Shown here: piece by piece, positions 1 through 64,000 of the stretch | Layout of the letters: the number at the start of each line of letters is the position of its first letter | Position numbering within the stretch: position 1 is the stretch's first letter | Assembly (NCBI GenBank): GCA_017427385.1 | Contig: JAFRSW010000022.1 | Span: forward strand, 124,001 to 188,000 | Source of the DNA: Bacteroidales bacterium | GTDB taxonomy: Bacteria > Bacteroidota > Bacteroidia > Bacteroidales > UBA932 | DNA length: 64,000 nucleotides | Direction: 5' to 3' | Made by a program: the position numbers and the translations under genes | The notes under the pieces: generated by a model | Databases searched by the model: none | Seen by the model: only the letters and a program-made list of their open reading frames with translations | What the model was told of the DNA's origin: nothing

Positions 1-418
1 TTCCCGCGTACGTCACTGTGGCATCCCCCTGCGAACTGGACCCCCTCTTCGCCGTCATCCGCCCCATGGCCTCCTGCCGGATGCGGGTTTTCTCCCTTGC
101 GCCGGCCGGGTTGTAGCTTTCCAGCGAGATGAACCAGGCCAGCGCCGACACCGACTCTGGCGTGAATCCCGGCACCGTGCCGAGCTCGGTCAGCGACAGG
201 ATGTCCCCGGTGCGCTCGCGGTAGTCCTGCAGGCTCGCGACCTGGTACTCGCTGAACAGACCGCAGGAACGCAGCCTTCCGGCGGATGCCAGGTTGATGC
301 ACACGGGATGGGCCGCCAGGGCCTCGAAACGCTCGAATTCACTCTCCGACAGTTCTTCTGCACTGCCAGCTCCGGTAAGGAGCAGAACGGCTTCCAACAT
401 CGATATCAACAGCTTCAT
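1..418 (-). CDS. Helix-hairpin-helix protein, 3' part beyond the left edge
   Basis: The frame opens with ATG at 418-416 and runs off the left edge without a stop (139 complete codons). The start MKLLISMLEAVLLLTGAG looks like a signal peptide. It is followed by a region of the ComEA-like helix-hairpin-helix type: 'HPVCINLASAGRLRSCGLFS' and then 'LSLTELGTVPGFTPESVSAL', a tandem pattern of short helical hairpins. Large exported proteins with this N-terminus are common and uncharacterised in Bacteroidales; the rest of the protein is not visible. It is divergent from hpt, with about 116 bases between the two starts. Family assignment is moderate and no function is assigned. Confidence 0.6.
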   Translation of the reverse strand, partial: MKLLISMLEAVLLLTGAGSAEELSESEFERFEALAAHPVCINLASAGRLRSCGLFSEYQVASLQDYRERTGDILSLTELGTVPGFTPESVSALAWFISLESYNPAGAREKTRIRQEAMGRMTAKRGSSSQGDATVTYAG

Positions 419-486
419 GGGGCCAATATAGCGAGTCGGAAAACAAATGTCAATCAAATAAATGCATAGCGAATACTTTTTTTATG

Positions 487-516
487 TTTCCGTATCGCGA
501 AAAAATTGTAACTTTA
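487..516 (+). promoter_or_regulatory. Possible promoter of hpt-adk
   Basis: TAACTTTA at 509-516 is one mismatch from the Bacteroidota -7 box TAnnTTTG. TTTC at 487-490 lies 18 bases upstream, in the place of the -33 TTTG. The hpt start at 535 follows. This is a weak match made by eye. Confidence 0.3.
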
Positions 517-534
517 TGCATCGATTCATTTATT

Positions 535-1101
535 ATGGATAAGGTTTTTATTCACGACAAGGTTTTCGTACCTTTCATCCCCTACGAGAAAGTCTCGCAA
601 ATCATTGACGGTGTGGCAGATAGACTTAACAAAGATTTTTGTGATGCCGAACACTCCTATGCTAAAAAAGCAGAAAAAGACATCCCGGTGCTGCTTTGCG
701 TCCTTCACGGATCCATCATGTTTACAGGAGAACTTTTGAAGAGAATCAACTTCCCCGTAGAGCTCGCATCCATGAAATTGTCTTCCTACGTAGGCACCAC
801 CTCCACCGGAGTGGTTAAGGAGACCATGCCTCTCAGCACAGATATCGTGGGAAAGACCGTCATCGTGTGCGAAGATATCGTGGATACAGGCAATACTATC
901 ATAGCCCTCAAGAAAAAATTCCTGGATAAGGGAGCCAAGGACGTGCGCATCTGCACCATGCTCCTCAAACCTGACGTCTTCCAGAATAAAGGTAAACTGG
1001 ATTATGTGGGCGCCGAGATTCCCAACCGTTTCATAGTCGGCTTCGGTCTGGACTACGACGAACTCGGGCGCAACCTCAAAGATATTTACGTATTAGAATA
1101 A
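535..1101 (+). CDS. hpt: Hypoxanthine phosphoribosyltransferase
   Basis: The product is a cytoplasmic purine salvage enzyme that joins hypoxanthine (or guanine) to PRPP to give IMP (or GMP). The 188-residue protein carries the type I PRPP-binding loop as EDIVDTG (residues 113-119), the LHGS loop near 58-60, and the C-terminal VGFGLDYDE...RNL segment that contacts base and pyrophosphate. The start at 535 (MDKVFIHDK) is chosen over an in-frame ATG at 484 because the extra 17 residues match nothing in the family and would place the start over the promoter-like box. The stop is 5 bases before adk, so the two purine nucleotide genes form an operon. Confidence 0.93.
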   Translation: MDKVFIHDKVFVPFIPYEKVSQIIDGVADRLNKDFCDAEHSYAKKAEKDIPVLLCVLHGSIMFTGELLKRINFPVELASMKLSSYVGTTSTGVVKETMPLSTDIVGKTVIVCEDIVDTGNTIIALKKKFLDKGAKDVRICTMLLKPDVFQNKGKLDYVGAEIPNRFIVGFGLDYDELGRNLKDIYVLE

Positions 1102-1106
1102 GCAAT

Positions 1107-1679
1107 ATGAAGTACTTTATCATGTTCGGCCCTCCCGGTGCCGGAAAAGGGACCCACGCGGCTCCCATGGTCAAAAAATACAACCTCAAGCACATCTCCA
1201 CCGGAGAGCTCCTGCGCAGCGAGATTGCAGCCGGAACCGAGCTTGGAAAGCAGGCGGCAGCCTTGATCGAAAAGGGAAATCTTGTGCCCGACGAAGTTGT
1301 GGAAGGGATGATTGCTCAGACCTTCGCCAAATATCCTGAAGTCAACGGATTCCTCCTGGACGGCTTCCCCCGCACAGTACAACAGGCAATGGACCTGGAC
1401 GAGATGCTGGAAGCACGCGACGAATATGTGACCGGTGTTATCTCCCTGATGATTCCCGACGAGGAAATTAAGGCCCGCATCAAGGGCCGCGCCCTGATCG
1501 AAGGACGTGCCGACGATGCCTCTGACGAGACCATCGCCAACCGCATCAAAACCTATCACGCCAAGACGGAACCCCTTATCGAGATCTATAAAGACAAGGG
1601 GATCTATCACGAAATCGACGGAATAGGCTCCATTGAAGAAGTGCAGAAGCGCGTCTTCGCGATGATGGATAAGCTATAG
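1107..1679 (+). CDS. adk: Adenylate kinase, short-LID type
   Basis: The enzyme interconverts ATP + AMP and 2 ADP. The P-loop GPPGAGKGT spans residues 8-16, the AMP-binding segment is HISTGELLR, and FLLDGFPRT is the conserved FPRT motif. At 190 residues the protein is shorter than the roughly 215-residue E. coli type: the LID is only a short loop (RALIEGRADDASDETIANR) without zinc-binding cysteines, as is usual in Bacteroidota. The gene follows hpt by 5 bases. Its TAG stop (1677-1679) directly abuts the stop of the convergent murF (1674-1676), so no room is left for a separate terminator. Confidence 0.95.
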   Translation: MKYFIMFGPPGAGKGTHAAPMVKKYNLKHISTGELLRSEIAAGTELGKQAAALIEKGNLVPDEVVEGMIAQTFAKYPEVNGFLLDGFPRTVQQAMDLDEMLEARDEYVTGVISLMIPDEEIKARIKGRALIEGRADDASDETIANRIKTYHAKTEPLIEIYKDKGIYHEIDGIGSIEEVQKRVFAMMDKL

Positions 1680-2993
1680 TTCCGGCAAAACCTTCTCCAT
1701 GCGGATGCCGCGGGAGCCTTTGACAAGGATCGTGGCGCCGGAGAAGGAGGCCTGATGGCCGGAGATGTATTCGGCCAGAGCGTCGGAAGTGAGGAAGCAG
1801 CCGAGGATCAGCGGATCCGAACCGGGAACGATGCCGAGTTCCGACAGGGCTTTCCCGAATTCCTCCCCTACAAGATATGACTTCAGTCCGGAGGCTATCA
1901 GCTTCCGGACTATGTTTTTATGCTCTTCCACCGAAGCATCGCCCAGTTCGCGCATGTCACCCAGAAGGGCCAGCTTGCAATCAGACTGTATAGCTGCAAG
2001 ATTGTCGATTGCCAGCCCCATGGAGGTAGGATTGGCATTGTAGGCATCTACGATCAGGGTATTTCGCGCCGTTTTCTCCAACTGTGAGCGGCTGTTCGAA
2101 GGGGTATAGGCCTCGATGGCGGCAATGGCATCCGCACGCTTCACACCGAAGTACTCGGCGATGGAAAGCGCGGCCAGCACGTTGTCGGCATTGTAGGCGC
2201 CGACGAGCTTAGTATGTATCTCGGAATCCCCAACCCGCATGGCCATGAAAGGGTTTTCGGCCGTCGTAGGCAGCAATTCCACCTTCATGGATCCGCGGCT
2301 GAATTCCCACTGATGGCAGGCTTCCTTCCGTGCAGAGGCGGCCAGGTCCGGATGATCGGTATTCACGAAGATTAGCGAACCCTTGTGGCTGCCCAGCCAC
2401 TTGTACAGCTCGGTCTTTGCAGCCAGCACTCCCTCGTAGGAGCCGAAGCCCAGCAGATGCGCCTTGCCCACATTGGTGATGTAGCCGTAGTCCGGCTGGC
2501 TCACCTTAACCAGTTTCGCAATATCGTCCGGATGGTTCGCGCCCATCTCCACCACCGCGATCTCGGCATCGGCCGGAATCGACAGCAGGGTCAGCGGTAC
2601 GCCTATGTCGTTATTGAGATTTCCCTTAGTAGCGGCCACCTTGAACTTGGCTCCAAGCGCCGCCGCGATCAGTTCCTTCGTGGTCGTTTTCCCATTAGTA
2701 CCCGTAAGCCCTATCACCGGGATTCCCAGCACCTTGCGGTGATGGATCGCCAGCGCCTGCAGCGCCCCGAACGGATCCGGAACAGGGATCATGCGCTCGT
2801 CAACGACGACGTGGTCGTCGTTGACTACGGCATATGAAGCACCGGCTTCCAGGGCCTTCACCGCATACTCATTGCCATCAAAATTCTCCCCCCGCAGCGC
2901 AAAAAAGATAGCCCCCGCAGGAATAGTGCGACTGTCGGTACTTACCTTGCAGCCACACTCGCAATACAACTTGTAGAGTTCTTCCGTACTCAT
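1674..2993 (-). CDS. murF: UDP-MurNAc-tripeptide:D-Ala-D-Ala ligase
   Basis: This cytoplasmic Mur ligase adds D-Ala-D-Ala to the UDP-MurNAc-tripeptide, the last soluble step of peptidoglycan precursor synthesis. The 439-residue protein shows the N-terminal substrate domain ('[16 protein letters not shown]', near 18-33), the ATP-binding loop [13 protein letters not shown] at 95-107, and the central-domain motifs VVEMGANHP and DAYNANPTS. Its ATG (2993-2991) overlaps the dut stop by four bases (ATGA), making it the last gene of tgt-lptG-dut-murF. It anchors the cell's own wall synthesis and is distinct from the wall-degrading genes after 31 kb. Confidence 0.95.
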
Positions 2994-3424
2994 TTCGTAC
3001 CCGTGCTGCCAAATCCGCCTTCCCCACGCTCAGTCGCTCCCAGTTCGGAAACCTCCTCCCAATCTATCTTCTCGTGCTTCGCAAGCACCAACTGCGCGAT
3101 CCTCTCCCCCGGCTCCACCGTGAACGGCTGGTCAGAAAGGTTCACAAGGATCACGTTCACCTCTCCGCGGTAATCCGCATCGATGGTTCCCGGAGTGTTC
3201 AGTACGGTGATGCCTTTCTTGGCGGCAAGGCCGCTTCGGGGGCGCACCTGCACCTCATATCCTACCGGAATCTCGAGATAGAGCCCCGTGGGGATCATAG
3301 CCCGCTGGAGCGGGGCCAGCACTACCGGGGATTCCAGGGAAGCGCGCACGTCCATGCCCGCGGATGCGAGCGTAGCGTACTGAGGAAGGGCGTTCAGGCC
3401 CTTGTTCACGACTATTACTGTCAT
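2990..3424 (-). CDS. dut: dUTP diphosphatase
   Basis: The enzyme hydrolyses dUTP to dUMP and PPi, keeping uracil out of DNA and feeding dTMP synthesis. The 144-residue trimeric-type protein has all five motifs: [33 protein letters not shown] and the C-terminal [11 protein letters not shown]. The frame is open further upstream, but the start at 3424 (MTVIVVNKG) is used because it gives the usual family length and because TAATG lets the lptG stop share one base with this ATG. The stop overlaps the murF start. Confidence 0.94.
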
Positions 3425-4500
3425 TACTTCTGAGCTTTTGTATATAGGAAAACGGTTATCAGGGCAAACAGCAGATTCGGAATCCAAAGCGCAACCCCGG
3501 CCGGCATGGCGCCGGCATATACGAACATCTGCGCGAAACGCAGGAAGAGGATATATGAGAAGGCCAGGGCGATGCCTATTCCGAGGTTCCAGCCTATGCC
3601 TCCTCGCTTCTTGCGCGACGACAGGCACACTCCCATGATGGTCAGGATAATGGCCGAGAACGGCATGGCATAACGGTTATGCAACTCTATCTCGGCGAAC
3701 ATCACGTTCGCATCCCCACGCATGTTCTGCGTTTCAATAAGCTGGTTAAGGTCTTTTATAGGGAGGGTTTCCACCGTCTTCTCGTTGCGGTAGAAGTCTG
3801 TCACCGTGAGTTCGATGACGGTGTCTTTCTTTTCCCCGCTTGTGATATGGTCCTCAAGGCCGGAGGCATAGTCCCGGATGAACCAGTTGCGCAATTTCCA
3901 GCACTGCTTGGTGCTGTCCCATACAGCCGATTCAGCCTCGAGTTTGCTCTTGAGCTTGTTATTCTCGATGGTCTCCAGGGTAAACTTGTATGCGGTATTG
4001 TTCCAGCGGCTGAAAGACTCCACATATACGAACTGTCCGGGAGCTATCTGGTAATGCACGTTCCTGAATTTCAGCGTTTTGTTCTTAACGTATTTCTGCT
4101 CGAAATTCGTGCGGATGACATTCGACTTGGGTATCACATACAGGTTCAGGCCAAGGGAAATACCAGCTATAAGGATAGCACAGGCCACATAAGGCACCAG
4201 GATGCGGGCATAGCTTATACCACCCGACAGCATGGCGATGAACTCCGAATTAGCCGCCATCCTGGAAGTGAAGAATATGACGGTGATGAACACGAACAGA
4301 GGACTGAACATGTTCATGAAATAAGGCACGAAATTGAGATAATAATCTACAATGATAGCCTTGAGAGGAGCCTCGTTCTTCACGAAGTAGTCTACCTTCT
4401 CCGAAATGTCGAAGATGATGACGATGCCGATAATCAGCAGCAACGCCATGAAGAAGGTGGTGATAAACTTCTTGGATATGTAGATATCGAGTTTCCTCAT
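3424..4500 (-). CDS. lptG: LptF/LptG-family LPS export permease
   Basis: The 358-residue inner-membrane protein of the YjgP/YjgQ family has an N-terminal pair of membrane helices after '[17 protein letters not shown]', a periplasmic beta-rich domain between about 120 and 260, and a C-terminal set of helices. In the Lpt system, LptF and LptG form the transmembrane part of the ABC exporter that extracts LPS and passes it to the periplasmic bridge. Which of the two paralogues this is cannot be decided from sequence alone; Bacteroidota often annotate the copy beside tgt as lptG. Its ATG overlaps the tgt stop (ATGA) and its stop overlaps the dut start. Confidence 0.85.
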
Positions 4501-5627
4501 AATCTCTGTGTCAGTTTAGCCACGGCGGCATCCTTCCACGCCGCAAAATCCCCGGCCTCGATGTGGGCACGGGCCTGCCGTACAAGGTCCAGATAGAAAG
4601 CGAGGTTATGCTCGCTGGCTATCATGGCCGCGAACATCTCTCCGGAAATGAAGAGATGGCGCAGGTAGGCCTTCGTATATGTATGGTCCACAAACGACGT
4701 GCCGTCCGGGTCCAGCGGGCTGAAATCATCCTTCCATTTTTCGTTGCGCATGTTCATGATGCCGTTCCAGGTGAACAGCATGCCGTTGCGGCCGTTGCGC
4801 GTGGGCATCACGCAGTCGAACATGTCCACCCCACGGGCAATCCCTTCGAGGATGTTCGCCGGGGTGCCGACGCCCATAAGGTAGCGCGGGCGGTCTTCCG
4901 GCAGCAGAGGGCAAACCAGTTCCAGCATCTCGTACATCTTCTCCGTAGGCTCCCCTACCGCCAGGCCGCCGATAGCGTAGCCGTCGGCATCGAACTGCAC
5001 GGCATGATCTACGGCCTCCTTACGGAGGTCAGGATAGACGCAGCCCTGCACGATGGGGAAGAAGCACTGGCTATAGCCATAAAGGGGCTCCGTCTCGCGG
5101 AATCGTTTTGCAAAGCGCTCCAGCCAGCTCTTGGTCAAATTCAGACTCTTGCGGGCATAGGCATGGACGGCATCGCCCGGGCAGCACTCGTCCAGGGCCA
5201 TGCAGATATCGGCGCCGATGATGCGCTGGGTATCCACATTGTTCTCCGGAGTGAAGGTGTGGCGGCTGCCGTCGATGTGACTTTGGAAGGTACACCCTTC
5301 AGGGGTGAGTTTGCGTATGGGGCTGAGGCTGAAGACCTGGAAGCCGCCGCTGTCGGTGAGGATGGGACGGTCCCAGCTCTCGAAGCGATGCAGGCCACCG
5401 GCCTCCCGCAGAATGCCCAGCCCAGGGCGCAGGTAGAGGTGATAGGTGTTGCCGAGGATAATCTCGGCCTGAACATCGTCCTTGAGGTCTTTATGATAGA
5501 CGCCCTTCACCGAGCCCACGGTGCCGACCGGCATGAAGATCGGGGTGCGTATGTCACCGTGATCCGTATGCATCACGCCGCAGCGGGCGGCGGAGGAAAG
5601 GTCGGAATGCGTCTTTTCGAATTTCAT
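4497..5627 (-). CDS. tgt: tRNA-guanine transglycosylase (queuosine pathway)
   Basis: The enzyme exchanges guanine-34 of GUN-anticodon tRNAs for preQ1. The 376-residue protein shows the nucleophile/acid region LTDSGGFQVF (D92), the substrate-binding 'YAIGGLAVGEP', and DCVMPTRNGRNG with D271. The usual CxCxxC zinc ligands are missing: the segment after SPLDPD reads GTSFVDH (309-315). The downstream histidine of the site is kept (H340, EHNLAFYL). It is the first gene of tgt-lptG-dut-murF and is divergent from the permease at 5698. The call is sure from overall conservation; the effect of losing zinc is unknown. Confidence 0.93.
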   Translation of the reverse strand: MKFEKTHSDLSSAARCGVMHTDHGDIRTPIFMPVGTVGSVKGVYHKDLKDDVQAEIILGNTYHLYLRPGLGILREAGGLHRFESWDRPILTDSGGFQVFSLSPIRKLTPEGCTFQSHIDGSRHTFTPENNVDTQRIIGADICMALDECCPGDAVHAYARKSLNLTKSWLERFAKRFRETEPLYGYSQCFFPIVQGCVYPDLRKEAVDHAVQFDADGYAIGGLAVGEPTEKMYEMLELVCPLLPEDRPRYLMGVGTPANILEGIARGVDMFDCVMPTRNGRNGMLFTWNGIMNMRNEKWKDDFSPLDPDGTSFVDHTYTKAYLRHLFISGEMFAAMIASEHNLAFYLDLVRQARAHIEAGDFAAWKDAAVAKLTQRL

Positions 5628-5662
5628 CTTTCAAAGATAATCAAAATAGAAGAAAAAATGAC

Positions 5663-5670
5663 TAAATTTG
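5663..5670 (+). promoter_or_regulatory. -7 box before the nucleoside permease
   Basis: TAAATTTG is a perfect match to the Bacteroidota TAnnTTTG motif, 27 bases before the ATG at 5698. No convincing TTTG lies 19-21 bases further upstream. Confidence 0.45.
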
Positions 5671-5697
5671 TTAGCTGAACATTCAATCTACACTATA

Positions 5698-6972
5698 ATG
5701 AAAAACACTCAACTCAAGTTCAGGCTTGTCCTGATGCTGGTGCTCCAGTATGCTGCCTGGGGTGCGTACCTCACCTCGCTGGGCCGCTACCTCGGCAACT
5801 CAGGCCTCGGGCCGCAGATCAAATGGTTCTTCGCCATGCAGGGCATCGTGTCCATATTCATGCCTACCCTGATGGGCATCGTAGCAGACCGTTTCATACC
5901 TGCACAGAAAACCCTTTCGCTCTGCCACGGGCTCGCAGGCCTGTTCATGCTGGGAGCGGGCTTCTATTGCATGAACGCCGGCGGCTCCGTGCAGTTTGCC
6001 CCCCTGTTCATACTGTATAGCCTGAGCGTGGCATTCTACATGCCCACCATCGCGATATCCAACTCGGTGGCCTACAACGCTATGGGCAAGGCCGGAATGG
6101 ACCCCGTCAAGGAATTCCCTCCCATCCGCGTGTTCGGCACGGTGGGCTTCATCTGCAGCATGCTCATCACCAACTTCGTAAAGATAGGCGGCGTTGCCAT
6201 GCAGGACAGCTACACCCAGCTCTACTCCTCCGGCATCCTCTCCCTGGTGCTTTGCGCATATGCGCTGAGCATGCCTGAGTGCGAAATCAACCGTGGCGAG
6301 TCCAAGAGCCTGGCCGAAGCCTTCGGGCTCAAGGCCTTCACCCTTTTCAAGGACGGCCAGTTCGCAGTGTTCTTCATTTTCTCCATGCTGCTGGGCGCAT
6401 CCTTGCAGATAACAAACGGCTATGCCAACACCTTCCTGGGTTCATTCGCAGCGGATCCCGCCCTTGCGAACACCTTTGCTGTTAAGAACTCCAACGCCCT
6501 GATTGCCATCAGCCAGGCATCGGAGACCCTCTGCATCCTGCTGATTCCCATCTGCATGAAGAAGTTCGGCATCAAGAAGGTGATGCTTATGGCGATGTTC
6601 GCATGGGTGTTCCGCTTTGGTTTCTTCGGAGCTGGCAATCCCGCTTGGCCGGGCGTGCTGCTGTTCGTTCTCAGCTGCATAGTCTACGGCGTGGCGTTCG
6701 ACTTCTTCAACATTTCCGGTTCCCTCTATGTGAACGAGAACACCACCCCGGACATCCGTTCCAGCGCCCAGGGCGTGTTCATGCTCATGACCAACGGCCT
6801 CGGAGCCACTATCGGCACCCTGGCGGCCGGCAAGGTCGTGGAGGCCTGCGACGTGTTCAACACCCCCGCAAACTGGTCCACGGCCTGGTATATCTTCGCC
6901 GGCTACGCCTGCCTGGTGGGCGTCCTCTTCGCTATCCTGTTCAAGGATCCCCAGAAGAAGAAGGTCGCGTAA
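5698..6972 (+). CDS. Nucleoside:H+ symporter-type MFS permease
   Basis: The 424-residue integral membrane protein has about 12 predicted helices. The opening MKNTQLKFRLVLMLVLQYAA, then WGAYLTSLGRYL and GIVADRF, is typical of the NupG/XapB-like nucleoside permease family as found in Bacteroidota. It probably imports nucleosides with protons, which would fit the salvage genes hpt-adk nearby, although the substrate is inferred only from family. The start at 5698 is chosen over an in-frame ATG at 5668, which lies inside the -7 box. The 3' end overlaps the convergent lipoprotein gene by 32 bases. Confidence 0.8.
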   Translation: MKNTQLKFRLVLMLVLQYAAWGAYLTSLGRYLGNSGLGPQIKWFFAMQGIVSIFMPTLMGIVADRFIPAQKTLSLCHGLAGLFMLGAGFYCMNAGGSVQFAPLFILYSLSVAFYMPTIAISNSVAYNAMGKAGMDPVKEFPPIRVFGTVGFICSMLITNFVKIGGVAMQDSYTQLYSSGILSLVLCAYALSMPECEINRGESKSLAEAFGLKAFTLFKDGQFAVFFIFSMLLGASLQITNGYANTFLGSFAADPALANTFAVKNSNALIAISQASETLCILLIPICMKKFGIKKVMLMAMFAWVFRFGFFGAGNPAWPGVLLFVLSCIVYGVAFDFFNISGSLYVNENTTPDIRSSAQGVFMLMTNGLGATIGTLAAGKVVEACDVFNTPANWSTAWYIFAGYACLVGVLFAILFKDPQKKKVA

Positions 6973-9448
6973 ACTCGGAGGCATCCCAGTCGAAGAAAGC
7001 CTTCGACGACACACTCCACTTCTCTACGGACACGTATCCCTTCGAGTTTACGTGTCCGTTTGCGTCTGCAATCTCCGCATGCCCTCCGGAATATGTGTAT
7101 GGTGCATAATGGTATATGGCAAGATGCATGTGCCCTTTGGCGCCGTACTCCGCGTTGCTGTATGGCCCCACCACCTGGTAGGTGAACTGGGAAGTGCCGA
7201 AGAACGGGCCGCTGCCGTGGTTGAATTCAGCGGTGGCGGTCAGGTCCCCGTCCCAGTTGGTCTCCAGGAACGATCCGTCCGATGAGTAGGCATACCCGTT
7301 GGTCCCGATCGCACTCTCGTTGGAATAAAGAGGGCCGCCGTCCCTTCCCTGATAGGCAAAACTTCCAGCTGTTACATCCAGGGTCACATCATCGCTGTGC
7401 GGACGGAAGCACAGGCACGTGGTTGTGCCAGAGAAGTACAGGGTTTCTATATAGAGATCCACCCCTACGGGATTGTAATATGTTGATGCATAAGAGCCTA
7501 CACACGCTTTAACGTACTCATTGCAGTGAGGGTTCAGTTTTCCTACGAATATGGGCACGGCCTCCCCATACAGCGAGCGGACGGCCGCCGCAGGAAGGTC
7601 CCACCTTATCAGGGTAGTGCTATAGCCGGTTATGTAGTCATCTGCTATGCGGCCTTCCACAAAGCGGGTCCCGCCGAACCACGTGCGCCATCCTCCTTCA
7701 GCCAATGCTGAATAAGACCGCCCGAATTCTTCCGGAACACCGGATGTTACTTCGGCAGTTATGCCGCTCTGTGTTCCGAGCGCGGCAACGGCAGGCAAGG
7801 GATCGTCCACACTGCTCACATCGAAAGCCTCGCCGAAATACGTACTGCCTTCCAGCGGCCCCACTGTTTCATTGGATATCGTCACATTGAAATCCGCCTT
7901 AATGCCGCAGGCCAGGATAACCCTGTATGGAAATGTCTTGCCGACCACCTCTGTCCAGTTCCTGTGCGCATCTCCATGGTTCCACTGTATCTTATTGACA
8001 TACATGGTCTTGGCAGAAGTGTTTCCGTAGATGAAGTCCTCGGCGTACAAGCCCGAAACCGATGCCCTCGGTTCGATATATGCGACACCGTAGAGAGAAT
8101 GATACAACTCATCCGATTCCCTCACCAGATATACATCCCGCAAGCCCTCGATTCCCAAGCTTACTTTGTCTCCAACCACATCCAGCGTCTTGTCCGAAAT
8201 GGAAATTGTGGGATATGACGATGACAACGGCACCGAGCCCATCTTATGACCGGCAGAATCAAAGCAATACAGCGTTCCCGTGCCGGCGCTTAGGGCCGTC
8301 ACTTTCACCCCGCTCATACTGGCTCCCGAGACCTTCTCCCCTATGCGGAATACCGAATTCTGCATGACTCCCGGATAACTCGCCAGCGAGAAAGACACCT
8401 CCGATGGCTGATGGATTTGGGAATACAGCATGATCTCCTTTTGTTCTCCTGCCTTGAACGGGGACGGATTATAGAAGCGGAAATCGTCCTTACGCCAGGT
8501 GTTGGAGGCCTCTTCGTTGCTCAGGATAACCCTGCATACATAACTGCAACCACCCTGAAGCCCGATCCTGCTACCATCATTCGCATAGAAACGGCATACG
8601 ACGCTTCCGTTACTCGCATCTCCCAGCACATCGAAGTCTATCGTCATCTCTATGTATGTAGAATACTCCACAGAGTTCCCCGGACTGTCGGTATAGGCAA
8701 CATCGGTATAATTCGGCAGGCTATACAGATAGACTGTTCCTCCTGATTGAAGCGTGGAGAGGTCTGCAGTGGACAATCTGTCCCCACCCTGCATTGGAGT
8801 TCCGGACACTGCCTTGAAGTCCCGCACGCTTCCCCACACATCCGAAGGAAGCAGAGAGACAGATGCGGGGCTGTTGCATAATTTCGCCTCGCGTATCCTC
8901 ACGTTTCCACCCAACTGACCACCGACCGCCACCAGCGATGATGCCAATTCGGTCTTCAGGCCTATCCGGCTCATCGCACGCTTCAAGGCAATTGTGCTTT
9001 TCAGCCCGGAGGATGTCATGCTCAGCGAGCCGTCTCCAACCATCAGCAGCGCGGCCGAGCCATCCGTCGGGCAACTCATTGGCACAGTAGTTCTTTCCGA
9101 TATGCGCCCGGGGGCCTGCAGGTCGCGCCCCGCGTTTCCCACCACCACAAGCCGGCTGTGGCCGCCGACGGAGGAGTCGAAACCGACGGATCCGGAAGAA
9201 CGAATCGACAGATTGTCGAAATAGTACTCTTCTGCCAGTTCCCCAGAGGAATCGAACACCCACACATTCAAGTCCCGCACCACATCCTCATCGGGAATCG
9301 CAGCGCTCTTGGATGGATATTGGCATTCCAGGGTTATCGATATGTCCGCCCGGCCCGTATTTAGTCCGGGCTGTTCGATTTCGTGCACGCAGGAGGCAGC
9401 CAGTATCACCGCCAGCATCAATCCTTTATCTAATAATACCGTTTTCAT
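6941..9448 (-). CDS. Large fimbria-associated lipoprotein
   Basis: The 835-residue lipoprotein has the lipobox LAASC after a short signal peptide. Its N-terminal part (about 30-110: 'ADISITLECQY', then 'DLNVWVFDSSGELAEEYYF') resembles the N-terminal strand-rich domain of FimB/Mfa fimbrial subunits. The long C-terminal part is beta-rich and without motifs I recognise. Size, position last in the fimbrillin operon and fold pattern fit the large tip or accessory proteins of Mfa/Fim-type pili (DUF4906-like). It follows the 327-residue fimbrillin by 13 bases. The 3' end overlaps the nucleoside permease gene tail to tail. Confidence 0.55.
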   Translation of the reverse strand: MKTVLLDKGLMLAVILAASCVHEIEQPGLNTGRADISITLECQYPSKSAAIPDEDVVRDLNVWVFDSSGELAEEYYFDNLSIRSSGSVGFDSSVGGHSRLVVVGNAGRDLQAPGRISERTTVPMSCPTDGSAALLMVGDGSLSMTSSGLKSTIALKRAMSRIGLKTELASSLVAVGGQLGGNVRIREAKLCNSPASVSLLPSDVWGSVRDFKAVSGTPMQGGDRLSTADLSTLQSGGTVYLYSLPNYTDVAYTDSPGNSVEYSTYIEMTIDFDVLGDASNGSVVCRFYANDGSRIGLQGGCSYVCRVILSNEEASNTWRKDDFRFYNPSPFKAGEQKEIMLYSQIHQPSEVSFSLASYPGVMQNSVFRIGEKVSGASMSGVKVTALSAGTGTLYCFDSAGHKMGSVPLSSSYPTISISDKTLDVVGDKVSLGIEGLRDVYLVRESDELYHSLYGVAYIEPRASVSGLYAEDFIYGNTSAKTMYVNKIQWNHGDAHRNWTEVVGKTFPYRVILACGIKADFNVTISNETVGPLEGSTYFGEAFDVSSVDDPLPAVAALGTQSGITAEVTSGVPEEFGRSYSALAEGGWRTWFGGTRFVEGRIADDYITGYSTTLIRWDLPAAAVRSLYGEAVPIFVGKLNPHCNEYVKACVGSYASTYYNPVGVDLYIETLYFSGTTTCLCFRPHSDDVTLDVTAGSFAYQGRDGGPLYSNESAIGTNGYAYSSDGSFLETNWDGDLTATAEFNHGSGPFFGTSQFTYQVVGPYSNAEYGAKGHMHLAIYHYAPYTYSGGHAEIADANGHVNSKGYVSVEKWSVSSKAFFDWDASEFTRPSSSGDP

Positions 9449-9461
9449 CGTTCTTCTACAA

Positions 9462-10445
9462 TTATTGGTTTACCACACCGGAATCTCCGGATATCCAATC
9501 TGAGACATTGTTCACCACTTCTATGTGCAGGTCCCTGTCGTCCGGCGGGATGCTGACTCTCAATTCGCAGTCCGCCCCCATGGGCAGCGTCACCTCAGCA
9601 CTCAGTGTCCTGTCGTCTATACACTGGTCTCCACCAATATCAAGGGCCTGTATCCGCACAGAAATGACATGAATACCAGGAAAGGCATAGTAGCTCCTCG
9701 CATACGAACAGCCGTTGCTTGCCAGTCCAAGAAGGCGCTCACCGTCCAATGCCCTGGCGGTGGAGCCACGATAGTCCCAGCCTTCTTTATTGAACAGCGT
9801 TTCTGCGGAGGATGAAAAGATGTAGTTCTGTTCATCGACATCCGTCAGAGTGCAGCTTAGCATCTTGATTTCCACGATATCCAACTCCCTGTTCTCAAAC
9901 CACTCCCGGTATGCGGAAAGGTCGAACGTAAGCCTGCCCACTCTTGCACACACATGCCTGAAATTCAAAGGGATACCATTGATTTTCTCTTGTCTGGGAG
10001 CCTTCGCGGCCAGCCAGTCGACATTATGCCCGGGATTCTTCAGGGTCAGGATTGCGCTTGTGCCGGAACTGTACATCGTGTATGAATTCCCAAACTCCAC
10101 ATCTCTCTCTTCCACACTCACGTTTTCGTTATATCCCACGGCGAAGAAAGAATATATCTTCCCCTCAGGCCAGTAAACCCTGGATGCATCTGCCGGGAAG
10201 AAGGGGCCCTGCGGCCCCCCGGTCCGGACAGCTTCTCCGCCAAACTCTCCACTCCAGCTTCCCAGATTGTGGTCGTAAGTAAGATAACGGAATCCCGACA
10301 TGTCGGCATCGCCCATCTCCCCGGGAGATTTAGTCCCCCTGAACGCCACCTGCACTTCTCCCTCGTCTCCAGGCAGGCCTGTGACATCCCTTAATCCGGA
10401 TGAACACCCGCACAGGAGCATCAGTAATATGGAAAGCTTTTTCAT
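9462..10445 (-). CDS. Fimbrillin-family lipoprotein
   Basis: The 327-residue protein opens MKKLSILLMLLCGCSSG, giving a lipobox (LCGC). The body is of the Mfa1-like fimbrillin family: 'DMSGFRYLTYDH' after the mature start, then 'ASRVYWPEGKIYSFFAVGY' (the usual segment where the filler residues meet 'W...YW...P'), and a C-terminal strand pair ending in 'DRDLHIEVVNNVSDW'. Proteins of this family are exported as lipoproteins, trimmed by a gingipain-like protease and polymerised by donor-strand exchange. It lies 4 bases from the preceding fimbrillin gene. Confidence 0.72.
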   Translation of the reverse strand: MKKLSILLMLLCGCSSGLRDVTGLPGDEGEVQVAFRGTKSPGEMGDADMSGFRYLTYDHNLGSWSGEFGGEAVRTGGPQGPFFPADASRVYWPEGKIYSFFAVGYNENVSVEERDVEFGNSYTMYSSGTSAILTLKNPGHNVDWLAAKAPRQEKINGIPLNFRHVCARVGRLTFDLSAYREWFENRELDIVEIKMLSCTLTDVDEQNYIFSSSAETLFNKEGWDYRGSTARALDGERLLGLASNGCSYARSYYAFPGIHVISVRIQALDIGGDQCIDDRTLSAEVTLPMGADCELRVSIPPDDRDLHIEVVNNVSDWISGDSGVVNQ

Positions 10446-10449
10446 GGGA

Positions 10450-11301
10450 TTAACTTACAGACAGCGGAATATTCTGGATTTCCCAATCATATACCCTCAC
10501 CGTAAAGTTGACAGGCACAGCAGGATCAGCAGTCAAGGTGATGGCGATGTTGTTGTTCTTGCCTCCGGTCAGTGTGACATCTGCCGTTTTCGAGAAAGAT
10601 GCGGTATAATCTCCCTTGGTGAATGTGTAGTCTATGTTGATAGTGTATGTGCCCGGCACGATATAATAATCATTGGTGCCTTCGATCAGTGTAGCATTTT
10701 CCACCACTGTGCAATTGCTCCAGCTCTCTGCTCCCACATTATACACTCCGCCGGTCTTCGCGTTCTTGAGTACCAGGCTCAACCCTGATATAGTATACCC
10801 TTTGCTGGACGTGACACTGATATCTGCTATGCGGGAATAGATGTGAATGAAATTAAGCAGGTTCAATCCGTTGAAATTGGGGTTTTCAACATATCCACAT
10901 ACCACATCAAGTGTTCCGTCCGCAGTTACCGTGGCCCCGTTTGCGACTGAAGTCAGGGCTGCGTTCGAAGCATAGAAATGATAAGAAGGATTGGAATTGG
11001 GCCAATACCTGCCGGTCTGGAATGTCGGCGTTGTGCCGACTCTGGAGGCCGTCGCAGTCCAGAGGTAGGATTGTGCGTCGGCGGCACCGTTGTTTGTCAG
11101 CAGGTTGAAGGACGAAATATTTTCGTTTGTGACGGCCGTCACCTTTGTGCTGGCATTCACTCCTATACCCGTAGTGCTGAAGCATATCTCCCTGCCGGTT
11201 TCAAGCATTGCCCGGTCCTGAGCGGGATTGATGGAATCTTTTGTGCACGACTGTGCAATGACTGCGGCAGCGGCCGCAACGACCAGAATGATTTTTTTCA
11301 T
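10450..11301 (-). CDS. Fimbrillin-family lipoprotein
   Basis: The 283-residue protein starts MKKIILVVAAAAAVIAQSC with a lipobox (AQSC). It shows the fimbrillin pattern 'ICFSTTGIGV', 'ISSFNLLTN', then 'TFQTGRYWPNSNPSYHFYAS', and ends 'VNFTVRVYDWEIQNIPLSVS', the short C-terminal strand typical of major subunits. An in-frame ATG at 11328 was rejected because it adds nine residues before the signal peptide and lies over the stop of the preceding gene. It could be the major shaft subunit: it is small and threonine/serine-rich. This is inference. Confidence 0.75.
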   Translation of the reverse strand: MKKIILVVAAAAAVIAQSCTKDSINPAQDRAMLETGREICFSTTGIGVNASTKVTAVTNENISSFNLLTNNGAADAQSYLWTATASRVGTTPTFQTGRYWPNSNPSYHFYASNAALTSVANGATVTADGTLDVVCGYVENPNFNGLNLLNFIHIYSRIADISVTSSKGYTISGLSLVLKNAKTGGVYNVGAESWSNCTVVENATLIEGTNDYYIVPGTYTINIDYTFTKGDYTASFSKTADVTLTGGKNNNIAITLTADPAVPVNFTVRVYDWEIQNIPLSVS

Positions 11302-11314
11302 GATTGTTTTGGTT

Positions 11315-12112
11315 TTAAAGTATAACATTGATTATTTCTGAATTGTCCCAGGCAGTCACTTCGATCTCGAAGTTTGCCGCAGACAGGTATATTACAATGG
11401 ATATGTCCTTAAGGTCGGGCACCGACCAGTCATAGCCAAGATTACGGATTATCTCCCCAAGGGGCAGTCTGGCAACGAGAAAGCCATCGGCTTTGTCCAT
11501 AATGTCCAGCAACAGCGTATCATCCGCCTGCCTGGGCAGCCTGGCCCTATAGCAGTGCCCGGACTCTTCTCTGGGGCTATAGTCGAACTCGCCCCTGTGC
11601 GGTGCCCCTCCTGGCAGACTGTATCCATCCACATTTCCCAGAATCCGGAAATCGAACAGGGGCTCATCGGGGATCTCTCCCGCCACTTTCATCTCCAACA
11701 GTGCAAAGTCTTTGTTCAAGGGCAGACCTGCCGCCCCTTCTTCCCCCCGGATTATTATGCTGCCGTGCCCGGAATAGATGCAGTCGCAGCAAAAGCCCAT
11801 CGGAATCGTCAGTACAGATCCGTTAAGATCCATCTCGTCCACTCCGCAAAAGACGTCCAGGTACAGCTTTTCGTTCCTTGGAACTTCCAGCACAAGGTCT
11901 CCCTTGGTATAAAAGCGCGAGAATTCGCTGTGGTCATATTCATAGATATCCTCCCATGGCGTAGCTACATTGCAGGTTACGTTACCACTGCAGCCCTCCG
12001 CCACATAGCCATCCGAATAAACCACGCACCATGCCGGACAGAATGCCCTGTCTTCTTTAACCGAGCATGCCGACAAAGCTGCCAGCGCAATAAACAAAAC
12101 CAGCTTTTTCAT
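11315..12112 (-). CDS. FimB/Mfa2-type fimbrial anchor lipoprotein
   Basis: The 265-residue lipoprotein (MKKLVLFIALAALSACSVKE) has an N-terminal half with an unusual number of cysteines (FCPAWC, GFCCDC) and the FimB/Mfa2-like pattern of two beta-sandwiches. Family members sit in the outer membrane and anchor or terminate the fimbrial fibre. The start at 12112 overlaps the stop of the OmpA-like gene (ATGA), so translation is probably coupled; an ATG at 12205 is out of step with the signal peptide. The next gene, a fimbrillin, starts 13 bases downstream. Confidence 0.68.
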   Translation of the reverse strand: MKKLVLFIALAALSACSVKEDRAFCPAWCVVYSDGYVAEGCSGNVTCNVATPWEDIYEYDHSEFSRFYTKGDLVLEVPRNEKLYLDVFCGVDEMDLNGSVLTIPMGFCCDCIYSGHGSIIIRGEEGAAGLPLNKDFALLEMKVAGEIPDEPLFDFRILGNVDGYSLPGGAPHRGEFDYSPREESGHCYRARLPRQADDTLLLDIMDKADGFLVARLPLGEIIRNLGYDWSVPDLKDISIVIYLSAANFEIEVTAWDNSEIINVIL

Positions 12113-14028
12113 TGATCGTAAAGATTTAAGTTGTAACGTTTTATGAGTGTAGCTATCTCCGGATCCAGACTGCCCCGGAAAACGTAGTTCCTGTCGGCCG
12201 AGCATGCGTTCATATAGTGCTGAACGGCATTGCGGTCGTCTCCGAAACGGGAATAGAGTATGGCCATCAGATAGTTCGTCTGCGGCGTGCTGTCCAGGCG
12301 GCTGAGGATGTCCATCGCGCTGTGGTTTTTCCCCAGGGAAACGAAAGCTACCGCAGTGTTGTAATCTTGATAAGGCAGAAGAAGTTCTAACGCATGCTCG
12401 TAGTCCCTGTCCTGTATGGCCTGCACGCCCATGCGGTAGACCGTATCCGGGATTGTCGTGTGTATCGTATCCTTAACCATCCCCTTGCGGTGCAGATGGA
12501 AATCGAAACGCACCATACGCAGGCGAGGATATATGTTCTTCCTCAGATATCCATAGCTCTCCAGACCCCGGAAAGATGTTTCACGCGCATCCGGATCCCT
12601 GATTTCCATTCGCTCCAGGATCGTTTCCCTGTCGGACTGGAGCATTGTCGTGTCCGCTTCCACGAGATACTCGAACAGGCGCCAGTTTTCTCCTCCACCA
12701 TGAGAAACGAAATTGACTTTGGGGATGTCGCCGGCCATGCAGAGGCTGTCTACCAGGAACTCGGTATAGCCGGCAAAGAAGGCCGAAGCGGACCCGGCCC
12801 GGCGCAAGGCGAGCAGCTTGTTTGCCGCCGCGGAGCCCTCCGGGGATGCGTAGGCCGTTATGACGACGGAATCCAGGTCGAACTTGTCGTCTTCCAGAAT
12901 GTCCTTGATATTGCCCTTGATGCGCCCCATTTCGGAGGCATTCATTCCAAGGTCTTCACGTATATCCGCCTTCCCCGCGTCGAACGCAATATAGCAGGAT
13001 GTGTTAGCCTCTACCCGGCGCGATACCACCTTGGTGAGGAAACGTTCCCTCATATCCGCGAAACTGGAAAGGGAACTGATGTAGAAAGTCAGCATCCCGG
13101 GGCTGGGCAGCGTGCATAACTCACGGTCTTCTTCATATACCGCACCGGCCAGTTCTATCTCCACCTTCCTCAGTTTCGGCCTTGTATGGATTGTCTGCAC
13201 ATAGCTGTAGCTGATATCTCCTTCCGGCGCTACCACCACAGTATCCAGCCTGAGCGCTTCCGTGCGGATCGGAGCCTTCACATACCGGCGGAACATCTTG
13301 TCCTTGCGGCCGGCTTTCTTCTCATTCCGGCGTTTCCGGAAATGGTCCGTATAGTGATCTACAGCCTCTTCACCCGAAATGCCGAAGGCGCTCGTCCACT
13401 GCTCGTCGCTTACGCTGGAACTGTCCTGGCGGAAAGCGTAGAGTTCGGGCATATTCCGTTTCAGGAACAGTTCCAGCTCGCTTTTGCGGATGAAGTAGGA
13501 TGTATCCGTCACTATCCCTTCCACGAAACGGGCATACCTTTCGTATCCGCGCAGTTGCACGGCCCGGTAATGCGAGCCTGTTATGTAGACGGGGTCCAGA
13601 GGCACTTCCTCCCCCATTATGTGCATTATGGGCGACATCCGAAGCTGCCAGTGGCTGTCAGCCAGGTCTGCCGGAATGCTTATATCGAAGCGCAGATCCA
13701 CCACTCCCTGCCTTTCCGCAACATTTCTGAAAGTCGCTACTACAACCGACGGCACAATCACATCGCTCGCCACCATGTCCCCATTCTCATCTCTCACCGC
13801 TTTCATTATAATAAGGTCCTTTCCATCCGCATCCTTGATCATCATCGTATCACTCACCAGATGGTCTACCGGCACGTCAGGCACATGCGCGTCTTCTGCC
13901 AGGGCCAGTCCCGGGACATAAGCCCCGGACCTGACCGATTCCATCTTTCGAGCCGGCCCGCAATAGCATAGGGCGGCACAAAAAATGACCAGCAGACTAC
14001 ATCTCGCAAGGGAACGCATCGTCATCAT
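12109..14028 (-). CDS. OmpA-like lipoprotein heading the fimbria operon
   Basis: The 639-residue exported protein has a signal peptide followed by Cys in 'CAALCYCGPARK'. Residues 388-418 carry the OmpA-C signature (VVITAYASPEGS, then NKLLALRRA), which in OmpA-family proteins binds peptidoglycan, preceded by 'YIAFDAGKADIREDLG'. The last 110 residues look like helical TPR-type repeats ('ALELLLPYQDYNTAVAFVSL'). Similar OmpA-like proteins are found at the head of Bacteroidales fimbria operons and may tie the assembly site to the wall. ATGs at 14028, 14025 and 14019 are all possible; each lies inside the 3' end of ssb. The 3' end overlaps the next gene by four bases. Confidence 0.6.
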   Translation of the reverse strand: MMTMRSLARCSLLVIFCAALCYCGPARKMESVRSGAYVPGLALAEDAHVPDVPVDHLVSDTMMIKDADGKDLIIMKAVRDENGDMVASDVIVPSVVVATFRNVAERQGVVDLRFDISIPADLADSHWQLRMSPIMHIMGEEVPLDPVYITGSHYRAVQLRGYERYARFVEGIVTDTSYFIRKSELELFLKRNMPELYAFRQDSSSVSDEQWTSAFGISGEEAVDHYTDHFRKRRNEKKAGRKDKMFRRYVKAPIRTEALRLDTVVVAPEGDISYSYVQTIHTRPKLRKVEIELAGAVYEEDRELCTLPSPGMLTFYISSLSSFADMRERFLTKVVSRRVEANTSCYIAFDAGKADIREDLGMNASEMGRIKGNIKDILEDDKFDLDSVVITAYASPEGSAAANKLLALRRAGSASAFFAGYTEFLVDSLCMAGDIPKVNFVSHGGGENWRLFEYLVEADTTMLQSDRETILERMEIRDPDARETSFRGLESYGYLRKNIYPRLRMVRFDFHLHRKGMVKDTIHTTIPDTVYRMGVQAIQDRDYEHALELLLPYQDYNTAVAFVSLGKNHSAMDILSRLDSTPQTNYLMAILYSRFGDDRNAVQHYMNACSADRNYVFRGSLDPEIATLIKRYNLNLYDQ

Positions 14029-14344
14029 CGATGATAGTGAGCTTGTTCGCCTGGATTTCAGTGGAATAGTGCTCCTGCCCGTCCATACCCGTGAACTTAT
14101 TGTAGCGGATACGGCCGGTCACCCAGACTTTGTTTCCTTTCTTGAGGTTTTCCAACCCACTTACCTTCTTACCTTCCCATGCATTGACATTATGCCACTG
14201 GGTGTCGATGACGGCGCCGCCATTTCGGTCCGTATAAGCCAGATTGGTGGCAACCGTGAAGCGCGCCACCTTTTTGCCTCCGACCTCCTGGAGCTTCACT
14301 CCACCTACGAGGCCACGCAATTCGATTTTGTTGATCTGTTCCAT
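13997..14344 (-). CDS. ssb: Single-stranded DNA-binding protein
   Basis: The 115-residue OB-fold protein binds ssDNA in replication and repair. It shows MEQINKIELRGLVGGVKLQE, then 'VARFTVATN' and 'DTQWHNVNAWEGKKV', the standard SSB core. It is much shorter than E. coli SSB: the acidic tip 'IDDDDAFPCEM' follows the core without a long linker, a Bacteroidota trait. The tip differs from the canonical DDDIPF and has extra residues. The start at 14344 gives the conserved N-terminus; an in-frame ATG at 14371 adds an unrelated basic stretch. The 3' end overlaps the start of the fimbria operon by 22-32 bases. Confidence 0.9.
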   Translation of the reverse strand: MEQINKIELRGLVGGVKLQEVGGKKVARFTVATNLAYTDRNGGAVIDTQWHNVNAWEGKKVSGLENLKKGNKVWVTGRIRYNKFTGMDGQEHYSTEIQANKLTIIDDDDAFPCEM

Positions 14345-14368
14345 ATTCTTTGGTTTTTTGGTCCGATG

Positions 14369-14400
14369 CAAAGGTGAGGCATCCGGCGCCCGCTACCAAA
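14369..14400 (-). promoter_or_regulatory. Promoter of ssb and possibly the fimbria operon
   Basis: Read on the minus strand, TTTG (14400-14397) is followed after 20 bases by CACCTTTG (14376-14369), one mismatch from TAnnTTTG. The ssb ATG lies 25 bases further on. Confidence 0.45.
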
Positions 14401-14504
14401 GAATTGTGGCAAACATTCGCCTTAATATATGTTTCTGCTGACGATTGTGTGTTTGTAAAAGACCATAAAAAAAATCTTATGAATCGCCTAAACTTAAAAT
14501 ATTT

Positions 14505-14512
14505 TATGTTTG
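14505..14512 (+). promoter_or_regulatory. -7 box before the zinc-ribbon gene
   Basis: TATGTTTG is a perfect Bacteroidota -7 match, 59 bases before the ATG at 14571, in an AT-rich stretch. No clear -33 TTTG is present. Confidence 0.4.
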
Positions 14513-14570
14513 CCGAAAATATTTGGAGATACAGCGCAGCCGGTTCATATTTGCCACAAAAAAAACGATT

Positions 14571-14942
14571 ATGACCGATAAAAAAGAGACGAGGCGCTGC
14601 CTCAACTGCGGGAGCCCGATTACCGGGCGTTCCGACAAGCTTTTCTGCTGCGGAAGATGCAAGAATGAATGGCACAACAAGATGACCGGAAGCGAGAAGC
14701 GCCGGCGCGAGAAAGTCTTCGGGATCCTGTGGAGAAACTACAAGATACTTGAACTGATGCTGGAAGGAGAGGAGCATACCCCGGAGATAGCAACCCTCGC
14801 CGAGAACGGCTTCCGCCCGGACTTCATCACCGGCTACCAGCGTTTCCGCACCGGCCGGGAGGAGTTCCGCTGTTTCGACATCACCTATAATAAAACAGAA
14901 GCCCGCCTGTACAATATCAGGCGGGCTCCGGAACTGCTGTAA
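14571..14942 (+). CDS. Zinc-ribbon protein of unknown function
   Basis: The 123-residue soluble protein begins with a basic stretch and a four-cysteine ribbon, CLNCG...FCCGRCKNEWHN (residues 10-35), like the small DUF2116-type zinc ribbons found near nucleic-acid genes. The rest is helical and basic, followed by 'ENGFRPDFITGYQRFR' and 'CFDITYNKTEARLYNIRR'. The start at 14571 is preferred to an in-frame ATG at 14523, whose extra residues overlap the promoter region. It may bind nucleic acid, but no function is known to me. The last codons contain a perfect hairpin that probably ends transcription of the convergent bactofilin gene. Confidence 0.65.
   Translation: MTDKKETRRCLNCGSPITGRSDKLFCCGRCKNEWHNKMTGSEKRRREKVFGILWRNYKILELMLEGEEHTPEIATLAENGFRPDFITGYQRFRTGREEFRCFDITYNKTEARLYNIRRAPELL
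14890..14926 (-). terminator. Terminator of secA-bactofilin inside the convergent gene
   Basis: A 9-bp perfect stem (GCCCGCCTG at 14901-14909 with CAGGCGGGC at 14918-14926, 8-base loop) is followed on the minus strand by TTCTGTTTTATTAT. It lies 25 bases past the bactofilin stop, within the 3' coding end of the zinc-ribbon gene. Confidence 0.6.
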
Positions 14943-14950
14943 AAGGGATC

Positions 14951-15364
14951 TTATTCCACTTCGGGGGCCTCGGTGGTGATCACGTCCTTCACGAAAGTAT
15001 CGTAGTCATCTTCGGTGATCATGTTGCAGGTGCCATTGATCTGGGCGCCCATCTCCACCTGGATGCGGCGGACGTGGATGTTGCCGTTCACGGCGGCGGT
15101 GGATTTAAGGGAGAAGGTATCCTTTACATAGATGTCACCTTCGATCTTCCCCCAGAAATCAACGTTTTCGCATGCAAGCGTCCCGGTGACGGAAGCGTCT
15201 TCACCGACCACGACGCGGCCCTTGGAATAGACTTTTCCTTCCACCTTACCGTCCACACGGATGTCGGCTACGGATGAGATTTCTCCTTTGATGGCGGTGC
15301 CGGCGGAAATGTGGCTTACGTTGTTGGCATCCACCTGTGTTGAGGGTTTGATGTTGTAGTTCAT
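14951..15364 (-). CDS. Bactofilin
   Basis: The 137-residue protein is a polymer-forming cytoskeletal scaffold of the bactofilin family. It shows the right-handed beta-helix pattern of repeating short strands: 'GTAIKGEISSVADIRVDGKV', 'GKVYSKGRVVVGEDASVTG', 'IEGDIYVKDTFSLKSTAAVN', flanked by short disordered ends. Bactofilins polymerise without nucleotide and often position wall-modifying enzymes. The gene lies 25 bases after secA on the same strand and ends 9 bases from the convergent zinc-ribbon gene. Confidence 0.88.
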   Translation of the reverse strand: MNYNIKPSTQVDANNVSHISAGTAIKGEISSVADIRVDGKVEGKVYSKGRVVVGEDASVTGTLACENVDFWGKIEGDIYVKDTFSLKSTAAVNGNIHVRRIQVEMGAQINGTCNMITEDDYDTFVKDVITTEAPEVE

Positions 15365-15389
15365 ATCGTCTTGGTTTTATATTATTCTG

Positions 15390-18300
15390 TTAAAGTCCAC
15401 GGCCGTGGCAGTTCTTGTATTTCTTACCGCTGCCGCAGGGGCAAGGATCGTTGCGGCCTATCTTCTTATCTACACGCACAGGCGTGTTGGCCTTCTGCTC
15501 ACCGTTGGTGGTGAGATCCTGGCGTCCAGCCTGCAGGGTGGACATATCCTGCCTCGGGCGCATTGCCGGGCGGTTACCCGCCTCGGAAGCATCACGCAGG
15601 GGCACGAAGGCGCGCAGCAGGAAGCTGAGCACATCCTGGTTCAGGGATTCCAGCATCTGGGCGAAGAGATTGTAGCTCTCCAGCTTGTACACCACGATAG
15701 GATCCTTCTGCTCGTAGGAGGCGTTCTGCACGCTCTGCTTCAGGTCATCCATGTCGCGGAGATGCTGCTTCCAGTGCTCGTCTATCTGATAGAGGATGAT
15801 GTTCTTGCTCAGCGTCTTGCCCACCTCGCGGCCTTCGCTGTTATAGGCCTTCTCGAGGTTGACGGAGACGGTCATGGTCTTGCGGCCGTCCGAAATGGGG
15901 ATGGCGATGTTCTGATACATCGATCCCTGTTTCTCGTAAACGTTCTTGATAATAGGAGAAAGCTTCTCCACGAGCACGTCCATACGGCGGGTGTATACCT
16001 CGTGCATGTGCTTGATGAGGGCATCCTCCAACTCGTTCTGCTTGGCCTTGGAGTAGAACTCGGCGTCGAATCCGGCATCTATGGAGAGCTTACCCATCAG
16101 AGTTTCCTGGAAGCTGTCGAAGTCCATTCCCTGGCACTGCTCGATGATGAGCGAGGCCGTGTCTATCATCATGTTGCTGAGGTCGATCTCCACCTTCTCG
16201 CCGCTGATTGCGTTGCGGCGGCGGGAGTAGATGGCCTCGCGCTGGTAGTTCATCACGTCGTCGTATTCGAGCAGGCGCTTACGGATGCCGAAGTTGTTCT
16301 CTTCGACCTTCTTCTGTGCACGCTCGATGGTGGATGAGAGCATGGAGCTCTCCAGGGCCTCGTCGTCCTTCATGCCCAGGCGGTCCACTATGCCGGCGAT
16401 ACGTTCGGAGCCGAACAGTCGCATCAGCTTGTCTTCCAGGGAGATGTAGAATACGGATGAACCCGGGTCGCCCTGACGTCCGCTTCGGCCACGGAGCTGG
16501 CGGTCTACGCGGCGGCTATCGTGGCGCTCAGTGCCGATGATGGCGAGACCGCCGGCAGCCTTCACTTCGGGCGAAAGCTTGATATCGGTACCACGGCCAG
16601 CCATGTTGGTGGCGATGGTGACGGTGCTGCTCTGTCCGGCCTGGGCGACGATCTCCGCCTCCCTGGCGTTCTCCTTGGCATTCAGCACGTTATGGCGTAT
16701 TCCGCGCATCTTGAGCATGCGGCTGAGCAGCTCGGAGGTCTCCACGTCGGTGGTACCCACGAGCACCGGCCTGCCCTCGGACGAGAGTTCCACAATGCGC
16801 TGGATAACGGCGGCGTACTTGGCTTTCTTGGTCTTATAGATGAGGTCGTCCTGGTCGTCACGGATGACGGGACGGTTGGTGGGGATGACCATCACATCGA
16901 GCTTGTAGATGCTCCAGAACTCCCCTGCTTCCGTTTCTGCCGTACCGGTCATACCGGCAAGCTTGTGGTACATGAGGAAGTAGTTCTGGAGGGTAATGGT
17001 GGCGAAGGTCTGGGTGGCCGCCTCTACTTTCACATTCTCCTTGGCCTCAACGGCCTGATGCAGTCCGTCGCTCCAGCGGCGTCCTTCCATCACACGGCCG
17101 GTCTGCTCGTCCACGATCTTGATCTTGCCGTCCACGATGATATAGTCGACATCCTTCTCGAACATCGTGTAGGCCTTCAGCAGCTGGTTCACGGTGTGGA
17201 TACGCTCGCTCTTGAGGGAGAAATCCTCCATCAACTCATCCTTCTTCTGCTGCTTCTGCTCCAGGTTGAGGGTTTCATCCTTCTGGATCTCCGCGATGCG
17301 GCTGCCGACGTCGGGGATGACGAAGAAGTCTTCGTTACCCACCGCGTTCGCCAGCACCTCGTGGCCCTTGTCGGTCATATCTACCGAATGGAGCTGCTCG
17401 TTGATTACGAAGTACAGCGGATCGGTGACCACGGGCATCTCGCGCTCGTTGTCCTGCATATAGTAGTTCTCCGCCTTCTGGAGGAGGACCTTCATGCCCT
17501 GCTCGCTCAGGAACTTGATGAGCGGGGAATACTTGGGAAGGCCCTTGTGGGCACGCAGGAGCAGTTTTCCGCCTTCCTGCTCGTCACCTGCTGCGATTGC
17601 CTTCTTGGCATCGTTCAGCACCTGGTTCACCAGCGAACGCTGGGCCTGATAGAGCCGCTCCACGAAGGGACGGAACTCCATGTACTGGCCGTCATCCTCC
17701 GCCTTTGCGACAGGACCGGAGATGATGAGAGGGGTTCGGGCGTCGTCGATGAGAACCGAGTCAACCTCGTCCACGATGGCATAGTGATGCTTGCGCTGCA
17801 CGAGGTCATCGGAGTTGATGGCCATGTTGTCGCGCAGATAGTCGAAGCCGAATTCGTTGTTGGTACCGAAGGTGATGTCGCACTCATACGCATTGCGGCG
17901 TGCGTCGGAGTTGGGCTGATGCTTGTCGATGCAGTCCACGCTGAGGCCGTGGAACATGTAGAGGGGCCCCATCCACTCTGAGTCTCGTTTGGAGAGGTAG
18001 TCGTTGACGGTCACCACGTGCACGCCCTTGCCGGCAAGCGCGTTGAGGAACACCGGCAGGGTTGCCACGAGGGTCTTACCTTCACCGGTAGCCATTTCCG
18101 CAATCTTGCCTTCGTGAAGGGCGATACCGCCGATGAGCTGCACGTCGTAGTGCACCATATCCCAGGTGATCTCGTTGCCACCGGCCACCCATTTATTGTG
18201 ATAGACGGCCTTGTCGCCTTCGATGGTTACGAAGTCGTGGGTCGCGGCGAGAGTGCGGTCGAAGTCGTTGGCTATCACCGTGATGGTCTCGTTCTGAGCC

Positions 18301-18665
18301 AGGCGCCTGGCGGTGGATTTGACTATCGCGAATGCCTCGGGAAGGATTTCTGTGAGGGCCTTCTCGATGGCCTCGTCTTCATCCTTTACGAGTTTATCCG
18401 ACTCCGTGGCAAGTTTTTCCTTCTCGGAAACCGGAATGTCCTTGTCCAATTCAAGCTTTATCTCAGCTATGCGGTCCTCGAAAGGCTTTTCTACCTCTCG
18501 GAGGTGAGCGCGGAGTTTTGCCGAATGAGCACGGAGTTCGTCTGCTGACAATTTGTCAATCTGGTCGTATGCTGCAAGTATCTTGTTCAGGAGAGGTTTG
18601 ACTGCTTTGTAGTCGCGGTCAGCCTTGGAACCGAACAATGCTTTAATAACGTCTGCTAATGCCAT
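15390..18665 (-). CDS. secA: Preprotein translocase ATPase SecA
   Basis: The 1091-residue protein is the ATPase motor that drives unfolded preproteins through SecYEG. Seen are the Walker A motif ATGEGKT (192-198), '[15 protein letters not shown]', the DEAD-type '[17 protein letters not shown]', the motif 'GTDIKL...GGL' with '[14 protein letters not shown]', and the C-terminal zinc finger [13 protein letters not shown] in the last 19 residues. It is longer than E. coli SecA (901) owing to an insertion after the N-terminal helices and in the preprotein cross-linking region, as is common in Bacteroidota. The start at 18665 follows a well-formed promoter; an in-frame ATG at 18803 would run through that promoter and the tRNA. 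Confidence 0.97.
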
Positions 18666-18688
18666 TTTTATAAAATAAGTGTAGTCTG

Positions 18689-18719
18689 CAAATTTAAGTA
18701 TAATATTGGCGATTACAAA
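18689..18719 (-). promoter_or_regulatory. secA promoter
   Basis: On the minus strand TTTG (18719-18716), a 19-base spacer and TAAATTTG (18696-18689) form a perfect Bacteroidota -33/-7 promoter, 23 bases before the secA ATG. It interleaves with the tRNA-Gly promoter on the other strand. Confidence 0.7.
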
Positions 18720-18736
18720 AATTTTGCCTATGTTTG
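18706..18736 (+). promoter_or_regulatory. tRNA-Gly promoter
   Basis: TTGG (18706-18709), a 19-base spacer and a perfect -7 box TATGTTTG (18729-18736) precede the mature tRNA 5' end by 30 bases. Confidence 0.6.
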
Positions 18737-18766
18737 CAGTCACTTTTGCAGTCACTGATTGCATTT

Positions 18767-18837
18767 GCAGGATTAGCACATCGGTAGTGCATTGGCTTCC
18801 CAAGCCAAGGAGGAGGGTTCGACTCCCTTATCCTGCT
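18767..18837 (+). tRNA. tRNA-Gly (anticodon CCC)
   Basis: The 71-base cloverleaf folds fully: acceptor GCAGGAT with ATCCTGC, D stem GCAC/GTGC, anticodon stem TTGGC/GCCAA with loop TTCCCAA (anticodon CCC, reading GGG), T stem GAGGG/CCCTT with loop TTCGACT. CCA is not encoded. A hairpin terminator follows within a few bases. Confidence 0.95.
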
Positions 18838-18840
18838 CGA

Positions 18841-18871
18841 AAGAAGGCCCGGATTTGTTCCGGGCCTTCTT
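18841..18871 (+). terminator. Hairpin terminator after tRNA-Gly
   Basis: A perfect 13-bp inverted repeat (AAGAAGGCCCGGA with TCCGGGCCTTCTT) with a 5-base loop starts 4 bases after the tRNA. The U-rich stretch lies within the 3' arm (CTTCTT). Confidence 0.75.
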
Positions 18872-18883
18872 GCATTCCCAGGG

Positions 18884-18917
18884 CTCGTGGTCACCAGGGA
18901 CCTTATTTGACCACGAG
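18884..18917. repeat. Palindromic repeat, copy 1
   Basis: CTCGTGGTCA (18884-18893) is mirrored by TGACCACGAG (18908-18917). The interior reads CCAG, three variable bases, then CCTTATT. Confidence 0.75.
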
Positions 18918-18935
18918 GGTGGCGTTTTAAGGGGG

Positions 18936-18969
18936 TTCGTGGTCACCAGAAGCCTTATTTGACCACGAG
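18936..18969. repeat. Palindromic repeat, copy 2
   Basis: TCGTGGTCA (18937-18945) is mirrored by TGACCACGA (18960-18968). The interior CCAGAAGCCTTATT keeps CCAG and CCTTATT of copy 1. The two copies are offset by 52 bases. Confidence 0.75.
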
Positions 18970-19061
18970 GTGACCTATTGGGGCTGCCCCGGCCAAGCCA
19001 AGGCCGATCTATGGCCAATACAGCCCAACCCGGGCCAGCCGGGCCTCGGGCAACGGTCAAC

Positions 19062-19173
19062 GGTCAAAGCCAGAGCCAGGCCCGGGCTCGGTCAGAGCCA
19101 AGGCAATCAAAGCCGGGGTCGCCAGAGCCCGGATGGTCAGAGTCCGGCGGTCAGAGCCGGTAGTCAGAGAGGT
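19062..19173. repeat. Degenerate GGTCAGAGCC tandem repeat
   Basis: Copies or near-copies of GGTCAGAGCC occur at 19062, 19090, 19105, 19120, 19135 and 19149, with spacers of irregular length. The array runs into the last codons of the lipoprotein gene that ends at 19151. Confidence 0.55.
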
Positions 19174-20290
19174 TCTGGAGGCCGGGGAGTTTGAAGTAGG
19201 ATTCAACCACGTCGCCGCGGAGCCAGACCTGACGGCCTAGAAGCGAAGGGTTGTCTACAAGATTCAAAGCGTTGCGGATGTCTCCGGCGGCCAGCTGGAC
19301 GCTGAGGCAGCGTTCGCGGTCCGTGCACGTGGGTACATCCGCCAGGACAAGGTTCGTGCGTGATGAAAAGGGCCCTTCGAACGAGCACGATTTCGAACTC
19401 AAGTCTCCTCCCACGATATATCCGCATACCCATATGTCTTTTGAGCCGGCCATTCCGCGGGCCACACTCACGCTCACCGCATCCGGTACTACCGGCACGG
19501 GATTGTCAATCCCCGTGGAACTCCCGTCCCAATCGATCTCGGCAGAGGACCACAGCCGCACGGTATCCACCCGCACTGCAACATTCACTCCGGTCACCAG
19601 CATTGCCCTGGGCATGCTTTCAGCTATGCTCAGCCGCAGCGTCATGATCTCCCCCGGCCGCAACTCCAGACTGTGCACCGTAGAGGTCTTGCCCCCATCA
19701 TTAAGCAGTATGGCAACCCTACCGGGCTGGAAGAAGGCTGTGCGGGTTTCTCCGAAGCCGAAGGCAAGAGTCCCGGCCGAACTCCGAAGGAACAGGGCTG
19801 CTTCTTTATAGGTGGCCACGAACTTCTCGTCCAGCTTCAGCCGCAAGCCGGAATTCAGCTGACTCACAACGAGTTCCACATCCGCAACCTGTCCCTCGGA
19901 TAGAGTCACACTCCGGGTGTCGCCAAACTGTGGACAATCAAATTCCGGGTCTTTGAAAGTGCTGGAAAGCATGGAGATTGCATAGGTGTCCGGGGCAAGT
20001 TCGAACTCGGCCGGCCGCTCGCCCCAAAGGCCGCGGAAGGCGGTCTTGCCGTCGGAAGATGTCAGTGTGAGGATGTAGGCGTCGGTGTCGAAGGGGTCGG
20101 CGGTCGCGCGGGTGGCAAGGGCAGAAACACCGGAAGCTCCGTCAGCCAGCCCAAGCCGCAGCACGGCGGGTTCGACGTCAGCGGGTACGGGCACCAGGCA
20201 CGATGAAACACAGATGGCGGCGGCAAGCGCTGCAGCCGCACGGGAACTGCGGGCGGCGCGCAAAACAGGAAAAAGGACTTTTGTTTTCAT
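19151..20290 (-). CDS. Exported lipoprotein, DUF4493-like plus OB-like C-terminal domain
   Basis: The 379-residue protein has an alanine-rich signal region and lipobox ('AAAICVSSCLVP'). The middle (about 70-240: 'DTDAYILTLTSSDGK', 'YAISMLSSTFKDPEFDCPQF') matches the DUF4493-like beta-sandwich of Bacteroidales surface lipoproteins. The C-terminal 110 residues ('DIWVCGYIVGG', 'LAAGDIRNALNLVDNPSLLG', 'VWLRGDVVESYFKLPGL') match the OB-like DUF6359 domain that usually follows fimbrillin-like or secreted nuclease domains. The function is unknown; it is probably a surface protein. The last codons lie in the degenerate repeat array, so the C-terminus may vary between strains. Confidence 0.6.
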   Translation of the reverse strand: MKTKVLFPVLRAARSSRAAAALAAAICVSSCLVPVPADVEPAVLRLGLADGASGVSALATRATADPFDTDAYILTLTSSDGKTAFRGLWGERPAEFELAPDTYAISMLSSTFKDPEFDCPQFGDTRSVTLSEGQVADVELVVSQLNSGLRLKLDEKFVATYKEAALFLRSSAGTLAFGFGETRTAFFQPGRVAILLNDGGKTSTVHSLELRPGEIMTLRLSIAESMPRAMLVTGVNVAVRVDTVRLWSSAEIDWDGSSTGIDNPVPVVPDAVSVSVARGMAGSKDIWVCGYIVGGDLSSKSCSFEGPFSSRTNLVLADVPTCTDRERCLSVQLAAGDIRNALNLVDNPSLLGRQVWLRGDVVESYFKLPGLQNLSDYRL

Positions 20291-20321
20291 AAAGCGTTTT
20301 TTCCTGCAATAATATACAAAG

Positions 20322-20349
20322 CAAACTTAAAAATACCCCCTCAAACTTA
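20322..20349 (-). promoter_or_regulatory. Two -7 boxes before the lipoprotein gene
   Basis: Read on the minus strand, TAAGTTTG occurs twice, at 20329-20322 and 20349-20342, each a perfect TAnnTTTG match, 32 and 52 bases before the ATG at 20290. No -33 box is at the right distance from either. Confidence 0.4.
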
Positions 20350-20390
20350 TCACAAAGAACGATTATTTAAGTTTCAACACACGCAAACAT

Positions 20391-20431
20391 AAAAAAAATT
20401 CACGGGGTCCCGCATCACTGCGAGCACCCCG
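20391..20431 (-). terminator. Hairpin followed by a T run in the divergent spacer
   Basis: CGGGGT (20403-20408) pairs with ACCCCG (20426-20431). On the minus strand the hairpin is followed by GAATTTTTTTT. It could end antisense transcription coming from the M16 gene, or belong to a small leader RNA. Confidence 0.35.
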
Positions 20432-20490
20432 CTACTTAACCTAAACTTAAACTATGAAAAACTTCAGCGGCAAATGTATGCATTTTTTCT

Positions 20491-20498
20491 TACATTTG
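20491..20498 (+). promoter_or_regulatory. -7 box before the M16 peptidase gene
   Basis: TACATTTG is a perfect TAnnTTTG match 23 bases before the ATG at 20522. No -33 TTTG is seen. Confidence 0.5.
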
Positions 20499-20521
20499 TA
20501 CCACTATTATAAACAAAACAC

Positions 20522-23422
20522 ATGAGAATCATCAAATCACTACTCATTGCGGCACTGGCCCTTATGGCCGCCGCATCCTGCTGCAAGTACGAAAAAGTGG
20601 CAGGAGACCCCATGCATTCTAAAATCTACACCTTGGACAACGGTCTTAAGATCTACATGACCGTCAACAAAGAAGAGCCCCGTATCCAGACCTTCATCGC
20701 AGTTCGCGTTGGTGGCAAGAACGACCCTAAGGAAACCACCGGTCTGGCCCACTATTTCGAGCACCTCATGTTCAAGGGCTCCGAGCAGTTCGGCACCCAG
20801 AACTACGAAGAAGAAAAACCCTATCTGGACCAGATAGAGCAGCTCTTCGAAGAGTATCGCACCATCACCGACCCCGCCGCCCGCAAAGCACATTATCACA
20901 AGATCGACTCCGTCAGCTACCTGGCATCCCAGATTGCCATTCCCAACGAGTACGACAAGATGATGAGCATGATCGGCAGCCGCGGCACCAACGCCTGGAC
21001 CTCCTACGACGAAACCGTCTACACCGAGGACATCCCCTCCAACCAGGTGGAAAACTGGGCGAAGATACAGGCAGACCGCTTCCGTCACAACGTCATCCGC
21101 GGTTTCCACACCGAGCTCGAGGCAGTGTACGAGGAGTACAACATGAGCCTCACCAATGACGGCCGCAAGATGTACGAGAACCTCTACCAGGGCCTGTTCC
21201 CTCATCATCCCTACGGCACCCAGACAGTCCTGGGAACGCAGGAGCAGCTGAAGAACCCGTCCATCGTCAACATCAAGCGCACCTTCAACACCTTCTACCG
21301 CCCGAACAACATCGCCATCTGCCTCTCCGGCGACTTCAACCCCAAGGAGATGGTAAAGATAATAAAGAAGTACTTCGGCGACTGGGAGCCCAATCCGGAC
21401 ATCCCCAAGCTCGAGTTTGAACCCGAAGAGCCCATCACCGAACCCATCGTGAAGGAGGTTGTCGGCCTCAACGCCGAGATGTTCGCCATGGGATGGAGGC
21501 TTCCCGGCGCTCCCGACCTCAAGACCACAGCTGTCTCCGAGATTGCATCCAGCATCCTCTCAAACGGCCAGGCCGGCCTCATCGACCTCGACGTGAACCA
21601 GCAGCAGAAGGCCATGTACCTCTATGCCGGCGTCAACACCCAGCCCGACTACAGCTTCTTCATGGCAATGGGTATGCCCAAGCAGGGCCAGACACTGGAG
21701 CAGGTGAAGGATCTCGCCCTCGAGGAGATGGCCAAGCTCCGTGCAGGTGACTTCGACGAAGAGCTCATCACCTCCACCATCAACAACATCCGCCTGCAGA
21801 AGATGCGCCAGCTCGAGAGCAACCGCGCCCGCGCCAACATGTTCGTGGATGCGTTCATCGCCGGCATCGACTGGAAGGACGCCGCCCTCGACATCGAGCG
21901 CTACAGCCAGGTGACCAAGCAGGATGTCGTTGATTTCGCCAACGAGTATCTGAACGACAACAACTACGTGGTGGTGTACAAGCGCCAGGGCGTGGATGAG
22001 AACCAGAAGAAGATCGAGGCTCCCGCCATCACCCCCATCGCCACCAACCGCGACAAGCGCAGCGCATTCCTCGATGAGATCGCCGCTACCGAGGTGAAGC
22101 CTATCGAGCCTGCGTTCGTAGACTTCAACAAGGATATGAAGAAGTTCGACCTCTGCGAAGGAGTGGATGTCCTCTACAAGAAGAACGAAATCAACGATAT
22201 CGCTACCGTTCAGTTCGTGTTCAACCGCGGCACCGAAGATGAACCCCTCCTGAACTATGCTTTCACTTATCTCGAATACCTCGGCACTCCCGAAATGAGC
22301 AGCCAGGACATCGCACGCAAGATGTACGACCTCGCCTGCAGCTTCAGCATGAGCTCCGATGCCCACAGCACATCCATGCGCATCAGCGGCCTTAGCGAGA
22401 ACCTTCCCGCAGCGGTAAAGATCGTGGAAGACCTTCTCTACAACGCCAAGCCGGACGATGCCATCCTCGCCAATCTCAAACTCGACGCCCTCAAGAGCCG
22501 CGTGGACGCCAAGGCCAACCAGCGTTCCTGCTTCAGCGCCCTGCAGCGCTACCTGTTCTACGGACCCGAGTTCATCAAGAACACAACCATCCCGAACGAT
22601 GCCATCATGGCTACCACTTCCGAGGCTCTTCTCACAGCCGCCCGCGAACTTGCCGGAAAGGGCCACGAGATCCTCTACTACGGCCCCGAGAGCGAGTCTG
22701 CAGTTAAGAAGATGCTTGCAGAGAGCCACAAAGTTGGTGAGAACCCTGAGGCTCTGGCAGAAAAGTACTCAGTACGCCAGCCCAGCGACAAGGCGGAAGT
22801 GATAATCGCTCCCTACGACTCCAAGCAGTTCTATTATGTTCAGTACACCAACATCGACGGCAAGTTCGATGCAGCCAACACTCCCGAGGTAACCCTCTAC
22901 AATGAGTATTTCGGCGGTGGCATGAACAGCATTGTGTTCCAGGAGATGCGTGAGGCCCGCGGCCTTGCCTACAGCGCTTACGCCGATCTTGAGGAACCTG
23001 CCGATCCTGAGAACGGATACATGTTCTACGCCTTCATCGCCAGCCAGAACGACAAACTGCGCAACGCTTCCGAAGCATTCAAAGATATCATCGAGAACAT
23101 GCCCGAGAGCGATGCCGCATTCGCCATCGCAAAGGACGGTCTGCTTTCCCGCATGCGCACAAAGCGCACCACCGGAATGGCTGTGCTGAACCAGTATCGA
23201 CAGTGCCGCCGTCTCGGCCTCTCCGAGCCCACCGACAAGGCCGTCTTCGAAGCCATCCAAGGCATGACTCTGGAGGATGTGAAGGCCGCCCAGCAGAAGT
23301 GGGTTGCCGGCCGCAATTACGTCTACGGCATCCTCGGCGATCCCGCCGACCTGGACCAGGCCTTCCTCAAGACCCTCGGCCCCGTGAAGCAGGTTACCCT
23401 CGAAGAAGTGTTCGGGTACTAA
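20522..23422 (+). CDS. M16-family zinc metallopeptidase lipoprotein
   Basis: The 966-residue protein has a lipobox-like start (MRIIKSLLIAALALMAAASC). The inverted zinc motif HxxEH is seen as HYFEH at 77-81 within GLAHYFEHLMFKG, and the third ligand region as 'ELEAVYEEYNM' about 75 residues on. The C-terminal half holds a second, inactive M16 unit with the R/Y pair of the family ('REARGLAYSAYADLEEP'). It is the long, two-unit bacterial type (pitrilysin/PqqL-like) and should degrade peptides in the periplasm or at the surface. A terminator follows at 23450. Confidence 0.88.
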   Translation: MRIIKSLLIAALALMAAASCCKYEKVAGDPMHSKIYTLDNGLKIYMTVNKEEPRIQTFIAVRVGGKNDPKETTGLAHYFEHLMFKGSEQFGTQNYEEEKPYLDQIEQLFEEYRTITDPAARKAHYHKIDSVSYLASQIAIPNEYDKMMSMIGSRGTNAWTSYDETVYTEDIPSNQVENWAKIQADRFRHNVIRGFHTELEAVYEEYNMSLTNDGRKMYENLYQGLFPHHPYGTQTVLGTQEQLKNPSIVNIKRTFNTFYRPNNIAICLSGDFNPKEMVKIIKKYFGDWEPNPDIPKLEFEPEEPITEPIVKEVVGLNAEMFAMGWRLPGAPDLKTTAVSEIASSILSNGQAGLIDLDVNQQQKAMYLYAGVNTQPDYSFFMAMGMPKQGQTLEQVKDLALEEMAKLRAGDFDEELITSTINNIRLQKMRQLESNRARANMFVDAFIAGIDWKDAALDIERYSQVTKQDVVDFANEYLNDNNYVVVYKRQGVDENQKKIEAPAITPIATNRDKRSAFLDEIAATEVKPIEPAFVDFNKDMKKFDLCEGVDVLYKKNEINDIATVQFVFNRGTEDEPLLNYAFTYLEYLGTPEMSSQDIARKMYDLACSFSMSSDAHSTSMRISGLSENLPAAVKIVEDLLYNAKPDDAILANLKLDALKSRVDAKANQRSCFSALQRYLFYGPEFIKNTTIPNDAIMATTSEALLTAARELAGKGHEILYYGPESESAVKKMLAESHKVGENPEALAEKYSVRQPSDKAEVIIAPYDSKQFYYVQYTNIDGKFDAANTPEVTLYNEYFGGGMNSIVFQEMREARGLAYSAYADLEEPADPENGYMFYAFIASQNDKLRNASEAFKDIIENMPESDAAFAIAKDGLLSRMRTKRTTGMAVLNQYRQCRRLGLSEPTDKAVFEAIQGMTLEDVKAAQQKWVAGRNYVYGILGDPADLDQAFLKTLGPVKQVTLEEVFGY

Positions 23423-23449
23423 TCTTTAACTTCAATAAAACGAAAAAAG

Positions 23450-23475
23450 GACAGGTAGAAGCCTGTCTTTTTTTT
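23450..23475 (+). terminator. Terminator after the M16 gene
   Basis: GACAGG (23450-23455) pairs with CCTGTC (23462-23467) across a 6-base loop, followed by eight T. An A run before the stem makes it able to work for the opposing tRNA-Arg transcript too. Confidence 0.8.
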
Positions 23476-23476
23476 G

Positions 23477-23548
23477 TACCCCCGAGGCGAATCGAACGCC
23501 TATCGTCGGAACCGGAATCCGAAATTCTATCCATTAAACTACAGGGGC
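23477..23548 (-). tRNA. tRNA-Arg (anticodon CCG)
   Basis: The 72-base cloverleaf on the minus strand has acceptor GCCCCTG with CGGGGGT, D arm GTTT...GAAT, anticodon stem TCGGA/TCCGA with loop TTCCGGT (anticodon CCG, reading CGG), and T stem AGGCG/CGCCT with loop TTCGATT. The discriminator is A; CCA is not encoded. Confidence 0.94.
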
Positions 23549-23584
23549 GCAGCGCGTCTTGCCGAACAGGGGCAAAACGGACTG

Positions 23585-23592
23585 CAAATATA
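23585..23592 (-). promoter_or_regulatory. -7 box for tRNA-Arg
   Basis: On the minus strand TATATTTG is a perfect match, 37 bases before the tRNA 5' end. It lies back to back with the fabD box. Confidence 0.5.
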
Positions 23593-23604
23593 CCATTTTT
23601 TTGC

Positions 23605-23612
23605 TATATTTG
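23605..23612 (+). promoter_or_regulatory. -7 box for fabD
   Basis: TATATTTG is a perfect match 23 bases before the fabD ATG. The -33 region is not evident. Confidence 0.5.
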
Positions 23613-23634
23613 TAGATTAGAACCTAAATCGGAT

Positions 23635-24525
23635 ATGAAGGCATACGTTTTCCCCGGACAAGGGGCCCAATTCCCCGGAATGGGCAAAGAACTCTACGAA
23701 AGCAGTCCAGAGGCCAAGGCCCTGATGGACAAGGCAAATGACATCCTTGGATTCAATATAACCGACATTATGTTCGGCGGCACCGACGAAGATCTGCGCG
23801 CAACAAAGGTCACCCAGCCCGCAATCTTCATCCACTCCGTCGCACTCGCCCTCTGCACCCCCGGTCTTGAAAAGCCGGATATGGTCGGCGGCCACTCCCT
23901 CGGCGAATTCTCTGCACTCGTAGCAGCCGGAGCCGTCAGCTTCGAAGACGGCCTCAAGCTCGTAGCCGTGCGCGCCAACGCAATGCAGAAATGCTGCGAG
24001 AAGGTGCCCGGCACCATGGCGGCCATCATCAACCTCCCCGACGAGACGGTGGAGAAAGTCTGCGCTGAAGTGCCCGGCATAGTCATCCCCGCAAACTTCA
24101 ACTGCGACGGGCAGATAGTCATCTCCGGAGAGAAGGAAGCCGTTCTCGCCGCGTGCGACGCCCTGAAGGCCGCGGGCGCCAAGCGCGCCCTTCCCCTCGC
24201 GGTGGGTGGAGCCTTCCACTCCCCGCTCATGGAACCCGCACGCGCCGAACTCGCAAAGGCCATCGAGGCAACCGAGGTCAAAGCACCCCGCTGCCCCATC
24301 TACCAGAACGTCACCGCCCTTCCCGAAACCGACCCGGTCCGCATCAAGGATAACCTCCTGAAGCAGCTCACCAGCCCCGTGCGCTGGACCCAGAGCGTGA
24401 AGAACATGCTCGCAGACGGCGCTACGGAGTTCACGGAGCTCGGCCCCGGAACGGTGCTGCAGGGCCTCGTGAAGAGGATTAGCGGCGCAGCAGAACTTGA
24501 AGTAGCGATCAGCGGAATCAGCTAG
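23635..24525 (+). CDS. fabD: Malonyl-CoA:ACP transacylase
   Basis: The 296-residue cytoplasmic enzyme loads malonyl groups onto acyl carrier protein for fatty acid synthesis. It shows the GQGAQ motif (8-12), the nucleophile elbow GHSLGE (86-91, S88), the arginine of AVRANAMQ, and the histidine in GGAFHSPLM. The start at 23635 (MKAYVFPGQGAQ) is the usual N-terminus; the open frame to its left runs through the tRNA and the M16 gene end and is not coding. A dispersed repeat begins at its stop codon. Confidence 0.95.
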   Translation: MKAYVFPGQGAQFPGMGKELYESSPEAKALMDKANDILGFNITDIMFGGTDEDLRATKVTQPAIFIHSVALALCTPGLEKPDMVGGHSLGEFSALVAAGAVSFEDGLKLVAVRANAMQKCCEKVPGTMAAIINLPDETVEKVCAEVPGIVIPANFNCDGQIVISGEKEAVLAACDALKAAGAKRALPLAVGGAFHSPLMEPARAELAKAIEATEVKAPRCPIYQNVTALPETDPVRIKDNLLKQLTSPVRWTQSVKNMLADGATEFTELGPGTVLQGLVKRISGAAELEVAISGIS

Positions 24526-24552
24526 ATTCCTTCGCTGCGCTCGGAATGACAG
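24525..24552. repeat. Dispersed repeat, copy 1
   Basis: GATTCCTTCGCTGCGCTCGG and then AATGACAG begins at the last base of the fabD stop. ATTCC and GGAAT form a short palindrome. A closely related copy lies in inverted orientation at 38581-38607. Confidence 0.7.
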
Positions 24553-24580
24553 AAGAAACTACATAATATATCGATATAAT

Positions 24581-27500
24581 ATGGCTAAAGAAAAAAAATT
24601 CATCACTTGTGACGGTAACACCGCAGTTGCAGGCATCGCATACCTCTTCAGCGAGCACGCGGCGATCTATCCTATCACACCCTCATCTCCCATGGCAGAA
24701 AACATCGACGAATGGGCTGCCCACGGGAAGAAGAACCTTTGGGGCGAGACCGTAAAGGTCACGGAACTTCAGAGTGAAGGCGGCGCTTCGGGAACAGTGC
24801 ACGGTTCCCTCCAGGCCGGTGCCCTCACCACCACCTACACCGCCTCCCAGGGCCTTCTGTTGATGATTCCGAACATGTACAAGATCGCGGGTGAAATGCT
24901 TCCCGCAGTGTTCCATGTGTCGGCCCGCGCGCTCGCATCGCACGCACTTTCCATTTTTGGTGACCATCAGGACGTGATGGCCTGCCGCCAGACAGGCTTC
25001 GCACTCCTCGCATCCGGCTCCGTGCAGGAAGCACAGGACCTCGCCGCCGTGGCGCATCTGAGCGCTATCAAGAGCAGCATCCCGTTCCTGCACTTCTTCG
25101 ACGGTTTCCGCACTTCGCACGAAATCCAGAAGATCGAGGCCATCGATGAGGATGACCTCCGCAAGATGGTGAGCACCAAGGCTTTGCAGCAGTTCCGTGA
25201 GAGGGCTCTGAACCCTGACGCCCCCGTCACCCGCGGCACCGCCCAAAACGGCGACGTCTACTTCCAGGCCGTCGAGTCCCGCAACAAGGTTTATGACGAG
25301 GTTCCCGATGTGGTAGCCCGCTACATGGGCGAAATCGGCGAAGCCACCGGACGCATCTACCGTCCCTTCGACTACTACGGCGACGCCAAGGCAGAGAACA
25401 TCATCATCGCAATGGGCTCGGTCACCGAGACCATACGCGAGACCATCGACTACCTCAACGGCCAGGGCCGCAAGTACGGCCTCGTGTCCGTCCACCTCTA
25501 CCGTCCGTTCAGCACCAAGTATCTCCTGAAGGCCATCCCGGCTTCCGTCAAGAAGATCGCCGTGCTCGACCGCACCAAGGAACCCGGCTCGCTCGGAGAA
25601 CCTCTCTACCTCGACATCAAGGCCGCCTACCAGGGCGTTGCCGACGCTCCCATCATCGTGGGAGGCCGCTACGGCCTGTCCAGCAAGGACACCACCCCTG
25701 CCCAGATCATCGCGGTCTACGACAACCTCGAGCTGAAGGCTCCCAAGAACGACTTCACCATCGGCATCGTCGATGACGTCACCTTCAAGTCCCACCCGAT
25801 CAAGAGCGAGGTCTCCAACGTGAAGCCCGGCACCACCGAGTGCAAGTTCTACGGACTCGGATCCGACGGTACTGTCGGCGCCAACAAGAACACCATCAAG
25901 ATCATCGGAAGCCACACTCCCAAGTACTGCCAGGCCTACTTCGACTACGACTCCAAGAAGTCCGGCGGCTACACCTGCAGCCACCTGCGTTTCGGCGACC
26001 TGCCGATCAAGGCTCCCTACCTGGTGTCCACACCTGACTTCGTCGCCTGCCACGTACCTTCCTACCTCGAGAAATACGACGTGCTGAAGGGCATCAAGGA
26101 AGGCGGCTCGCTGCTGCTGAACTCCATCTGGGACGAAGCGGAGACCCTCGAGCGCATTCCGGATCACGCCAAGGCCGTGATCGGTGCCAAGCACATCCGC
26201 CTCTACATCATCAACGCGACCAAGATCGCGGCGGAAATCGGCCTCGGCGGACGCACCAACACCATCCTCCAGAGCGCATTCTTCCGCATCACCGGCATCA
26301 TCCCCGCAGAGGATGCAGTCAAGTACATGAAGGATGCCGCCCTCAAGAGCTATGGCAAGAAGGGTGAGAACATCGTCAACATGAACTATGCTGCCATCGA
26401 CCGCGGCGGCGAGTACACCGAGGTGAAGGTCCCTGCAGAGTGGGCCAACATCACCGCCAAGTTCGAGAATCCCGGCAAGGCACGCCTGGCCCCTTCGTTC
26501 GTGAAGGAGATCGCCGACGTGGTGAACGCCCAGGAGGGTGACACCCTGCCCGTGAGCGCGTTCCTCCCCTACGCCGACGGCACCATGCCCGCAGGCACTT
26601 CCGCATTCGAGAAACGCGGCGTGGCCGTGGATGTTCCCGTCTGGAACGGCGACACCTGCATCCAGTGCAACAACTGCGCATTCGTCTGCCCTCACGCAGC
26701 CATCCGTCCTTTCCTGCTTACCGCAGATGAGGCCGCCGCTGCCGAGGCCGCGGGCGTGAAGTTCGTGGAAGGCAAGGCCAACCTGAAGGATTACAAGTTC
26801 GTCATGGGCGTATCTGTTGCCGACTGCACCGGTTGCGGCAACTGCGTGGACGTCTGCCCCACCAAGCCCGAGAAGAGCCTGGCGATGAAGCCCTACATGG
26901 ACCATGTGGCCGACCAGGAGGCATTCGACTATCTCAACACCAAGGTCGGATACAAGACCCCGCTCGATCCCAAGAGCAACCTCAAGGCCGCCCAGTTCAG
27001 CCAGCCGCTGTTCGAGTTCTCCGGAGCTTGTGCAGGATGCGGCGAGACTCCTTACATCAAGAACATCACCCAGCTCTTCGGCGACCATATGATGATCGCG
27101 AACGCTACCGGATGCTCCTCGATCTACGGCGCCTCCTTCCCTGCATCTCCTTACTGCACCAACGCACAGGGCCACGGTCCCGCATGGGCCAACTCCCTGT
27201 TCGAGGACTTCTGCGAGTTCGGCCTGGGCATGCATCTGGGCTCCGACCGCATCCGCGAAACCGTGGCTTCGCTGATGGAGAAGGGACTCGAGTGCACCAA
27301 GTGCTCCGACGAGATGAAGGCCCTCTACCAGAAGTGGCTGGACAACCGCAACGACTATGCAGTCACCCGCGAGGTGGCCGACAAGCTCGTTCCACTCATG
27401 GAGAAATGCGGCTGCGACGTCAGCAAGGCCCTGCTCGATCTCAAGCACTATATTCCTTCCCGCAGCCAGTGGATCTTCGGCGGTGACGGTGCTTCCTACG

Positions 27501-28111
27501 ATATCGGTTATGGTGGACTGGACCACGTGCTTGCCAGCGGCGAGAACGTGAACATCCTCGTGCTCGACACGGAGGTTTACTCCAACACCGGCGGACAGAG
27601 CTCCAAGGCCACCCCGGCCGGCGCCATCGCCAAGTTTGCCGCCAGCGGCAAGAAGATCCGCAAGAAGGATCTGGGCATGATGGCCATCAGCTATGGCTAC
27701 GTCTATGTGGCCCAGGTGGCAATGGGTGCAAGCCCCGTGCAGTACATGAACGCAATCAAGGAGGCGGAGGCCTACGACGGACCTTCACTCATCATCGCAT
27801 ATGCTCCTTGTATCAACCATGGCTTGAAGGCCGGTATGGGCCTGAGCCAGAAGGAGGAGAAGCTCGCGGTTGATTGCGGATACTGGCATCTGTATCGCTA
27901 CAATCCTGCTCTCGAAGGCACCGACAAGAACCCGTTCAGCCTGGATTCCAAGGAACCCGACTGGACCAAGTTCCAGGACTTCCTGAAGGGCGAGGTTCGT
28001 TTCGCATCGCTTTACAAGCTCTTCCCGGAGCGCGCAGAAGAACTTCTGCAGAAGACCGAGGAGTTTGCCAAGCTGCGTCTCGAGACCTACAAGAGGCTCG
28101 CAGGCAAGTAG
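24581..28111 (+). CDS. nifJ: Pyruvate:ferredoxin (flavodoxin) oxidoreductase
   Basis: The 1176-residue single-chain enzyme oxidises pyruvate to acetyl-CoA and CO2 and reduces ferredoxin or flavodoxin, a central step of anaerobic metabolism. Two 4Fe-4S clusters are seen as CIQCNNCAFVCP (C693, C696, C699, C703) and CTGCGNCVDVCP (C749, C752, C755, C759), a further cluster as CAGCGE, and the TPP-binding loop as GDGASYDIGYGG (968-) with 'DTEVYSNTGGQSS'. The N-terminal 'AIYPITPSSPMAE' is the usual start. Its presence supports a strict anaerobe. The stop is followed by ten C residues. Confidence 0.97.
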   Translation: MAKEKKFITCDGNTAVAGIAYLFSEHAAIYPITPSSPMAENIDEWAAHGKKNLWGETVKVTELQSEGGASGTVHGSLQAGALTTTYTASQGLLLMIPNMYKIAGEMLPAVFHVSARALASHALSIFGDHQDVMACRQTGFALLASGSVQEAQDLAAVAHLSAIKSSIPFLHFFDGFRTSHEIQKIEAIDEDDLRKMVSTKALQQFRERALNPDAPVTRGTAQNGDVYFQAVESRNKVYDEVPDVVARYMGEIGEATGRIYRPFDYYGDAKAENIIIAMGSVTETIRETIDYLNGQGRKYGLVSVHLYRPFSTKYLLKAIPASVKKIAVLDRTKEPGSLGEPLYLDIKAAYQGVADAPIIVGGRYGLSSKDTTPAQIIAVYDNLELKAPKNDFTIGIVDDVTFKSHPIKSEVSNVKPGTTECKFYGLGSDGTVGANKNTIKIIGSHTPKYCQAYFDYDSKKSGGYTCSHLRFGDLPIKAPYLVSTPDFVACHVPSYLEKYDVLKGIKEGGSLLLNSIWDEAETLERIPDHAKAVIGAKHIRLYIINATKIAAEIGLGGRTNTILQSAFFRITGIIPAEDAVKYMKDAALKSYGKKGENIVNMNYAAIDRGGEYTEVKVPAEWANITAKFENPGKARLAPSFVKEIADVVNAQEGDTLPVSAFLPYADGTMPAGTSAFEKRGVAVDVPVWNGDTCIQCNNCAFVCPHAAIRPFLLTADEAAAAEAAGVKFVEGKANLKDYKFVMGVSVADCTGCGNCVDVCPTKPEKSLAMKPYMDHVADQEAFDYLNTKVGYKTPLDPKSNLKAAQFSQPLFEFSGACAGCGETPYIKNITQLFGDHMMIANATGCSSIYGASFPASPYCTNAQGHGPAWANSLFEDFCEFGLGMHLGSDRIRETVASLMEKGLECTKCSDEMKALYQKWLDNRNDYAVTREVADKLVPLMEKCGCDVSKALLDLKHYIPSRSQWIFGGDGASYDIGYGGLDHVLASGENVNILVLDTEVYSNTGGQSSKATPAGAIAKFAASGKKIRKKDLGMMAISYGYVYVAQVAMGASPVQYMNAIKEAEAYDGPSLIIAYAPCINHGLKAGMGLSQKEEKLAVDCGYWHLYRYNPALEGTDKNPFSLDSKEPDWTKFQDFLKGEVRFASLYKLFPERAEELLQKTEEFAKLRLETYKRLAGK

Positions 28112-28121
28112 CCCCCCCCCC
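28112..28121. repeat. C10 homopolymer between nifJ and the HTH gene
   Basis: Ten C residues directly follow the nifJ TAG and precede the next ATG by 7 bases. The tract is a possible slippage site in the cell or in sequencing. Confidence 0.85.
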
Positions 28122-28128
28122 ACCACAT

Positions 28129-28497
28129 ATGTTGGAGGATAATAGAATCAGAATTTTTCTGGCAGTTGTGGATTGCGGCAGCTTTACGGCTGCCGCAGTC
28201 AGACTGCATATTACGCAACCGGCTGTGAGCCAGAATATTGCCGAGCTGGAGCGCATCCTCGGAGTGCAGCTGATGGACCGCGCACGCGGGGAAATCGCGC
28301 TGACCGAAAACGGCCGCCTCTTCGAAGGCTATGCCCGCCAGATCGCCCATTGGTACGATGTTGCCAACAAGGCTTTCAACCCCGATCCACTGGCAATACA
28401 TCCCAAAGCCGTGGAGCCTGTCCGGCTGCGCCTGGACGATGGTTCCGAGGCCGAGGTATGGGCTTCCGGCAAAGATATCCACATAGAATTGAAGTAA
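28129..28497 (+). CDS. LysR-type DNA-binding domain protein without effector domain
   Basis: The 122-residue protein consists of a LysR-type winged helix ('RIRIFLAVVDCGSFTAAAVR', then 'ITQPAVSQNIAELERILGVQ', 'LTENGRLFEGYARQI') followed by only about 50 residues ('VEPVRLRLDDGSEAEVWASG'). The usual 200-residue inducer-binding domain is absent. It may bind DNA without a ligand or act as a competitor of full-length LysR proteins. It sits between nifJ (17 bases) and mtnN (1 base), so it is cotranscribed. Short proteins of this layout occur in Bacteroidales beside nifJ-like genes, to my memory; this is unverified. Confidence 0.75.
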   Translation: MLEDNRIRIFLAVVDCGSFTAAAVRLHITQPAVSQNIAELERILGVQLMDRARGEIALTENGRLFEGYARQIAHWYDVANKAFNPDPLAIHPKAVEPVRLRLDDGSEAEVWASGKDIHIELK

Positions 28498-28498
28498 T

Positions 28499-29146
28499 AT
28501 GAGAATCGGCATTATGGCAGCCATGGACCAGGAGTACGAGATGGCTCGCAAGGTCCTTGCAAACAACGGAAAACACGAAATAATCCCTGTGCACTGCGGC
28601 TGGGGCAAGATTAATTCCGCGGTGAATGCGTACAAGCTGATTACGGAGCATCATCCCGACTGCATCATTTCCACGGGTTGTGCCGGTGGTATTGCCAAGG
28701 ATGTGCATCTGCTGGATGTGGTGGTTGCTGCCGAGGTGGCGTATCATGATTGCTGGTATGGGGAGCCTAACGAGTATGGGCAGGTGCAGGGGTTCCCGGC
28801 CCGCTTCCAGGCCAACAAGGCATTGCTTGCAGCAGCCAAATCCCTTAATAATCCCCGGTTGCGCTTCGGTCTGATGGCCAGTGGTGACCGCTTCTGCTCG
28901 GGCCCGGAAGACACCGCCATGATCCTCGGGCACTTCCCGGATGCGCTGGCGTGCGACATGGAGTCCGGCGCCATCTCCCAGGTCTGCCACATGTTCGGCA
29001 TGCCCTTCCTCAGCATGCGCGTGATCAGCGACACGGCGGATGAAACCGACCGCCTCGGACAGTTCGAGAACTTCTGGGAAACCGTAGGCACCGAATCCTT
29101 TGAGATTCTCCGTTCCTTTATAGATGCTTTACCTGAAACTATCTAA
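28499..29146 (+). CDS. mtnN: 5'-Methylthioadenosine/S-adenosylhomocysteine nucleosidase
   Basis: The 215-residue cytoplasmic enzyme splits adenine from MTA or SAH, clearing inhibitory by-products of methylation and feeding methionine and AI-2 routes. The general acid/base E12 (MAAMDQEYE), the ribose-contacting ME in DMESGAI (154-155) and D178 in VISDTAD match the family. It starts one base after the stop of the HTH gene (TAATATG) and ends 12 bases before the GHL10 lipoprotein, so four genes may share one transcript with nifJ. Confidence 0.9.
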   Translation: MRIGIMAAMDQEYEMARKVLANNGKHEIIPVHCGWGKINSAVNAYKLITEHHPDCIISTGCAGGIAKDVHLLDVVVAAEVAYHDCWYGEPNEYGQVQGFPARFQANKALLAAAKSLNNPRLRFGLMASGDRFCSGPEDTAMILGHFPDALACDMESGAISQVCHMFGMPFLSMRVISDTADETDRLGQFENFWETVGTESFEILRSFIDALPETI

Positions 29147-29158
29147 CCTTTTATATCA

Positions 29159-30568
29159 ATGAAACTTACACTGAGACTTGCCACCATCGCAGCCGTGGCC
29201 GCACTCTGCATTTCCTGCAATAAGAAGGAAGAATATCCCATGTTCTGGACCTGGCTCGAAGACATCCCGGAGATCGACATGGAATCCGCCTTCACCCACA
29301 TGGAGGAGGCCGGCCTGGATGCCGTGATGCTGCACGCACCTTCTATCGAAGCCTACCAGAAAGACGTGGAGATCGCGCATCGACACGGCATTAAGGTCTA
29401 CGCCTGGGTCTGGACCCTGAATCCTCCCCGGCAGGAGCGTCCGCAGATGCTTATCGAGCATCCCGACTGGTTCAGCGTAAACCGCAACGGCGACAGCGTG
29501 ACGGATTTCAAAGCCTACGTGCGCTCCTACAAGTTCCTCTGCCCTGCCCTGCCCGAGGTTCGCGAGTATCTTGCCCAGAAGGTGAAGGAAATCTGCAAGG
29601 TGGACGGCGTGGAGGGCATCTGCCTGGACTACTGCCGCCTCATCGACGTGGTGCTGCCTGTCTCGCTGGCCTACAACTATAATCTCAGGCAGGATACCGA
29701 GGTCTGGCCTCAGTACGACTTCGGCTACCATCCGGCAATGCTCGAGAAGTTCCAGAAGAAGTACGGCTACGATCCGCGCGAGCAGGAGGATCCGTCCAGG
29801 GACGAGAAGTGGTGCGCATTCCGCACCGAACAGGTGAACGAGGTGGCCAACATCATGTGCGAGGTGGCCCACAAGGCTGGCAAGAAGGTCACCGCTTCCC
29901 CCTTCTCTTCCATAGGCGTTTCCCGCTTCATGGTTTTCCAGGACTGGACCAAGTGGAATCTGGACCTGGTGCATCCCATGGCCTACTGCGATTTCTATAC
30001 GATGGATCCTTCCTTCGCGCGCGACGTCACCCTTTCCAACTATCTGGAGAAGCCCGCACGCACCACGCTCATGTGCGGGGTGGACACCGAACTCGGAGGG
30101 GATCCGGAGCACATTTTCGAGAAGATGGATGCGGCCTTCAGCGCCGGTGCCAAGGGCATCTCGCTCTACACCATCGAGGGCCTGAATACCGCCGACCTGC
30201 GCGCACGCTTCAAGGTGTATGCGGACAGCCTCCGCGCCGTGCGTGCCGCCGGCAAGCTGCCTGAGCCGCCCATGACGGCCCCTTCGATGAATCCGTTCGA
30301 GAACGAGGGCATGATGGCGGTTATCAAGCGCAACATGCAGCGCATCATCGCCGGACAGGCAATCCACGAGTTCAGTGTGAACGGCATGGTGGAAGATGAC
30401 CTGTCGGTGAGCTATCCGGCCCTGGACCTCGGCGAATGGGAACTCGTACGCGAGAACGACCGCATACGCGTGTACAACGTCACCGACAAAGCCAGCGGCG
30501 TGCGCCTGGAGGTGCTTTTCATCACCTACGGCCAGATCATCTCCGGCTGGGATGTGAGGATGCTGTAG
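29159..30568 (+). CDS. GHL10-type putative glycosidase lipoprotein
   Basis: The 469-residue lipoprotein (lipobox ALCISC) has a TIM-barrel of the GHL10 type: 'AFTHMEEAGLDAVMLHAPS', 'AHRHGIKVYAWVWTLN', 'VDGVEGICLDYCRL', 'GKKVTASPFSSIGV' and 'LVHPMAYCDFY', in the usual strand order. The family includes E. coli DigH (YddW), an outer-membrane lipoprotein that cuts denuded peptidoglycan glycan strands. This member differs from the three GHL10 genes after 38 kb: it is longer, carries a C-terminal extension of about 110 residues (from 'MTAPSMNPFENEGMM'), and lacks the DYIRF motif (DYCRL instead). The substrate is unknown. Confidence 0.65.
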   Translation: MKLTLRLATIAAVAALCISCNKKEEYPMFWTWLEDIPEIDMESAFTHMEEAGLDAVMLHAPSIEAYQKDVEIAHRHGIKVYAWVWTLNPPRQERPQMLIEHPDWFSVNRNGDSVTDFKAYVRSYKFLCPALPEVREYLAQKVKEICKVDGVEGICLDYCRLIDVVLPVSLAYNYNLRQDTEVWPQYDFGYHPAMLEKFQKKYGYDPREQEDPSRDEKWCAFRTEQVNEVANIMCEVAHKAGKKVTASPFSSIGVSRFMVFQDWTKWNLDLVHPMAYCDFYTMDPSFARDVTLSNYLEKPARTTLMCGVDTELGGDPEHIFEKMDAAFSAGAKGISLYTIEGLNTADLRARFKVYADSLRAVRAAGKLPEPPMTAPSMNPFENEGMMAVIKRNMQRIIAGQAIHEFSVNGMVEDDLSVSYPALDLGEWELVRENDRIRVYNVTDKASGVRLEVLFITYGQIISGWDVRML

Positions 30569-30592
30569 CCAGACTTATTGTTCGGGCACTGA

Positions 30593-31339
30593 TCAGAGTC
30601 CGGCGACACCTGTTACGATGATTCCGAGTCCGAAGTAAAGCATCAGGCTGGTGCAGAGTCGGGCTTTGGTGTCGCGCGCAGAGAAAACGCCAAGAAGAAT
30701 CGCCGCCAGGCAAGTCAGGCTTCCAATTACAGCGCCGGTCAACTGGAACCAGGCACGTTCTTCCATCAAACTGCTTACAATCGGGTAGGAGCCTATCTGT
30801 ATAAAGTGTCCGAACCAGTTACCGACAAATGAAAGCACAAACACCCATACACCCCAGCCAAAAGCCTTTCTTTCGTAACAATAGATTAGGAATATGGTAA
30901 CGACAAGAACCATGAATATCGACGATGCACCTTCAATATGAGGGAAACACATCAAGTAATCTTCGTTTCGGATACTGAAGTGCCAGGCACATTCCCCTAC
31001 CGACTGCCACAACAGGGTTCCTCCGGCATATCCCCACCAGAATGCAGGGTATGTGCGACCCTGTCGCCCTTTATGTTCAGAGATTGCAGCAAGCACAAAC
31101 GAAAGGGCAAAGCCAATCAGCATAAATGCAAATCGTAAAGGGTTAGGATCCACCGTCTCGCCGTCATCGACGTGCACGGGAATCACTGGAGTCAAGCCCT
31201 TTCCGAACTCGATGCATGCATACAGGATTGCTACCAGCAAAGCGGTTATTCCAAGAATACCGGCCAATGGCAGAAAGACTTCCTTGGCAATGGTTTTTGC
31301 TGATGACGCAGAGCGGGATGACCATTCGAAATGTTTCAT
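30593..31339 (-). CDS. Integral membrane protein of unknown function
   Basis: The 248-residue protein has about seven hydrophobic segments (near 22-44, 68-88, 100-116, 138-158, 163-183, 198-218, 228-247). The loop 'HVDDGETVDPNPLRF' and 'ISEHKGRQGRTYPAFWWGYA' are hydrophilic. I do not recognise the family. It lies downstream of, and on the same strand as, the large minus-strand locus, 66 bases after the M20-C1B gene, so it may receive read-through. A near-consensus -7 box on the minus strand (TATCTTTA at 31371-31364) could serve it directly. Confidence 0.7.
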   Translation of the reverse strand: MKHFEWSSRSASSAKTIAKEVFLPLAGILGITALLVAILYACIEFGKGLTPVIPVHVDDGETVDPNPLRFAFMLIGFALSFVLAAISEHKGRQGRTYPAFWWGYAGGTLLWQSVGECAWHFSIRNEDYLMCFPHIEGASSIFMVLVVTIFLIYCYERKAFGWGVWVFVLSFVGNWFGHFIQIGSYPIVSSLMEERAWFQLTGAVIGSLTCLAAILLGVFSARDTKARLCTSLMLYFGLGIIVTGVAGL

Positions 31340-31405
31340 GTTATATTGTATGCTTTCTGACTGTAAAGATACAAGTCGGCCGATTTGGGCGGAGCAGAGT
31401 ATGGA

Positions 31406-34066
31406 TCAATAGACGTTCCAGTAAGGAATAACCTCGGGGGTCTGTCCGAGGCAGTCTTGCAGAGAGCCCACGTATTTGCGGTCCACGGCCATACGGAACA
31501 TGTAGGTGCGCCACCAGTCGGCGCTCATTTGGATGTATCCCCCGGCTCCGCGGCCCAGCCCGAAAGAGTTCTCCGCCACCCAGTCGACAACGATATCCCT
31601 GAAGCCCGACCTCGGGATGTAACGCACCCCACACATGGCCATTGCATGGGCGGATGAAATGTCGCGACTATCGAACAATTCAGCCTTGGACATGGCTGTA
31701 TGCACGCCCAGGAGCGAATCCAGCGGGAACAGAGACGAGTCGTAAACGCCCTCGTCTGCAAGGGCATCCTGCAGGGTATCCACAGTGAAATAGAACTTGT
31801 CCCCTCCCCGGAGCGAGGCCAGGCCTATGAACTCGAGGTCCTCGCAGGACAGATTCAGGAAGGTCCAGTCGGTGCCGTCAGCGGCATTGCGGGAGCCCTC
31901 CACGCGGTACATCTTATTATAGGGCAGGCGCGGATCGTTCATCAGCATCACATAGCGGTCGCTGAGGCCGGGGGCCACGAACGCGTCCCGGAAGGATGCC
32001 GGAGTGTACTCGCGGCCTTCGAAAGTGAAGGATGCCGGGGGCTCGCCAAGGGTGGCGGTCAGCACGCGGCGCACATCCTCAAGTGCCTTCACGCGGAGTG
32101 CCTCAGGATCGGTGCTCACGCGCATCTGCATGCCGTAGGCGCGCAGCATCTTGCGAAGCTCGCGAAGCAGCGACGCGGAGTTCTGCGAAGTGAAGGTTTC
32201 CGGCATGGCCGAAGATGGCACAACTCCGTATTTCTCAATCAGATAGACGGCGTTCATGAAGTGTCCGCCATCCCATGTCGGGCGGCGGAAGATGGATACG
32301 TTGTAGCGGCTGTCCACGGGCTCCTTACGGTGCTCCCACACTTCTACAAGGAAGAGGTTCGCTTTCTCCATCATGTCCCAGAAATAGGGATAGACGACGC
32401 TGAATTCAAGGTCGCCGCGAAGGACGTTGGCCGTAGCGAAGTACCAGCAGCGGCCGGATTCGGCCTGATTCTGTATTCCGGAAGACTTCAGGAAGATGTT
32501 CAGCCCGGTGGTATCCGCCGTCGGCCTTGCGGTAGGTACAACCGACGGGATGCCTCCCTTGCGTAAATCCGGCACAGGCTCTGCGGAGCAGGCCGCTTTG
32601 CCCGTCCGCATATCCGGCATCGTGGCCGACATCGAAGCTGCGGCGAGGAACGGAGGCCGACGGTTCCCCATCATGGGCTCGAACTTGAAATCCGGCCCAC
32701 GGCGCTTCAGGAATTCAGACCGCACCTCGGAAAGCAGCTTGGCATCCGTAAGCAACTCTACTGCAGACAGATACAGCACCTTGGCAGCACCGATGGCACC
32801 CTTCGTGCCGATTGTGGTGCCGCCGCTGGAAACCTGCTGCCAGCTGTGCCCCACTCCGCCCGGAGCGAAGCACGCATAACGGAAACTGCCTGTGGGCACA
32901 GCCCATGTCACGTTTCCAACGTCGCTCGAAACATACGCCTCATAGCCTTCATCGGCCGGAGGCACGACGACCGCAAGGCGGTCTATCAGCGCAGCATCCG
33001 CGCCGGACTCGGCCGCAATCGCCTGAGCGAAAGCCAGTTCGCGAGCATCCAGTTTGATGCCGCCCACCTTCTGTAGCGAACGCATCACCAGATCCGCCAT
33101 CGCCTCGTTGGGCAGGCGCTCATAGTTGCCGGACACCAGCTCGTAGTCCATCGTGGTGCCGGTGCCGAGAGCGGCGCCCTCCGCGGCCTTCAGCGCACGT
33201 GCGAGTATATCCTGCACGGTCTCGCGGGACGGGCTGCGGAAATAGTACTTCACGCTGGCCTGCGAAGGCACCACGTTGGGAGCCTTGCCGCCATCCGTTA
33301 TAACATAGTGGATGCGGGATGTCTGGGGGACGTGCTCGCGCATCATGTTCATCATGTAATCGAAGGCCTCCACCGCATCCAGGGCCGAACGGCCGGCATC
33401 GGGAGCACCCGAGGCGTGGGAGGATTTGCCGTGGAAAGTGAACTGCACCTGCACGTTGGCCAGGCCGGTGGCCTTATTGACAGTATTGCGGGTGTCGGGA
33501 TGCCAGTCGAGCATGGCGTCCAAGCCCTCAAACACGCCCTCACGCATCATGTAGGCCTTGCCTCCCCCGCCTTCTTCCGCAGGGCATCCGAAGAGTTTTA
33601 CCGTGCCCTTGTGCCCGGCCGCCAGCCATTTGCTGACCGCCACCGCACCGGCCACGGAACCGGTTCCGAGGAGATTATGCCCGCATGCGTGTCCGGGCGC
33701 TCCGGGCACGAGGGGCTTCTGGTAGGCCACTGTATCCTGACTCATGCCGGCGATCGCGTCATACTCCGCCATCATGCCTATAACGGGTTCGCCGCTGCCG
33801 TAGCTGGCCACGAATGCCGTGGGGATGCCCGCCACGCCGCGCTCCACCGTAAATCCCTGGCTTTCAAGGAAATCAGTCCACTGCTCCACGCTGCGGAATT
33901 CCTTGTAGCCGGTCTCTGCAAAGTTGAAAATCTGCTTCTGCAGGGAGTCGTACAACTTAAAGCTGGCATCCAGATACTTGATACCAACGTCAGTCTTCGG
34001 CTTCTTCGCCGCCTGCAGGCTTACGGCCAGAGTGCAGGTCAGTAAAAGTATGATGATTCTTTTCAT
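31406..34066 (-). CDS. Fused M20 amidohydrolase and C1B (bleomycin hydrolase-like) peptidase
   Basis: The 886-residue exported protein (MKRIIILLLTCTLAVSLQAA) has two enzyme units. Residues 25-460 are an M20D amidohydrolase of the AbgB type, with metal-ligand motifs HACGHN (126-131), PAEEGGGG (162-169), DWHP (187-190) and VGHSW (405-409). Residues 520-886 are a C1B papain-like peptidase: oxyanion Q534, nucleophile C540 (SGRCWYFA), H807 (SSAHAM) and N833 (AENSFG). A Pro/Thr/Ala-rich linker at 480-520 joins them. Both sets of catalytic residues are intact, so the fusion may deliver two linked steps, such as peptide trimming and amide hydrolysis. It starts 3 bases after the GltS-like gene. Confidence 0.88.
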   Translation of the reverse strand: MKRIIILLLTCTLAVSLQAAKKPKTDVGIKYLDASFKLYDSLQKQIFNFAETGYKEFRSVEQWTDFLESQGFTVERGVAGIPTAFVASYGSGEPVIGMMAEYDAIAGMSQDTVAYQKPLVPGAPGHACGHNLLGTGSVAGAVAVSKWLAAGHKGTVKLFGCPAEEGGGGKAYMMREGVFEGLDAMLDWHPDTRNTVNKATGLANVQVQFTFHGKSSHASGAPDAGRSALDAVEAFDYMMNMMREHVPQTSRIHYVITDGGKAPNVVPSQASVKYYFRSPSRETVQDILARALKAAEGAALGTGTTMDYELVSGNYERLPNEAMADLVMRSLQKVGGIKLDARELAFAQAIAAESGADAALIDRLAVVVPPADEGYEAYVSSDVGNVTWAVPTGSFRYACFAPGGVGHSWQQVSSGGTTIGTKGAIGAAKVLYLSAVELLTDAKLLSEVRSEFLKRRGPDFKFEPMMGNRRPPFLAAASMSATMPDMRTGKAACSAEPVPDLRKGGIPSVVPTARPTADTTGLNIFLKSSGIQNQAESGRCWYFATANVLRGDLEFSVVYPYFWDMMEKANLFLVEVWEHRKEPVDSRYNVSIFRRPTWDGGHFMNAVYLIEKYGVVPSSAMPETFTSQNSASLLRELRKMLRAYGMQMRVSTDPEALRVKALEDVRRVLTATLGEPPASFTFEGREYTPASFRDAFVAPGLSDRYVMLMNDPRLPYNKMYRVEGSRNAADGTDWTFLNLSCEDLEFIGLASLRGGDKFYFTVDTLQDALADEGVYDSSLFPLDSLLGVHTAMSKAELFDSRDISSAHAMAMCGVRYIPRSGFRDIVVDWVAENSFGLGRGAGGYIQMSADWWRTYMFRMAVDRKYVGSLQDCLGQTPEVIPYWNVY

Positions 34067-34069
34067 AAT

Positions 34070-35398
34070 CTATTGTTTACGCAACCACCCACGGACCACG
34101 GCAAAGGCCAGGATAGCCACCCCCAGCAGGGCGCAGAGCCCCACGAAGAGCCAGCCGAAGCCATAGGCGAACGCCAGCGGCGAAAGCGACACCAGCGCAA
34201 TCTCCACGGGAGCGATATACAGGTAGGCAAAGGCGTAGTCGTCCAGGCATCCGCTCTTGCTCTCCGGGTCGGTGATGCGCAGCAGGGCAATGCCCATGGC
34301 CATGGTGCCGGTGAACCATCCCCAGGTGAAAATCGATTTCTCGAAGGGATAGGTGCGATGAATGCGCGCGCCCACCCAGAACACGTATAACAGAGTCAGC
34401 AGCAGCCCGACCGCCAGCAGGATCAGCAGCGGCACGATGTAGTGCCCCACTATCTCCAGGCGGATGGATGCCACGCCGAAGGCCACCAGGTAGTCGGTGA
34501 AGGCCCCGCTGAGGTGCCCGATGATGGGTTTGGAGAGATGCTCCTCCACCTTAGCGCGACGCAGGAACCAGCGGACCAGCAGGCCCACGATGAATGCGCA
34601 ACTGAACACCGGCAGCATCAGTGCAGGCCAGGCCCAGGAGATGAGTTTCGCAAGCCCGAAGCCACCCAAAGCAATCAGCGCCACCATGGCGAAATTGAAA
34701 GTCATGGAGTCCAAGGAGATGGCAGAGAAGGATGCGAGGCCCATGCTGGTGCGCTTGTCCGGGGGCAGGATGCCCGTCCGGAGTTCAGGCGCCAGGGATT
34801 CATAAGCGCAGATGAATTTGGTCTTACCGTGCTCCGCCCCCCAGGTTATCAGCCACATGCCTATCACCACAGAAGCGATGATTCCGACGGTGGCAGCAGT
34901 CATGGCGAGCGACTGCATTTCCTCCACGCCATAGTTGGCGAAAGATTCCCCTATCGCCGCGGCCGTGCCGTGTCCGCCGCAGAATCCGGCAGGCATCGAG
35001 AGGCCGAAAGCCCCGTTAACCGGCCATATCTTGCTGAGCACCCACAGCCCCAAAGCACCGCCCAGGGCCCACTGCAGCAGCATTCCGACCTGGGAATACG
35101 CCCACATGCGCCCCACGCGGGAGTTGCCGTCAGCGGATTTCTTAACAGCCGACGTAAGGGGTATGCAGCTGAACACCAGTGCAATCAGGATTCCGGCGTA
35201 AGTGCCGAGGTTTCCGGAGAGCGGAAGCCAGCCCAGAAGTTCCGGGCCGAGCACCAGACCGAAGAGGCCTGCAATCAGGCTCGGAGGTATGAAAAGCCTC
35301 TGGATCAGCCGCACCTTTGCACGGAGAAACTTCCCCAGCAGAAGAAGCAGGGAAATCAGTCCGACATCGATCAGCAGGGTCCAGGGCGTAAAGGTCAT
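34070..35398 (-). CDS. GltS-like sodium:glutamate symporter
   Basis: The 442-residue membrane protein has about 10-12 helices with the glutamate:Na+ symporter (ESS) signatures: 'RLFIPPSLIAGLFGLVLGP', 'GGHGTAAAIGESF' (the conserved glycine-rich loop), and 'SISLDSMTFNF'-like region near 230-245. It probably imports glutamate or a related acid. Its ATG overlaps the stop of the Ntn hydrolase (ATGA) and its own stop lies 3 bases before the peptidase fusion, which suggests uptake of amino acids released by those hydrolases; this is inference. Confidence 0.85.
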   Translation of the reverse strand: MTFTPWTLLIDVGLISLLLLLGKFLRAKVRLIQRLFIPPSLIAGLFGLVLGPELLGWLPLSGNLGTYAGILIALVFSCIPLTSAVKKSADGNSRVGRMWAYSQVGMLLQWALGGALGLWVLSKIWPVNGAFGLSMPAGFCGGHGTAAAIGESFANYGVEEMQSLAMTAATVGIIASVVIGMWLITWGAEHGKTKFICAYESLAPELRTGILPPDKRTSMGLASFSAISLDSMTFNFAMVALIALGGFGLAKLISWAWPALMLPVFSCAFIVGLLVRWFLRRAKVEEHLSKPIIGHLSGAFTDYLVAFGVASIRLEIVGHYIVPLLILLAVGLLLTLLYVFWVGARIHRTYPFEKSIFTWGWFTGTMAMGIALLRITDPESKSGCLDDYAFAYLYIAPVEIALVSLSPLAFAYGFGWLFVGLCALLGVAILAFAVVRGWLRKQ

Positions 35399-36564
35399 AA
35401 TACAGAGTTTTTGAATTCTTCGAAACGGACGGCAGCACCGGCATTGTATTCAGCCACCGCAGCAGCATCGAAAGCCACACGCAGGCGCTTTTCCAGCCTG
35501 CGGCCAAGCTTCAGCTCGCGGCGTTCCGCCTTGCGCACGGCTTTCAGAACCCTACGCAAAGGCTTTACTTCCAGATATTTGGAAGACCCGGGCCAAGCCA
35601 TGGTACTGAGCGACTTCTGCACCTCCGTTGCAAAACGGCTGGCTGGTGCATCGCCGCTTACCGGGGCGGCGATATCCTTCCCGGCAGCTACCCACACAGG
35701 AATGGCATAGCTGCAGGGAGTGTTCCCCACCGCGCACCACATCACGCCGGCATCGGCCCGTTCACCGGGCGCGACACCCTCGATCACAATCGACGAAGTG
35801 GTGGATTGGCGGGGGATGAAATCGTGTTCGAAAAGATATCCTTTATGCTTGCAGCACAGCGCGTTACCACCGGCAAGCACATTGATGAACGAGCGCCCGA
35901 GACGCATGAAGAAGCCGGGGGTGAAGCTGCGGCGCACGCGAAGGCCCTTTCCGGCCCGACGGGCCATCAGTTCCTCCATCGTGGCATATCGCGCGAAGCC
36001 CTTTCCGCGGCCTTCATCGCCCGAAAGGGAGTAATTGGTGCGGAAGAGATAGCCGCCCGCAGGCACGTCGTAACGTACATAAGATGTGTCGGAAGCCTCC
36101 ACATAGGCTGCTCCGCCGAAGGCATCTATAACGGTAAAATTGGCGCTGACACGCCTGGGGGCGGGTTTTGACTCCAGCAGGGCAATAAACTCATCCACCG
36201 TCCGGCAGCAGCCCAGAGCGGCCGCCATCATCTCCCCGTTATTGGTATCGAAGCCCAGCGAATCGGGCCTCAGGTTATAAGAAAGGTTGTTTGCGATTGC
36301 GAATCCCACCTCATTAATCCCCGCGTACGCGCGCGAGGTGGCCTTCTGCGACGGCAGCAGTGCGGTGTAGGCGTATTTCTCGCCCTGCATGTGCGCAACC
36401 GTATTGAACGGCGCATTCGCATCCCGCTGCTTCCAAATCATAGGCCGCCCCGTCCCACTCGCCTCCGCAGAAACGATCGCGGTGGTGCACGCAATTGCGT
36501 TTGCACTGAAAAGCAGTGCAAACGCAATCAGGCTACTTCCTAATCTTATACCCGTAATACGCAT
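35395..36564 (-). CDS. Exported Ntn hydrolase (C45/choloylglycine-like)
   Basis: The 389-residue protein has a signal peptide ending at 'LLFSANAIA' followed directly by C26 in CTTAIVS. In N-terminal nucleophile hydrolases of the acyl-transferase/bile salt hydrolase type, signal cleavage exposes this cysteine as the catalytic residue. 'MIWKQRD' and 'FAIANNLSYNL' fit the R/D and N residues of the family. The substrate is an amide of unknown nature (N-acyl amino acid, beta-lactam-like or conjugate). The start lies 32 bases inside the 3' end of the sugar transporter gene, in another frame. The stop overlaps the GltS-like gene. Confidence 0.7.
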   Translation of the reverse strand: MRITGIRLGSSLIAFALLFSANAIACTTAIVSAEASGTGRPMIWKQRDANAPFNTVAHMQGEKYAYTALLPSQKATSRAYAGINEVGFAIANNLSYNLRPDSLGFDTNNGEMMAAALGCCRTVDEFIALLESKPAPRRVSANFTVIDAFGGAAYVEASDTSYVRYDVPAGGYLFRTNYSLSGDEGRGKGFARYATMEELMARRAGKGLRVRRSFTPGFFMRLGRSFINVLAGGNALCCKHKGYLFEHDFIPRQSTTSSIVIEGVAPGERADAGVMWCAVGNTPCSYAIPVWVAAGKDIAAPVSGDAPASRFATEVQKSLSTMAWPGSSKYLEVKPLRRVLKAVRKAERRELKLGRRLEKRLRVAFDAAAVAEYNAGAAVRFEEFKNSVL

Positions 36565-37723
36565 AGAACATTATCAAAAGGTAGAACGGCAGGCAGATCC
36601 AGTAGGCAGGCTGATTCCCCACCCAATCCTTCATCGCGCCGAAAAGCAGCGGAATCAGGGCGCCGCCGCCGATGGAAGCCACCAGAAGCGAAGATCCCTT
36701 CTTGGTAAACTTGCCCAGATCCACTATGGCCAGAGGCCAGATGGCGGGGTACATCAGCGAGCACGCGAAGCTAAGCAGCGCCACGCACCACACCGAAATC
36801 TGCGGCGGGGTGAGCACGATGGCCAGCGAATCCAGAACGGCGAGCCAGGTGCAGATGCGGAGAGCCTTCACCTGAGAAATCACCTTAGGGATGCACAGGA
36901 TGCCCAGGATGTAGCCTGCGGCCATTCCTATTCCTGGCCAGATGGTATAACTTTCAGGATTGGGAAGCCCCTGCTCCTGAGCATAGTCCAAGACCGTCAA
37001 CAGCGCCAGGTTCTCCACGCCAACGTACACGAACAGCGCCAGCGCCCCCAGCACCAGGTGCGGGAACTGCCAAATGTTCTTCTTGCCGGCGGCGTAGGGG
37101 CAGTCCTCCTCGTTCTCCTCCCCTTCTGCCTTTATCTCCTCGAGCGGAGCGAAGAAGGTGATGATGCCCAGCAGGGCTACCACGGCGATGATGATGATCA
37201 GGGGTTTATCCAGATCCACCAACCCCACGGCCTCGATGGGCTTGCGGGTGACGGCGGCGATGAACACCGACGGCAGCGCCAGCGCCAGCGAGTTGCATAT
37301 CCCCATTATGGAGATGCGCCTTGCGGCGGAATCTATGGGCCCGAGTATGGTCACGTAAGGATTGATGGCCGCCTGCAGCACCGTGTTGGCGGTTCCGCTG
37401 ATGAAGCAGGCCAGCAGGTAGAGCGCGAAACTCTCCAGGCGCGCGGCCGGGATGAACAGCGCGAACGCCAGCGCGAACATGAAGAACGCCAGCGACATGG
37501 TGCGCTTGTATCCGATCTTCGCGATGATGGAGGATGCCGGGAAACTGAACACAAGGAAGGCCAGGAAGGTGGCCGCGATCACCAGATAGCTCTGGGCGGA
37601 GCTCAGGTTCAGGTTATTCTCGAGGAACGGCACAAAGTAGCCGTTGATGCCCGTGGCGAAACCCACGGTGAAAAACATCATCCCTATGAATGCAAGGGGA
37701 ATTATGTACTTGTTCTTTCCCAT
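36533..37723 (-). CDS. FucP/MurT-like sugar MFS transporter
   Basis: The 396-residue membrane protein has about 12 helices and the FHS (fucose/GlcNAc-type H+ symporter) pattern: 'MMFFTVGFATGINGYFVPFL', 'IGYKRTMSLAFFMFAL', 'GTANTVLQAAINPYVTILGP' and 'PAIWPLAIVDLGKFTKKGSS'. It directly follows a BadF/BadG-type sugar kinase gene with a 3-base gap, the same order as the murTK pair in Tannerella forsythia, where MurT imports MurNAc. Import of MurNAc or GlcNAc is therefore the favoured reading. Confidence 0.78.
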   Translation of the reverse strand: MGKNKYIIPLAFIGMMFFTVGFATGINGYFVPFLENNLNLSSAQSYLVIAATFLAFLVFSFPASSIIAKIGYKRTMSLAFFMFALAFALFIPAARLESFALYLLACFISGTANTVLQAAINPYVTILGPIDSAARRISIMGICNSLALALPSVFIAAVTRKPIEAVGLVDLDKPLIIIIAVVALLGIITFFAPLEEIKAEGEENEEDCPYAAGKKNIWQFPHLVLGALALFVYVGVENLALLTVLDYAQEQGLPNPESYTIWPGIGMAAGYILGILCIPKVISQVKALRICTWLAVLDSLAIVLTPPQISVWCVALLSFACSLMYPAIWPLAIVDLGKFTKKGSSLLVASIGGGALIPLLFGAMKDWVGNQPAYWICLPFYLLIMFYAYYGYKIRK

Positions 37724-37726
37724 AGT

Positions 37727-38575
37727 CTAATGATTCAGGTGATATTTGATCAGCCCTTCCATGGGAGCCTTGAGGATGGTTCCCATCTTCATTCCGAATT
37801 CCTCGACCACCGACTGAAGGAGGGGCTTGAAGTAGTAAGCCACCGAACCCACGGCATTGAAGGTATACTTCTGATAATCAGGATAATGCGTGACTATCAA
37901 AAGGAAGAACTGGCGGAAGGCATCCGTCACCAGGTTCGGGAAATACGGATCGAAGTCCAGGTGCTCGTTGATGAACTTTGCATACTGGGCGCAGAAGCGG
38001 TTGGGGAAAGGTTTGGTATAGATAACGTCCAAGAGTTCGTCGTTGTTGCGGCCGAGTTCGCGGCCTACCAGCTCATATACCTTTGCGGGCATGTTGCGGC
38101 GGATGTAATCCGTGATCATGCGCTTGCCAAGATTGCCGCCGGAGCCTTCGTCTCCGAGGATGAATCCGCAGCTGTCTACGTTAAGGCCTTCGTTGCAGCC
38201 ATCGTACAGGCAGGAATTCGCACCCGTGCCAAGTATGGCGGCAAAACCGGGCTCCGCCTGCAGAAGCGCACGGCACGATGCCAGCGTATCCATCGCGATG
38301 AAAACCCTCCCCGCCTTGGTGAACACCTCGCGGAGGGTCTTCTCCATGAAAGGATACTGCAGTTCCGTCACGCCCGCGCCGTAGAAGTATATCTCCTCCA
38401 CCAGCGAAGGGTCGAGCTCCGCCGGAAGATTGGCACGGATATCCGCAACTATCTGTGTACCTGTAATATAATTGGGGTTATACCCCTGGCTATAGAAGCC
38501 TATGCGGGTGCTGCCGTCACGCGACACGCACCCCCACTCGGTCTTCGTAGCCCCACTGTCTGCTATCAATATCAT
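37727..38575 (-). CDS. murK: BadF/BadG-family amino-sugar kinase (MurK-like)
   Basis: The 282-residue cytoplasmic ASKHA kinase has phosphate-1 motif ADSGATKTEW (5-14), the 'DTLASCRA' sugar loop (96-103), phosphate-2 GTGANS (116-121) and GDEGSGGNLG (141-150). The BadF/BadG family includes human GlcNAc kinase and the MurNAc kinase MurK of Tannerella. Its place directly before an FHS transporter, with murQ on the same strand, favours MurNAc (to MurNAc-6-P) over GlcNAc, but sequence alone cannot exclude a GlcNAc kinase. A dispersed repeat fills the gap to the GHL10 gene upstream of it. Confidence 0.75.
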   Translation of the reverse strand: MILIADSGATKTEWGCVSRDGSTRIGFYSQGYNPNYITGTQIVADIRANLPAELDPSLVEEIYFYGAGVTELQYPFMEKTLREVFTKAGRVFIAMDTLASCRALLQAEPGFAAILGTGANSCLYDGCNEGLNVDSCGFILGDEGSGGNLGKRMITDYIRRNMPAKVYELVGRELGRNNDELLDVIYTKPFPNRFCAQYAKFINEHLDFDPYFPNLVTDAFRQFFLLIVTHYPDYQKYTFNAVGSVAYYFKPLLQSVVEEFGMKMGTILKAPMEGLIKYHLNH

Positions 38576-38580
38576 AACAC

Positions 38581-38607
38581 TGTCATTCTGAGCGAAGCGA
38601 AAGAATC
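38581..38607. repeat. Dispersed repeat, copy 2 (inverted)
   Basis: TGTCATTCTGAGCGAAGCGA then AAGAATC is the inverse of the copy at 24525, with a few changes. Here too the repeat's GATTC end abuts a TAG stop, that of the GHL10 gene. Confidence 0.7.
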
Positions 38608-39479
38608 TACTTCAACTGGTTCAAATCAGGCAATTCTCCGAGGCCGTAGCGGAACAGCACCACGCCTTCGGCCTTGGTGGAATCCTTGAACATCTTGCAG
38701 TCCTGAAGGATCTTCTCGGCATTCATGGGCACAACATGCTCTGTTTCAGTATCTTCGTAGGTGGTGAGGCCTGCCCACACCTTTGCAGGAGCGCCCTTCG
38801 TGGCGAAATGGTCGGCAACCATCTGGGCCCAGGGCCTGCCGCCCTTGCGATATGAATCGCAGTGGAAATAAATCATAGGCATCAGGATATCGATGTACTG
38901 CCCCATCTGGGCGGGATCCTGGCCATACCAGTACTCGCTGTCCGGCTCGGGCATCAGGGCTGCAGAGAGCACGATCTTGGGATTAACGGCCTTGGTGGCC
39001 TGGCTGATCTGCTTGCAGAACTCCGTAACGCAGCCGGTGGCGGTGATTTCCTCGGAAGGATTATGCTTGTGGGCGGTGCCGCCGAAGCGGATGTAATCGA
39101 GATGGATGCCGTCCACGCCGTATTTCACATACTGCACGGCGCGGCCGATGACCTCGTCGAAATATTCCTGCTTGTAGCGGTTCAGGGAATCGTCCACGGG
39201 GTTGATCCACTTGCCGTCCTTGTAGAAGGCCTGGAACCAGATGTGCACTTTCATGCCGCGGCTCTGCGCCTCGTGGATGAATGCGAGGGTGGAATCCACT
39301 CCGTGGCGCTCGAAGGCGACTTCATGAAGGATGATGTTGTCAATCGCCTTGGCGTGGAATTCGTCAAGGTCGACTTCGTTCATAAACTTGGACCAGAGCC
39401 AGATGGCGTTGGTGTTAGTGGCCTGCTTGCAGGATACCAGAGCGGCCGCGAACAGGAAGGCGATAAATATCTTTTTCAT
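38607..39479 (-). CDS. Small GHL10-type putative glycosidase lipoprotein
   Basis: The 290-residue lipoprotein (MKKIFIAFLFAAALVSC) consists of little more than the barrel: 'IWLWSKFMNEVDLDEFHAKA', 'SRGMKVHIWFQAFYKDGKW', 'VKYGVDGIHLDYIRFGG' (the conserved acidic DYIRF segment), 'IVLSAALMPEPDSEYWYGQD', 'IDILMPMIYFHCDSY' and a final 'GVVLFRYGLGELPDLNQL'. The last piece is nearly repeated in the two LTD-fused relatives, so the three genes are paralogues. The DigH precedent suggests cleavage of peptidoglycan-like glycan. It lies 12 bases after the transglutaminase-like gene. Confidence 0.72.
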   Translation of the reverse strand: MKKIFIAFLFAAALVSCKQATNTNAIWLWSKFMNEVDLDEFHAKAIDNIILHEVAFERHGVDSTLAFIHEAQSRGMKVHIWFQAFYKDGKWINPVDDSLNRYKQEYFDEVIGRAVQYVKYGVDGIHLDYIRFGGTAHKHNPSEEITATGCVTEFCKQISQATKAVNPKIVLSAALMPEPDSEYWYGQDPAQMGQYIDILMPMIYFHCDSYRKGGRPWAQMVADHFATKGAPAKVWAGLTTYEDTETEHVVPMNAEKILQDCKMFKDSTKAEGVVLFRYGLGELPDLNQLK

Positions 39480-39491
39480 ATAGACTGTATT

Positions 39492-40808
39492 TTAGAAAGG
39501 AAGTTCCTTATAGCGTCCGTTGAATTTGTTCATGCCTTTCCATGAGGGATTCCCCATGGTTGCGGAATTGTTGGAAGGGTCGCATATCCACCAGCGGTGG
39601 CCGTCCCATATTTCGGGAATCACATGGCCGATGACGCCGGAAGAGAAGTAGCACTGGCCGTGCATATATCGGGCAGGGATGCCTGCTGCGCGGCACATTG
39701 CAAGCGTGGCATGGGTAAGGTCGCAGCAGTTGCCGCCCTTGGCCTGGATAGTCCTTACAGACCCTTTGCTGGTATTGGAGTAATCTTCCCACTCCCACTG
39801 GTCTCGGGCATACTCGAACAGGGCTTTGACTTTCTGAATTTGTGTCGCATTCTCAGGAAGCTTGGCCAGGGCCGCATCCTTGGCGGCAATCACAACAGGG
39901 TCATCTATGGCGCAGTTGTTTGTCTTGCGAAGATAATCCGAACCCCAGGTGCAGACCTTTTCGGGCAGCTCGGAATTGTGCTTGTAGTAATGGAATACGC
40001 GGAGCAGTGCCGCGCCGTAATCGGCCCAGATCAGGTTGCCTATATACTTGACACCGTCCTTGAAGGGGTTGTCGTATGTATATGTGAAAGTGCTGTCCTG
40101 GCCGCGTCCGGGGCAGGTAATGGTGCCGAAAGATACATAGTTCGGCATCGCGCCGTGGCTCTCGGCATAGGTATAGGCCTTTGCGGCAGCCCAAGTCAGG
40201 GCTTCGAGGGAGATACTGTCCTGCTCGAAGGTGTTATTCGCATAGGTCGTATTGTTCGACATCCGTACGGGAACATCAATCTCTTCATCTTCCCAATGCT
40301 CGGGATCGTCCTGTATCTTTTGCAGCAAGAGGCAGGCAGATGCCAGATACTGGCCCTTGCTCCAATTCAGGCCATCCACATTTACGGATGTAGGGAGCTC
40401 ATCCTTTTCAAGGAAAGCCTCGTATGCATTGGCAATACCGTCTGCCATTAACTTATTAAACGGAATACCTTTTTGCTTGATTACAATCTCAATACCATCA
40501 GTAACATTACCACCTGCGATAATAATACTACTTTCTCGTGAATCACTTCTGTTCTCAGAGACTGTCACTTTAAGGGAAACCGTGTCCGCATCACCCGAAG
40601 GAGGATCAATAGTAATCCAATTACAGTCATTAGATACCATTGCTGTCCAAGAAGTTTTGGCTAAAAAGATTACTTCTTCAGTGCTCTCCCTATACCTGAA
40701 GTCAAGTTCAGTAGTTGTAATCTGGATGTCAGCCTCAGGAACTTTATTGCAGGCGCAGGCGCCGAAAAGAAGGCTTCCTGCCAGGATGAAAAACAGAAAC
40801 TTTCTCAT
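39492..40808 (-). CDS. BACON + PMBR-like + transglutaminase-like peptidase lipoprotein
   Basis: The 438-residue lipoprotein (lipobox LFGACAC) begins with a BACON domain (about 26-112), continues with two stretches resembling pseudomurein-binding repeats (118-165; 200-230 with MPNYVSF), and ends in a transglutaminase-like peptidase. The predicted triad is C361 (GGNCCDLTHATLAMC), H395 (GVIGHVIPEI) and D410 (WWICDPSNN), with 'RAAGIPARYMHG' between. The lead-in 'YARDQWEWEDYSNTSKG' and the end 'FNGRYKELPF' match my memory of the methanogen-virus endoisopeptidases PeiW/PeiP (C71). It should cut peptide or isopeptide bonds in cell-wall cross-links. The substrate is unproven. Confidence 0.75.
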   Translation of the reverse strand: MRKFLFFILAGSLLFGACACNKVPEADIQITTTELDFRYRESTEEVIFLAKTSWTAMVSNDCNWITIDPPSGDADTVSLKVTVSENRSDSRESSIIIAGGNVTDGIEIVIKQKGIPFNKLMADGIANAYEAFLEKDELPTSVNVDGLNWSKGQYLASACLLLQKIQDDPEHWEDEEIDVPVRMSNNTTYANNTFEQDSISLEALTWAAAKAYTYAESHGAMPNYVSFGTITCPGRGQDSTFTYTYDNPFKDGVKYIGNLIWADYGAALLRVFHYYKHNSELPEKVCTWGSDYLRKTNNCAIDDPVVIAAKDAALAKLPENATQIQKVKALFEYARDQWEWEDYSNTSKGSVRTIQAKGGNCCDLTHATLAMCRAAGIPARYMHGQCYFSSGVIGHVIPEIWDGHRWWICDPSNNSATMGNPSWKGMNKFNGRYKELPF

Positions 40809-40830
40809 AGCAGTGTGTTATTAAATAGGA

Positions 40831-40858
40831 ACCGCGGGGGCGGTCAAGCCCCCACGGT
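40831..40858 (-). promoter_or_regulatory. Intercistronic hairpin, copy 1
   Basis: On the minus strand ACCGTGGGGGC, loop TTGACC, and GCCCCCGCGGT form an 11-bp stem with one G-U pair between the giant lipoprotein and the transglutaminase-like gene. There is no U run, so RNA stabilisation or processing is more likely than full termination. A near-identical copy is at 58200-58227. Confidence 0.65.
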
Positions 40859-40872
40859 CAAGAGAAGTCAAA

Positions 40873-43800
40873 TTATTTCGCGAACTGTGCGACCTCGATA
40901 ATAGGGCTGGTGAAAGCTCCATTAACGTTGACTGTCGAACCAGCGAGGCGTGTGGTACCGGTGTTGAGCTTTGTCAAAGCCTTATCGTTATCCGCCCTGT
41001 TCGTAGCAACAACGGTAGCACGTATCTCAACAGTGCTTGTTGCAGAAGTAAGCTCGAATACGGATTCAACAGTAGTGTTGGCGCTTCCGTCCTTCTTGGT
41101 CCTGGCATTGTAGCTGAATGTGTCGCTGCCAATGGTCTTGCTCTGAACTGTAGGGAATGCAAATTCAGTCTCTTCGCCAGCAGCAGGAATCAGAGAAGCA
41201 GGTTTCCATTCGGCACCATCCTTATACTCCACAAGGAAGTAACCGGGGCCGGACTTGGAGGAACGGAAGATATACTTGAAGTGAATCTTCGTTCCGGCAG
41301 CCAGCTCAGAATCACTGGTGGCCTTGAAGAGCCAGTAGTCGCCTGTCCAAGGAGCCTTTATGCAAACATGACCGGTGCTTCCGACATTGTGGCCGGCATT
41401 TGCACCACCTTCCATTTCAGTCTTATCGATCTGAACATAGGTGATACGGCCATTTCCGTTCCAGTTTGCATCGATATACTGTCCACCGTCGCCGGGTTTA
41501 GCATCGGATGTATATGCGTTGCCAGCGAAAACGCCATTATCTATTGTCGGGGTTCCACCAAAGGTGTAGCCATAAGAGGTTTCAGAAGCTCCAGCTGCTG
41601 CAGCGCTGAATTCCCACCTTGCAAGCTGCTGTCCGTCAACGCCGAAGAGGTCGGTACGGAATGTTTCGTCAGCAGTCACCTCGGTACCCTTGTCATATTT
41701 CTTGCCAATCATGTACTTGAAGAAATATGCAAAGGTAATGAGTGCGCGCATGGAGCTGAAGCTGCCATGATAGGTGGTAATACCCTGGTCGGGACGAGGA
41801 TAGGTGCACATGTTGGTGATAGGCTTGCCGTGCGAATAGTTCAGGGAACGCATCGCCCAGTTGTCGAGGACGTCGACCTTTGCCCAGCCGAAATCCTTGA
41901 GGTTGTCGGTACCTATCATTGCAAAGTTGCCGCCGTTTCCGGAGGTTTCGTTGCAAGGAGCCTCACCCCAGGTGTATCCGTGAGTCTCAGGAACGGGAGT
42001 CTCGCTCATGGAAAGAGCACCGCCGTCAAGGGCAGCAATCTTACCTGCACCGTAGCTCTCGGTATCAAGTCCGTTGTAGCCACGGATGAGGAGATAGCTG
42101 CGGAGAGCGGTCTCGAACATGTCGGCAGTGTTGTAGGTCTTTTCAAGCTTTCCGGTCGCGTCCTTCACGGTGATTGTGTAATCATCGGGAATGAAGTGGG
42201 CGTTCTTGGTGGCAGCGACGCTGGAATGCATCTTCTTTTCACCCACGTTCGCCATCCATACATCCAGGATCTTCACATACTCGTTCGCAAAGTCGGCGAT
42301 AGTGATGACGGGCTGAGGCTCGGGCTCACCTTCGTCGCCGAAGAGTTCGGTGCGGATGTTCACGCTAGCATCAAGACCGTCAGCCTTGTCGAGGCTGTTG
42401 TCCAGCATGTACTTGAAGAAGAATGCGTAGGTGATGAGTGCACGCATCGAGCTGAAGCTGCCCGCGTAGTTGTTGAACGGATCGCGAGGATAGGTGCACA
42501 TGTTGGAAATAGGATTACCGCTGCTATAGTTGAGAGCGCGCATAGCCCAGTTGTCCAGGAGGGTAGGATCGGTCTGACAATGCACTGCCGCACCGTCGAC
42601 GATCTTAATGAAGTGTCCGCCGTTGCTGGTGGTAGCTCCGGTGGCGACATCGTAGGTGCCGGTCTCATTGTAAGGGTTGGCACCCCACTTGTACTCGTGG
42701 GTGTCGGGAACGACGGTCTCGCTCATAGCCTTTGCGCCACCGTCGAGAGCGGCGATCTTGCCTGCACCGTAGTTCTTGGTGTCGGCTCCGTCATAACCGC
42801 GGATGAGGAGGTAGCTGCGGAGAGCGACCTCGAACATGTCGGCGGTATTGTAGGTCTTGGTGCCAACGGTGATGGTGGTAGTGGAAGGTACGTAGTGAGC
42901 ATTTTCAACAATGTTGCTGCCGCCCTCGTATGCTTCACCCTTCAGCATGTCGATGGAACCGGTGGTGTTCTTCCAGATGTCGAGAATCTTGACATACTCC
43001 TGTGCGAACTCCTTGATGGTTGCAGTGTTAGGAGCAGTGTACTCAGCCTGCTTGACAGTGATTGCAACGCCGTCGGTGACGTTTCCGCCCTTGATGACAA
43101 CCGTGCCTTCACGTGCCTCGCCCTTGTTCTCAGCAGCCTTTACCTTGATGGTGATTGCGCCGGCTTCGCCGGATGCGGGCTCGACGGTGATCCAGTCTGC
43201 GGAAGGAGTTGCGGTCCAGGCAGCCTTTGCTGCGAAGACAGCTTCCTTGGTCTCCTCGGTGCAAGGGAATTCAAGCTCGGTGGTCTTGAGCTGGATGTCC
43301 TTATCGTTGTTGGCGGTGTCGATTCCGAAGAGCTCGGAACGGATAACCACGTCTGCGCCGATCTTGTCGATATCCTTGGTGATGTTGTTATCCAAGAGAT
43401 ACTTGAAGAAGAATGCGTAGGTAAGGAGTGCACGGCCGGAGCTGAAGCAGCCCTTGTAGTTGGTGATGTTGTGGTCGGCACGAGGATAGGTGCAGAAGTT
43501 GGTCCACATCATGTCGTTGGTGAACGAGAAGTTCAGGGAACGCTGTGCCCAGTTGTCGAGGATGACAACGTCGACCTGGCCATAGGTGTCGATTTCATCG
43601 ATAACCTTGCAGAGATAGCCACCGTTGCTGGTCTCGATGAGAGGTTTGTTCCAGCCATACTGGTGGGTGGCAGGCATAGGAGTGTTCATGTTCGCAGGAG
43701 TAGCGGCTGCGAAGGAGCCGAATCCTACTGCATCCACTGCATTACCGTCGTAACCACGGAGGAGCAGGTAGCTGCGGACTGCAACTTCGAGCATGTCTGC

Positions 43801-44580
43801 GGTGTTGAGAACGGTCTCACCAATCCTGATTTCGGTATTATTGGGAACATAATGGGCGTTCTCAACAATATCGGCATCGCCATCTTCGGCAAGCTCCCAG
43901 TTGGAGAGACGGTCGAGCGTACCGACGTTCTTCTGCCAGATATCGATAATCTTCACATACTCCTTGGCGAATGCCTGGATGGAGCTGCCGGCGCCCTTGA
44001 AGCCTGCATCGACCTCAGCGTCCAGTTTGCCGTTGGCCTTGTAGTTGGCAAGCTCACGGGAGATGACGGTGGTTGCACGCTCGGTGGAGAATGCTACCGC
44101 GTTGTCGCCACGGGTGAAGTTGGTCTGGTTAGGAACGCGCAGGTCGCTCTCCATGCGGGTGAGCATCCTGGTTGCAACGTTCACAAGGTCTTCGGTGTCT
44201 TCACCGACCTTGGGTCCGTTGGTAACGGCGATGGTCTCCTTGTCGTAGCTGTCCCTGTCGGGATGGTCTGCAGCCTTGAAGGTGAGCACATCGATGTCGT
44301 CCTTCTTGCCAGCGCTCAGGTTGACCAGAGCCTTGCAAATTGCATACTGATACTCAGGAGTCTTGAGGTCCTTGCTTCCAACCTTGATGGTTTCGGCAAA
44401 AGACTCAGTCTCTTCCCAAGCCGCATAGGCACCGGCTGCCGCATCAACGATTTCGGTCAGTTTGAAAGTGCCCACATAGTTCTCCGGATTGTCAGGTCCT
44501 TCAATCTCATTCTTTTTACAGCCTGAGAAGGCGACCATCAAAGCCACGGAGGTCATCAGGAAAAAACGGAATTTTTTCAT
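40873..44580 (-). CDS. Giant PMBR-like repeat lipoprotein
   Basis: The 1235-residue lipoprotein (lipobox AFSGC) opens with a domain (35-195) whose pattern 'EIVDAAAGAYAAWEETE...', 'IKVGSKDL', 'PEYQYAICKALVNLSAGKKD' and 'VATRMLTRMESDLRVPNQTN' resembles the two-lobed pseudomurein-binding repeats of methanogen wall proteins. It then has three related units of about 220-235 residues (near 199-420, 518-752, 762-985), each with 'FAKEYVKI.DIW', 'NTADM.E.ALRSYLLIRGY', 'LDNWA.RSLN', 'NMCTYPR' and 'SMRALITYAFFFKYMLDN'. A BACON domain (424-512) sits after unit 1 and a jelly-roll-like domain at the C-terminus. It probably binds wall polymer at the surface. No catalytic motif is seen. Confidence 0.65.
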   Translation of the reverse strand: MKKFRFFLMTSVALMVAFSGCKKNEIEGPDNPENYVGTFKLTEIVDAAAGAYAAWEETESFAETIKVGSKDLKTPEYQYAICKALVNLSAGKKDDIDVLTFKAADHPDRDSYDKETIAVTNGPKVGEDTEDLVNVATRMLTRMESDLRVPNQTNFTRGDNAVAFSTERATTVISRELANYKANGKLDAEVDAGFKGAGSSIQAFAKEYVKIIDIWQKNVGTLDRLSNWELAEDGDADIVENAHYVPNNTEIRIGETVLNTADMLEVAVRSYLLLRGYDGNAVDAVGFGSFAAATPANMNTPMPATHQYGWNKPLIETSNGGYLCKVIDEIDTYGQVDVVILDNWAQRSLNFSFTNDMMWTNFCTYPRADHNITNYKGCFSSGRALLTYAFFFKYLLDNNITKDIDKIGADVVIRSELFGIDTANNDKDIQLKTTELEFPCTEETKEAVFAAKAAWTATPSADWITVEPASGEAGAITIKVKAAENKGEAREGTVVIKGGNVTDGVAITVKQAEYTAPNTATIKEFAQEYVKILDIWKNTTGSIDMLKGEAYEGGSNIVENAHYVPSTTTITVGTKTYNTADMFEVALRSYLLIRGYDGADTKNYGAGKIAALDGGAKAMSETVVPDTHEYKWGANPYNETGTYDVATGATTSNGGHFIKIVDGAAVHCQTDPTLLDNWAMRALNYSSGNPISNMCTYPRDPFNNYAGSFSSMRALITYAFFFKYMLDNSLDKADGLDASVNIRTELFGDEGEPEPQPVITIADFANEYVKILDVWMANVGEKKMHSSVAATKNAHFIPDDYTITVKDATGKLEKTYNTADMFETALRSYLLIRGYNGLDTESYGAGKIAALDGGALSMSETPVPETHGYTWGEAPCNETSGNGGNFAMIGTDNLKDFGWAKVDVLDNWAMRSLNYSHGKPITNMCTYPRPDQGITTYHGSFSSMRALITFAYFFKYMIGKKYDKGTEVTADETFRTDLFGVDGQQLARWEFSAAAAGASETSYGYTFGGTPTIDNGVFAGNAYTSDAKPGDGGQYIDANWNGNGRITYVQIDKTEMEGGANAGHNVGSTGHVCIKAPWTGDYWLFKATSDSELAAGTKIHFKYIFRSSKSGPGYFLVEYKDGAEWKPASLIPAAGEETEFAFPTVQSKTIGSDTFSYNARTKKDGSANTTVESVFELTSATSTVEIRATVVATNRADNDKALTKLNTGTTRLAGSTVNVNGAFTSPIIEVAQFAK

Positions 44581-44596
44581 AATGCTTGATTTTGAG

Positions 44597-44609
44597 TGGT
44601 TAATAGTTA
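44597..44609 (-). repeat. Leader motif TAACTATTAACCA, copy 1
   Basis: On the minus strand this 13-base motif lies 17-29 bases before the ATG of the giant lipoprotein. The same motif occurs at the same place before the paralogue (61866-61878). Confidence 0.6.
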
Positions 44610-44634
44610 ATAAAAATTGATATTGGTTTAAGTT

Positions 44635-45984
44635 TTACCTCTTGTATAAGTCGTTGATATCGGGGAAGGTGCCGAGCTGATAGCGGAAAAGCACCAGGCC
44701 TTCGGCCTTGGTTGCTGCCATCAGTTCGATGTCCCTCCTGAGTTCTTCGGCGGTCATTCCGGAATTGTTGGCATTGTAGGTCTGGATACCGGACCAGGAA
44801 ACGCCGCCCTTACCTCCCATGGATGCCTGGTTCGCAAAGTAGTCGGACCTGTCCTGGAAAGTCTCGTCGCTGAAATTGTATGAGCCGTAGCGATAGATCA
44901 TGGGCATCAGGATATGGATGTACTGCGACATCAGATAGCCCGCCTGCCCGTAGTTGAGTGCGCCGTTGGTTTCGGGCATCATGGCTGCGGAGGTGATCAG
45001 GCCTTCGTCGTAACTGTCTGTTATCTCGCGTATCTCGCGGCAGCAGCGGTTCACGGCCGCCACGGAGTTCACTTCACCGTAATTGTGCTTCTGGGCGGTG
45101 CCGCCGAAACGGATGTAATCCAGATGAACTCCCTTCACGCCCCAATTCTCGAGATAATCGATGCATTCGTTGCGGATACGCTCATAAACTTCTTCCTTAT
45201 ATGCTTTCTTCTCGTCGTCGATGGGGCTTTCCCAGCCGCCGTTGTAGAAGCACTGAATCCACACATGGACCGTAAGTCCGATCTCTTCGCAAAGAGGGAT
45301 CAGTTGTCTGGCCAGTTTACGGTAGGGCACCGAGCCGAACGCCGCGAAATTCAGAAGGATATGGTCGTAACCTTTCGCCTTAAGCTCCCTCAGGTTCTTG
45401 GCGTCATTGTAGAGGAGGTCGCTCATGTGCGCGCCCCAGGTCCACACAGCGGTAGGCCGGGTCTTGGAGATGTCGAAGATGACGTTTTCCTTGCCGGGGC
45501 TAGAGTATGTTAGTTTGCGCATCTCTCCGGTTGCATCCGGAATGCGCTGCCAGCTGGCGAAATAACCAAGCGTGGGACCGTCGGCCGCATGCTCGAAACT
45601 GTCCACCGGATCATCCTTGGAAGGACCGAGGACAAGGGTGAACTGATCGTTGGATGCGAATCCTGTGCGAAGTCCTTTGTCTTCTGTGGAGAGGACCTTC
45701 CTCTCGCCGGGAGCCATACTGCCGGAAAGCTCGCAGATGTTCTGCCCCTTAAAATTACTGTCCGAGATAAACAGGGAAAGGCCATCCAGCGTTATGGCCT
45801 CCGTCGAGGTGTTCACCAGTTCCACCCACGTGGCGATGTCTTCCGAATCTTCGTGGGCGGCGATTTCGTTAAGCACTATGCCTTCGTACTTTGCAGATGC
45901 CTTCTCCTTGTTCTTATCCTTGTCACAGGCTGCGGCCGACAGCAGCACGAGGGCGGATGCGATTATGATTCCGGGTAGTTTCAT
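44635..45984 (-). CDS. LTD + GHL10-type putative glycosidase lipoprotein
   Basis: The 449-residue lipoprotein (lipobox SAAAC) has an N-terminal lamin-tail domain (about 33-165: 'GIVLNEIAAHEDSEDIATWV', 'LDGLSLFISDSN', 'VLSTEDKGLRTGF') followed by a GHL10 barrel (about 175-449: 'AVWTWGAHMSDLLY', 'GLTVHVWIQCFYNGG', 'VKGVHLDYIRFGGTAQKHN', 'IHILMPMIYRYGSYN'). Lamin-tail domains in exported bacterial proteins are thought to be binding or anchoring folds. Its ATG shares one base with the murQ stop (TAATG), coupling it to MurNAc metabolism. The substrate is inferred to be wall glycan. Confidence 0.72.
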   Translation of the reverse strand: MKLPGIIIASALVLLSAAACDKDKNKEKASAKYEGIVLNEIAAHEDSEDIATWVELVNTSTEAITLDGLSLFISDSNFKGQNICELSGSMAPGERKVLSTEDKGLRTGFASNDQFTLVLGPSKDDPVDSFEHAADGPTLGYFASWQRIPDATGEMRKLTYSSPGKENVIFDISKTRPTAVWTWGAHMSDLLYNDAKNLRELKAKGYDHILLNFAAFGSVPYRKLARQLIPLCEEIGLTVHVWIQCFYNGGWESPIDDEKKAYKEEVYERIRNECIDYLENWGVKGVHLDYIRFGGTAQKHNYGEVNSVAAVNRCCREIREITDSYDEGLITSAAMMPETNGALNYGQAGYLMSQYIHILMPMIYRYGSYNFSDETFQDRSDYFANQASMGGKGGVSWSGIQTYNANNSGMTAEELRRDIELMAATKAEGLVLFRYQLGTFPDINDLYKR

Positions 45985-46814
45985 TACTTCAGGATTCCTT
46001 CTTTTTTGAGATACTCTTCAGCCTTCTTGAGGCCGCCGGTCTTCTTGATTATCTCCTCGCAGTACTCGTAGCTGAGCTGGGGGTTGCGCTCCACCATGGT
46101 GCGGGTGAGACGGTCGATGACCTTGTTGTTGATGAGATTGGCACATACCATGCGGTTGCCTTCAACGCGGCCGAGGCGCACCATGAGGGTGGTGCTGATC
46201 ATGTCGCAGAGGAGTTTCTGGGATGTGCCGGACTTCATGCGGGTACTGCCGGTAATGAATTCGGGGCCCATTACCACTTCGATGGGATAATCCACATACG
46301 AAGATATAGGGGACCCCGGATTGTTGCAGATGCTTCCGCAGGGAATGCCGTGCTCTTTGCAGGCCTTCATGGCCGCGAGCACGTAGGGGGTGTTGCCGCT
46401 GGCGCTGATGCCCACCACGATATCCTTGGGGGTGATATGATGCTTTTCGCTGAGGGTCCTCCATCCTTCTTCGGTGTCGTCTTCAGCTTCTTCGAGGTCC
46501 AGGACGAGATTCTCGTTGCCTCCGGCAAGCACCGCCTGCCAGATTTCGGGATCTACGCCATAGGTGTTGGGAACCTCGAGAACGTCCAGCACGCCGAGCT
46601 TTCCGCCGGTGCCGGCGCCCAGCCAGAAGAAGCGCCCTCCGGAACGGAGCTGCGCCTCGATGGCATTTACAAGTCTTTCTATATCAGGAAGAACCGCCTC
46701 GATGGCGAGGGGAACTTTCTTGTCTTCGGTGTTGATGTCCCGCAGCAATTCTGCTACGGACTTCTTCTCCAGATGGTCGTAGAGCGAGGGTTGCTCTGTA
46801 AGTCTAATTGCCAT
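45984..46814 (-). CDS. murQ: N-acetylmuramic acid 6-phosphate etherase
   Basis: The 276-residue cytoplasmic enzyme splits D-lactate from MurNAc-6-P to give GlcNAc-6-P. The SIS fold and family signatures are clear: 'FFWLGAGTGGKLGVLDVLEV' with E80 (equivalent to E. coli E83), 'GISASGNTPYV' (phosphate loop, about 136-145), and 'TGSTRMKSGTSQK' (188-200). MurNAc occurs only in bacterial peptidoglycan, so this is the firmest clue to a substrate of the locus. It follows the second GH20 gene by 19 bases and shares a base with the next gene. Confidence 0.94.
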   Translation of the reverse strand: MAIRLTEQPSLYDHLEKKSVAELLRDINTEDKKVPLAIEAVLPDIERLVNAIEAQLRSGGRFFWLGAGTGGKLGVLDVLEVPNTYGVDPEIWQAVLAGGNENLVLDLEEAEDDTEEGWRTLSEKHHITPKDIVVGISASGNTPYVLAAMKACKEHGIPCGSICNNPGSPISSYVDYPIEVVMGPEFITGSTRMKSGTSQKLLCDMISTTLMVRLGRVEGNRMVCANLINNKVIDRLTRTMVERNPQLSYEYCEEIIKKTGGLKKAEEYLKKEGILK

Positions 46815-46833
46815 AATAAGTCCTCAAATATAG

Positions 46834-48681
46834 TTAAAATATTTTATATTTTACTTTTCCAAGCGCTTTTCCATCCCTCATGGCCACGGCAGTGACCTTC
46901 TGCTGACGGTTGATCACGAAGGGGCCGGTGTAGACCGGCGAGGCCTCCGTGGGGGTGCTTCCATCCAGGGTATAATGGATTTCGGCATCGGGCGCATCCA
47001 CGCTGATGGTGGCTATCTTGCTGTATTCCGTATCCTTATGCAATTCAATGAAAGGATCGTAAAAAGCCTTGCAATAGCCCACGTCCAGCAAGTCCAGGCG
47101 GCCCAGATGTTTTTCCAGCCTGCGGGTGAAGGCATCCCAGTCCTTGGGCTGCCTTGTCCATCCCGCATCGGCGATAGCGCACATGCGCGGCCATGCCATG
47201 TACTCCACACGGGCGGGGGTGGGCATATACTCCGTCCACACGCATCCTTCAACTCCGATTATATACTTGCGCTCCTCGGGCGTCAGTACCTCTGGCACAG
47301 GGTTGTACTCATACATGGTGCGGAGCGTGGTGGGGCCTCCCATGGCCAGCGGCTCGCTTTCGGGATCCGCCTGCCAGTAGTCCAGATAGTACTTGGGATA
47401 GGGCGCCATCACCACCTCGTGATGCTGCTGGGCGGCCTTGATTCCGCCTTCCTCCCCCAGCCACGACATCACCTTGGCGTTGGGCGCCAGGCCTCCCTGA
47501 AGGATTTCGTCCCAGCCTATGATCTGGTGGCCCTTGGAGTTTATGTATTTCTCCATCCGCTGGATGAACCAGCTCTGGAGCTCGAATTCGTCCTTAAGCC
47601 CGAGCTTCTTTATAAGTGCCTGACAGTGAGGGCATTTCTTCCAGCTCGACTTGGGACACTCGTCGCCGCCTATGTGTACGAGCTCCGTGGGGAAGAGTTC
47701 GAAAACCTCGTCGAACACGTCTTCCAGGAACTTGAAGGTCTCCTCCTTGGGGCAGTAGACCTGACGGAAGATGCCCCAGCGGGTGGCGGTCTCATAGTGG
47801 TCTTCCAGGCCGCAGCTGAGCTCGGGATAGCAGGCGATGGCCGCCAGCGCATGGCCGGGAAGTTCTATTTCCGGAATGATGGTCACATAGCGCTCGGCGG
47901 CGTATTTCACAAGATCCCGGACCTCGTCCTGGGTGTAGTATCCGCCGTAGGGCGTGCCGTCGTAGTAACCGGATGAGAGAGAGCCGATTACGGTCTCTTT
48001 GCGCCACTGGCCTTTCTCGGTCAGCAGCGGATATTTCTTTATCTCCAGTCGCCAGCCCTGGTCTTCGGTAAGATGCCAGTGGAAGCGGTTCACCTTGTGC
48101 ATGGCCATCACGTCTATGTACTTCTTGAGGAAGTCGATGCTGAAGAAGTGCAGGCAGCAGTCCAGATGCATTCCGCGGTAAGGGAAACGGGGGTTGTCCT
48201 GGATGAAACAGCAGGGCACCTCCCACTTGACTCCCCTTCTGCGTTCGGGAGCAAAAATATCCTCTGGAAGCAGCTGCAGCAGGGTTTGCACGGCATAGAA
48301 GATGCCCGCACCGTCGCCGTATTCTATCAGCAGACGGTTGGATTTTATGGCAAGGTTGTAGGCCTCCTTGTCCAGGCCGGCGTCCAGCACGAAAACGGCC
48401 TTCTCCTGCCCGTGGCGGAGGGGGTCGTCATCGATTATCTCGAGTTTGAAGCCAGCGGCCTTTTCGAGCCTGTCGTTCAGGAATGCAAGCGTGCGGAGAG
48501 TAGCGGAATCGGCCACGTCCACGTAAATTGGAGTCTTGCGGTCCAGGGTGAAAACACCCTCTTCCTGCTGCAGGAATGTCGGTTGCGGAATGATGGAAAT
48601 CAGTCCTTGGTCCTGCTTCTTTTCCGTGCAGGAGAACAGCAGCGCCACGGCCGACAGTATGACTATTATTCTCTTGATCAT
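46834..48681 (-). CDS. GH20 beta-N-acetylhexosaminidase lipoprotein
   Basis: The 615-residue lipoprotein (MIKRIIVILSAVALLFSC) has a GH20 N-terminal alpha/beta domain (to about 160), the catalytic barrel with 'RGMHLDCCLHFFSIDFLKKY' and 'HWHLTEDQGWRLEI', and the catalytic pair D340-E341 in HIGGDECPK. A C-terminal chitobiase-like/Fn3-associated domain shows 'AEIHYTLDGSTPTEASPVYT'. It removes non-reducing GlcNAc or GalNAc by substrate-assisted catalysis, probably in the periplasm or at the surface. It overlaps the other GH20 gene by four bases. Confidence 0.93.
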   Translation of the reverse strand: MIKRIIVILSAVALLFSCTEKKQDQGLISIIPQPTFLQQEEGVFTLDRKTPIYVDVADSATLRTLAFLNDRLEKAAGFKLEIIDDDPLRHGQEKAVFVLDAGLDKEAYNLAIKSNRLLIEYGDGAGIFYAVQTLLQLLPEDIFAPERRRGVKWEVPCCFIQDNPRFPYRGMHLDCCLHFFSIDFLKKYIDVMAMHKVNRFHWHLTEDQGWRLEIKKYPLLTEKGQWRKETVIGSLSSGYYDGTPYGGYYTQDEVRDLVKYAAERYVTIIPEIELPGHALAAIACYPELSCGLEDHYETATRWGIFRQVYCPKEETFKFLEDVFDEVFELFPTELVHIGGDECPKSSWKKCPHCQALIKKLGLKDEFELQSWFIQRMEKYINSKGHQIIGWDEILQGGLAPNAKVMSWLGEEGGIKAAQQHHEVVMAPYPKYYLDYWQADPESEPLAMGGPTTLRTMYEYNPVPEVLTPEERKYIIGVEGCVWTEYMPTPARVEYMAWPRMCAIADAGWTRQPKDWDAFTRRLEKHLGRLDLLDVGYCKAFYDPFIELHKDTEYSKIATISVDAPDAEIHYTLDGSTPTEASPVYTGPFVINRQQKVTAVAMRDGKALGKVKYKIF

Positions 48682-50480
48682 TTTTCAAATGTTTTGGTTA
48701 CGACCTGGCCTATGGGTTTGCCTTTGCGAAAGCCCCGGGCCTTGATCACGCTGCCCTTGTCCACCATGAAGGGAACGCCGTCGTAGCGAGGTGATTTAAT
48801 GGTCGGCGTGCTGCCGTCCAGAGTGTAATGCACCTCTGCGGTCGGGTCGTCCAGCTCCAGATTCATGGGTTTAGGGAACGGTACATTTCGGTCATAATCG
48901 AAAATCACATCATAATAAACACGGCAGTATTTCACATCCTTCATGTCCAGCGTTGCCAGTACTTTGGGCATGCGTTCACGGAAGGATTCCCAGTCCTTGT
49001 TCCCGCGGGACGTCCAGCCTACTTCGGCGGCGGCCACGTTGCGCGGGAAGGCCTGATACTCGGCCTTGGCGTTGTCGGGGATGTATTCCGTCCAGAGGCA
49101 GGTCTCATAACCAACTATGAATTTGGCGCTTAGCTCGCGCAGGGAATCCACCGCAGGATAGTAATTGTAAACCTTCTTGAGCGGCATGAAGACGTTTTGG
49201 TCCACATTATCCGGCTGGTCTTCCTGCCTGTTGTCGAGGTAGCACCAGCGGTTGGGCGTGAGAATAACGCGGATGCCGCGTTTTATGCCCTTGGCAGCGG
49301 GCGCGTGCCCGCGATACGACATGGCGATGGGATCCTCCAGCGCTCCCCCGTCCAGTATCTCGTCCCAGCCTATGCAGGTCTTGCCGTGCTTTTTCAAGAA
49401 GTCCCCTATCCTCTTCACGAAGAAAGTTTGGAGTTCCTCCACGTTGTCGAGCCCCAGCACAGTCATAAGGTCCTGGCAGTAAGCGCTTTCGCGGTACACG
49501 TCCTTGGGCGCTTCATCCCCTCCTATGTGGTAGATGGGCGAAGGGAATAGCTCGAAAAGTTCGGTGAACACATCTTCCAGGAAGCGGAAAGTGGTAGCTG
49601 TGGGGGCGTAGAGATTCTTGTGTATACCCCACTTGGTTTCCACTTCGTAATGGCGGTCCGGGAAGCAGCTGAGTTCGGGGTAGGCGGCGATGGCGGCCGT
49701 GCTGTGCCCGGGGATTTCCACCTCCGGAATCACAGTCACACAGCGCCTGCGGGCATATTCCACAACCTCACGGATGTCGTCCTTGGTGTAGAATCCGCCA
49801 TGCGGGATGCCGTTGCCTATGCCGCTGTGCCAGGCCGTTTCCTTGCGCCAGGCGCCCACCTCGGTAAGCCTGGGATACTTGTCTATCTGTATGCGCCAGC
49901 CCTGGTCTTCGGTGAGGTGCCAGTGGAACATATTCTGCTTGTAGGTGGCCATGAGGTCGATGAACTTCATAATCTCCTCCTTGGAGAAGAAGAAGCGTCC
50001 GCAGTCGAAAAGGAAACCGCGGTACCAGAATTCAGGCTCATCTTCTATGGTGCAGCAGGGCGCGATGAATTTGACAGATTTCTTAAGACCGTTCGGCTGG
50101 TATATCTCGACCGGCAGCAGTTGCTTGAAGGTCTGCAGGGCATAGAAGGCCCCGTTCACCTCGGAAGCCTCTATCAGCACCTCCGTCGGTGTCACGGTCA
50201 GTTTGTAGGCCTCTTTGCCGAAGCCTGCACATCTGCGCAGTACTATCCTGGTCTTCTTTCCGGCAAGCGGTGAAACATGCTTCACCTGTTCCTTGAAATC
50301 CGCCGCAATCTCCTCGAAAGCGGCATCTTCCACCACAAGTGCCGTGTTCTTATCCATACAGAACACCCCGGGAGCCTCTGTAAGATGCTTCGGGGTGGGT
50401 ACGATATTGTATCGGGGTGCTGCTTGCGCGAGCGCTAACGCGCACGCGAGCATGAGACATATTAATGAGAGTCTTCTCAT
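48678..50480 (-). CDS. GH20 beta-N-acetylhexosaminidase, exported
   Basis: The 600-residue protein has a cleavable signal peptide (MRRLSLICLMLACALALAQA) and no lipobox, so it is more likely periplasmic than its neighbour. The GH20 barrel shows 'MFHWHLTEDQGWRIQIDKYP' and the catalytic pair D322-E323 in HIGGDEAPKD, and the C-terminus repeats 'AEVHYTLDGSTPTIKSPRYD'. The two GH20 genes are paralogues with the same domain order; they may act on different aglycones or in two compartments. The start directly abuts the stop of the ceramidase-like gene. Confidence 0.93.
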   Translation of the reverse strand: MRRLSLICLMLACALALAQAAPRYNIVPTPKHLTEAPGVFCMDKNTALVVEDAAFEEIAADFKEQVKHVSPLAGKKTRIVLRRCAGFGKEAYKLTVTPTEVLIEASEVNGAFYALQTFKQLLPVEIYQPNGLKKSVKFIAPCCTIEDEPEFWYRGFLFDCGRFFFSKEEIMKFIDLMATYKQNMFHWHLTEDQGWRIQIDKYPRLTEVGAWRKETAWHSGIGNGIPHGGFYTKDDIREVVEYARRRCVTVIPEVEIPGHSTAAIAAYPELSCFPDRHYEVETKWGIHKNLYAPTATTFRFLEDVFTELFELFPSPIYHIGGDEAPKDVYRESAYCQDLMTVLGLDNVEELQTFFVKRIGDFLKKHGKTCIGWDEILDGGALEDPIAMSYRGHAPAAKGIKRGIRVILTPNRWCYLDNRQEDQPDNVDQNVFMPLKKVYNYYPAVDSLRELSAKFIVGYETCLWTEYIPDNAKAEYQAFPRNVAAAEVGWTSRGNKDWESFRERMPKVLATLDMKDVKYCRVYYDVIFDYDRNVPFPKPMNLELDDPTAEVHYTLDGSTPTIKSPRYDGVPFMVDKGSVIKARGFRKGKPIGQVVTKTFEK

Positions 50481-51818
50481 CTATTCTTGTGCAATTGTGT
50501 CTCCTATGGTCTTGATAACGCCTTCGCGGTACACGGAAGGCATCTTTTCGGATAGCGGATAGGGCGCCTTGATGTAGACGTGCATCTGCTCGACCTCGTA
50601 TTCATAGCCCTTTCGCACCTGGTAGGCGCGTTCGGAGGGCAGATAAGAGTTCTGTCCGTTGGTGTAGCCGGCAAAGAAGATCGTCCTGTCGGGGAAAGCG
50701 GCGCGGGCCTCCATCTGGTATTCGCAGAAGGGTTCTCCGTCGCTGAAGAAGAAGATAATGCCGTCCAGGTCCACTCCGTGCAGATGATAGCGCAGTTTGG
50801 ACGGCACGGGGCCTTCTTCGAAACGTTCCAGGATCTCGGCCTTCCAGCCCATCACGTCGTCCGCGAAGCGCGGGAAGACAGTGCGGGCGCTCGCAGCGAG
50901 AGAATCCGCATGCGCGATGACGGCCTCGGGTGTGACCACATCTATCTGGTAAGGCAGGTCCACAGTCTCGTTGACCAGACGAAGGATGCCCTTGGAGGGC
51001 ACTCTGTTGAACTTTATGTTCACCAGGGAATCCGCCAGACACTTGCCGCATTCCTCGGCGTAGTCCACGCGCTTGGGGCCCTGTGCAGGGTCCATGTTAC
51101 CCGCAGCGCCGGTGAGCTGGAACACTTCCCCGCCCCATGCTTCGGAAAGGATGCGGGCGTTGATACCGGGATAGTCCGAACTCAGCAGCAGGCTCCCTGC
51201 GCCCATGCAGACTGGATGGCAGGCCAGGTTCACGATGGAAACCACAGGCTTGCCCTTCTGCAGGAAGCGGGCCACGTAAACGTCGTGATCCACGGGGCCG
51301 CCCTTCTCGCAACGGTTGCCGTTGATGGATGTGCTACCCTTGCCGATTTCCAGCTTGAAAGGCCTGCCCTCAGCCGCGATGGCCTTTGCAGCATTGTCCG
51401 TCACGGTTTCCACCATCCTGTCCTTCCAGGCACGGTTCGGGCCGCCGGGCACGTTGCACCAGCCTCCTGAACGGGGCGCGGAATGGGTGTGGATGTTGTG
51501 CATCAGGATGTTATCCACGGCAAGGCCGGATTTCTCCGCAATCATGGCACGCATGGTGTCGGCCAGGGCCGGGGAGATTTCCATGAGGTCGTTACTGATG
51601 ATGCACACCTTCTGCGTGCCGTCGCCAAGGACAAGGCAGTGGGTGTACAGATGCTGGTGGATGCCGTCGTGGAGTTTGCTGCGCGCGGCAAAGCCGGCCA
51701 GCATCGTATGCTCATCCTCCGTCGTAGAAATATCGGCGGAAGAATAACTCATTGTCAGCCCCTTCGAGCACGAAAGGGCTGACAAGATGAGCAAAATGAA
51801 TAGTAGTGATTTCTTCAT
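50481..51818 (-). CDS. Neutral ceramidase-like hydrolase lipoprotein
   Basis: The 445-residue lipoprotein (MKKSLLFILLILSALSC) matches the N-terminal catalytic domain of neutral/alkaline ceramidases: 'LAGFAARSKLHDGIHQHLYT', 'VDNILMHNIHTHSAP' (zinc-binding HTH), 'IVNLACHPVCMG' (zinc ligand and active-site region), and 'EVFQLTGAAGNMDPA'. Family members in Bacteroidota polysaccharide loci are mostly uncharacterised and may act on N-acyl or ester groups other than ceramide. It abuts SusD upstream and GH20 downstream, so it belongs to the same operon. Amide removal from an N-acylated sugar or lipid is only a guess. Confidence 0.78.
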   Translation of the reverse strand: MKKSLLFILLILSALSCSKGLTMSYSSADISTTEDEHTMLAGFAARSKLHDGIHQHLYTHCLVLGDGTQKVCIISNDLMEISPALADTMRAMIAEKSGLAVDNILMHNIHTHSAPRSGGWCNVPGGPNRAWKDRMVETVTDNAAKAIAAEGRPFKLEIGKGSTSINGNRCEKGGPVDHDVYVARFLQKGKPVVSIVNLACHPVCMGAGSLLLSSDYPGINARILSEAWGGEVFQLTGAAGNMDPAQGPKRVDYAEECGKCLADSLVNIKFNRVPSKGILRLVNETVDLPYQIDVVTPEAVIAHADSLAASARTVFPRFADDVMGWKAEILERFEEGPVPSKLRYHLHGVDLDGIIFFFSDGEPFCEYQMEARAAFPDRTIFFAGYTNGQNSYLPSERAYQVRKGYEYEVEQMHVYIKAPYPLSEKMPSVYREGVIKTIGDTIAQE

Positions 51819-53864
51819 TTATTTGGTATAACCTGGATTCTGCATGATCCTCTTCTGGGTCTTGTCGATCTCAGGCTGAGGAATCGGCATCAGGTAGTTA
51901 GGATAGTTTGCAGGATCCTCCACGCCGGGAGTGTTGGTGCAGGTGAGCTCGCCGGACTTCGGACGGATGCTGTAGCCTGCATCGGGGAACCACTTCTGGG
52001 TGGGTGAGATGGTGAGGATAGCCTCGCCGTAGTCGACGGTGTAGGTCTTGCCCAGCCACTTGTAGTTGACAATGAAGCAGACGTCGTTGCCGTTGTTCTT
52101 GGCGATGTAACCGTCCCTCTCTTCGGTGTTGGCCCAATAGTAGTTGCGATTCTTGTTCACAAGAGGTGCCGGCTGCACGCAGCGGTAGATGGTATCACTC
52201 TTGGAAGATGTGGCGTTGAAGGTCTTGTCTTTCGTGATGACCAAGGTCCTGGTGCCCGCGAAAGGAACGTTCTCCCACATAGTCGCAATCTTAAGGCGTC
52301 GGGTGTCGAAGTAACGGAATGCCTCATAGGCAAGCTCGATGCGGCGCTCGTTCACCACACGGTCCCAGAGGTCGGTGCCGGTGTCGGTGATCTCGGGCAT
52401 GCCTGCACGTGCGCGGATCTTGTTCAGGTATTCACGGCACTTGTCTTCATTGTGGCAGTAGTATGCGGCTTCTGCGGCATTGAGGTACATTTCTCCCATA
52501 CGGAACCAGGGCCATACCACATTTCCGATCATGGATTCGGAGATGTACTTGTCCGGCAGGTACCACTTCAGGAGGCCGCTGCCACCGGTATTGGTGAGAT
52601 CGATGAGGTCCTTGGACTTCTTGGAAGTGACAAGCTCGGGCTTGCCGTTGTCGAAGTCGGAAAGCTGAGCGTTCTCGTAAACCCAGTAGAGGTTAAGTTC
52701 CGTCTCGTTCATACCTCCGTCCTTGTCGGTCCACTTGTAGATCTTGGTAGGATATACAACGTTGGCGTCGAAACGGGGATCACGTCCCTTGAAAGGATGC
52801 AGGGGGTCGTAGCCGGAGCCTTCCTCGAAGATCTTCTTTCCGTTCTTCATCTCGTAGTCCAGCCACATGGCCTGAGTGGGGTTGAAGCTTTCCCAGCCAC
52901 CGCCGCCGAAGTTCATCAGGGCATAGAACAGCTGGGCCTTGTGAGGCTGGTTACTGCTCTGCACGAAGAACTTGCCCCAGATGATTTCAGGAGAGTTGAT
53001 GTCCTCCCAATAACCGTCGAGAGCCGGATCGAGCGAATAGGCACCGTCCACGTCGGCACGGTCGCAGATAGCCTTGGCGGCATTGTATGCGTCCGTGAAC
53101 TTCTGGGTGGAGTATGTTCCGCGGGTGATTCCGCCGGTGGGGAAATTGGGATCGTTGAACAGAGGAGAAGCCACGATCAGGGTGAGGCGGCAGCGGAGTG
53201 CCAGAACGCAATCCTTGTGCACACGGCCCAGCACGGTAGCGCTCTTGTCCGGCAGGAGTGCATATGCCTTGTCGAGGTCACTGTTGATGAAGGTGACGCA
53301 ATCGTCGAAGTTGGCACGCTCCTCAACGAAATCGGCTCCGAGGTCGTCGAAAGGTTTATCTACCAGCACGACACCGCCATAACGCTCGATGAGGTTGGTG
53401 TATGCCCATGCGCGGAGGAAATAGCCTTCACCTGTGAGCCTCTTCTTGCCGGCATCAGTCATGGAAGATCCCTTCTCCTCGACATACCTGAGGAAGTAAT
53501 TCAGACGGTAGATATACTCGTAGGCACGGTTCCAGATATTCAGGTAGGTGGTACGGGTATTATGCGCAGGGCCGCCGTCATCCTGAGGGATGATGGTACT
53601 CGGGGTCATGGATCCGTCCGCGATGTAACGTGTGGATGTTCCTCCGTAACGGAAGAATCCTTCGTCGGAGATACATCCGACGTTACCCTCGGTGAAAGGA
53701 TCCGGAAGGACTGTATAGATGGCGTTCATGAACGCCTCTGCGAGAGCGTCACTGTTGAAAACGGCCTCTTCGGAAAGTTTGTTGAGTGGTTTCTTGTCGA
53801 GGAAATCACTGTTGCAGGCGGCGAGAAGCGCCACGGAAGCAAGTATATAAAGTATCTTTTTCAT
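51819..53864 (-). CDS. susD: SusD/RagB-type nutrient-binding lipoprotein
   Basis: The 681-residue outer-membrane lipoprotein (MKKILYILASVALLAAC, then NSDFLDKKPLNKLSEEAVF) shows the SusD helical TPR scaffold: 'YFLRAWAYTNLIERYGGVVL', 'WPWFRMGEMYLNAAEAAYY', 'RVVNERRIELAYEAFRYFDT' and the C-terminal 'YLMPIPQPEIDKTQKRIMQN'. It lids the SusC channel and binds the ligand outside the cell. It is 12 bases downstream of the SusC stop. It is clearly related to the partial SusD at the right edge (same 'INDTGTNLWDR'-like and 'RIVNERRIELAFEAF' segments), so two related pairs flank the repeated module. Confidence 0.94.
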   Translation of the reverse strand: MKKILYILASVALLAACNSDFLDKKPLNKLSEEAVFNSDALAEAFMNAIYTVLPDPFTEGNVGCISDEGFFRYGGTSTRYIADGSMTPSTIIPQDDGGPAHNTRTTYLNIWNRAYEYIYRLNYFLRYVEEKGSSMTDAGKKRLTGEGYFLRAWAYTNLIERYGGVVLVDKPFDDLGADFVEERANFDDCVTFINSDLDKAYALLPDKSATVLGRVHKDCVLALRCRLTLIVASPLFNDPNFPTGGITRGTYSTQKFTDAYNAAKAICDRADVDGAYSLDPALDGYWEDINSPEIIWGKFFVQSSNQPHKAQLFYALMNFGGGGWESFNPTQAMWLDYEMKNGKKIFEEGSGYDPLHPFKGRDPRFDANVVYPTKIYKWTDKDGGMNETELNLYWVYENAQLSDFDNGKPELVTSKKSKDLIDLTNTGGSGLLKWYLPDKYISESMIGNVVWPWFRMGEMYLNAAEAAYYCHNEDKCREYLNKIRARAGMPEITDTGTDLWDRVVNERRIELAYEAFRYFDTRRLKIATMWENVPFAGTRTLVITKDKTFNATSSKSDTIYRCVQPAPLVNKNRNYYWANTEERDGYIAKNNGNDVCFIVNYKWLGKTYTVDYGEAILTISPTQKWFPDAGYSIRPKSGELTCTNTPGVEDPANYPNYLMPIPQPEIDKTQKRIMQNPGYTK

Positions 53865-53876
53865 ATCAGATTCCGT

Positions 53877-56800
53877 TTAGAAGGTAACTTTGACACCGGC
53901 ATTGTAGATCTTGACCTGAGGATAGGTCTGATAGCCTTCATCACTGGTCTCAGGGTCGATGGTCTTGAGCTCGGAGAAGGTGAGGAGGTTGTAACCTGCA
54001 ACATAGAAGCGGATGTTCTTGATGCCGACCTGATGGCCGAAGACGCGTCCCGGAAGGGTGTAACCGATCTCGAGGTTCTTCAGACGCAGGAAGGCAGCGT
54101 TGCGGTAGTAGTGGGAAGAGCGGTAGACACCGCCATTGCCGATATTGGAGGCGATACGGGGATAATTGGTACCGGGATTGCCTTCGACCACTATGCTGTT
54201 GCCGGCGTCATCCTTCTCGATGGTGCAGTACCATGCGTTCACTGCAGCGTCATACTCGATGTTTCCGGACACGGGGTCGGTCAGAGGAGCATAGTAGTAA
54301 CGTGCACGGGCCTGACCCTGGAGGAGCAGGGAGAGGTCGAAGTTCTTCCACTGCAGGTCTCCGTTGATACCGAAGACAATCTGAGGAACTGCGGTAAGGT
54401 CGCAGCGGAGACGGTCCTGGGAGTCGATGATTCCGTTGCCGTCGAGATCCTTGAAGTAGAAGTCACCGAGGCCTGCGCCTGCCATCTGGGGATGGTTGGC
54501 TATGTCGTCGAAGTTCCTGTTGATACCTTCTACCTGATAGATTAGCGATGCTCCCATCGGATGACCTGTGCGGTTCATGTACTGGTGATTCTCGTCGTAG
54601 GGAGTCTCATCCATGTATTCGATGGTGTTCTTGGCGAACATGAAGTTGCTGGTGATGTGGTAGCGGAGGGCATCGGCGCCGTGTCCGACCTTGTTCTCGT
54701 GATTGATCTGGATCTCGAAACCCTTGTTGGAAACTATACCGATGTTCTCGTCCGGGAGGTTGGTAGTGAGGCCGGTATAATAAGGGATCGAGGCATTACG
54801 CGTACAAAGGATGTTGGAACGGCGGGTTGCGAAGACCTCGAATTCGAAGCCGAGGAGGCCGTTCCAGAGGGATCCGTCCAGACCCAGGTTCCAGGTACGC
54901 GCCACTTCCCAGGTGATGTTCGGGTTCGGAACGCCGTCAGGAATAATGTAGTTGACTTCCTTGCTGCCGTATAGGGCACGGTAGGAAGTGCTGGTGGTGT
55001 ACTCGTATGTGGAGAGATACTGGAAAGCGTCCACCTGGTCGTTACCCTGCTCACCATAGGAACCACGGATCTTCAGGTTGGTGATCCAGGGGTAATTGTC
55101 CTTGATGAAAGGCTCTTCAGAAAGACGCCAGCCTATGGATGCACCGGGGAATACGCCCCAGCGGTGCTCCTTAGGGAAGTTTTCGGAGCCGTCCCAACGA
55201 ACAAGCGCCTGGAAGAGGTACTTACTCTTGTAGTCGTACCCGATACGGCCGAAGAACGAACGCCTTGCGGTTTCGGAGGCATATCCGCCGATCTTGTAGT
55301 AAGACTTGTCGGCGTTGCCGGCGAAGAACTCGTCCAGGATGTCGGAATCGTATTTCTCGATGGCGGCATTGAAGTAGTCCTTGCGGTAGTTGCTCTGCTC
55401 GATACCGGCGAGGGCGGTCACGTGATGTCCACCGTCGAACTCGCGGTCGTAGTTGATGTTGGCGTTGAGGGTGGCGGTGTGGTAGTTGTTCTGGCTCTCA
55501 TTCAATGTAGGAGTTGTGAACACGCCGCTGTCCCTTTCCTGATAAATCTCGGTGATCTCATCGTAGGAGTAGCAGGGCCAGTTCTTGGACCAGTTCTTAT
55601 GGAAGTTACTGTGAACGTCGTATGCAAACACCGCATTGACGGACAGGCCCTTGGTAAGCTTGCCAAGGTCGTAGTTGCCGCGGAAGGTGGTGTTGATGGT
55701 GTTGTAGGTGGTGTTGTCGTAACCGGTCAAGTCCTGCACCAGGGCGGCCGGGTTGGCTCCGCTGCGCAGATATCCGTTGGGATAATATGGAGCGCTGGAA
55801 GCATAGCGGCGGGTGGTGATGTAGAAGATACCGTAGCTGTCGGAAGGATAGGCCGAGTAGTTCTTGTGCTGCTGTCGGACGTTGAGGTCGAGGCCGAGCT
55901 TGAAGTCATCGGTGACCTTGATGTCGATGTTGGAGCGCACGTTGTACTGATTGTAGTTGGTTGCAGACTTAACGTATATACCATCCTGATACTGCCCGTT
56001 GAACTGCAGGAAATAGCTCACCCTGCCGGCACCTCCCTGGAGGCTTACCCCGTATTTGTGCTGGGAGGAGTAATCCTTGATAATCTCCTTGAACCAGTTC
56101 GTATTCGGATAGCTGATGGGGTCGTCACCCGTGCGGTAGTGCTCTATCTGTGCCTCGGTGTACATGGCCGATGCACCGGTAATGGCACGTGCACGGTTGT
56201 AAGCCTCGGCGAAGGTGACGGCATCCGCCATCTTGAGCAGACGGGTAGGAGCCTGCCAACCACGGTCGTATGTGAAGGTGACGGTAGGCCTGCCATCCGC
56301 GCTGCCGCGCTTGGTGGTCACGAGGATGACACCGTTAGCGGAACGGGCACCGTAGATGGCTGCGGAGGCATCCTTCAGCACGTTCACGCTCTCGATCTCT
56401 TCACCGGTGAGACGGGAGAACTCGTCTCCACGGCCGGGAACGCCGTCGATGATGATGAGAGGGCTGTTGTTGCCGAGGGTGGAGCGGCCGCGGATGTACA
56501 TGACGGCATCGTCACGGCCCGGCTCACCGGAACGGTTGTTTACGATAACGCCGGAAACACGGCCTGCAAGACCCTGGGAAAGGTTGACTGAAGAGTTCTT
56601 CACAAGGGCGTCGCCGGAGGTCGTGGTGACGGATCCGGTCAGCGTCACTTTGCGCTGGCTTCCGTATCCGATTGCGACCGCCTCTTCGAGCACCATCGCA
56701 TCTTCTTTAAGCACGAAATCGATGGCAGTGCGGCCGTCGACCTTCGTGGTCTGTTCCTCGTAGCCCATAAGGCTGGCGACGAGGGTTGCATTGGGTTGAA

Positions 56801-57008
56801 CGCCCGAAACGGTGTAGCGGCCGGAGGCATCGGTCATGGCACCGTTGGATGTGCCCTGCACATAGACCATTGCCCCGATGAGCGGCTCACCCTTCGCGTC
56901 GGAAACGACGCCCTGCACCTTAAGCGTGCGGTTCTGGGCGATTGCAGCGCCCGCGAACAGTATCAGCAGGGTTGCTGCAAGAAGCATTTTAAAAGATTTA
57001 CTTCTCAT
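53877..57008 (-). CDS. susC: SusC/RagA-type TonB-dependent importer
   Basis: The 1043-residue outer-membrane protein has signal peptide MRSKSFKMLLAATLLILFAG, a carboxypeptidase-regulatory-like domain (about 28-105: 'VQGVVSDAKGEPLIGAMVYV', 'SGRYTVSG'), a TonB-dependent plug with 'GNNSPLIIIDGVPGRGDEFS' and 'DASAAIYGARSANGVILVTT', and a 22-strand barrel ending in 'VKIYNAGVKVTF'. It imports oligomers bound by SusD using TonB energy. The start at 57008 is set by the signal peptide; the open frame reaches 57167 but runs through a terminator and the preceding stop. Confidence 0.95.
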   Translation of the reverse strand: MRSKSFKMLLAATLLILFAGAAIAQNRTLKVQGVVSDAKGEPLIGAMVYVQGTSNGAMTDASGRYTVSGVQPNATLVASLMGYEEQTTKVDGRTAIDFVLKEDAMVLEEAVAIGYGSQRKVTLTGSVTTTSGDALVKNSSVNLSQGLAGRVSGVIVNNRSGEPGRDDAVMYIRGRSTLGNNSPLIIIDGVPGRGDEFSRLTGEEIESVNVLKDASAAIYGARSANGVILVTTKRGSADGRPTVTFTYDRGWQAPTRLLKMADAVTFAEAYNRARAITGASAMYTEAQIEHYRTGDDPISYPNTNWFKEIIKDYSSQHKYGVSLQGGAGRVSYFLQFNGQYQDGIYVKSATNYNQYNVRSNIDIKVTDDFKLGLDLNVRQQHKNYSAYPSDSYGIFYITTRRYASSAPYYPNGYLRSGANPAALVQDLTGYDNTTYNTINTTFRGNYDLGKLTKGLSVNAVFAYDVHSNFHKNWSKNWPCYSYDEITEIYQERDSGVFTTPTLNESQNNYHTATLNANINYDREFDGGHHVTALAGIEQSNYRKDYFNAAIEKYDSDILDEFFAGNADKSYYKIGGYASETARRSFFGRIGYDYKSKYLFQALVRWDGSENFPKEHRWGVFPGASIGWRLSEEPFIKDNYPWITNLKIRGSYGEQGNDQVDAFQYLSTYEYTTSTSYRALYGSKEVNYIIPDGVPNPNITWEVARTWNLGLDGSLWNGLLGFEFEVFATRRSNILCTRNASIPYYTGLTTNLPDENIGIVSNKGFEIQINHENKVGHGADALRYHITSNFMFAKNTIEYMDETPYDENHQYMNRTGHPMGASLIYQVEGINRNFDDIANHPQMAGAGLGDFYFKDLDGNGIIDSQDRLRCDLTAVPQIVFGINGDLQWKNFDLSLLLQGQARARYYYAPLTDPVSGNIEYDAAVNAWYCTIEKDDAGNSIVVEGNPGTNYPRIASNIGNGGVYRSSHYYRNAAFLRLKNLEIGYTLPGRVFGHQVGIKNIRFYVAGYNLLTFSELKTIDPETSDEGYQTYPQVKIYNAGVKVTF

Positions 57009-57037
57009 ATCGTTTGGTTTGGTTGATTTCCAATTTT

Positions 57038-57045
57038 CAAATATA
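57038..57045 (-). promoter_or_regulatory. -7 box for susC
   Basis: On the minus strand TATATTTG, a perfect -7 match, lies 30 bases before the SusC ATG and just after a terminator, so SusC probably starts a new transcript. No -33 TTTG is evident. Confidence 0.5.
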
Positions 57046-57048
57046 AGC

Positions 57049-57080
57049 AAAAAAAACGGATTCCGTGTAACGGAACCCGT
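57049..57080 (-). terminator. Terminator between the transglutaminase-like gene and susC
   Basis: On the minus strand ACGGGTTCCG, loop TTACA and CGGAATCCGT (one G-U pair) are followed by a run of eight T that includes the last stem base. It splits the locus into two transcripts. Confidence 0.8.
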
Positions 57081-57100
57081 AAAACGAACACTTATAACGG

Positions 57101-58177
57101 CTAAAACTCCAATTCGTAGTAACGTCCGTGGAAGGTTTCCATGCCGTTCCACGTAGGCGTTCCCCATACCGCCTTATTGTTGGAAGGATCCGCGATCCAC
57201 CACTTGCCATCCACGTAAATCTCCGGTATCACATGGCCTAAAGGCGTGGAATAGTTACACTTACCGTGAAGGTAGCGGGCCGGGATGCCGGTAGCCCGGC
57301 ACATCGCCAGGGTGGCATGGGTAAGGTCGCAGCAATTGCCGCCCTTCTCATTAATTGTCTTTACCGCCCCCTTCTTCGTATTCGAATAATCTTCCCACTC
57401 CCATTCATCGCGGGCATACTTGTAGATGGCCTCCGCCTTCTGGCGCGCGGTTGCAGTTTCGGGAAGGCCCTTCAGCGCGGCGTCCCTCGCCGCAATCACC
57501 ACAGGATCGGTTATGGGGCAATTACGGGTAGCGGCCAGATAACTAGACGGCCAGGAAGACACGCCCTCCTCGGGCCACTTGCCCTCGTTCTTTACGAAAT
57601 AATTGAACAGACGGGCGAAAACGACGGTATATGCCCGCAGGTTCATCATGTTGTCGTGCTTGGTTACGACCATCGTTATCTTCGGCAGATACCCGGGCTT
57701 CGACGGGTCGTCGGATGGGAAAGTGACATAGTTGGGCAGGCCGTTGTTCTTCTGGTTATAATCCAGTATCGCATCCGCCAGAAAACGGATGTGGGGCATA
57801 TCTATGACGTCCGGATCGAAAGTGTTGTATCTGTACTCCAAATCACTGTAGGCGGCAGATGTAAGGTCTATATCCTCATCCTGCCAGGTATCGGGCTCAG
57901 CCTCGATCTTGCGGAGCAGAAGGCACGCCGCCAGAGTATATTTGCCCTTGTGGTATTTGATGCCCTGCACATTGATCATGGTCGGCAGGACACCGGTGGA
58001 TTCGAAGACGTCGTATGCATCAGCTATGCCCTTTGCGAAATCCCCGTTCCAGCTGTCCAGAACAAATGGTTTGGGCTCGTCCGTGGGATCGTCGTCGGGT
58101 TTTGTTTTTTCTTTATTGCAAGCGCAGGTGCCGAAGACCAGACCACATGCAAGGATGGCAAACAGGAATTTCTTCAT
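57101..58177 (-). CDS. PMBR-like + transglutaminase-like peptidase lipoprotein
   Basis: The 358-residue lipoprotein (lipobox VFGTCAC) is the paralogue of the 39492-40808 product but has no BACON domain. Two stretches resemble pseudomurein-binding repeats: 46-90 ('ADAYDVFESTGVLPTMINVQ') and 128-157 (NGLPNYVTF). The peptidase domain (about 205-358) has the predicted triad C282 (GGNCCDLTHATLAMC), H315 (LGHVIPEIYV) and D330 (WWIADPSNN), with 'GIPARYLHGKC'. 'SSYLAATRNCPITDP' before the domain and 'FHGRYYELEF' at the end also match my memory of C71 enzymes. It is the last gene before the terminator at 57080. Confidence 0.75.
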   Translation of the reverse strand: MKKFLFAILACGLVFGTCACNKEKTKPDDDPTDEPKPFVLDSWNGDFAKGIADAYDVFESTGVLPTMINVQGIKYHKGKYTLAACLLLRKIEAEPDTWQDEDIDLTSAAYSDLEYRYNTFDPDVIDMPHIRFLADAILDYNQKNNGLPNYVTFPSDDPSKPGYLPKITMVVTKHDNMMNLRAYTVVFARLFNYFVKNEGKWPEEGVSSWPSSYLAATRNCPITDPVVIAARDAALKGLPETATARQKAEAIYKYARDEWEWEDYSNTKKGAVKTINEKGGNCCDLTHATLAMCRATGIPARYLHGKCNYSTPLGHVIPEIYVDGKWWIADPSNNKAVWGTPTWNGMETFHGRYYELEF

Positions 58178-58199
58178 GTCGGTGTCATTGATTATGGGA

Positions 58200-58227
58200 A
58201 CCGCGGGGGCGGTCAGGCCCCCACGGT
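58200..58227 (-). promoter_or_regulatory. Intercistronic hairpin, copy 2
   Basis: The same 11-bp stem as at 40831-40858 (ACCGTGGGGGC with GCCCCCGCGGT) occurs with loop CTGACC, again between the giant lipoprotein and the transglutaminase-like gene. Only the loop differs (T to C). Confidence 0.65.
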
Positions 58228-58241
58228 CAAAAAGAGCGGAA

Positions 58242-61200
58242 CTATTTCACTACGATGTTGTCGAGATACCAGCGATTCTGGTGACGTGCGCTATTGCTGA
58301 CATCAGGATCATTGTTCGTAGGACGAATCGTTATGCGCGTTGCCGATGTTGCACCTTTGATCTTCACGGAAGCGTGCTGCCATTCGAGCTTTGTTGGATT
58401 CTCCTTGGACTGGGCGGACTCAATTTCTCCACTGGTTTCGGTCCCCGTAGCCTCTATGGTGCCGCCACCGCTCACGGTGACGGTCAGGGTCATGAGGTCA
58501 GGATTGTTCGAACCGGTCTTGCACCAGCACCAGTCGAATGTCAAGGTGACGTCGGTAGCGGCTGAAAGGTTCTTCAGCGCAGGAAGGATGAGACCGGAAC
58601 TGTAAGAGGTCTTTCCGAATTTGAGGTAGTTCTTGTTAAGATACAAAGTCTGCTTATTGCCGTTGTCGGGCGTTCCGTCAGACCACGCCTGGTCTTTCCA
58701 ACCCCAGACATAGCCGTAGCCGCGTGTCTGAAGCTCGGTGAGGAGGTTTGCGAGTTCCGTTTTCGTAAAGATATTCGGAGAACTGCCAACAGTATCATTG
58801 GTTACATCATCAGGAGCGTTGGTGGCAGCGGAATAACTTGCCATCCACTCGAAGTCATCTGCAAAGACCGGTTCCGGTTCGGCTCCCCAAAGATCGGAAT
58901 CCCAGGTCTTATCCTTGATGGCGTCGTAAACGTTCTCGGTGATGTTGTTGTCCAGCAGGTACTTGTAGATGCGGCAAAGGATGAGAAGGCTCTGCATCGG
59001 GCACATCAGGCCACTATATCCTTCCAATCCGCTTGCTCCCATATCCTGATAATTACCGATACGGCCCTTTCCGCTGTCGAGCTGACGGGCACGGTTGAGC
59101 CAGTAAGGCAGCACGCGGCGCAGTACCTCAATGTTCACCGGATGGTCTGCATCGAAGTTGGCGGCTCCTTCGTTCTGGTACCAAGGATACTTGCACTTGT
59201 TCCACTTGTCGGCTTCGAGTTCAGGAATTTCCATAGTCATGGGCTTGCCGTTTGCAAGGGTATGCACAGGAGCATTCAGGGCTGTAGGCCATACGGTCGT
59301 GCCCTCTGCGGTGCACATCTCGACAAAGCCCTTGATGGCGATATCCCAGGCCTCGAAAGGCTTGTAGGTCTTGCCGTTCACGGTAATGGTGGCTTCATCC
59401 TGCTTGTTGTTGTCGGAATCCGCATATTCGGAGTACACAGGGATATAGTGCACATTCTTCCATGCATTGTCTCCCTGATGCTTGCCATCGGCGTAGATAG
59501 TACCAACGTTCTTCTCCCACACATCGAGGAAGGTCACGAACTGCTTTGCGAATGCCTTCATGTCGTTCTGGCTTTCGGCAGGAATTCCCTCGCCGTAGAG
59601 GTCGTAGTCGATGGTCATTCCCTGAACAGCCTCGTAGACGTTGCTCTCGATGTTGTTGTCCAGCAGGTGCTTGTAGAAGCGGATCATGATGAGATACATA
59701 CGCATTGCGCTTATCATACCGGACTGTCCGCCGGCAAACTTGTAGTCGCCAAGCTGCTGGAAGTTGTTGACACGGCCCGTGCCGGAGTCGAGTGTCTGTG
59801 CACGCTTCAGCCACCAAGGCATCATCTGTGCCATCATCTCCACAGTGTAAGGCTTGTCTGCGGAGAGATTAAGGTCACCATCCTCATACCAAGGATATGC
59901 CCACTTGTTCCAGGTCGCATTCTTTGCAGGAACAGGGATGTCGAGGCCCTTGCCACCGCCGAGGGTGTGCTTGAGGGTGGCCTGCTCGTCGGGAACGCAT
60001 TCCATGCCTTCCTTGGTCAGGATCTCCACGATACCCTTAGCTGCAACCACCCATGCTTCGTACATGGTGTAGGTCTCGGTGCCTACTGTGATGGTAGTTT
60101 CGGGCTGAGAAACGTTGTCGGTAACATCAGCGCCGTAGTTCGACCATGTAGGAATGTAGTGTACGTTGAAGAAACGCTTGTCTCCCTGGTGCTGGCCGTC
60201 AGGCTGGATGGTACCAACATTGGCCTTCCAAACGTCGAGGACGGTCACCAGCTGCTGTGCGAAGTCCTTGAGGGTTGCTCCGCTGGGTGCCACATAGGCA
60301 AGCTGCTTGACGGTGACGACGGTAGCTTCGTCGGTGGTTCCCTTGATGGAAACGGTGCCTTCACGTGCATCGCCGGTGTTATTGTCCACCGTCACGGTAA
60401 TGGAAGCAGGATTCTCGATGTCGCCGGAAGCGGGATCGATGTGGATCCAGGATTCACTGGCGGTTGCAGTCCATGCGGTGTTGGCAGCGAACTTGATGCT
60501 CGTGCCGGCTTCGGGAGCTTCCGCCTCGAAGGTCATTTCCGCACTGGTCTGGAGGATAATGTCAGCGGGCCTTACGCCATAGAGGTCGTGGTCGATGACC
60601 AGGCCCTTGGTTGCGGTGTAGACATCCTTGGTGATGTTGTTATCCAGCAGATACTTGTAGTAACGTGCCATCATCAGGAGCATACGCATTGCGGAGAGTT
60701 CTCCGGAAACGCCTTCGATGCCCCAGCCGCCGACAGAAGCGAAGTTGGTCACACGGCCGTTGCTGAGGGTGCTCTTGTTGTACCACCAAGGGAGGACGAT
60801 TCCGAAGTACTCGACCTTCCAGGGGTTCTTTGCGCTGAGGTTCAGCAGGCCTGCATACTCATAGAAAGGATGCTGCCAAGGAATCATCTCGGGTGCGGTA
60901 GGGATGGGGGCATTGAGGCCGACACCGTCGCCGAGAGTGTGCTCGCGAACATTCTGCACGGTAGGAACGAGGGCCATACCTTCGAGGGTGATCATGTTAA
61001 CGATCCCCTGGGCTGCAATGGTCCAGCACTGCTCCATGTCGTAGGTCTGGTCTGCCACGGTGATGGTGGTCTCAGGCTCGCTGTTCTCTGCAGAATTCGG
61101 GAATGTGGTGGTGTGGGTAGGAATGTAGTGTACATCCTTCCATTCGTTCTTGCTGTCCACGCTGTGGGCGCCGTCAGCCTCGATGGTGCCGACATGGGCC

Positions 61201-61847
61201 TGCCATACGTCGAGGATCTTGACGAATTCCTTCGCGAAGCCCATCAGGGTGCTGCCTGCGGAGAGATACTCGGTGGAGACCTTCTCGGGCAGTTTGCCGT
61301 CCTTCTTGTAGCCGGCGATTGCACGTGCCACGGTGACGGTTGCGCGGTTGGTGGAGAAGGAGATGCTTCCATCGGGACGGTCGAAGAGGGTCACGTTGGG
61401 GATGCGGACCTTCTCGACAGCCTCGTCGAGGATGCGCTGAGCTATGCTCGCCAGGTCTTCCTTGCCTTTTGCATTGGCGGGACCATTGACAACGGCGATC
61501 TCGTCCTTGTCGTAACTGTCGCGCTCAGGATGGTCTGCAGGCTTGAGATCCAGCACCTTGATGTCTGCCTTGTCGTTAGCCTGAAGGTTGACAAGCAACT
61601 TGAACATGGCATACTGGTACTGAGGGAGAGTCAGGTCCTTGGAACCGACCTTCAGGGTTTCTGCAATCGTGGTGTTTTCTTCCCACGCCGCATACATGCC
61701 CGCTACAGCATCGACGAGCTCAGCCTGTGTGAGCGTCGCCACGACATTCTCATCCACGGGCTCATCTTCCTCATGCTTTTTACAGCTGACGAGGACAAGC
61801 GATGCAATGGCGAGTGCCGCAAGCAAATACTTTAATGTCCTTTTCAT
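58242..61847 (-). CDS. Giant PMBR-like repeat lipoprotein
   Basis: The 1201-residue lipoprotein (lipobox LVLVSC) is the paralogue of the 40873-44580 product with the same order: an N-terminal PMBR-like domain ('ELVDAVAGMYAAWEENTTIA', 'LPQYQYAMFKLLVNLQANDK', 'KKDGKLPEKV'), three units of about 210-230 residues ('FAKEFVKILDVWQAHVG', 'FAQQLVTVLDVWKANVG', 'FAKQFVTFLDVWEKNVG'), a BACON domain after unit 1 (about 430-515), and a jelly-roll-like C-terminus ('LTFDWCWCKTGSNNPDL', 'RWYLDNIVVK'). The units differ more from those of its paralogue than the order does, for example 'PYWLNRARQLDSGKGRI' replaces the LDNWA...CTYPR region. It probably binds polymer at the surface. Confidence 0.65.
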   Translation of the reverse strand: MKRTLKYLLAALAIASLVLVSCKKHEEDEPVDENVVATLTQAELVDAVAGMYAAWEENTTIAETLKVGSKDLTLPQYQYAMFKLLVNLQANDKADIKVLDLKPADHPERDSYDKDEIAVVNGPANAKGKEDLASIAQRILDEAVEKVRIPNVTLFDRPDGSISFSTNRATVTVARAIAGYKKDGKLPEKVSTEYLSAGSTLMGFAKEFVKILDVWQAHVGTIEADGAHSVDSKNEWKDVHYIPTHTTTFPNSAENSEPETTITVADQTYDMEQCWTIAAQGIVNMITLEGMALVPTVQNVREHTLGDGVGLNAPIPTAPEMIPWQHPFYEYAGLLNLSAKNPWKVEYFGIVLPWWYNKSTLSNGRVTNFASVGGWGIEGVSGELSAMRMLLMMARYYKYLLDNNITKDVYTATKGLVIDHDLYGVRPADIILQTSAEMTFEAEAPEAGTSIKFAANTAWTATASESWIHIDPASGDIENPASITVTVDNNTGDAREGTVSIKGTTDEATVVTVKQLAYVAPSGATLKDFAQQLVTVLDVWKANVGTIQPDGQHQGDKRFFNVHYIPTWSNYGADVTDNVSQPETTITVGTETYTMYEAWVVAAKGIVEILTKEGMECVPDEQATLKHTLGGGKGLDIPVPAKNATWNKWAYPWYEDGDLNLSADKPYTVEMMAQMMPWWLKRAQTLDSGTGRVNNFQQLGDYKFAGGQSGMISAMRMYLIMIRFYKHLLDNNIESNVYEAVQGMTIDYDLYGEGIPAESQNDMKAFAKQFVTFLDVWEKNVGTIYADGKHQGDNAWKNVHYIPVYSEYADSDNNKQDEATITVNGKTYKPFEAWDIAIKGFVEMCTAEGTTVWPTALNAPVHTLANGKPMTMEIPELEADKWNKCKYPWYQNEGAANFDADHPVNIEVLRRVLPYWLNRARQLDSGKGRIGNYQDMGASGLEGYSGLMCPMQSLLILCRIYKYLLDNNITENVYDAIKDKTWDSDLWGAEPEPVFADDFEWMASYSAATNAPDDVTNDTVGSSPNIFTKTELANLLTELQTRGYGYVWGWKDQAWSDGTPDNGNKQTLYLNKNYLKFGKTSYSSGLILPALKNLSAATDVTLTFDWCWCKTGSNNPDLMTLTVTVSGGGTIEATGTETSGEIESAQSKENPTKLEWQHASVKIKGATSATRITIRPTNNDPDVSNSARHQNRWYLDNIVVK

Positions 61848-61865
61848 AAAGAATTGGTTTTAAAA

Positions 61866-61878
61866 TGGTTAATAGTTA
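61866..61878 (-). repeat. Leader motif TAACTATTAACCA, copy 2
   Basis: The motif on the minus strand lies 19-31 bases before the ATG of the giant lipoprotein, matching copy 1 at 44597-44609. Confidence 0.6.
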
Positions 61879-61883
61879 GAAAA

Positions 61884-63218
61884 TTAATCAGATTCATTCC
61901 ATATGTCGTTCACGTCCGGGAAGGTGCCCAGACCGTAACGGAAAAGCACTATTCCAGTGGCATTGGACTGCCGGTACGCCATGATGTCTGCCATCAGGGC
62001 CTCCTCGGAAAGAGACTGTTCGCTCTTGTCGTAAGTCTGCAAGCCGGACCATACTTCAGCGTTCGCCGAATTGGTGCAGAACCAGTTCATGACGTTCACC
62101 AGGCCTGTGTCGCTATAGTTATATGAGTAACGGTAGCACATGGGCATAAGTATGTGGATCCACTTCCCCATCTGGGAAGGATCCTGGGCATAGACGTTCG
62201 TACTGTTCTTTTCAGGCATCAGGGCCGCCGAGGTTACCAGGCCCTCGTCGTAGCTGTCGCAAAGCTCCCTGGTTTCCCTGCAGGCGCGGTTTACGGCCGC
62301 CACGGAATTGACTTCCTTGGTGAAATTATATTCCGAAGCCTTGCCGGGGAAACGTATGTAGTCGAGATGCAGACCCTTGACGCCAAAGTCTTCGATGCAC
62401 AGACGACCGAGGTCCTGGATATCCTTGAACACCTCTTCCTTCAGTGTCTGTGTTTCCTTGTCGATTGGCTTGTTCCAGGTGCCTCCTTTGTAGAAAGCCT
62501 GGATCCAGCCATGAACGGCGTAGCCGATCTCCTCGGCCTTCTCCATGAAGGGAATGGCCTCGTGAGGGCGGTTCGTGAACGCGGCGGAGTTCAGCAGGAG
62601 ATGCCTGTAGCCGAGCCTGTAGTATTCCTTCATTATCCTGGCGTCGTCAGCCATCATGGGCGCCATGTGCGAGCTCCACATCCAGATTGCATTGGGCAGG
62701 GGCGCCTTCCAGTCGAATATCTCGTTGACCTTACCCTTGCTGGGGTATGTCATATTGCGCCACTCCCCCGTCCCGTCCGGGATTCTCTGGTAGGATCCGC
62801 GGGCGTACTGAACGGCTTCCAGATCCCTGCTGCGCAGGAATTCGTCGACAGAGTCGTCGGAGGTGCCGAGCCGGAGGGTGAATTCCGCACTGGAGATTAT
62901 GCCTGTGGCGAGGCCGTCATCCTTGGTGGATACCACCAGACGCTCCCCTGCCGCGAGCTCACCGCCGGCTGCGCTCCAGACGCACTTGTCCCTGGAGTAG
63001 CGGTCGGTCAGATACAGGCCGACGCCTTCCAGGCTTATCGGAGATTCAGCCGTGTTGAGAATCTCCACCCAACTCTCGTCACCGGATTCGTCATGGCCGG
63101 ATATCTCGTTGATGACCAGCCCCTTGTATTTGGCTGCACTCCCCTCCTTTTCCTTGTTGCAGGCGGAGGCCAGCAACAAGGCTATGGAGAGAATGTTTAT
63201 CAGTCGGAAGAGTTTCAT
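61884..63218 (-). CDS. LTD + GHL10-type putative glycosidase lipoprotein
   Basis: The 444-residue lipoprotein (MKLFRLINILSIALLLASAC) has the same build as the 44635-45984 product: a lamin-tail domain ('GLVINEISGHDESGDESWVE', 'LEGVGLYLTDRYS', 'VVSTKDDGLATG') and a GHL10 barrel ('AIWMWSSHMAPMM', 'GYAVHGWIQAFYKGGTWN', 'VKGLHLDYIRFPGKASEYN', 'IHILMPMCYRYSYNYS', 'GIVLFRYGLGTFPDVNDIW'). The acidic DYIRF segment is kept. The ATG shares one base with the SusD stop (TAATG). The substrate is probably wall glycan by analogy with DigH. Confidence 0.72.
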   Translation of the reverse strand: MKLFRLINILSIALLLASACNKEKEGSAAKYKGLVINEISGHDESGDESWVEILNTAESPISLEGVGLYLTDRYSRDKCVWSAAGGELAAGERLVVSTKDDGLATGIISSAEFTLRLGTSDDSVDEFLRSRDLEAVQYARGSYQRIPDGTGEWRNMTYPSKGKVNEIFDWKAPLPNAIWMWSSHMAPMMADDARIMKEYYRLGYRHLLLNSAAFTNRPHEAIPFMEKAEEIGYAVHGWIQAFYKGGTWNKPIDKETQTLKEEVFKDIQDLGRLCIEDFGVKGLHLDYIRFPGKASEYNFTKEVNSVAAVNRACRETRELCDSYDEGLVTSAALMPEKNSTNVYAQDPSQMGKWIHILMPMCYRYSYNYSDTGLVNVMNWFCTNSANAEVWSGLQTYDKSEQSLSEEALMADIMAYRQSNATGIVLFRYGLGTFPDVNDIWNESD

Positions 63219-64000
63219 TACTTGTAGAAAGGATTTTGTTCGATGGAACCTTCACTCTTGGTAATCTCCGGACGAGGGATGGGCATGAGGTAGTTGCGTC
63301 CGTCCTCGGGGAAATATTTCTTGGAAGGCATCACGCCCTTGGCGCAATCGCCGTAGTCGATTTTGTAGGTCTTGCCAAGCCAGGTGTAGTCGTAGGTCTG
63401 GCCCTCGTTGTAGAATACGTAGTTGTTGTTGGGGGAAGCGGCATCGTAAATACGGGGCATGCGGTAGACCGTATCAGTCTTTGCAGTGCCCTGCAGCAGC
63501 ATCACGAATCCTCCGTAAAGGTCTACGTTCTCGTAGAAGTCGGCCACCTTCCAGCGGCGCACGTCGAAGTAGCGGAATGCCTCGAAGGCAAGCTCGATGC
63601 GGCGCTCGTTCACGATGCGGTCCCACAGGTTGGTGCCGGTATCGTTAATCTCGGGCATCATAACATCCTTGCGCTGGCGTATCTTATTGATGTATTCGCG
63701 GGCGATATCCTCCTTGCCTCCAACCATATATGCGGCCTCGGCGTAGTTCAGGTAGAGCTCTGCAAGGCGAATCCAGGGATAGAGCACCGAACCGGTCTCC
63801 TTTTCGGAGATCTGCACGTTGGGATCGTGCCACTTGTGCAGCTTGTAGAACATCGTGCTGGGATATTCGCCGAGGTCCAGGGGCTTCTTGGTGTAGTCGG
63901 GCATCTTGGTAACGGTACCGGACTTCACGAAGTCGTCGATGGTTTTCTTCTCGTACAGAAGATAGGTTTCCAGGTTCACCGTATTGAAGCTGCCATCCGT
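63218..64000 (-). CDS. susD: SusD/RagB-type lipoprotein, 5' part beyond the right edge
   Basis: The reading frame is open to the right edge; 260 C-terminal residues are visible. They carry the SusD C-terminal signatures 'LYPWIRLAELYLNYAEAAYM', 'INDTGTNLWDRIVNERRIEL', 'AFEAFRYFDVRRWKVADF' and the end 'YLMPIPRPEITKSEGSIEQN'. A GTG at 63979-63977 could be mistaken for a start but lies in the middle of the conserved region. Its partner SusC should lie just beyond the edge. It is similar to the 51819-53864 product and starts the second copy of the module. Confidence 0.93.
   Translation of the reverse strand, partial: TDGSFNTVNLETYLLYEKKTIDDFVKSGTVTKMPDYTKKPLDLGEYPSTMFYKLHKWHDPNVQISEKETGSVLYPWIRLAELYLNYAEAAYMVGGKEDIAREYINKIRQRKDVMMPEINDTGTNLWDRIVNERRIELAFEAFRYFDVRRWKVADFYENVDLYGGFVMLLQGTAKTDTVYRMPRIYDAASPNNNYVFYNEGQTYDYTWLGKTYKIDYGDCAKGVMPSKKYFPEDGRNYLMPIPRPEITKSEGSIEQNPFYK

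Follow-up and report, generated by a model that had tools for sequence, protein, structure and literature searches.

A Drs3-type lipoprotein, putatively a Cys-His-Asp isopeptidase, in a conserved Bacteroidales locus, probably for wall-polymer utilisation, that may act on methanogen pseudomurein

Why does a Bacteroidales bacterium carry a lipoprotein that recalls the wall-cutting enzymes of methanogen viruses, and which polymer would the genes around it handle? The gene in question, here called TG1, lies in the window (the whole stretch of DNA that was analysed, 64,000 nucleotides). An earlier note had read it as a lipoprotein with stretches that recall pseudomurein-binding repeats (PMBR) and a transglutaminase-like Cys-His-Asp domain, and had proposed an archaeal-type cross-link peptidase resembling PeiW and PeiP of family C71, possibly directed at methanogen walls. 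The open reading frame is real, with exactly the coordinates given for it on the minus strand, and its start has the features of a lipoprotein-type signal. The stretches named as landmarks, MPNYVSF (residues 221-227), YARDQWEWEDYSNTSKG and GRYKELPF, all occur in the protein, and the proposed triad of C361, H395 and D410 is invariant in all 15 aligned members of its family (the TG family). The genes considered here are as follows.

31406..34066, minus strand: M20 peptidase/amidohydrolase and C1-type peptidase in one ORF of 886 residues
34070..35398, minus strand: GltS-like symporter (57.6 bits, below the equivalog cut-off of 310.75)
35395..36564, minus strand: C45-type acyltransferase/amide hydrolase (Pfam AAT above cut-off; NCBIfam C45 58.5 bits, cut-off 85)
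36533..37723, minus strand: NagP/GluP-like MFS carrier (NagP 274.5 bits, cut-off 625; gluP subfamily 215.1, cut-off 202.55)
37727..38575, minus strand: sugar kinase from the group of GlcNAc and MurNAc kinases; its lactyl-pocket motif reads DSC
38607..39479, minus strand: GHx_short, putative glycosidase lipoprotein (DUF4015 36 bits, cut-off 27; GHL10 below cut-off)
39492..40808, minus strand: TG1, the subject of this report, lipoprotein of 438 aa with BACON, PMBR-like repeats and a transglutaminase-fold C-H-D domain
40873..44580, minus strand: PARTNER1, 1235 aa, BACON; N-terminal module with relatives in the TG repeat region and in Drs3 residues 4-149; by eye, it has internal repeats
44635..45984, minus strand: LTD_GHx1, lamin-tail-like and GHx-type domains (LTD and DUF4015 below cut-off), 40% identical to GHx_short
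45984..46814, minus strand: divergent MurQ paralogue, GTGGK in place of GTSGR
46834..48681, minus strand: GH20 beta-N-acetylhexosaminidase a
48678..50480, minus strand: GH20 beta-N-acetylhexosaminidase b
50481..51818, minus strand: neutral-ceramidase-like protein
51819..53864, minus strand: SusD-like lipoprotein
53877..57167, minus strand: SusC/RagA TonB-dependent porin, which probably starts further downstream than the ORF does
57101..58177, minus strand: TG2, second TG copy, 358 aa, with LPNYVTF and without BACON
58242..61847, minus strand: PARTNER2, 1201 aa, BACON
61884..63218, minus strand: LTD_GHx2, Pfam matches below cut-off, 39% identical to GHx_short

A Pfam scan of TG1 against 24,736 models placed a BACON domain at residues 58-113 and a Transglut_core domain at residues 321-411 (E 1.1e-17). 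The supposed binding repeats were recovered in part: the PMBR model (PF09373) matches residues 198-227, ending in MPNYVSF, with an E-value of 3.2e-5, and its score of 24.2 bits stays just under the cut-off of 24.9. In a six-frame search of the host genome the same site reaches 27.4 bits, above the cut-off, and among 14 control genomes searched in this way none has a match above it and 10 have some weaker match at E<=1. Across the phylum sample, matches at E<=0.001 occur in 4 of 395 genomes and a match above the cut-off in one, the host genome. Within the TG family, 11 of the 15 members match at E<=1 and four do not, and the TG-carrying genome G023 gives no PMBR match at E<=0.01. From the scores, the control genomes, the phylum sample and the member counts taken together, the signal appears to be beyond chance yet weak for the Pfam model, and the repeat appears, judged by sequence, genuine but eroded. 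TG1 has a single repeat at Pfam level; profile alignments suggest more, common to the virus protein Drs3_00035 and the PARTNER proteins. No tandem repeats were found in the DNA. According to the available text of PMC2989375, pseudomurein binding was reported to need at least three repeats (MTH719), and PMBR had been recorded in seven bacterial proteins by 2010; a PMBR in a bacterium is therefore not new in itself.

The second TG copy and the conserved operon round both copies went unmentioned in the earlier note. TG2 has no Pfam PMBR match at E<=0.1, and the two TG genes are the only transglutaminase-core genes found in the host genome (77.75% complete).

Membership in family C71, that of PeiW and PeiP, whose structures are solved as 8jx4 and 8z4f respectively, was not borne out. 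Peptidase_C71 (PF12386), which scores PeiP at 318.5 and PeiW at 295.9 bits, matches none of the 15 members at E<=1, and Pfam files the catalytic domain of TG1 under Transglut_core. Compared by hhalign with five Pei proteins, the TG family is a distant relative (Prob 86.5, E 4.6e-6). TG1 as a C71 enzyme is thus ruled out by profile; its layout, repeats followed by a C-H-D domain, is Pei-like, and it is classed here with the Drs3 type. What stands of the archaeal-type cross-link peptidase is that no sequence searched lies nearer to the repeats and the C-H-D domain than a methanogen-virus wall protein; that the enzyme may be used against methanogen walls is strengthened by the operon.

The virus protein is Drs3_00035 (MH674343, 'pseudomurein-binding repeat protein'). 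When 50,697 phage records were searched with TG1 by tblastn, 11 matched at E<=1, and the top two belong to one virus, Methanobacterium virus Drs3 (E 3e-22, query residues 207-438; next record E 0.01). Drs3_00035 scores 62.4 bits with PMBR, 52.8 with Transglut_core and 20.7 with C71, just below the cut-off of 22. It is 33% identical to TG1 over 238 aligned positions, in an alignment that spans the repeats, the linker, the catalytic domain and the C-terminal ELPF, and further members match along its residues 26-300 (L151, 42% over 157 positions; L153, 33% over 235; L152, 29% over 296). The 15-member family aligned with Drs3 by hhalign at Prob 99.9 and E 1.5e-33. A profile of the catalytic domain only gives Drs3 107.9 bits, against at most 46.7 for 36 other transglutaminase-core rows (29 from the phylum sample, one from the genus, four from plasmids and two from phage-labelled records; L111 and L125 badly read), 32.3 for the methanogen-virus protein vir080 and 2.5 to 17.7 for five C71-type Pei proteins. 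With a profile of the non-catalytic repeat region, Drs3 (16.5 bits) and PeiW (14.7) rank first, the best of the 36 rows scores 4.7 and the best of 200 shuffles 4.8, and PeiP, at only 2.9 bits, lies inside the shuffle range.

A tree of 49 rows separates the 15 TG members and Drs3 from 33 others with support of 100/99. Drs3 is nested in the TG family in this tree, and the alternative with Drs3 outside is not rejected (p-AU 0.227). After six archaeal-virus rows were added, one side of the tree holds the TG family, Drs3 and the Pei proteins and the other the 33 and vir080 (82/98); Drs3 groups with the Pei proteins (86/94), and long branches meet in this tree. Searched with Drs3, the phage records returned Drs3 itself plus a weak match to vir080 (E 4e-6), and the plasmid records returned no match. 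TG2 matched plasmid records in the catalytic part only, with a best E of 2e-8 among the best 30 of 67 records, and these 30 are annotated as transglutaminase or unannotated. Scans of viral contigs with the TG family, Drs3 and a mixed alignment gave nothing, and being seeded on short exact patterns they are a weak test of absence. As well, a profile search of the PDB with the TG family gave one match at E<=0.1, the bacterial transglutaminase-like enzyme 3isr.

In its genome, Drs3_00035 comes after ORFs 33 and 34. Virus PhiF3 has homologues of these two ORFs and, one gene later, a gene annotated as a putative pseudomurein endoisopeptidase, whose product has a C39 domain and matches PMBR below the threshold. 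Going by the PhiF3 gene order, Drs3_00035 sits at the expected lysin place, and by this position it is a putative lysin. Among the sequences searched, which came from phages, viral contigs, plasmids and bacteria of the phylum, the TG family is by sequence nearest to a methanogen-virus wall-binding protein. We group these proteins as Drs3-type PMBR-transglutaminase proteins, to which TG1 belongs by homology through the repeats, linker, catalytic domain and C-terminus. Could TG1 be an ordinary transglutaminase-core lipoprotein whose PMBR likeness arose by chance? A score at the cut-off and four of 15 members without a match at E<=1 speak for such a reading; however, the phage search, hhalign, the catalytic and repeat profiles and the tree all set the family apart from transglutaminase-core proteins and with Drs3, and we consider chance likeness very improbable. 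The possibility that TG cross-links the surface of the cell that makes it was considered and put aside.

The TG genes do not travel alone. In 15 regions read from relatives the gene order is retained, with the kinase in 12 and GHx_short directly beside TG in 11, while the remaining regions stop short at the end of a contig or of the region read, show a different arrangement (G106, G076) or could not be resolved (G068). SusC and SusD accompany the locus in the window and in G069, G137, G062, G106, L145, L151 and L152, and the other regions end earlier. Three more genomes also keep the locus, one from the host genus and two from another genus in the family. A match through the repeat and catalytic parts is present in at least 13 of 151 genus genomes, host included; among the matches listed, 74 other genus genomes appear, and their matches, where shown, lie mostly in the BACON part (a few extending to about residue 227 at 26-31% identity) or, in G112, in the core. 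GHx-type proteins, in the short or the LTD form, occur in 16 of the 151, all 13 TG genomes among them, and 15 of these 16 hold TG or operon pieces: G072 and G132 have operon pieces, with TG maybe absent or past the contig end. In G162, by contrast, the GHx gene does not lie in a locus of this kind. In L141 (G072:C114, 9655-13552), PARTNER is followed directly by GHx_short with no TG gene between, and additional PARTNER-type and GHx-type copies lie near TG in L050 (7552-12285) and L008 (7939-12692).

Beyond the genus, profile searches that scored no more than 5 or 10 candidates in each genome found the TG family in 1 of 393 order genomes and 1 of 395 phylum genomes (the host in both) and in 6 of 199 family genomes, four of the host genus and two of another. 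The TG locus is thus confined to one bacterial family in the samples searched. Six named relatives are Bacteroidales or Bacteroidia metagenome-assembled genomes, and four of the six titles bear Reindeer or RUG, the latter of which we take to stand for rumen, pointing to a rumen source.

With its adjacent susC/susD pair and degradative enzymes, kept across species, the locus is, by gene content, of the polysaccharide-utilisation type. The N-terminal module of PARTNER is recognised by the TG repeat-region profile in 12 of 16 PARTNER-type proteins (whole-protein E 2e-12 to 6e-5), against a best value of 0.08 in 80 shuffles and no domain at E<1 in nine other window proteins. By profile comparison PARTNER matches the TG family at Prob 98.6 and Drs3 residues 4-149 at Prob 87 (E 3.8e-6), and no match to PeiW/PeiP was obtained; Pfam PMBR is matched in none of 11 PARTNER proteins at E<=1. 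LTD_GHx1 and LTD_GHx2 (44635-45984 and 61884-63218) carry a DYIRFGG-type motif and a DUF4015/GHL10-like domain, a candidate new glycosidase family, and a PDB search for GHx gave one weak match (E 0.031). Long M20-C1 ORFs like that at 31406-34066 are present in several relatives. The ceramidase-like protein at 50481-51818 is found here in a glycan locus, and it may, speculatively, act on a wall-polymer amide.

Such an inventory could also serve another HexNAc-rich, peptide- or acyl-bearing polymer, for instance a host or microbial glycoconjugate, with the TG domain as a general peptidase. The GH20, NagP-like and kinase parts fit many HexNAc glycans, and transglutaminase-core proteins are widespread, occurring in 48 of 80 phylum genomes; TG, however, is specifically near a methanogen-virus wall protein, alike in both repeats and catalytic domain, which makes this reading rather improbable.

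The main rival substrate is bacterial murein. According to this explanation, the PMBR-like repeats would bind murein and TG would cleave its peptides, and MurNAc would be dealt with by the kinase and the MurQ-like enzyme in the manner of murTKQ. The operon MurQ does pass the PRK05441 subfamily model (289.9 bits, cut-off 168), and the positions of the catalytic glutamates are kept in the operon clade alignment. However, it falls short of the TIGR00274 equivalog (242.2 against 302 bits), and it belongs to a separate clade scoring 283.7-297.5 bits with PRK05441, against 338.1-372.2 for canonical copies. In place of GTSGR, GTGG(K/R) stands in all 11 aligned operon copies and in none of 13 canonical ones, as well as in three of three further copies, and DVLEVPNTYG or a similar sequence replaces DASEI.PTYG in the operon clade. 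By TIGR00274 and the GTSGR motif, then, the operon protein would not count as a canonical MurQ. This divergent copy occurs in 12 of the 13 genomes that have the system, against none of 15 others tested. Canonical MurQ is present elsewhere in 9 of the 13, including the host, where two canonical MurQ-kinase pairs lie apart from the locus (L139 9206-10967, C20; L140 9726-11400, C18). No canonical match was found in the other four (G062, G076, G093 and G149), in which the operon copy could be the sole MurQ, a point in favour of murein, nor in 9 of the 15 others. According to the available text of PMC12680351, three serines are reported to hold the phosphate in MurQ; its relative NagS, which dehydrates GlcNAc-6P, contacts both phosphate and sugar through a serine, and a mutant of that serine stayed active. 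The GTSG serine may be one of the three in MurQ.

The operon kinase bears on the same question. Its solved relatives include MurNAc kinases, which would suit murein. The MurNAc kinase MurK has an S-P-L motif at the lactyl pocket, as described in part in PMC10465942. When this motif was mapped onto the operon kinase by alignment to 1zbs and relatives, D was found at the first position in 14 of 14 operon kinases and three of three further ones, against none of 11 MurQ-linked genus kinases; the genus canonical kinases are also without S-P-L, having RSG or alike, nearer the MurNAc kinase K1058. Since an acid at this position should disfavour the carboxylate of MurNAc, the motifs are an argument, though no proof, for a cytoplasmic sugar other than plain MurNAc. 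In favour of murein, murTKQ is made up of the same three gene types, for a carrier, a kinase and a MurQ-type protein, in the accessible part of PMC10465942, though the three are non-adjacent here. Against murein stand also the nearest TG relative found, an archaeal-virus protein, and the Pfam-scanned locus proteins, which have no match to NlpC/P60, CHAP, M23, muramoyl-alanine amidase or lysozyme families (for SusC, SusD and GltS the scan used NCBIfam alone). On balance we hold murein to be the less likely substrate.

Our preferred reading, to which we give a probability of about 0.55, is that TG1 is a Drs3-type lipoprotein and putative Cys-His-Asp isopeptidase in a conserved wall-polymer utilisation locus, the polymer being most likely the pseudomurein of Methanobacteriales. 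It is built on observed homology, operon conservation and changed motifs, from which we infer the substrate, the surface location, the bond cut and each step of the pathway. The TG and PARTNER lipoproteins would bind the wall through their repeats, and TG would cut the peptide cross-links, while the GHx proteins and the GH20 enzymes would open and trim the HexNAc backbone. The pieces would be imported by SusC/SusD and the NagP-like carrier, the L-amino-acid peptide would be removed by the C45, ceramidase-like, M20 and C1 enzymes, and glutamate would be taken up by GltS. Finally, the divergent kinase and the MurQ-like enzyme would process a HexNAc other than plain MurNAc.

Pseudomurein is not known to contain a lactyl ether. 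A MurQ-family enzyme, even a divergent one, at first sight implies MurNAc and thus bacterial murein, which counts against pseudomurein, as do the barely reached PMBR model with its one repeat, the PeiP score within shuffles, and PARTNER without PMBR or PeiW/PeiP match. The MurQ-like enzyme may instead use elimination at C3 of a 6-phosphorylated HexNAc, freeing a C3-linked backbone sugar and not lactate. The cross-links of pseudomurein consist of L-amino acids (described in part in PMC10658910), and its peptide contains Lys and Glu and its backbone is beta-1,3-linked with GlcNAc or GalNAc (from parts of PMC2989375 and PMC2812497). Because the polymer is cross-linked through L-amino acids with glutamate, the peptide-handling parts of the locus would suit it. 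Taken together, the sequence evidence suggests, but does not prove, that bacteria of the TG group feed on archaeal cell walls.

The wider claim of a bacterial pseudomurein-eating pathway, a surface-to-cytoplasm locus in rumen-type Bacteroidales with a virus-type cross-link isopeptidase and previously undescribed GHx and LTD-GHx pseudomurein glycosidases, is put forward tentatively, at somewhat less than even odds. To our knowledge, neither an earlier pathway of this kind nor a glycosidase of the pseudomurein backbone has been known. A literature search by title and abstract start, with most subscription journals outside its scope, found no bacterial pseudomurein-degrading locus, and none appears in the available portions of PMC12596118 and PMC10658910. 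According to the accessible part of PMC6189367, neither lysozyme nor the known wall hydrolases of bacteria attack methanogen walls. If the pathway is true, methanogen walls would be food for particular gut bacteria, which bears on rumen carbon turnover and methane control, and the locus would be a source of candidate pseudomurein-backbone glycosidases and of mesophile lytic enzymes for rumen methanogens. Moreover, gene sharing of methanogens or their viruses with Bacteroidales would become directly testable.

Among known systems, murTKQ of Tannerella forsythia (PMC10465942, in part) likewise combines a carrier, a kinase and a MurQ-type gene; unlike it, as far as the published description goes, the present locus has changed kinase and MurQ motifs and joins SusC/SusD with TG genes. 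NagS, likened by description and not by sequence, shows that an enzyme related to MurQ can act on a substrate other than MurNAc, but is confined to Streptomycetaceae in the available text of PMC12680351. PeiR (PMC6189367, in part) and the PhiF3 C39-type lysin resemble TG in joining PMBR to a cysteine peptidase directed at methanogen walls, and differ in having the C39 fold, not transglutaminase, with a sub-cut-off PMBR match in PhiF3. PeiW and PeiP share with TG an N-terminal PMBR, a C-terminal C-H-D domain and a distant profile match, whereas all 15 TG members are without a Peptidase_C71 match and their catalytic domain is far nearer that of Drs3. Drs3_00035 has in common with TG1 the repeats, the linker NC..(N/D)DPV, the motifs GNCCDL(S/T)H, GHV and DPSNN, and the C-terminal Y(R/K)ELPF; in contrast, the Bacteroidales TG is a lipoprotein, has BACON in 2 of 15 copies and weaker repeats, and resides in a SusC/SusD locus rather than in a virus.
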